DNA from: a virus
Virus record (IMG/VR): IMGVR_UViG_3300032240_000260
Coordinates: 1-24,904 of that record
Length of the DNA: 24,904 bases
Direction: 5' to 3' (one strand)
The translations under genes were made by a program, and so were the position numbers. The notes under the pieces were generated by a model. It did not search any database and was not told where the DNA came from. It saw only the letters and a list, made by a program, of their open reading frames with translations. Of this stretch, positions 1 to 24,904 are shown piece after piece. Positions within the stretch are counted from its first letter, which is position 1. Every line of letters begins with the position of its first letter.

Positions 1-687
1 ACTATTGGTAACAGCAGCAGTATAATAAGCAAAAGGATTATTAGATTTGCTTTCGTCGAACTGTAAGCCAATCTGCGTAAGTTGTAAGATCGCTTGTCCT
101 CGCATTTCGTCATTGTATGTGTAACCCCTAACGTTGCCGCGTGTAGCGTATCGTTCGCACAGTTTGATAAACATGCGAGCCAAATTGTCAGTCATGCGAC
201 CATGGTCTTTGCTGAAGTAGCCGTTTTCCATGCCGCCTTTCCAATGACTCTTGCCAACGCAGATAAGATTGTCTTGGTCATCAAACTTCCAATGTTGATA
301 AGGAGGAAAGTTAACTTTCTCATGACTATCAGCTGTGCTCTTAACAGTCTTTTTACGACCTGGAGCGAGAGGAATATGCTCAAAAGTCATAACTCTGATA
401 ACGATATCAGTTTTAGCGATCTTCTTATAGTCTACTTCAAAGTCCTTAGCTGGGACTTTCTTTTCTCTGCTGGCGATCTCGTGAGCAGCTTTTGCCATTT
501 TGCTGGCTCTATTGCGTTTGGCTTCGGCGATAGTTCGCACATTGATCTTTGCTAGGCTAGGCAAAATGATATCATAGTCTTCGTATTCTGGTGCTACGTA
601 TGAAGAATATGTGTTTTTGCTTCTATGTATTTCTTTTAATAGGTCTTTATTTGTTAGGTACTTTATCTTAGGTGCTTGTGTAATCAT
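1..687 (-). CDS. gp55: Late-transcription sigma factor, T4 gp55-like (3' end cut by window edge)
   Basis: Reading the minus strand from an ATG at 687 gives 229 open codons to the edge with no stop, so the C-terminus is missing. Residues 188-195 read GYTYNDEM and 210-223 read FDESKSNNPFAYYT. From memory of T4 gp55, its core has GYT..(K)QEM followed by FDE-K-NP-AY-T, the sigma region 2-like part that recognises the late promoter. The N-terminus also matches T4: PKIKYLTNKDLLKEI here, PKYNYVNNKELLQAI in T4, which supports this start. A GGAGG sits 11 bases upstream. Compared with T4 (185 aa in total) there is an extra stretch of roughly 100 residues between the N-terminus and the core, with a basic segment and a KSHWKGG-type motif; I recall similar extensions in marine T4-like phages. 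The gene diverges from the structural operon whose promoters it should activate. Family assignment is firm; the role is by homology. Confidence 0.9.
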   Translation of the reverse strand, partial: MITQAPKIKYLTNKDLLKEIHRSKNTYSSYVAPEYEDYDIILPSLAKINVRTIAEAKRNRASKMAKAAHEIASREKKVPAKDFEVDYKKIAKTDIVIRVMTFEHIPLAPGRKKTVKSTADSHEKVNFPPYQHWKFDDQDNLICVGKSHWKGGMENGYFSKDHGRMTDNLARMFIKLCERYATRGNVRGYTYNDEMRGQAILQLTQIGLQFDESKSNNPFAYYTAAVTNS

Positions 688-698
688 TAGGTTAGGAT

Positions 699-703
699 CC
701 TCC
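699..703 (-). promoter_or_regulatory. Ribosome binding site of gp55
   Basis: The minus strand reads CACGGAGGATC here, a near-perfect Shine-Dalgarno core (GGAGG). The spacer to the ATG at 687 is 11 bases, somewhat long, but no better start lies between, and the N-terminal similarity to T4 gp55 favours 687. Confidence 0.6.
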
Positions 704-733
704 GTGTACTTATATAATAGCACATTTTATACG

Positions 734-742
734 AAATAAATA
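734..742 (+). promoter_or_regulatory. Late promoter, AAATAAATA (TATAAATA-like), for the baseplate operon
   Basis: AAATAAATA matches the T4 late consensus TATAAATA at 7 of 8 positions (735-742). In T4-like phages this element is read by gp55-bound host RNA polymerase, with the start about 6 bases downstream. Six bases after the element comes AGGAT, the Shine-Dalgarno for the gene at 765. The same 9-mer, 6-base spacer and AGGAT recur before gp6 at 6370. No typical sigma70 -35 box is evident. Function is inferred from consensus, position and recurrence. Confidence 0.7.
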
Positions 743-764
743 GACTAAAGGATACCAAAATCGC

Positions 765-1832
765 ATGGCTCTACCGACTAATACAACTTCTACAGCAGGT
801 ACAACGAACCAGCAGATATACACTGCTGGGTCAAAAGGCTATACGGGTCTTTTGAACGTTATCAATTCCACTCCGGTTTACTACACAGACTATGTGAATA
901 ATGGAGTTAACGCCAGCTTGAACGCTAATAATCCTAACGCAGCCGGAGGCGGCGGTGGTGGTGGTGGCGGTGGCGGTGGTCTTAAATTACCAAGCCTAAA
1001 CCTAACAGGACTAGATAAAGCACTAGGTGTGTTAGGTGCTTTGGCGATCTTAGAACAGTTACCTAGTATCATTACCAACGCAGCTAATACGATTAAAGGT
1101 ATCGCTCAATCTATAGTTAACGTAGGACGAAATCTGTTAGCCGCAGGTAGGAGACTATTAAATCTACCAGGGCAGATTGTGGATTCTTTTAGGAATGCGT
1201 TTAATGGCATAGGAACATCGCTAGCAGAGTTTAAAGATGTTGCTCCTACTGATCCATATGATTGGAGAGTAAGGATTAGAACTAACTTTGGTCTATTCAA
1301 TTCGGCATTATTGGCACCATTACAAGAAACAAATGGAATGGTGTTTCCTTTCATTCCTAGCATTGTGGTATCACACAAAGCTCAATATACAACTACAGAA
1401 CCGATGCATAGCAACTTTGCCTTCCAAGGCTATAAGAACAGCACCGTTGATGATATTACTATCACTGGTGAGTTCGCAGTACAGACAGATGCTGAAGGAC
1501 TGTATTGGTTGGCTGCTACTACTTTCTTAAAATCGGCCACTAAGATGTTTTATGGAAAAAGTTCTCCGCAAGGTAATCCTCCTGTTGTGTGTAGATTATC
1601 CGGTTACGGTGAATATGTTTTTAATGATGTTCCTGTTGTTATAAAAAGTTTTTCGTTAGAACTTCCTAAAGATGTTAATTACAAAAGAATACAACCGCCA
1701 GGCAGTAATCCCCAGTGGGTACCAATGGCTAGTTCAATTACAGTAGTTGTATCACCAGTTTACAACAGAGCAAAATTGAGATCGTTTAGCTTATCAGATT
1801 ATGCCAATGGCAAACAAGGCGGGGTGATGTAA
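765..1832 (+). CDS. Baseplate tail-tube junction protein, gp48/gp54-like
   Basis: The product has 355 aa, close to T4 gp48 (364) and gp54 (320), the proteins that cap the hub and start tail-tube polymerisation. Residues 1-60 are Ser/Thr/Asn-rich and poorly structured. Residues 61-72 are twelve consecutive glycines. Residues about 80-150 look like amphipathic helices (ALGVLGALAILEQL and following). From about 165 to the end there is a beta-rich tube-like domain with WRVRI, FPFIPSIVVSHKAQY, DITITGEF and a closing VPMASSITVVVSPVYNR strand. That closing strand pattern is typical of tail-tube-fold baseplate proteins. The gene is first in the operon, after a late promoter and AAAGGAT Shine-Dalgarno, and its stop overlaps the gp53 start by one base. 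I cannot decide between gp48 and gp54 by eye, so no symbol is given. Confidence 0.7.
   Translation: MALPTNTTSTAGTTNQQIYTAGSKGYTGLLNVINSTPVYYTDYVNNGVNASLNANNPNAAGGGGGGGGGGGGLKLPSLNLTGLDKALGVLGALAILEQLPSIITNAANTIKGIAQSIVNVGRNLLAAGRRLLNLPGQIVDSFRNAFNGIGTSLAEFKDVAPTDPYDWRVRIRTNFGLFNSALLAPLQETNGMVFPFIPSIVVSHKAQYTTTEPMHSNFAFQGYKNSTVDDITITGEFAVQTDAEGLYWLAATTFLKSATKMFYGKSSPQGNPPVVCRLSGYGEYVFNDVPVVIKSFSLELPKDVNYKRIQPPGSNPQWVPMASSITVVVSPVYNRAKLRSFSLSDYANGKQGGVM
945..980 (+). repeat. GGN trinucleotide tract encoding twelve glycines
   Basis: Twelve GGN codons in a row (GGA, GGC and GGT mixed, mostly GGT/GGC) encode a Gly12 linker at residues 61-72 of the tube-junction protein. It joins a low-complexity N-terminal arm to the helical and tube-like body. 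The codon mixture makes it an imperfect microsatellite; gain or loss of whole triplets would keep the frame. On the opposite strand it would read as polyproline, but that frame is a shadow. Confidence 0.9.
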
Positions 1833-2134
1833 TGGCAACAGTTTATTCTAAAGCTTCTCCTTGGTACTATACACCACAAACTAATCAATACCTTGATGTG
1901 TTAACGATTAGAAAAGTTCCTGCTGAACCAACTGATCCGGAATATGCGATCGAATCGCATTACAAACACAGACCAGATCTAATGGCATTTGATATCTATG
2001 GAAATGCTGCTCTTTGGTGGGTAATAACACAGAGAAATATGGATGTGATTAAAGATCCTATTTTTGATTTTGAACCAGGGGTAGTTATTAGAATACCGCC
2101 TAAAGAAAACATTATAAGATACCTAGGAATTTAA
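1832..2134 (+). CDS. gp53: Baseplate wedge protein gp53
   Basis: This 100-aa protein fits the gp53 family (Phage_gp53), a small baseplate wedge component that in T4 joins the inner baseplate and helps connect neighbouring wedges around the hub. Visible family hallmarks are the opening YYxTPxxNQYLD, the central HYKHRPDLMAFDIYGNA followed by LWWVI, and the end DPIFDFEPGVVIRIP. The second half, with a conserved Gly-Asn-Ala-LWW-I core and a terminal V-I-P-P strand, is the LysM-like part of the family. T4 gp53 is about 196 aa, so this is a short version, as in many marine relatives. The ATG overlaps the previous stop by one base (TAATG), with a G-rich Shine-Dalgarno (GGCGGGGTG) just upstream, so translational coupling is likely. 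Confidence 0.88.
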   Translation: MATVYSKASPWYYTPQTNQYLDVLTIRKVPAEPTDPEYAIESHYKHRPDLMAFDIYGNAALWWVITQRNMDVIKDPIFDFEPGVVIRIPPKENIIRYLGI

Positions 2135-4288
2135 ATGGCAAATCCAGTTAATGCGGTTATTATGACGGGTAGTCAGTTTGATACTGCTATAACCAATGTT
2201 ACGTCTAAGGTAGCTGGAGCAGCATCTCTATCAGACACATTGTTTCCTAATGCTGAGCCAAATATTTTAAAAACTTTTTCTAGTTATACATATCTTTGGT
2301 CATTGGGCTGTTTGTCTCAAGAGCAACACAATTCGACTTCTTATAGATCTGATGATTCCAGCATAGACTATATTGTGTTAAGCGAAGGTGGGGGCAACGC
2401 TGATAAACGTGTATCGACTTTCTATGGTACTCCAGAATATTTTATAAACAACATAGAATTTAAACAGATAGAAGGCAACCCAACGCAGCCGGTTGCCCAA
2501 ATGAAGTTTGAGATATATGAACCATACAGCATGGGACTATTTCTACAGAGCATACAGGTAGCTGCGGTAAAAGCAGGATTTACTACATACACAGCACAAG
2601 CACCTTTTGTATTGAAGCTACGTTTTACAGGTTGGACTGAAAGTTTAGCAGATAAACTATCACCATTTGTGTCAACAACATCCAGTGAAGGTCTAACTAG
2701 ATTTTATCCGTTTACATTTAAATCAGTTCAAATAACACACAACGAAACAGGAACCATTTATGCTTGTACTGCTGTTCCTTATGTTATGAGTGCTTATAGC
2801 AATATCAACAATACTGTTAAAAAAACTGTTACAGTTTCTGGGAAAACTGTAGGAGAAGTTTTAGGAGGAAAGGAACCTAAAGAAAATTCATTAGCTACAG
2901 CTATGAACAACTACATGAAAGAAATGAAACAGGCAGGAGTTATTGGCGAAGAAGACCAGTATAGCATTTTGTTTCAAGACGAACAAGGACAAGAAAATTC
3001 TGCTATAGCCGATGCTGGATTTAAGTTTGATATTAATTCTGGTGGTAATATGGATTTTACCAAAGACAAAGACGGATATACAAAAGCACAAACTCAAGCT
3101 AGAGCAGCTATTAACACAGCTGAACTTAAATCTAGACAGTTCAGTTTTGACCCGGGCGGCAATAGCAGCAACGACTTTCCTAGAACAATCACTTCGATTA
3201 TTGACCAAGTGATGTTAGCTAGTGAATATTGTACAAAAGCATATCTACAAGAAAACTTTGATTCTGACGGCATGGTAAAATGGTATCGCATTAGAGCCAA
3301 CATTAAGTTTCAGACAGGAAAGATAGATGCTAAACGTAATTCTTTTCCTATGATATATGAATTTGTAGTATCGCCGTACAAGGTACACAGCAGCAAGATC
3401 AAAAATCCTCTAGCACCTAGCTTGGGTATGAGCAAGATCAGAGCGAATGTTAAAAAAGTATACAACTATTCATATACAGGCGCAAATGATGATATTGTGA
3501 AATTTGATATAAATCTAGCCACTACGTATTATCAAGCGGTGTTTACAGGACTACCTGAAAAGACAGGAGGATCAGAGGCAGGGTCAAAAGGCGCCGCCGA
3601 AACAAATGATGTTCCAAGACAGACAGCAGGAGACAATGTCGATCAGGCATTTAGGCCAACCGGAACATATAGATCATTACTAGACCCAGAAGCATACAAT
3701 AAACCGGGGGGTGGTGCCGCAGCAGATAGTCCTGAAGTTATCGTAGCTAGAAACGTACAAAAAGCATTCCAAGACACTACATCTCAGATGATAACCAGAT
3801 TAGAAATCTACGGCGATCCTTATTGGTTGTCTGACAGCGGATTAGGAAATTATGTATCTTCTTTGGCCGATAGCCAAACAAACGCAGACGGTACAGCTCC
3901 TTATGATTTTACAGAAGTGAGATTGTTCTTAGGATTTAAAACACCTATTGATGCACCGGCCGAGGGCTCATTGTATTTGTTTCCAGGTATGGGGACAGTT
4001 TATAATCCTTTTAGTGGAACCTACAAAGTACAAACAGTTACTAATATTTTTAGAGACGGCATGTTTACACAACAGTTACTATTAGCTAGAGATATTGATC
4101 AACAAGACGAAGATATCAAGAAAGCGATCAGCGATCCTGGGTTGGGCTACTATAAATCAGCTGGACAAGAAGATGCTACAAAATCTCAAGATCCTTCTGG
4201 TGCTACAGCTACACCAGTACAACCACAAAACGCGGTTACTTCAACTAATTTACCACCAGTTAATGCTGTTAGACCGACAGGGCAATAA
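2135..4288 (+). CDS. Putative baseplate hub protein (gp27 position)
   Basis: This 717-aa protein starts directly after the gp53 stop with no gap; AGGA at 2125-2128 gives a 6-base spacer. It lies between gp53 and the gp5-like spike, where a gp27-type hub is expected. The N-terminal 250 residues look like a tube-type beta domain: FSSYTYLWSLGCLS, MKFEIYEPYSMGLFL, FVLKLRFTGW, FYPFTFKSVQI, and VTVSGKTVGEVL. Residues about 551-660 resemble the last domain of hub proteins: RLEIYGDPYWL, then FSGTYKVQTVTNIFRDGMF and QQLLLARDID. The middle (about 260-500) is charged and less clear. T4 gp27 has 391 aa, so this is nearly twice as long, with a Pro/Gln/Ala-rich C-terminal tail. I recognise the hub-like layout, not a definite gp27 match. 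Confidence 0.6.
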   Translation: MANPVNAVIMTGSQFDTAITNVTSKVAGAASLSDTLFPNAEPNILKTFSSYTYLWSLGCLSQEQHNSTSYRSDDSSIDYIVLSEGGGNADKRVSTFYGTPEYFINNIEFKQIEGNPTQPVAQMKFEIYEPYSMGLFLQSIQVAAVKAGFTTYTAQAPFVLKLRFTGWTESLADKLSPFVSTTSSEGLTRFYPFTFKSVQITHNETGTIYACTAVPYVMSAYSNINNTVKKTVTVSGKTVGEVLGGKEPKENSLATAMNNYMKEMKQAGVIGEEDQYSILFQDEQGQENSAIADAGFKFDINSGGNMDFTKDKDGYTKAQTQARAAINTAELKSRQFSFDPGGNSSNDFPRTITSIIDQVMLASEYCTKAYLQENFDSDGMVKWYRIRANIKFQTGKIDAKRNSFPMIYEFVVSPYKVHSSKIKNPLAPSLGMSKIRANVKKVYNYSYTGANDDIVKFDINLATTYYQAVFTGLPEKTGGSEAGSKGAAETNDVPRQTAGDNVDQAFRPTGTYRSLLDPEAYNKPGGGAAADSPEVIVARNVQKAFQDTTSQMITRLEIYGDPYWLSDSGLGNYVSSLADSQTNADGTAPYDFTEVRLFLGFKTPIDAPAEGSLYLFPGMGTVYNPFSGTYKVQTVTNIFRDGMFTQQLLLARDIDQQDEDIKKAISDPGLGYYKSAGQEDATKSQDPSGATATPVQPQNAVTSTNLPPVNAVRPTGQ

Positions 4289-4293
4289 AATAA

Positions 4294-5928
4294 ATGGAAG
4301 AATACAGAGTAGACGAATCGAAAATCGCTGGTCCTAAGATCTCTGGTCCTAGGTTAGCTAAAGTTGTAGGACACTTTGATCCTACATTTATGGGAGGACT
4401 TCGCGTTAGCATCATAAAAGGAGTCGGCGACACGTTTGGTGACAAGACACAGGAACGTATTGTACGATACTGCCCTCCTTTCTTTGGAGCAACAAACGCA
4501 GCCTTTAATGGCATGAATACTGGCAATGATCAGGCGTTCAACGACACACAAAAAAGTTACGGCATGAGTTTTGTACCGCCAGACATTGGCGTTACTGTGC
4601 TTTGTATTTTTCTAGAAGAGACTGGCGAAGGGTTCTGGATAGGATGTGTACCTGATCGATATATCAATCAAATGGTGCCAGCTATCGGTGCTAACGCAAA
4701 TACAGATCAAGGCGCCAGCGACGCAAAATTATACGACAAAGATTGGCCTTTGCCTACCGGTGAATATAACAAAAAAATCAACGATAAAAAAACAGCCAAC
4801 GACATAGACAAGATAAAAAGGCCGGTACATCCTTTTGCCGGTGTTTTACAAAACCAGGGACTGATCAAAGATTATATCAGAGGTGTTGCTACGTCTTCAA
4901 TGAGAAGAAATGCTATATCTAATGTCTATGGTATATCAACGCCGGGTCCGGTAGATAGACGTTCTGGAGCCAAGAAAGCCAAGTTAGGAGACAAAGGCGA
5001 TCAATCAGATCCGCAACCAGTTAGCCGTGTAGGCGGCACACAGTTTGTAATGGACGACGGTGACGATCGTTATTTTAGAAAAACAGCCGCAGGAGAAGGT
5101 CCACCTGTTTATGTAGCTGCTAATGCTGGCGGCGATACTAGAATCCCAGTTAGCGAATATTTCCGTGTAAGAACAAGGACCGGACATCAGATCCTGCTAC
5201 ACAACTCAGAAGATTTAATTTATATCGGACACGGCTCAGGTGGCTCATGGATTGAAATGAGCAGTAACGGCAAGATAGATATTTTTGCCGCCGACTCTGT
5301 TAGCATACACACTGAACAAGATTTCAACTTCCGTGCTGACCGTGATATAAATTTTGAAGCTGGTCGTAACATGAACATTAAGACTATGGAAGGTCTTAAG
5401 ATTGAAGTAGATAAGACTATGAACTTGATTGTAACTGAAGATCAAAAGATCTGGATCAAAGGCAATCAAGAAACCACTGTCGATGGTGCGTTAAAAACTG
5501 CTGTAAAAAATTACAATCTCAGCGCATCAGAAGCTATGAAAATATCTTCAACACAAGACGCTAACTTTTCATCAACTGGTGGCAATGTCAATTTACAAGC
5601 AGCAACAAACACCAACATAACAAGTGCTGGTAATCATATAGAATTTGCTAAAAAAGTCTACATGAATTCTATAACACCAACTCCAGCATCAGCTGCTGAT
5701 ACTTCAGGTATGGAAAAACCAACACCTACAGAATTAGGGGAAGTTCCTCAGACAAATGGTAGACAAGATTTCAAAGCAACACAATATCAAAACGAAACAG
5801 GATTGAAAACCACGCTCAAACGAGTTCCGATGCATGAACCTTGGGGCGGCCATGAGAATACAGACCCTGGCAAGTACGATCCTAAAACACTAGACAGGGA
5901 GGCCAAAGATGGCGGCACGAATATATAA
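4294..5928 (+). CDS. gp5: Baseplate central spike, gp5-like, without lysozyme domain
   Basis: The 544 aa follow the gp5/VgrG spike layout. Residues about 18-130 form an OB-fold: KVVGHFDPTFMGGLRVSI, then VPPDIGVTVLCIFLEE and GFWIGCV. Residues 290-306 (FRVRTRTGHQILLHNSE) lead into a repetitive beta-helix to about 459, with short strands such as SVSIHTEQDFNFRADRDINF. The C-terminus has RVPMHEPWGGHENTDP (about 510-525), a motif I recall from marine gp5 homologues. T4 gp5 (575 aa) has a lysozyme domain between OB-fold and beta-helix. Here those roughly 160 residues instead hold IRGVATSSMRRNAISNVYG and VGGTQFVMDDGDDRYF, with no visible Glu/Asp/Thr lysozyme triad. The role would be the membrane-piercing spike on the hub trimer. 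It starts 5 bases after the hub gene with a weak Shine-Dalgarno, and its last 20 bases overlap gp25. Confidence 0.8.
   Translation: MEEYRVDESKIAGPKISGPRLAKVVGHFDPTFMGGLRVSIIKGVGDTFGDKTQERIVRYCPPFFGATNAAFNGMNTGNDQAFNDTQKSYGMSFVPPDIGVTVLCIFLEETGEGFWIGCVPDRYINQMVPAIGANANTDQGASDAKLYDKDWPLPTGEYNKKINDKKTANDIDKIKRPVHPFAGVLQNQGLIKDYIRGVATSSMRRNAISNVYGISTPGPVDRRSGAKKAKLGDKGDQSDPQPVSRVGGTQFVMDDGDDRYFRKTAAGEGPPVYVAANAGGDTRIPVSEYFRVRTRTGHQILLHNSEDLIYIGHGSGGSWIEMSSNGKIDIFAADSVSIHTEQDFNFRADRDINFEAGRNMNIKTMEGLKIEVDKTMNLIVTEDQKIWIKGNQETTVDGALKTAVKNYNLSASEAMKISSTQDANFSSTGGNVNLQAATNTNITSAGNHIEFAKKVYMNSITPTPASAADTSGMEKPTPTELGEVPQTNGRQDFKATQYQNETGLKTTLKRVPMHEPWGGHENTDPGKYDPKTLDREAKDGGTNI
5896..5902 (+). promoter_or_regulatory. 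Strong ribosome binding site of gp25 inside the gp5-like gene
   Basis: AGGGAGG lies six bases before the ATG at 5909 and within the last codons of the spike gene. It is the strongest Shine-Dalgarno in the operon and fixes the gp25 start at 5909 despite the 20-base overlap. Confidence 0.75.
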
Positions 5929-6349
5929 CGTAAAAACAGTTGATACTGGGCAGGCCCAGGCTGGAGATTTCAGCCAACAGACTTTTGCTTACAAGGGATT
6001 TAATTCTAAGTCAGTAACTACTGGATTTAAACAGCATGACATTGATCTGATCAAACAAGATCTGTTAAATCATTTCCACATCAAGAAAGGTGAGAAACTG
6101 ATGAATCCTGAATTTGGCACCATCATCTGGGACATGATTTTTGAACCAATGACCCAACAAAATCTACAAATGATACAAGATGATGTTGCGGAAATTATCA
6201 ACAGAGACCCAAGGATTACAGCTAACAATATCGCTGTTGACGGAACAGACTATGGTATAAGAATTGAAGTTGAACTGACTTATAATCCATTGAACATAAC
6301 AGAAAGATTGGCAATTAACTTTGACAAAAACTCTGTACCTAACAAATAA
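5909..6349 (+). CDS. gp25: Baseplate wedge protein gp25 (GPW_gp25 family)
   Basis: At 146 aa this is close to T4 gp25 (132). The family core is clear: IDLIKQDLLNHFHIKKGEK, then NPEFGTIIWDMIFEP, INRDPRI, and a final YGIRIEVELTYNPLNITERL strand pair. In T4-like phages gp25 sits in the inner baseplate, binds gp6 and gp53, and helps start sheath assembly; related proteins form the same wedge core in P2-like phages (gpW) and type VI secretion (TssE). The first 45 residues are polar and less conserved. The gene overlaps the end of the spike gene by 20 bases and has its own strong Shine-Dalgarno. It is followed by a 49-base gap that contains a late promoter, so gp25 may end the first transcriptional segment, although no terminator is visible. 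Confidence 0.92.
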   Translation: MAARIYNVKTVDTGQAQAGDFSQQTFAYKGFNSKSVTTGFKQHDIDLIKQDLLNHFHIKKGEKLMNPEFGTIIWDMIFEPMTQQNLQMIQDDVAEIINRDPRITANNIAVDGTDYGIRIEVELTYNPLNITERLAINFDKNSVPNK

Positions 6350-6369
6350 AATGCGCAGTTAATTTTACC

Positions 6370-6378
6370 AAATAAATA
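6370..6378 (+). promoter_or_regulatory. Second late promoter, AAATAAATA, before gp6
   Basis: The same 9-mer as at 734 lies in the only sizeable gap inside the operon, 20 bases before the gp6 ATG. Its last 8 bases (6371-6378) match TATAAATA at 7 of 8 positions. Six bases later comes AGGAT (6385-6389), exactly as at the first promoter. A start about 6 bases downstream would leave a 15-base leader that still contains the Shine-Dalgarno. It would drive gp6 and the giant gene separately from the upstream genes. Confidence 0.7.
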
Positions 6379-6398
6379 CTGTATAGGATTGGAAACCG

Positions 6399-9300
6399 AT
6401 GACCACAACAGCTAGACAAAACAACTTAATATTGGCAGAAGACTGGAAAAGAATATACCAGACTTTTACCAACGCAGACTTTACCAGTTACGATTTTGAA
6501 AATTTGCGCAGGGTAATGATTGCGTATCTAAGAGAAAATTATGCTGAAGATTTCAACGATTACATTGAAAGTTCAGAATATATCGCATTGGTTGATTTGA
6601 TAGCATTCCTTGGTCAAAGTCTAGCGTTCCGTATTGATCTATCCAGCCGCGAGAATTTTATTGAGCTTGCTACAAGAAAAGAAAGCGTTCTTAGAATGGC
6701 AAGAATGTTAGCTTACAATGCTAAAAGAAACAAAGCTGCTAATGGTCTATTAAAATTTGACACAGTATCTACTACAGAAACACTATACGATTCTAACGGT
6801 GTTAACCTAGCTAAACAGACTATCGTTTGGAACGATTCTACGAACTCAAACTGGTATCAACAGTTTATTACAGTACTAAACGCAGCAATGGTAACCAACA
6901 CAGAATTTGGTAAGAGCCAAGGAACAGCGATTGTTGACGGAATTACTGCTGATCAGTATAGATTTAATTCTACGAACACAGGATTACCTGTGTTCTCTTT
7001 TACTAAACAAGTAGCTGGCCGATCTATGCGTTTTGAAATATTGAGTACTTCTATTTTAGGAGCCGACTCGATCTATGAAGAAACTCCGATGCCAGGGAAC
7101 CAACTAGGTTTCTTGTACAGACAAGATGGTAAAGGAAATGCCAGTCCCAATTCTGGGTTTTTCTTACAGTTCAAACAAGGTAGTATGACTACTGCTGAGT
7201 TTCAGATACCACAACCAACAGTTAACGAAATAGTTGGAATTACCACAAACAATATTAACAATGACGATGTTTGGTTATATCAGTTAGATTCTAACGGTAA
7301 TGAATCAACATTATGGTCACAAGTATCTTCTCTAACTGGAAACAATACAGTTTATAACAGTATCGCTAATGGACAAAAAAATATCTATAGCGTGATAACA
7401 AAAACAAATGATCAAATAGATCTATTATTTTCAGATGGTGTTTATGGAAATCTTCCTAGAGGAGCATTCCGTGCCTATTACAGAGTTTCAAATGGTTTGA
7501 GATATCAGATATCTTCAAGTGACATGAGAGGTATCGCTATTGATATTCCTTATGTAAACTCGGCAGGAGTTAGTCATATATTAACAGTGTCTATGAGCTT
7601 GAACTACAGTATTTCTAATAGCGCATCTTCAGAAGATGTTGATACTATTAGAACTAATGCTCCTGCGGTGTATTACACACAGAATAGGATGATCACTGGC
7701 GAAGATTATAATCTCGCTCCGTTAGGTAGCAGTCAAGACATTCTGAAAGTCAAAGCGATCAACAGAACAAGCAGCGGCATTTCTAGAAACTTTGATATTA
7801 TCGATGCTTCTGGAAAGTATAGTAACGTGAATGTGTTCTGTGATGACGGACTAATTTACAGATACAACAGTGAAAGAACTTTTTCTTATACGAGTGTTAA
7901 TAAAAATATTCTTTTAAATTACGTAAAAGAAACTATTGAACCTGCTGTAGCAAATGTCCAGACATACAATTTTTATATCACAAACTTTGATAAGATTTTC
8001 TTATCAGACGTTAACGTGAAGTGGATCAAAACAACATCAGATTCTACAGCTACTACTGGTTACTTTGGTAACGCATTTGACAATTTTCCTATCAAAGTAG
8101 GCACGTATACTGCCAGTAACTTGAAATATGTAGAAGCAGGATCTCTAGTAAAATTTATTCCGGTTCTATCTACACAGGCATTTAAGAATGGCGAGATCGT
8201 TGATTATGATCCGTTAGATGTTGATCAACAAAGATACATTTGGTCCAAGGCTGTACAAGTAACTGGTGATGGTACAAACGCAGGAAAAGGAAATTTAGCT
8301 AATGGGTTAGGTCCTATTAAATTTAGTGAAATCATTCCTCATGGTGCTAAACCTAGTCAAGTTGTTCCGAGATTTATCAGTAACTTTAATACAGACATTG
8401 AAACTGAAATTGTGAATCTCAGCTTTGCTCGTGAAACATTTGGTCTAAGATATGATAGAGCAACACGCAGCTGGAAAACAGTTACATCGGGCAATATTGA
8501 TTTAATGACTGATTTTAATCTAGGTCAAGCAGGCGATACTACAAATAAAGGACTTGATGCTTCTTGGATATTGGCTTTTGTTTATGACGGAGAAACATAC
8601 ACTGTTCGTCTAAGAGGGACAGATTACATTTTTTCAAGTGTACAGCAGAATCGATTCTATTTTGATGTTGACCATAAAATATACGACAGCAAAACAAGAA
8701 AAGTTATCAAAGATACAATTAGCGTTTTAGCTATTAACAGATCTCCATTAGGATCAGAAAAAGGTTCATTGGCGATTGCTAATCAAATCTTAGCTCAATT
8801 CGCAGCTAATCCTAACAGCAAGTTAAGTGATATATTACCTATTGTAGATGAAAAGCAAATACTCAAACAAGATATTCCTTTCTCTGTGTCAGACGCTGTG
8901 AGATATGATGACGGTTATCAAGCTAACGAATCTATTAAGATTGCGTTTAGCGATACAAATGACGACGGAGTTATTGATAACCCGGATGCGTTTGACGAGA
9001 TCGTTGGTGTTAACAGTGAAACAAAATATTTGTTCTTCCAACAAAGCACAGACGAATTTGGTGCGAAGAGTCTAACTTTTATTCCTAATATGGATTCTAA
9101 GTTTATTGTAAAAGATAAAGAAGCCAATGCTAGCGTAAACGACTATGGTCACAATCAGTTGATTTATTTTTATGATCAGAAAGAAAATTATATCAAACGT
9201 GTTGACTTAGTTACTCGTTCATTCATACTAGAACCTAGTTATGTTGCTTATGTAGGACGCTCAGATCTCAAATTTCAGTACGTACACAACTCGGGTGAAA

Positions 9301-9911
9301 GTCGCAGAATTGATCCTAGCGTTAGCAACATCATTGATATCTATCTAATGACTAGAACATATGATGAAAACTACAGAATGTGGTTAGCAGGCGGTCTAGC
9401 AAAACAACCAGAAGCTCCAACTCCAGAAGCATTACGAGTTGAATTTGCTTCCGGTCTATCGCAGATTAAATCAATTAGCGATGAAGTTGTCTATCATCCT
9501 GTTAGTTATTTTCCATTGTTTGGATCAAAAGCAAGATCAGAATTCCAGGTAACATTTAAAGTTGTTAAGAATCCTTCTAAGCTAGTTAATGACAATGATT
9601 TGAAAGTTAGAATAGTTAATAGTATCACAGCTTTCTTTGCTGTTGAGAATTTTGATTTTGGTGATAAGTTTTACGCTAGTGAGTTACTCACTTATGTGAT
9701 AAAACAAAATTCACCAGACATTAGCAATATGGTTATTGTTCCTAAACAAACAACACAGGCATTTGGTAGTCTTCTAGAGATCCAAGCAAAACCTGATGAA
9801 TTACTAGTCAGTGCTGCTACGGTGGATGATATAGAAATACTAACTAATATTACAGCGGCGGACCTAAAATTGTTAACAACACAAGTAATAACTAGCACGA
9901 GCGTTCTATAA
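6399..9911 (+). CDS. gp6: Baseplate wedge protein gp6, enlarged
   Basis: The N-terminus (MTTTARQNN, then AEDWKRIYQTF, DFENLRRVMIAYLRENY, ALVDLIAFLGQSLAFRIDL and ENFIELATRKESVLRMARML) is the conserved gp6 start. The C-terminal about 160 residues, from VVYHPVSYFPLFGSKARSEF through NSITAFFAVENFDFG and KFYASELLTYVIKQNSPDI, look like the baseplate J-type end. gp6 forms the ring that ties wedges together around the hub and changes shape on contraction. T4 gp6 has 660 aa; this protein has 1170, so the middle carries several hundred extra residues of beta-rich sequence. That part includes an acidic loop at residues 852-863 (DTNDDGVIDNPD) resembling a dockerin/thrombospondin-type calcium loop. The stop overlaps the giant gene's ATG by one base. 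Confidence 0.88.
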   Translation: MTTTARQNNLILAEDWKRIYQTFTNADFTSYDFENLRRVMIAYLRENYAEDFNDYIESSEYIALVDLIAFLGQSLAFRIDLSSRENFIELATRKESVLRMARMLAYNAKRNKAANGLLKFDTVSTTETLYDSNGVNLAKQTIVWNDSTNSNWYQQFITVLNAAMVTNTEFGKSQGTAIVDGITADQYRFNSTNTGLPVFSFTKQVAGRSMRFEILSTSILGADSIYEETPMPGNQLGFLYRQDGKGNASPNSGFFLQFKQGSMTTAEFQIPQPTVNEIVGITTNNINNDDVWLYQLDSNGNESTLWSQVSSLTGNNTVYNSIANGQKNIYSVITKTNDQIDLLFSDGVYGNLPRGAFRAYYRVSNGLRYQISSSDMRGIAIDIPYVNSAGVSHILTVSMSLNYSISNSASSEDVDTIRTNAPAVYYTQNRMITGEDYNLAPLGSSQDILKVKAINRTSSGISRNFDIIDASGKYSNVNVFCDDGLIYRYNSERTFSYTSVNKNILLNYVKETIEPAVANVQTYNFYITNFDKIFLSDVNVKWIKTTSDSTATTGYFGNAFDNFPIKVGTYTASNLKYVEAGSLVKFIPVLSTQAFKNGEIVDYDPLDVDQQRYIWSKAVQVTGDGTNAGKGNLANGLGPIKFSEIIPHGAKPSQVVPRFISNFNTDIETEIVNLSFARETFGLRYDRATRSWKTVTSGNIDLMTDFNLGQAGDTTNKGLDASWILAFVYDGETYTVRLRGTDYIFSSVQQNRFYFDVDHKIYDSKTRKVIKDTISVLAINRSPLGSEKGSLAIANQILAQFAANPNSKLSDILPIVDEKQILKQDIPFSVSDAVRYDDGYQANESIKIAFSDTNDDGVIDNPDAFDEIVGVNSETKYLFFQQSTDEFGAKSLTFIPNMDSKFIVKDKEANASVNDYGHNQLIYFYDQKENYIKRVDLVTRSFILEPSYVAYVGRSDLKFQYVHNSGESRRIDPSVSNIIDIYLMTRTYDENYRMWLAGGLAKQPEAPTPEALRVEFASGLSQIKSISDEVVYHPVSYFPLFGSKARSEFQVTFKVVKNPSKLVNDNDLKVRIVNSITAFFAVENFDFGDKFYASELLTYVIKQNSPDISNMVIVPKQTTQAFGSLLEIQAKPDELLVSAATVDDIEILTNITAADLKLLTTQVITSTSVL

Positions 9912-12900
9912 TGGATAAAAAAGTTTTTAAGCAGAGCGGATTACCTCTACGGAGGACTGTAGAACTTCTACCAGAAATATTCCAGTCGTCAGCGAATGAT
10001 AAATTTTTATCAGCGACACTGGATCCGTTGGTACAGCCAGGTACACTAGATCGCTTGTCTGGATATGTAGGACGATCATATGGTCGTACATATAACAGCA
10101 AAGACATCTATCTCGATGTTAACAAGTCACTTAGACATGCTTATCAGTTAGAACCAGCCGTAACAATTGAAAATAATGGCAAGGTTAAAAAGTTCTACGA
10201 CTACATTGATTTTAAAAATCAATTAAAGTTTTTCAATAATAAAAATGAAAGAGACGATTTAACTACAGCACAGGAAAAATATTCTTGGAACCCTCCTATT
10301 GATTGGGATAAGTTTTCTAATTATAGAGAATACTATTGGGTTCCAAATGGTCCAGACACCGTACAGGTTCTTGGACAATCGCAGACAGTGGTTTCATCTT
10401 ATAAAGTAGGAACTGAAGGCGCTAACGAATGGGTTTTCTTTCCAGACGGTCTGACAAAAAATCCTGCGATTACTCTTTATAGAGGCCAGACATATGAATT
10501 TTATGTTAATGCCCCAGGCGACGGTTTTTGGTTAAGAACCTCTGATGCGGTTAATAATATTAATTTGTTGTTAAACGAGCAACCTAATTACAATAAGGGA
10601 GTTACTAACAACGGTATTGAAGTTGGTAAAGTGACATTTGTAGTTCCTAACGATGCACCTGACCTATTGTATTATCAAAGCGGCACCAACATAAATCGTA
10701 TCGGTTCTTTTAGAATAGCCAATGTTACAGATAACACATACCTAGATGTAGAAAAAGACATCTTAGGCAAGCAATCTTATAAAAGCTCAAATGGTGTCGT
10801 TTTTACTAACGGACTAAAGATTGATTTTGTAGGAAAGACAACGCCAGAAAAATATACATCAGGAGCATGGATAGTTGAAGGTGTAGGCGATTCAATTAAA
10901 CTGATTCAGTTCAGTGATCTAGAACTACCACCAATTTCAAATCCTAATTCAAACATTGTATTCGATGATGCTGGGTTTGATACTGAGCCATTTGACGATG
11001 CTACTTCGTATCCTACACAAAAAGATTATATAACAATCAACAGATCTAGCATAGATAAAAATCCTTGGTCAAGATATAATCGTTGGTTCCATCGATCTGT
11101 TTTAGAGTACGCTTCTGGGTTCAACGGCTCTTATCCTTCATTGCTAGAGGAAAGCAGAGCAAAAAGACCTATCATAGAATTCGCAGCTAACCTACAGTTG
11201 TTTAATCACGGTATTGTGGCAAAGACTAGTGTTGACTTGGTAGATGATTTTACCACTGACGTATTTTCAACAATCGAAGGAAGTGCTGGATACAACGTAG
11301 ATAAAAAACCTTTGTTTGACGGTGCTAGAGTTTTATTCACCGCCGACACAGACAAGTTGGTCAAAAATAAAATCTATGTGGTTAAATTTATTAAAGTACA
11401 AACCAGTACTAACACAGCTAATAAGACACAGATTAGTCTAGTTGAAGCAGACGACAGTATAACACAAGCAGGTGAATGTGTTATCGTTCGATATGGCGAT
11501 GTTAACGCAGGCCGTATGTACCACTATGATGGCGCAGAATGGCACAAGAGTCAAACTAAAACAGCGATCAATCAAGCACCATTATTTGATGTATTTGATG
11601 ATGAGTTAAATTCTTTCTCTTATACTGGTGTGTATAATACTTCAAACTTCGAAGGCACACGTATCTTAGGATACAAAGTAGCATCTTCCGGAAAACCTGA
11701 TTCAGAATTAGGATTTCCGTTAAGTTATCTAAACATTGATAATACAGGAGATATCCTGTTTAGTTTTGATTGGGAAACAGACACATTCAGTTTCCAAGAA
11801 ACTGAAGTCATGACACAAAATGTCAATTTTGGTTATTTCAAAATCAATAAAGATTTAGATTCTTATGGATTACATAATAACTGGGAACTTTTTGATAACA
11901 CGTTTTATCAAGGAGTAATCCAGACAGTTGAAATACCAACTGCTACAAATCAAGCTGAATTCTCTGCGGTCTATTGGGATCAAGTGGTAGAAGAAAAGAT
12001 ATTCTTCTACCTAAACGGTGAGATAATCAAAGACTCATGGACCAGCGAAACTATTATCGCTAGGAAGTTTACTTTTGCGAGAACATTTGCCGCAGGTGAC
12101 GAGCTTACTATAAAGATATACACCAATGCTGACCCAGATCAAGGTTTCTATGAATTTCCATCATCGCTCGAAAGAAATCCATTAAACCAACCTATACCTC
12201 AGTTTACATTAGGCCAAGCAAATGATCATTTAAGATCTATGCTAGACATGACTGATAGTTTTTCAGGAGTGTTTCCTGGTACTAGCAATTTAAGAGATAT
12301 CGTAGGCTATCAAAAACACGGTAAGAGATTTATGAAATCAAGCAGCGTGGCTGCTATGTCTCTTCCAATGCTTTGCGATAGATCAGTTAACATTATTAAA
12401 TCTATTAGATACGCTGGCGACGAGTATGAAAGATTTAAGAGCGATTTTTTACGTCTAGCTGTAGAACTACCGTTTGATCAAAATATTGTAGAATACGTTG
12501 ATCAAATCATAGACAAGATGTCTAAAACAAAATCTGAAAATTCACCATTTAACGATTCAGATATGATCGGTAGTGGTGCTTATAAAAAGATAGAATATGT
12601 AGTAGAAGACGAAGGCATCAAAGTATTTGCTCTGAGCGAAAAATTTGATCTAACTAGCCCTTCGACTAAAGCAGTGTATGTTTATCGCAATAATATTCAG
12701 CTATTAGTTGATGCTGATTATGTATTTGATTCTAACTTTGGTTTTGTAAAATTAACTATTGATTTGACTGAAGGCGATACGATTGAAATTAGAGAATATC
12801 TGTCAAGTTATTACAACTACATTCCGGCTACACCTACTAAGTTTGGTCTTTCTAAGAAATATACTCCTAGAATCTATATAGACAATACCTATATAGATCC

Positions 12901-15900
12901 TACTAAGGTCATAGAAGGGCATGACGGTAGCATCACTATCGCTTTCAATGACTTTAGAGATAACCTAATCCTTGAATTAGAAAAAAGAATTTACAACAAT
13001 ATCAAGTATCAGTATAACGAAGATATTTTAGATATAGACAGCCTTCTTGGAGGTTTATATAATACAGGTGTATTTGATAAAGATCAGCTAGACAGTGTTT
13101 TGAATCAAGAATTTTTGAGATGGCAGTCAGCTACTGGAGTTGATCCTTTTACTAATTTTTATCTAGATAGTGCTAATCCTTTTACATACACTTATACTAA
13201 AGCACTCGATCATGCTAAACAGGCCAAGATGCCTGGGTATTGGAGAGGAATTTATAAGCATTATTACGATACTGATAGGCCACATACATGCCCATGGGAA
13301 ATGCTAGGCTTTAGTGAAAAACCAACTTGGTGGGATGAGGAATACGGGTTAGCGCCGTATACAAATGGAAACCTATTGCTATGGGAAGATTTAAGAGATG
13401 GTGTAATTAGAAAAGGTCCACGTGCCGGAAAACATACTAGATATGCTAGACATGATCTTTTAGATCATATTCCAGTGGATGACGAAGGACAACTATTAAA
13501 TCCTATTAACTCGGCATCAGTTGTTGACTACGCAGTTAATAGAATATCAGATCCATTCGTATTTGGTGATATTGGTCCTGTCGAAACTGCCTGGAGACGC
13601 AGTTCTAGATTTGTATTTTCATTACTAGAAGCTATTGTGCTTTTAAGACCTTTCGAAACTCTATCTTTAAATTTTGATAGACAGAAGGTAAAAAGAAATA
13701 AGATAGGGCAGATTGTATCAACAGATACAAATACTTTTTTAACTTTAGCAGATGTAAATTCTTCTATCTTTAATCCTTCAGTAATACCGGGTGGATTATT
13801 ATCTTACATATTTGATTATCTGAAAGCCAATCTCATTGACTATAATTCAGTAATATCAATCTTCTCAGAAGACAGTTTCTACATTAGAATTTCAAATAGA
13901 ATAGGCGGATTTGTTGATAAGAATCAACAGAAATATCTGTTAGACAGCAAAAATCCAAAGAGCAAAACTTCTGGAGTGTTTATCCCGCCAGAAGATTATA
14001 ATATTTTCTTTAATATTAGTTCACCTACTAGAACAATCAGCTACTCGGGCGTTATAATAGAAAAAACAGATAACGGATTTAAAATATCTGGTTATGATAA
14101 TTTAAATTCTTATTTTTCATATTTTGAACCAGTTAAGCTAGTAAGTGACCCTGTTCTGTCAGTAGGCGGAGTAAGTGAAGTTTATTCTGAGTGGCATTCT
14201 GATCAGTTCTATGGATCGGGATTATTAGTAAAATATAATGAGAAATTTTATAGGGCAACTTCGTCGCATACTAGTACAGATAATTTTGAAAGCAGTAAAT
14301 GGGTATTAGTACAGCAAGTTCCATTAGTAGGCGCAGTTGAAGCACAAAAGAGAACATCTTTTAACTCTTATCAATCGATAAAATTACCATACGGTACAGT
14401 CTATGATAACATCCAGGCTGTAGTTGATTTCTTATTAGGATATGGAGAATATCTAAAATCTCTAGGCGTAAATTTTGATTCTTATAATAAAGATTTACAA
14501 GTACCTAATGATTGGGAAACAAGTTGTAAAGAATTCATGTTCTGGACAACACATAACTGGGCAATTGGTGCTATTATTTCCCTAAGTCCGGCCGCATCGG
14601 CTGTTAAGATAGATGTAGTTGGAGAAGTGGCAGATAATCTAATAGACAGTTTCTATGAATATTCTGTATTGCGTAGCGACGGCACCAAGATACCTCCTAA
14701 GCAGATTCAAGTTTACAGAACAAATAATCAATTTGTTTTAACACCGTTAGACGCAACAGAAGGAATATACTTTGCTAATATTCATTACGTGGTTAAAGAA
14801 CATGTGGTCGTGTTTAACGATCGAACAGTATTCAATGATGTTATCTACGACAAATCTACAGGATATAGACAAGAAAGAATTAAAGTCATTGGATTTAGGA
14901 CGACAGATTGGGATGGTGACTACACTAGCCCCGGATTTATCTATGATGATGTTAATATATCTCCATGGCAACAGTTTACAGATTACCGATTAGGCGATAT
15001 TGTACAATACAGACAATTTAACTATGTTAGCATGTCCTTCCAGAAAGGTACAAGTTCATTTGATCCTACACAATGGAGACAGCTGGATACTAATCCAACG
15101 TCTGGACTTATATCTAACTTTGATTACAAGATCAATCAAATTGAAGATTACTTTGAATTAGATTATGTTGGTATCAACAATGATCAGAAAAAATTAGCAA
15201 GACATACTATTGGTTATCAAGAAAGAGATTATCTACAAGATATTGCCGAAGACGAAGTAACTCAATTTAAACTCTATCAAGGGTTTATTAGAGAAAAAGG
15301 AACACTTAACTCTATAACTAAAATCTTTGATAAGATAGCTACAACTACAGATGATGCTATTGTATTAAAAGAAGAATGGGCATTCTTGTCAGGATCACTG
15401 GGCGGGATTAATCAGTATGACGAATTAGAAATTTCTATAAAGAAAGAAAATCTAAGATTAAATCCTCAACCTTTGCTTTTAGATAATACAGGAATCATAC
15501 CTGACAACTACCCTAACTTCTTAATAGCAGCTGATACTGATTACAAGATTGGAAATAAGAATATTAAATTTCCTACAAAATATTATTCAGCTAAAGATGC
15601 GGCAGCAGGCTATGTTTATACAGAAGATGTTGATTTTACAGTTGCTAATCTTAACGAACTGTTTTCTATGGATATCGCTAAATTCAAAGAAGGTACAACA
15701 GTTTGGACTACATTTAGAACAAAAGGCTGGGATGTTTTAAGATACAAGGTTACTAATATCACTATTGGTGCTGTAGCGTTAGTTGATACAGGGTCAGTAT
15801 CATTAGTAACCAATGTTGTACATAATTTTAAAGTCGGCGATGTTATTGGTCTTACTAACATAAAGTACCTAACGGGTTTTTATCAAATCGCAGCAGTGGC

Positions 15901-18900
15901 TCCAAAGACTATTATTATCGCTATCGCTGGATACAAATCAGAACCAGAGATAGATCAAAGTTCTTTCTGTAGAATTGGCATATTTGAAACAGCAAGAATC
16001 GCTGATTATCAATCACTGGTTGACAGCAAATACGCATTGTTACCTGTTGGATCTAGACTATGGTTAGATGACAACGGTGACAGTCGTTGGGAAGTTATAC
16101 AAAGACAAAAACAATACGAAGTTACTCCTATTTCAGAATACGGTATTGCGTTCCCAACAGCAACAGGTTCTTCAGTATTGTACCTAGCCAAGAGAAATGA
16201 AACTATTGTAGGTAACCCAGGCGGGGTAGTTACAGTAGGAGATGCTTCTAGAGAATCAGCGGTTATTGTATATTCTCAGGGCTCAACTGGATTAATACCT
16301 TTACAGATACTTGTTCCTACAACAGGATTACAAAGCACCTTCCTTGGATCATATGCGTCGGTAATGGCCAGTAGCGAAGACGGTAGATGGCTGATGGTAG
16401 GGTCACCTACAGTATCTCGTATTCCTAGTAACTATAGAGAATCTTTTAATCCTTCTGCTACATATCAACAAGGTGACACAGTTATCTATGCTGGTAAACT
16501 TTGGAAAGCTAACAGATCTATTATAGGAGATGGCAGCTCAATTGACCTAGCATCAGACGACTGGACACCAGCAACAAACCATTTAGCTAATCCTTTGGGC
16601 AAAGCAATCTTTGATATCAACCAAGGATATAGACAACAAGGTGCTGTTGATATCTTTGAATACAACCAAGGCCAATACAATTATATAGAAACTATTATCA
16701 GTCCTCGTCCAGCAGATGGCGAGTTGTTTGGTACTGCTATCTCAATAGGAAAACAAACAGGTATAGAAGGAACCAGCGGTGACGTAACACTAACAGTTAC
16801 TGAAGTTGATATCACTGGCGGTATTGTAGCAGTATCAGCAGATGGGTCTAGCGGATTAACTGATGCTGTATTTGAAAATATCAGCGGTACAGACGTTAGT
16901 GAGACTGGTGCTAATGCTACATTTGATGTGGTGAAAGCAGTCAACGGATATACTGTTACTGTTAGAACAGGTGGTCAACGTTATGCTGTTGGCGATCGAC
17001 TAAAAATAGTAGGTAGCAGACTAGGCGGCACAACTCCAGCTAATGATTTGATAATAACAGTTGCGGCGGTTAACTCTTCGGGCGAAATACTTGGTTCAGA
17101 AACTTATAATAACATTACTGGTATTGAATCAAGACTAGTTACTGAACAAGCAGTATTCCAGATTTCAAAACTTAGAGACACATATAATACCATAACATTG
17201 ACTAGTCCTGGATACGGATATATTCCAAGAAGCGTTGTTAGCTACGGCGGGAGATATTATGCCTGTATCAGAGATACACAAATAGATAGAGGCCTATGGT
17301 CAGAAACTGCGGTTTATTTTATTGGCGATGTTGTACAATATCAATATAATCCAATACTACCTCCTGCGTACTTTGAAGTAATATACGACGGTGCGGAACA
17401 CACAGGTGTGGTAGGAATTGCTCCACCAGATTCTACATTCTGGAAAACTGCTCCTCCTATACTGCCAACTAACACTGATTATTGGGAAGGTGTCACAGGC
17501 ACTGACTTTGCGTTAGTTGCTAAACCTTGGGTAGAAAAAACTTCAACGAATGTCAGAATCAAGTATACGGCTGGAACGATTATTACTATTCCAGGTACAT
17601 CTGTAGGTGGTGTATCGCCAGACAACGACATCACGATACGAGTTAACGCAGTAGTACAGCCAATCACAAACCCGCAGTCAGGACCCGAGTACAACCCTGC
17701 TATTACTAGCTTCTCATTCTTTGGAAAAGCTATTCCTGGCGTTTCTTGGGTTGGCACAGCATCATCTGGTGAAACATTGTTCAACGATGTTACAGGTTTA
17801 GATATTAGTGAACCAGGTCAGGGTGCTATTTTTAATCTAGTTAGATCTAAAGGCAGTTATACCGCTACAGTTAACGTTAAGGGATCTAGATTCAATGTTG
17901 GAGACCAAATTAAAATACTTGGCACAGCTATTGGCGGGGTCAAAGAAGCTTATTATATGACTGTAGGTGCTCCTGGATCTCTAGACGAGTCAGGAAGATC
18001 ATACATTTACAAATTTGACGGTATCAGATGGTCATTCCTAGAAGATGAAAATTTTGTTGGAATATACAGCAACGACAAATACTACACCGCTGGATCAGTA
18101 GTATGGTACATTAATTACTATTACAAAGCATTGCGTGATGTAGCACCAGGCAATAATTATCCTTCAGTGGCATCGGCATTGTGGTCTGCTACCACTACGA
18201 TCAATCAAGCTATGCTACCATCTAAGGCAGCCCTAGAAGATGCTAGCGACTCGTCATTAGACAGCACATTGCTAACAGGACAGATTTCGACTACAGTTGA
18301 AAATCTAAAATCAGGATCGATGTATGGTTTCTCATCACAGATGAGCAGCGATGCCGCTACACTGGTGATAGGTGCTCCTAAGACAGATAGTGCTAACTTT
18401 GCCTATTATAGAGGTGTTTGGAAATCATATCAGTATTACTCTAAAGGGGATACTGTAAAGAGAAACAACTCTTACTGGACAATGTTATCTAATACAAATA
18501 AAGGAACAGTACCAGGATCAGATGCTGCGGTTTGGCACTACGAAGATACTGGAAGCCAAACAGCATATACTCCTCGTTCGGGATCAATATTCATTTACAA
18601 GAAAGATCCTACAGGCACTTTCCAACCATCTCAAATTATCAATGCTGAAAATATTAACTCTTTCTTAACTGACAGTACGGATATTAATCCGGGAGACGAG
18701 TTTGGAACTGCTGTTCTGTTATCAAGAGATTCTAAAAAATTATTTGTATCAGCTCCGTCAGCAGACTATGCGGGATTAGATCAAGGAGCAGTTTATGTCT
18801 TTAATCTAATTAACGGAACTTATAAGTTTGTACAAAAATTAGACAGTCAACAAAGAGATCCTAACGAAAGATTTGGTTCACGTTTAAGCCTTTCACCAGA

Positions 18901-21900
18901 CGGCACAACATTGTCAATTGCGGCAGAAGGAGCAGAAACATATCGTACTACCACATTCGATAATAATGCTACACAGTTTGATAGATATGTTTCTAAATTT
19001 AAAGATTCTGTAGGAAAAACAGGTAAGGTCTACGTGTTTAATGAATACGCTGATCAGTATGTGTTAGGAGAGATCTTTGACGAAGGCCTAAATGCTAATG
19101 AAGATTTTGGTAGATCTTTAGCATCATCAAACGATACAATCATCGTTGGTTCTCCGAAATATCTATCTACTGATCCTGCGTTTAAAGAAACTAGAATTGG
19201 TCGTATACAGAAATTTACTAAAGGTAAAGATGTTAAATCTTGGACTGTTGTTAGATCACAAGTAGATCAAATCAATATCGATAGACTGAAAAATCTATCA
19301 ATATTCAACGGAAAGACTAATACCAAACTAGCAGATATTGATATTATTGATCCTTATAAAGGAAAAATTTTATCTATAGTAGATCAAGATATTGATCTCA
19401 AGACAACATATGATCCTGCGATATATTCTGTTGGTACAGCCAACAGCACAGTTGATGAAGGGCAAGCATGGCGTTCAGAGAAGATTGGAAAAATTTGGTG
19501 GGATCTAGGCACAGTAAAATACACTGACTATGAACAAAGCGACATCTTCTTTAGAAACGGAAACTGGGGTAACACAGCCTACGGTAGTTCTATTGATGTC
19601 TACGAATGGGTAGAAACTACTCTACTACCTAGCGAATGGGCAAAATATTCTGGAACATCTACTGCGTTTGAATTAGGAATTTCTGGAGTTCCGTTATACC
19701 CAGACGATTCTAATTATTCTCTAGAAACACATATAGATAAAAACACAGGTCAAGTATCTGTGATCAAGTATTACTATTGGGTTAAGAATAAAGAAACACT
19801 GCCTGCTAATTCATTAAAAACTAACAGCGCAGCGGCGATAGCTATCTATATCGCAAATCCATTAGCAGCTGGTATTCCTTTTGCTGCTATTACTGATGTT
19901 GACAAATTATCTCTATACAATTTCTTAGGAGAAATTGATTCAGATGAATTCCTATTAAACATTCAGTTCTATAATGTAGATAAGGGAATCAATCTAATCC
20001 ATACCGAGTATGCGTTGTTGTCTGAAGATACAACTGAGCTTCCTCCTACAGACTTAGAAAATAAATGGATAGACAGTTTGATCGGTGAAGACATATTAGG
20101 AAGAGATGTTCCTGATAGAAACTTGCCTATTAAATCAAAATACGGAATATCAACAAGACCAAGACAAAGCATGTTTGTTGATAGAAATACTGCTGTTAAG
20201 ATCACTGTGGATTACATCAACGAAAAATTAATGTCAGCTCCGTTAGCTGATTCTATTGATTATGTAAATCTTAACAAAATAGATCCTAAGCCTTCGGCAA
20301 TTAAGAAACTATATGATCTAGAAAAATATGTTGTGGAAGAATTAGACCTGATTCCGATGTCTAAGATAACTCCTGCTGTACTAACAGCAAACATAATCAA
20401 CGGTAAAATAAACACAGTTGACATTGTAGAAAGCGGATACGGTTACAGATCATCGCCATTGATTAAAATAAACGGCGACGGTACTGGTGCTGAGCTATCA
20501 GCAGTCATTAACAAATTTGGTCAAGTAACCAGCGTGACTGTTGTGAATCCTGGTAAAAAATATACAGAAGCAAGAATAGAAGTAAGACCGTTCTCTGTAT
20601 TAATTGACAGCGATTCTAATTCAAACGGTTACTGGGCAATTTACAGCTGGGATTCGAAAGCGCAAGTATTCTACAAATCAGCAACACAAGCCTATGACAC
20701 AACCAAATATTGGACTAAAGTTGATTGGTGGTTAACTGGTTATTCTTCATTATCTAGAATAACAGCAGCTATTCCTGGAATATATGCTGAAGGTGATGTT
20801 GATGTACAACTTAATGGTCTATTGAGATTAGAAAACTACGGCAGTGGTGGCTGGGCAGTATTGGAAAAAGTAAACAGCGCAGATGCTACGATACTAGGAC
20901 AATACAGATTAGTAGGCCGTCAGGAAGGTACCATACAAATTATTGACAAGTTCTATAATAGCTCAGTTGAATCTACTGGTTACGATCTAACACAAAGTTA
21001 TGACAGTAACAGATATGATACTTCTTTTGCTATCGAATTTAGAAATATATTAAGAGCCGTAAAAGAAAACATTTTTATCAATGAATTAGACACAGAGTGG
21101 AACAAATTATTCTTTGTAAATGTACACTATGTATTCTCTGAGCAGTTGTATGTTGACTGGGCGTTTAAGACTAGCTTCTTAAATGCTACACATAATGTCG
21201 GGTATCTGTCTCATAGATTAAACTACAAGAGCGATAATCTTCCTAGCTATCAGAAATATATCGAAGAAGTTAAGCCTTATAGAACAAAGATAAGAAAATA
21301 CACAAGTAGATATCTAGATATAGATAATGCGAGAACATCTGTAGCTGATTTTGATTTACCTCCGGCTTTTGATATTGGCAGACAAGCTATATTGCCAGTT
21401 ACAGAAAACAATCCTCTAGTAGATACATATCCATGGAGAGCATGGAGAGATAATCACGGTTATTCGATTGTAGAACTTAAATTGATCAGCGGAGGACAGG
21501 ATTACACCAGCGTTCCTAAGGTATTAATCGAAGGCGGTGGCGGATCAGGAGCCAAAGCTAGAGCATTTGTTTCTAGTGGCAAGGTAACACATGTTATACT
21601 AGAGAATGGTGGTAAGAATTATACTTCTGCGCCAACAGTAACCTTAGTAGGCGGTGTAGGTACAAAAGTACAGAACGCAGGCCGTATTGTTGCTGTAATA
21701 GGAAACAGCAAAGCAAGAACATTTAATATGTCTATGAAATTTGATAGATATTCAAAAGTTCCTACATTCAAGAACTTTGGAGATAACTTTTCTGAGCTTG
21801 AAACGTTTGATAATCTATCTGGTAGACAAAATACATTTACATTGAAGTATCCATCGACATTGGATAAGTCAAAAATCTCTGTTTTCTTAAAGCATAAAGG

Positions 21901-24826
21901 TTCATCAGCAGGTACCGATGGAGCTAAACTACTCAATAGCGAATATACTGTATCATTAACAACAACAAATATTTCAGGCGCTAATATTTTAACAGGTAAG
22001 TTGAAATTAAATGCTTCACCTCCTGCTGGTGCTACGGTCACAGTAAAATATGAAAAGAACGATGCTATATTAGACAGCCTTAATCGCATTGACAAATATT
22101 ATACACCTGTGGCAGGCATGTTAGGAGTTGAAAAAAATGTTGATTCATCTACTAACGAAATTACCAGCGATTATTCACAGTTAGTAACTGGAATAGACTT
22201 TGGTGGTGTTATTGTACAAGGAGCTATGTTTGACGTAGGCGCTGGTTGGGATGCCTTCCCCTGGGGTGTTGAAGGTTGGGACAACGCAGAAGACCTAACT
22301 AAAGACATCTATATAGCTGCTGACGGTGTGTCGCATGATTTCATATTGCCAGTTGCTCCAGCACAAGGACAGGAAATCACAGTTTACATCAGACGAATTG
22401 GCGAAACTAAATCTACTAGAATAGATGACCCTTACTACAGTGTCTATGACAACTCAACTAGACAGCCAAACGGGTTAACTAAAGCACCTAATGGTGTTGT
22501 TATGAATACATTTGTAGGAGATGGATCTACACAGATCATACACGTTCCTAGTACATTGACTATTAACAGAGACGATACTTTGATATTCAGACCTCTAGAC
22601 AGCGATGGCAGTATCGCATTGTCTGGCAGGAATCTAATAGATACAGAAATATCAGGCGGTTCATTGTTAGGCAATTCAGCTTACTCTACTGCTACTGGTA
22701 AGACAGCTTCTGAGATAGTATTAGATGGTCAGAGATTTATCAGCCCAGAACAAGTACCTGCTCCAGAAGAAAATGTTCCAGGACAAGTACTAGAATCGTT
22801 AAGTATCAAGGTATTCCATACAGATAGATTTGGCTCTCCTGCTATTCTTTCTAGAATCTATACAGCAGACGGACTTGTCGCAGAATTTGATATTGGACAG
22901 GCTGTTATTGATAGACAATCTGTAACAGTATTTGTTGATAAAATTAAACAAGAAAACGGCATACAATATACCGTTGACTTTGTGACTAACAAGGTGAGAT
23001 TTATTAACACTGTAGTACCTCTAGACTCAATAGTTGAGGTATTTTCAATCTCAGTTGGCGGCGTAGAAATATTAGATTACAAAGAATTTGTCGGTGACGG
23101 TGCTACCCGTTATTACCTAACTGGAGCAGCTTATCCAGAAACAGGATCAATATTTGCCACAGTAGACGGTCAACCAATATTGGTCGGGTTTGTTAACAGT
23201 AATGGCAGAGTTAATGGTATTGACAAGACGCTTGTAGAATTTGGTAATCCTCCAGATATTGGAAAAAACATTTCTATTGTTGTGTTGTCAGCAGAATCAG
23301 GAACAACATCACCTGTAGTTAAAGTTAACACACAAAATATAACTGTAACAGATACTAACATTAAGACTTATGCTATCGAAGCGTTTACAACATTAGAAGG
23401 ATCTGCCGTAAGCAACATATTGGTTGAGTTGAATGGTACGTTGTTAAAGACAGTTGACACGGTCATGACATATGACGGTGAACCAGAGATAACCATTGGC
23501 ATAGACCCAGTAAAAGATCCAGGCGATATTATCGAAGCTAGAATCAAAGTCTATATCAACAACGTAGAAAAGAAATTTGGCATTGATTATATATTTGATA
23601 CAGCAACAAACGTTGTTACTATCCTTGCTGATTTTACTGAAAATGACATTGTGCGTGTAGAAGATTACACAGACAGTTTATACACTATCGAAAATAACTC
23701 AGTAGTATTAAATCCTGCGATTAACTTAGTGGCAGGTGACGAAATAACCATTACTTGGTTTGATCAATACACACAATTGGATCTAATTAAAGATAGATTT
23801 GAAGGCGGAGAAGTCAGCTACGTGCTACAAAGACCATCTATTTTAGGATTGTCTTATGTGTGGACGTACTTAAATGGTGAGCGTTTAACACCTGATATTG
23901 ATTATTATCTATCAGCTGATGGCGCAGCAATTTATTTGAATACTTCAATGATCACAACTACGACTGCTGATGTTATTGAGATAATTTCATTCTCAGACCA
24001 AGTGAGAAAAGATCCTATATCTTTTGAAATATTTAAAGATGTATTAAACAGAAACTTCTACCATAGATACCGAGATGTATCTGTAACACTAGCTGCTGAT
24101 TTAAAATACTCAGATGACGTTGCCACTCTAAGTAGTACAGCTGACCTGCCTACTCCTAGTTTCGACCAACCAGGAATAGTGACTATTAACGGTGAAAAGA
24201 TACAGTATCTAAACAAAGATGATGCTACAAACACTATTACTGGATTGAGAAGAGGATTGTTTGGAACAGCTATCGGAGAGCTATACTTAACACACACTAC
24301 AGTTGTTGACACTGGTTATATGGAAACAATTCCGTATAGAGAATCACAGAATAAAGAAGATTTCTTTAGCACTGGACATCCAGATGATTCTACAGTAGGT
24401 GCTGCCCAAACTATTGGACCGTTGTCTTTTGTGCCAACACAATCAGCTACTGACGGTACAGGTTATAGAAAAGATTGGTTAAGAACTACAATTCCTGGCA
24501 CATTTGGTCCTTGCGACGATGTAGAAGTGTTTGTTGGCGGTAGAAGATTAAGCAAAGACCCTATCGTACACTATGACGCTACTGTAGGGTCCTATAGCCC
24601 TGCTGGAGACGTCAAAACAGAAGCAGAGTTCAGTGTTGACGGATCGACTCCTTACATCAGATTAACAACAACGGTACCGGCAGGACAGCGCATTACAGTA
24701 GTGAGAAGAACCGGTCAAATTTGGTATGCTAACGGCTTAGGAACAGCATCTAACGGTGTCACATTAAGCAGTAATTCAACACCGATAGCCAAGTTCCTAC
24801 AAAATGCTACTACAAAATTGCCATAA
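9911..24826 (+). CDS. Giant modular baseplate/fibre-like structural protein (4971 aa)
   Basis: One uninterrupted frame of 4971 codons begins in the gp6 stop (TAATG) with no clear Shine-Dalgarno, so translation is probably coupled to gp6. The N-terminus (LPEIFQSSANDKFLSATLDP, then VQPGTLDRLSGYVGR and YSWNPPIDWDKFSNYREYYW) is a start I recall from long structural proteins of marine myophages. Domains in order: cupredoxin-like (about 180-275); Trp-rich conserved region (about 1067-1260, with CPWEMLGFSEKPTWWDEEYG); carbohydrate-binding-like modules near 1424, 1683, 2178, 2461, 2719 and 2834; a helical segment near 1737-1857 (ARHTIGYQERDYL, YQGFIREKGTLNSI); FG-GAP propeller (about 2144-3107); Gly-Tyr repeats near 3494 and 3855; YIEEVKPYRTKIRKY near 3770; a GWDAFPWGVEGWD motif near 4113; C-terminal beta-sandwich repeats. 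Position matches T4 gp7/gp8, but I see no clear match to either. A peripheral baseplate or receptor-contact role is inference. Confidence 0.75.
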   Translation: MDKKVFKQSGLPLRRTVELLPEIFQSSANDKFLSATLDPLVQPGTLDRLSGYVGRSYGRTYNSKDIYLDVNKSLRHAYQLEPAVTIENNGKVKKFYDYIDFKNQLKFFNNKNERDDLTTAQEKYSWNPPIDWDKFSNYREYYWVPNGPDTVQVLGQSQTVVSSYKVGTEGANEWVFFPDGLTKNPAITLYRGQTYEFYVNAPGDGFWLRTSDAVNNINLLLNEQPNYNKGVTNNGIEVGKVTFVVPNDAPDLLYYQSGTNINRIGSFRIANVTDNTYLDVEKDILGKQSYKSSNGVVFTNGLKIDFVGKTTPEKYTSGAWIVEGVGDSIKLIQFSDLELPPISNPNSNIVFDDAGFDTEPFDDATSYPTQKDYITINRSSIDKNPWSRYNRWFHRSVLEYASGFNGSYPSLLEESRAKRPIIEFAANLQLFNHGIVAKTSVDLVDDFTTDVFSTIEGSAGYNVDKKPLFDGARVLFTADTDKLVKNKIYVVKFIKVQTSTNTANKTQISLVEADDSITQAGECVIVRYGDVNAGRMYHYDGAEWHKSQTKTAINQAPLFDVFDDELNSFSYTGVYNTSNFEGTRILGYKVASSGKPDSELGFPLSYLNIDNTGDILFSFDWETDTFSFQETEVMTQNVNFGYFKINKDLDSYGLHNNWELFDNTFYQGVIQTVEIPTATNQAEFSAVYWDQVVEEKIFFYLNGEIIKDSWTSETIIARKFTFARTFAAGDELTIKIYTNADPDQGFYEFPSSLERNPLNQPIPQFTLGQANDHLRSMLDMTDSFSGVFPGTSNLRDIVGYQKHGKRFMKSSSVAAMSLPMLCDRSVNIIKSIRYAGDEYERFKSDFLRLAVELPFDQNIVEYVDQIIDKMSKTKSENSPFNDSDMIGSGAYKKIEYVVEDEGIKVFALSEKFDLTSPSTKAVYVYRNNIQLLVDADYVFDSNFGFVKLTIDLTEGDTIEIREYLSSYYNYIPATPTKFGLSKKYTPRIYIDNTYIDPTKVIEGHDGSITIAFNDFRDNLILELEKRIYNNIKYQYNEDILDIDSLLGGLYNTGVFDKDQLDSVLNQEFLRWQSATGVDPFTNFYLDSANPFTYTYTKALDHAKQAKMPGYWRGIYKHYYDTDRPHTCPWEMLGFSEKPTWWDEEYGLAPYTNGNLLLWEDLRDGVIRKGPRAGKHTRYARHDLLDHIPVDDEGQLLNPINSASVVDYAVNRISDPFVFGDIGPVETAWRRSSRFVFSLLEAIVLLRPFETLSLNFDRQKVKRNKIGQIVSTDTNTFLTLADVNSSIFNPSVIPGGLLSYIFDYLKANLIDYNSVISIFSEDSFYIRISNRIGGFVDKNQQKYLLDSKNPKSKTSGVFIPPEDYNIFFNISSPTRTISYSGVIIEKTDNGFKISGYDNLNSYFSYFEPVKLVSDPVLSVGGVSEVYSEWHSDQFYGSGLLVKYNEKFYRATSSHTSTDNFESSKWVLVQQVPLVGAVEAQKRTSFNSYQSIKLPYGTVYDNIQAVVDFLLGYGEYLKSLGVNFDSYNKDLQVPNDWETSCKEFMFWTTHNWAIGAIISLSPAASAVKIDVVGEVADNLIDSFYEYSVLRSDGTKIPPKQIQVYRTNNQFVLTPLDATEGIYFANIHYVVKEHVVVFNDRTVFNDVIYDKSTGYRQERIKVIGFRTTDWDGDYTSPGFIYDDVNISPWQQFTDYRLGDIVQYRQFNYVSMSFQKGTSSFDPTQWRQLDTNPTSGLISNFDYKINQIEDYFELDYVGINNDQKKLARHTIGYQERDYLQDIAEDEVTQFKLYQGFIREKGTLNSITKIFDKIATTTDDAIVLKEEWAFLSGSLGGINQYDELEISIKKENLRLNPQPLLLDNTGIIPDNYPNFLIAADTDYKIGNKNIKFPTKYYSAKDAAAGYVYTEDVDFTVANLNELFSMDIAKFKEGTTVWTTFRTKGWDVLRYKVTNITIGAVALVDTGSVSLVTNVVHNFKVGDVIGLTNIKYLTGFYQIAAVAPKTIIIAIAGYKSEPEIDQSSFCRIGIFETARIADYQSLVDSKYALLPVGSRLWLDDNGDSRWEVIQRQKQYEVTPISEYGIAFPTATGSSVLYLAKRNETIVGNPGGVVTVGDASRESAVIVYSQGSTGLIPLQILVPTTGLQSTFLGSYASVMASSEDGRWLMVGSPTVSRIPSNYRESFNPSATYQQGDTVIYAGKLWKANRSIIGDGSSIDLASDDWTPATNHLANPLGKAIFDINQGYRQQGAVDIFEYNQGQYNYIETIISPRPADGELFGTAISIGKQTGIEGTSGDVTLTVTEVDITGGIVAVSADGSSGLTDAVFENISGTDVSETGANATFDVVKAVNGYTVTVRTGGQRYAVGDRLKIVGSRLGGTTPANDLIITVAAVNSSGEILGSETYNNITGIESRLVTEQAVFQISKLRDTYNTITLTSPGYGYIPRSVVSYGGRYYACIRDTQIDRGLWSETAVYFIGDVVQYQYNPILPPAYFEVIYDGAEHTGVVGIAPPDSTFWKTAPPILPTNTDYWEGVTGTDFALVAKPWVEKTSTNVRIKYTAGTIITIPGTSVGGVSPDNDITIRVNAVVQPITNPQSGPEYNPAITSFSFFGKAIPGVSWVGTASSGETLFNDVTGLDISEPGQGAIFNLVRSKGSYTATVNVKGSRFNVGDQIKILGTAIGGVKEAYYMTVGAPGSLDESGRSYIYKFDGIRWSFLEDENFVGIYSNDKYYTAGSVVWYINYYYKALRDVAPGNNYPSVASALWSATTTINQAMLPSKAALEDASDSSLDSTLLTGQISTTVENLKSGSMYGFSSQMSSDAATLVIGAPKTDSANFAYYRGVWKSYQYYSKGDTVKRNNSYWTMLSNTNKGTVPGSDAAVWHYEDTGSQTAYTPRSGSIFIYKKDPTGTFQPSQIINAENINSFLTDSTDINPGDEFGTAVLLSRDSKKLFVSAPSADYAGLDQGAVYVFNLINGTYKFVQKLDSQQRDPNERFGSRLSLSPDGTTLSIAAEGAETYRTTTFDNNATQFDRYVSKFKDSVGKTGKVYVFNEYADQYVLGEIFDEGLNANEDFGRSLASSNDTIIVGSPKYLSTDPAFKETRIGRIQKFTKGKDVKSWTVVRSQVDQINIDRLKNLSIFNGKTNTKLADIDIIDPYKGKILSIVDQDIDLKTTYDPAIYSVGTANSTVDEGQAWRSEKIGKIWWDLGTVKYTDYEQSDIFFRNGNWGNTAYGSSIDVYEWVETTLLPSEWAKYSGTSTAFELGISGVPLYPDDSNYSLETHIDKNTGQVSVIKYYYWVKNKETLPANSLKTNSAAAIAIYIANPLAAGIPFAAITDVDKLSLYNFLGEIDSDEFLLNIQFYNVDKGINLIHTEYALLSEDTTELPPTDLENKWIDSLIGEDILGRDVPDRNLPIKSKYGISTRPRQSMFVDRNTAVKITVDYINEKLMSAPLADSIDYVNLNKIDPKPSAIKKLYDLEKYVVEELDLIPMSKITPAVLTANIINGKINTVDIVESGYGYRSSPLIKINGDGTGAELSAVINKFGQVTSVTVVNPGKKYTEARIEVRPFSVLIDSDSNSNGYWAIYSWDSKAQVFYKSATQAYDTTKYWTKVDWWLTGYSSLSRITAAIPGIYAEGDVDVQLNGLLRLENYGSGGWAVLEKVNSADATILGQYRLVGRQEGTIQIIDKFYNSSVESTGYDLTQSYDSNRYDTSFAIEFRNILRAVKENIFINELDTEWNKLFFVNVHYVFSEQLYVDWAFKTSFLNATHNVGYLSHRLNYKSDNLPSYQKYIEEVKPYRTKIRKYTSRYLDIDNARTSVADFDLPPAFDIGRQAILPVTENNPLVDTYPWRAWRDNHGYSIVELKLISGGQDYTSVPKVLIEGGGGSGAKARAFVSSGKVTHVILENGGKNYTSAPTVTLVGGVGTKVQNAGRIVAVIGNSKARTFNMSMKFDRYSKVPTFKNFGDNFSELETFDNLSGRQNTFTLKYPSTLDKSKISVFLKHKGSSAGTDGAKLLNSEYTVSLTTTNISGANILTGKLKLNASPPAGATVTVKYEKNDAILDSLNRIDKYYTPVAGMLGVEKNVDSSTNEITSDYSQLVTGIDFGGVIVQGAMFDVGAGWDAFPWGVEGWDNAEDLTKDIYIAADGVSHDFILPVAPAQGQEITVYIRRIGETKSTRIDDPYYSVYDNSTRQPNGLTKAPNGVVMNTFVGDGSTQIIHVPSTLTINRDDTLIFRPLDSDGSIALSGRNLIDTEISGGSLLGNSAYSTATGKTASEIVLDGQRFISPEQVPAPEENVPGQVLESLSIKVFHTDRFGSPAILSRIYTADGLVAEFDIGQAVIDRQSVTVFVDKIKQENGIQYTVDFVTNKVRFINTVVPLDSIVEVFSISVGGVEILDYKEFVGDGATRYYLTGAAYPETGSIFATVDGQPILVGFVNSNGRVNGIDKTLVEFGNPPDIGKNISIVVLSAESGTTSPVVKVNTQNITVTDTNIKTYAIEAFTTLEGSAVSNILVELNGTLLKTVDTVMTYDGEPEITIGIDPVKDPGDIIEARIKVYINNVEKKFGIDYIFDTATNVVTILADFTENDIVRVEDYTDSLYTIENNSVVLNPAINLVAGDEITITWFDQYTQLDLIKDRFEGGEVSYVLQRPSILGLSYVWTYLNGERLTPDIDYYLSADGAAIYLNTSMITTTTADVIEIISFSDQVRKDPISFEIFKDVLNRNFYHRYRDVSVTLAADLKYSDDVATLSSTADLPTPSFDQPGIVTINGEKIQYLNKDDATNTITGLRRGLFGTAIGELYLTHTTVVDTGYMETIPYRESQNKEDFFSTGHPDDSTVGAAQTIGPLSFVPTQSATDGTGYRKDWLRTTIPGTFGPCDDVEVFVGGRRLSKDPIVHYDATVGSYSPAGDVKTEAEFSVDGSTPYIRLTTTVPAGQRITVVRRTGQIWYANGLGTASNGVTLSSNSTPIAKFLQNATTKLP
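10440..10735 (+). other. Cupredoxin-like domain in the giant protein, copper ligands absent
   Basis: Residues about 180-275 read AITLYRGQTYEFYVNAPGDG, then GVTNNGIEVGKVTFVVPNDA and LLYYQSGTNINRIGSFRI. This follows the cupredoxin-like pattern found in marine phage structural proteins: rGqtY.F, G-H-F, Gvt.nG...G.v.f.VP.dAp..LyY.C..H..M.G. The usual ligand positions are changed: GD-G-F replaces GH-F, and YYQS-GTN-INRI replaces YYxC-xxH-xxM. The fold is therefore likely kept and copper binding likely lost. Confidence 0.6.
14181..14312 (+). other. Carbohydrate-binding-like module 1 of the giant protein
   Basis: Residues about 1424-1468 (YSEWHSDQFYGSGLLVKYNE, FYRATSSH, ESSKWVLV) fit the small Trp-rich CBM5/12-like pattern: W-x-Y-xx-G-x-V-x-Y-x-x-x-x-Y-x-A...W. 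Such modules bind polysaccharides in chitinases and occur in phage tail proteins. Sugar binding here is inference. Confidence 0.45.
14956..15092 (+). other. Carbohydrate-binding-like module 2 of the giant protein
   Basis: Residues about 1683-1727 (SPWQQFTDYRLGDIVQYRQF, NYVSMSFQKG, DPTQWRQLD) show the clear W...Y..GD.V.Y...Y......G......W pattern of CBM5/12-like modules, followed directly by the conserved helical segment at 15121-15480. Confidence 0.55.
16444..16575 (+). other. Carbohydrate-binding-like module 3, inserted in propeller blade A
   Basis: Residues about 2178-2222 (FNPSATYQQGDTVIYAGKLW, KANRSI, SDDWTPA) fit the CBM5/12-like pattern well. The module lies between the VGSP strand and the GAVDIFEY strand of blade A. 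Confidence 0.6.
16789..17945 (+). repeat. Three GT-GG modules inserted in propeller blade B
   Basis: Two fuller copies and one half copy share the pattern F-x-N-[IV]-[ST]-G-x-D-[VI]-S-E-x-G-x-x-A-x-F-(D/N)-V-x-(K/R), then Y-T-x-T-V and G-x-R-[YF]-x-V-G-D-x-[IL]-K-I-[LV]-G-[ST]-x-[IL]-G-G. Copy 1 is 16789-17110 (VGDRLKIVGSRLGGTTPAND). Copy 2 is a half repeat at 17557-17670 (ITIPGTSVGGVSPDNDITIR). Copy 3 is 17707-17945 (VGDQIKILGTAIGGVK). Copy 3 runs straight into the VGAP strand of blade B. Modules of this style are frequent in marine phage fibre-like proteins; the function is unknown to me. Confidence 0.6.
17290..17462 (+). other. Carbohydrate-binding-like module 4, within the blade B insertion
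   Basis: Residues about 2461-2518 (LWSETAVYFIGDVVQYQYN, then YFEVIYDG, and TFWKTAPP) match the CBM5/12-like pattern with a longer loop. Just before it, VVSYGGRYYACIRD looks like the second half of another such module, so this may be a one-and-a-half copy. Confidence 0.5.
18064..18202 (+). other. Carbohydrate-binding-like module 5, between blades B and C
   Basis: Residues about 2719-2764 (YSNDKYYTAGSVVWYINYYY, KALRDVAPGN, SALWSATT) fit the module pattern. The module lies between the end of blade B and the start of blade C. Confidence 0.55.
18409..18550 (+). other. Carbohydrate-binding-like module 6, inserted in propeller blade C
   Basis: Residues about 2834-2880 (GVWKSYQYYSKGDTVKRNNS, YWTMLSNTNKG, AAVWHYED) fit the module pattern. 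It sits between the VIGAP strand and the GSIFIYK strand of blade C, the same place as module 3 in blade A. Confidence 0.55.
20388..20598 (+). repeat. Gly-Tyr repeat pair, copy 1
   Basis: The encoded stretch reads INGKINTVDIVESGYGYRSS, then PLIKINGDGTGAELSAVI, then GQVTSVTVVNPGKKY. Two half repeats share the plan G-x-[IV]-x-x-[VI]-x-[IV]-x-x-x-G-x-x-Y, with a P-x-[IV]-x-I-x-G strand between. A second pair lies at 21475. Confidence 0.65.
21475..21700 (+). repeat. Gly-Tyr repeat pair, copy 2
   Basis: This copy reads IVELKLISGGQDYTSVPKVL, then GGGGSGAKARAFVSSGKVTH and VILENGGKNYTSAPTVTLVG. It has the same plan as the pair at 20388, with a clearer central GGGGSGA turn. It is followed by a spacer and then the conserved ARTFNMSMKFDRY stretch. 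Confidence 0.65.
22922..24720 (+). repeat. C-terminal beta-sandwich repeats of the giant protein
   Basis: At least four repeats share the plan V-x-V-[FY]-[VIL]-[DNG]-[GKN]-x-x-x-x-x-x-x-D-Y-x-[VF]-(loop)-[IV]-x-[FIL] ... G/D-D-x-[IV]-x-V. Starts: 22922 (VTVFVDKIKQENGIQYTVDF), 23549 (VYINNVEKKFGIDYIFD), 23858 (VWTYLNGERLTPDIDYYL) and 24526 (VEVFVGGRRLSKDPIVHYD). Related single copies occur earlier near 12003 (FYLNGEIIKDSW) and 12675 (VYVYRNNIQLLVDADYVFD). Such repeats are common in the shafts of phage fibres and long tail proteins. Confidence 0.55.
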
Positions 24827-24832
24827 TAAATA
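24824..24832 (+). promoter_or_regulatory. Third late-promoter-like site, overlapping the giant gene's stop codon
   Basis: TAATAAATA contains AATAAATA (24825-24832), 7 of 8 to the late consensus and identical in those 8 bases to the two upstream sites. It overlaps the TAA stop (24824-24826). The AGGAT seen after the other two sites is absent here. It precedes the next gene's start region. Confidence 0.55.
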
Positions 24833-24860
24833 CAATATGAGAACAGAAGAGCCCAATAAT

Positions 24861-24904
24861 ATGTCACAAAATACAGAAGAAAACAAGCAAGATACCCGAG
24901 CTCC
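24861..24904 (+). CDS. Start of a downstream gene, cut by window edge, unknown product
   Basis: From ATG 24861 the frame is open to the edge and reads MSQNTEENKQDTRAP, a polar start with no recognisable family. An in-frame ATG at 24837 would add eight residues (MRTEEPNN). I prefer 24861 because a start at 24837 lies only 4 bases after the late-promoter-like site, at or before its expected transcription start. The other two promoters lie 20 and 22 bases before their genes, which suits 24861 (28 bases) better. An AGAAGAG at 24845-24851 could serve as a weak Shine-Dalgarno. Function cannot be judged from 14 codons. Confidence 0.5.
   Translation, partial: MSQNTEENKQDTRA

Follow-up and report, generated by a model that had tools for sequence, protein, structure and literature searches.

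The contig analysed here encodes a 4971-aa protein, hereafter the giant, that is probably the gp7-position baseplate-wedge subunit of a Rak2/Atu_ph07-like jumbo myophage. It belongs, as a large member, to a jumbo-phage family that is known and widespread but poorly understood; the family itself is not new.

Reading frame, gene order and relatives

Our window was the complete 24,904-bp virus contig; gene content beyond it was judged from relatives. Its genes run in the order gp55-like late sigma factor (minus strand), two virion proteins, gp53-like, gp5-like, gp25, gp6 and giant, the last three being:

5909..6349, + strand: gp25 (GPW_gp25), 146 aa
6399..9911, + strand: gp6 (baseplate wedge), 1170 aa; phrog_10646 E 1.3e-280, phrog_219 E 8.7e-21
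9911..24826, + strand: giant baseplate/virion structural protein, 4971 aa; phrog_10938 family, E 2.3e-303

The late sigma factor gene (window 1–723, minus strand) stands divergently beside the baseplate operon, and PA5oct, GAP32 and 121Q are arranged alike. T4 genes run gp6-gp7-gp8, and the giant, in the arrangement gp25-gp6-giant, occupies the T4 gp7 slot, which is also the slot after gp6/TssF taken by TssG-type subunits; this arrangement and membership of a virion protein family partly bear out the initial annotation, which had placed the giant where T4 has gp7 and gp8. At the junction with gp6 (TATAATGG), the gp6 stop codon TAA (9909–9911) and the ATG of the giant (9911–9913) share one base (TAATG).

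From that ATG the frame is stop-free throughout, with a calculated product mass of 552.8 kDa and a pI of 4.8, in agreement with the 14.9-kb, 4971-codon open frame and product of about 0.5 MDa first described. Random sequence with the same base composition would stay open over this length with a probability of ~10^-162. Divergence by codon position was compared with two relatives (L010 and L141) in those tenths of the giant with enough comparable codons. In every such tenth, third positions hold most substitutions (against L010, rates at positions 1/2/3 were 0.24/0.12/0.51 for the first tenth of the gene and 0.35/0.28/0.59 for the final one), so the whole length is coding; judged from these substitution patterns, the giant is under coding constraint along its comparable length. 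The thought that a single metagenomic contig might present an assembly artefact or a fortuitous multi-gene fusion is refuted by relatives and retains practically no probability, given that more than 25 further loci, as well as complete genomes of isolates, have full-length closed frames of 3.8–4.9 kaa.

The giant matches the PHROGs profile phrog_10938, ‘virion structural protein’, in four stretches (E 2.3e-303). A tblastn search with residues 1–1,500 returned 99 phage records, mostly from Rak2-like and related jumbo myophages, a minority of which match through a mobile domain only. Isolate members of phrog_10938 (121Q gp582, GAP32 gp230, PA5oct gp355, Atu_ph07 gp180, phAPEC6 gp245 and CBB gp236) are homologous to the giant over two conserved cores, A and B (~23–32% identity by BLASTP), share its slot after gp6 and in several cases are virion proteins by mass spectrometry. 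Among complete genomes, the homologue lies directly 3′ of gp6, in the order gp25-gp6-giant, in Atu_ph07 (4449 aa), Phosso (4555 aa), PA5oct (3857 aa), GAP32 (3341 aa), 121Q (3323 aa), phAPEC6 (3323 aa) and CBB (3340 aa). Compared with the 3323–4555 aa of isolate homologues, the 4971 aa of the giant are explained by variable inserts at residues ~1900–3110 and in the C-terminal part.

One scan of IMG/VR gave 106 relatives and a second at least 589 confirmed stretches, the closed frames of homologues being mostly 3.8–4.9 kaa; IMG/VR searches with the PA5oct protein found no matches and those with the Atu_ph07 protein found its own genome only. The frame of one relative (L070) is interrupted around 12402, through sequencing error or in reality. 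In all 136 loci from IMG/VR whose upstream sequence extends for 3 kb or more, gp6 is directly upstream of the giant, ending within −60 to +200 nt of its start, although some of these contigs overlap or duplicate one another. The one-base overlap, taken in the initial annotation as a sign of synthesis in step with gp6, is present here and identically in Atu_ph07 but is not general: relatives have gaps of about −15 to +165 nt, and in Salicola phage SCTP-2 the 3807-aa homologue lies ~92 kb from gp6. This failure to adjoin gp6 in SCTP-2 counts against the gp7-subunit reading. In the same genome, the gp6 match covers two annotated ORFs and a 3096-aa second gene precedes the giant.

Presence in particles is known for homologues of the giant. 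In phAPEC6 virions, gp245 (381.88 kDa) was identified from 17 unique peptides at 7.6% coverage, and it adjoins gp244, the baseplate wedge protein gp6 (PMC7247149). The virion mass spectrometry data given for CBB record 21 peptides and 7.72% coverage for CBB_236, which adjoins gp6 (CBB_237) (PMC5259590), and the Atu_ph07 virion cluster, given as CDS 170–215, spans gp180 (PMC6102473). PA5oct gp355 is tagged ESI-MS/MS in its database record. Coverage of these homologues is low, and full-length presence in the virion does not follow from it.

Domain architecture and likeness to gp7

The giant can be divided into conserved and variable parts, within which we mark one inserted domain and two short motifs:

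9911..15610, + strand: conserved core A, ~residues 1–1900, common to all jumbo-phage homologues compared
15611..19240, + strand: variable insert, ~residues 1900–3110, with FG-GAP repeats (possible beta-propeller) and CBM5/12 chitin-binding-like modules
19205..21400, + strand: conserved core B, ~residues 3100–3830, common to all jumbo-phage homologues compared
21401..24823, + strand: variable C-terminal part, ~residues 3830–4971, from alignment with isolates
10373..10735, + strand: cupredoxin-like (YHYH-type) domain, ~residues 155–275, from Foldseek/BFVD on the model
9965..10041, + strand: N-terminal LP-helix motif, ~residues 19–44, LLPEIFQSSANDKFLSATLDPLVQPG, from by-eye comparison with cyanophage, phiM7 and T4 gp7
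15119..15345, + strand: helical KGT element, ~residues 1737–1811, NFDYKINQIEDYF ... FKLYQGFIREKGTLNSITKIFDKI, suggestive only

The extra length of the giant consists of inserted domains of cupredoxin-like, chitin-binding-like, FG-GAP-like and tail beta types. Missing from 121Q and GAP32 and mostly missing from PA5oct, the cupredoxin-like domain contains zero His, Cys and Met and, lacking these ligands, has no copper site; since stretches ~31–45% identical to it occur in cyanophage tail-fibre proteins, we regard it as a mobile tail domain. Near the other end, residues ~4708–4785 match residues 51–127 of cyanophage gp7 (hhalign 88.8%, E 2.5e-6, in a single comparison). This beta-domain is mobile and variously placed in giant tail proteins, and it is also found in a 2173-aa frame of two relatives (G001 and G002).

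An AF2 model of residues 1–1190 (mean pLDDT 81.8) matched the equivalent part of the Atu_ph07 structural protein in BFVD (TM 0.70), together with several ‘YHYH domain’ phage proteins, and its significant Foldseek matches in the PDB came almost all from the cupredoxin-like insert. The model of residues 1191–2110 (pLDDT 72) gave no meaningful match in the PDB, and no sequence relative with a solved structure was found in the PDB copy searched. We discarded the baseplate chain 9f4b_FA (607 aa; TM below 0.1) retrieved by the first model, the endosialidase and E1-enzyme fragments (TM ~0.1) retrieved by the second, and, from PDB sequence searches (phmmer and profile), weak chitin-binding-domain matches in core A and one chance-level match each for the giant and for residues 1–1190.

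In the AF2 model, the LP-helix region is helical at residues 16–19, 27–36 and 38–41, and the LP motif may be the equivalent of the gp7 core-bundle helix. At about residue 1796, the motif FYxGFIxxKGTxxAxxKxF can be lined up by eye with the KGI/KGT segment that gp7 has in T4, phiM7 and cyanophages, which suggests the KGT element as the counterpart of that segment. Both motifs keep a conserved position across the giants and are visible in cyanophage, phiM7 and T4 gp7, with weak statistics: the KGT match reached hhalign 22% and E 9.5e-4 in one comparison, as the best of 49 slices, and 3.7% with a larger alignment; when the gp7 segment was searched as an HMM against the giants, it scored E ~1–10, repeatedly at the same place. 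The two motifs are ~90 residues apart in phiM7, ~190 in cyanophages (with an inserted beta-domain) and ~1,750 in the giants. The difference in spacing from phiM7 counts against the gp7-subunit reading, but a gp7 split by insertion between the motifs is a coherent reading of the giant.

Profiles of T4 gp7 (phrog_964 and PF21427/PF21428/PF21456) did not match the giant, T4 gp7 itself, compared by sequence and by profile, showed no significant match over any longer stretch, and a Pfam search found no match to TssG, P2 gpI or Mu gp48. In hhalign, the full length and slices set against T4 and cyanophage gp7 and gp8–gp12 returned only the KGT motif and the mobile C-terminal beta-domain. The initial annotation would have sought likeness to T4 gp7, gp8, gp9, gp10 and gp11 in such slices; for these proteins and gp12 it did not extend beyond the short KGT motif, and Foldseek against the PDB with models of residues 1–2110, in which the KGT region has low pLDDT, recovered neither a gp7 nor a gp8 fold. 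The gp7 reading of the giant is based on its position and on the two short motifs; profile and fold comparisons do not establish homology to T4 gp7.

These motifs, together with a conserved core of ~2,600 residues and the location immediately 3′ of gp6, in the gp7/TssG/gpI slot, in every genome inspected except SCTP-2, tell against seeing the giant as a baseplate-attached fibre or adhesin (of the rim or whisker kind) in a genome whose real gp7 would be another gene, diverged beyond recognition. That account draws on the adhesin-like inserts (FG-GAP, CBM5/12 and cupredoxin-like domains), on the lack of linkage to gp6 in SCTP-2 and on the fast evolution of gp7, which the Pfam model Gp7_5th misses even in cyanophages; we judge it distinctly unlikely.

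Searches for separate wedge genes, and the fibre genes

Searches for separate wedge proteins in the complete genomes of six jumbo phages and in several large relatives gave no match over the relevant parts for gp8 (PF09215, phrog_438 and PF25691) and none for gp7 (phrog_964, PF21427 and a cyanophage/phiM7 profile) or gp11 (PF08677); the complete relatives offer no family match to set against the initial annotation, for which a clear separate gp7 or gp8 would have been contrary evidence. The silence of phrog_438 outside a Gly-rich repeat has some weight because this profile recognises gp8 in cyanophages as well as in T4. Models for gp7 have lower sensitivity: PF21427 does not find the gp7 of cyanophages, and the profile made from cyanophage and phiM7 gp7 finds T4 gp7 but not the giants’ own KGT. 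For gp9/10, one short N-domain match passed the cut-off, inside a 2516-aa frame of G001, and two fell below it.

Within the giant itself, gp8 profiles (PF09215 and phrog_977/438) matched only in the repeat region of phrog_438 (~profile positions 185–320), with a best hhalign E of 0.08. Short PHROG stretches labelled ‘head closure Hc2’, ‘portal’ and ‘baseplate wedge (phrog_438)’ were read as driven by repeats or domains and not as homology, the phrog_438 match falling on the mobile Gly-rich repeat and the portal matches on a CBM-like segment at ~2174–2222; an NCBIfam CRISPR RAMP protein match was far below cut-off.

Replacement of gp8 by the giant is possible. A wider proposal, that a fusion-type giant replaces gp7 and gp8, and possibly gp9 or gp11, and forms most of the wedge periphery, seems unlikely to us. 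Complete relatives have no gp8 or gp11 match, though phrog_438 picks up gp8 of T4 and of cyanophages alike; the table of T4-core homologues published for CBB appears to name no gp7 or gp8 (PMC5259590); and the giant is far longer than gp7 and gp8 combined. However, hhalign of every slice against gp8, gp9, gp10, gp11 and gp12 produced nothing convincing, and absence of gp8 does not imply fusion because there are simple contractile tails without it.

Fibre genes also weigh against fusion, being separate and downstream in relatives, where the giant is followed by a phrog_11259 protein, then by at least four fibre-like genes sharing an N-terminal motif, and then by other genes. One fibre-like gene carries a Collar domain and also matches Gp10_C below threshold, and in PA5oct a gp10-like fibre protein lies three genes beyond the giant. 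One giant therefore does not replace the fibre system; these genes, which close relatives have right after the giant, contradict the fibre part of the suggestion that it could stand in for a number of wedge and fibre proteins together.

In the window, positions 24838–24904 may hold the beginning of the following gene, truncated where the contig stops; the corresponding slot in relatives is that of the phrog_11259 protein (~200–220 aa), whose PA5oct homologue is tagged ESI-MS/MS. Three relatives (L170, L172 and L174) share a recurring cluster after the giant and fibre genes, including one protein with a sub-threshold Radical_SAM match and others that look glycosyltransferase-like by eye, and Atu_ph07 and Phosso annotate radical SAM genes there. 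This post-fibre cluster possibly modifies virion or host-surface components.

Proposed wedge role and known systems

The T4 (gp6)2-gp7 and (TssF)2-TssG complexes are equivalent heterotrimers (PMC6300606), and a contractile tail with gp6 is therefore expected to need a gp7-like partner. If the giant is that wedge subunit, its N-terminal helix and helical KGT element would pack with two copies of gp6 in a (gp6)2-(giant)1 core, as in T4 gp7 and TssG. The other ~4,700 residues, comprising conserved scaffold and lineage-specific inserts, would radiate outwards to form a bulky baseplate rim, may hold the separately encoded fibres and would probably touch host-surface glycans. A bolder form of the split-gp7 reading, to which we give little credence, has the core helix and KGT bracket a ~1.7-kaa insertion and the giant build the whole wedge periphery alone, combining the functions of gp7, gp8 and connector; were it true, a single 0.55-MDa chain per wedge would organise jumbo-phage baseplates.

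Among known systems, T4 gp7 resembles the giant in its position after gp6 and, by inspection, in LP-like and KGI motifs. It differs in being ~five times shorter (1032 aa), in giving no significant profile or fold match and in the location of its core helix, near residue 650 in T4 and at the N-terminus in the giant. TssG, P2 gpI and Mu gp48, each a single gp7-type chain with two gp6/TssF chains, would be the expected functional analogues.

The phrog_10938 family and giant gp7-slot proteins of cyanophages are already on record. Annotated gp7 after gp6 reaches 5195 aa in P-SSM2 and 4067 aa in Bellamy (both ‘baseplate wedge initiator’), and the same slot holds proteins of 4878 aa in Sf-CH8 (baseplate wedge subunit) and, unnamed, of 4458 aa in MED4-213 and 3048 aa in S-PM2. 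The giant gp7 proteins of cyanophages such as P-SSM2 and Bellamy share with the giant the gp25-gp6-gp7 slot, size class, mobile domains and, by eye, the N-terminal LP helix and KGT motif, whereas no overall sequence homology was found. A separate gp8 is retained in Bellamy and S-PM2. Giant gp7-slot proteins, which are very large virion proteins, appear general in at least two large T4-related assemblages, the cyanophages and the Rak2/Atu_ph07-like jumbo phages.
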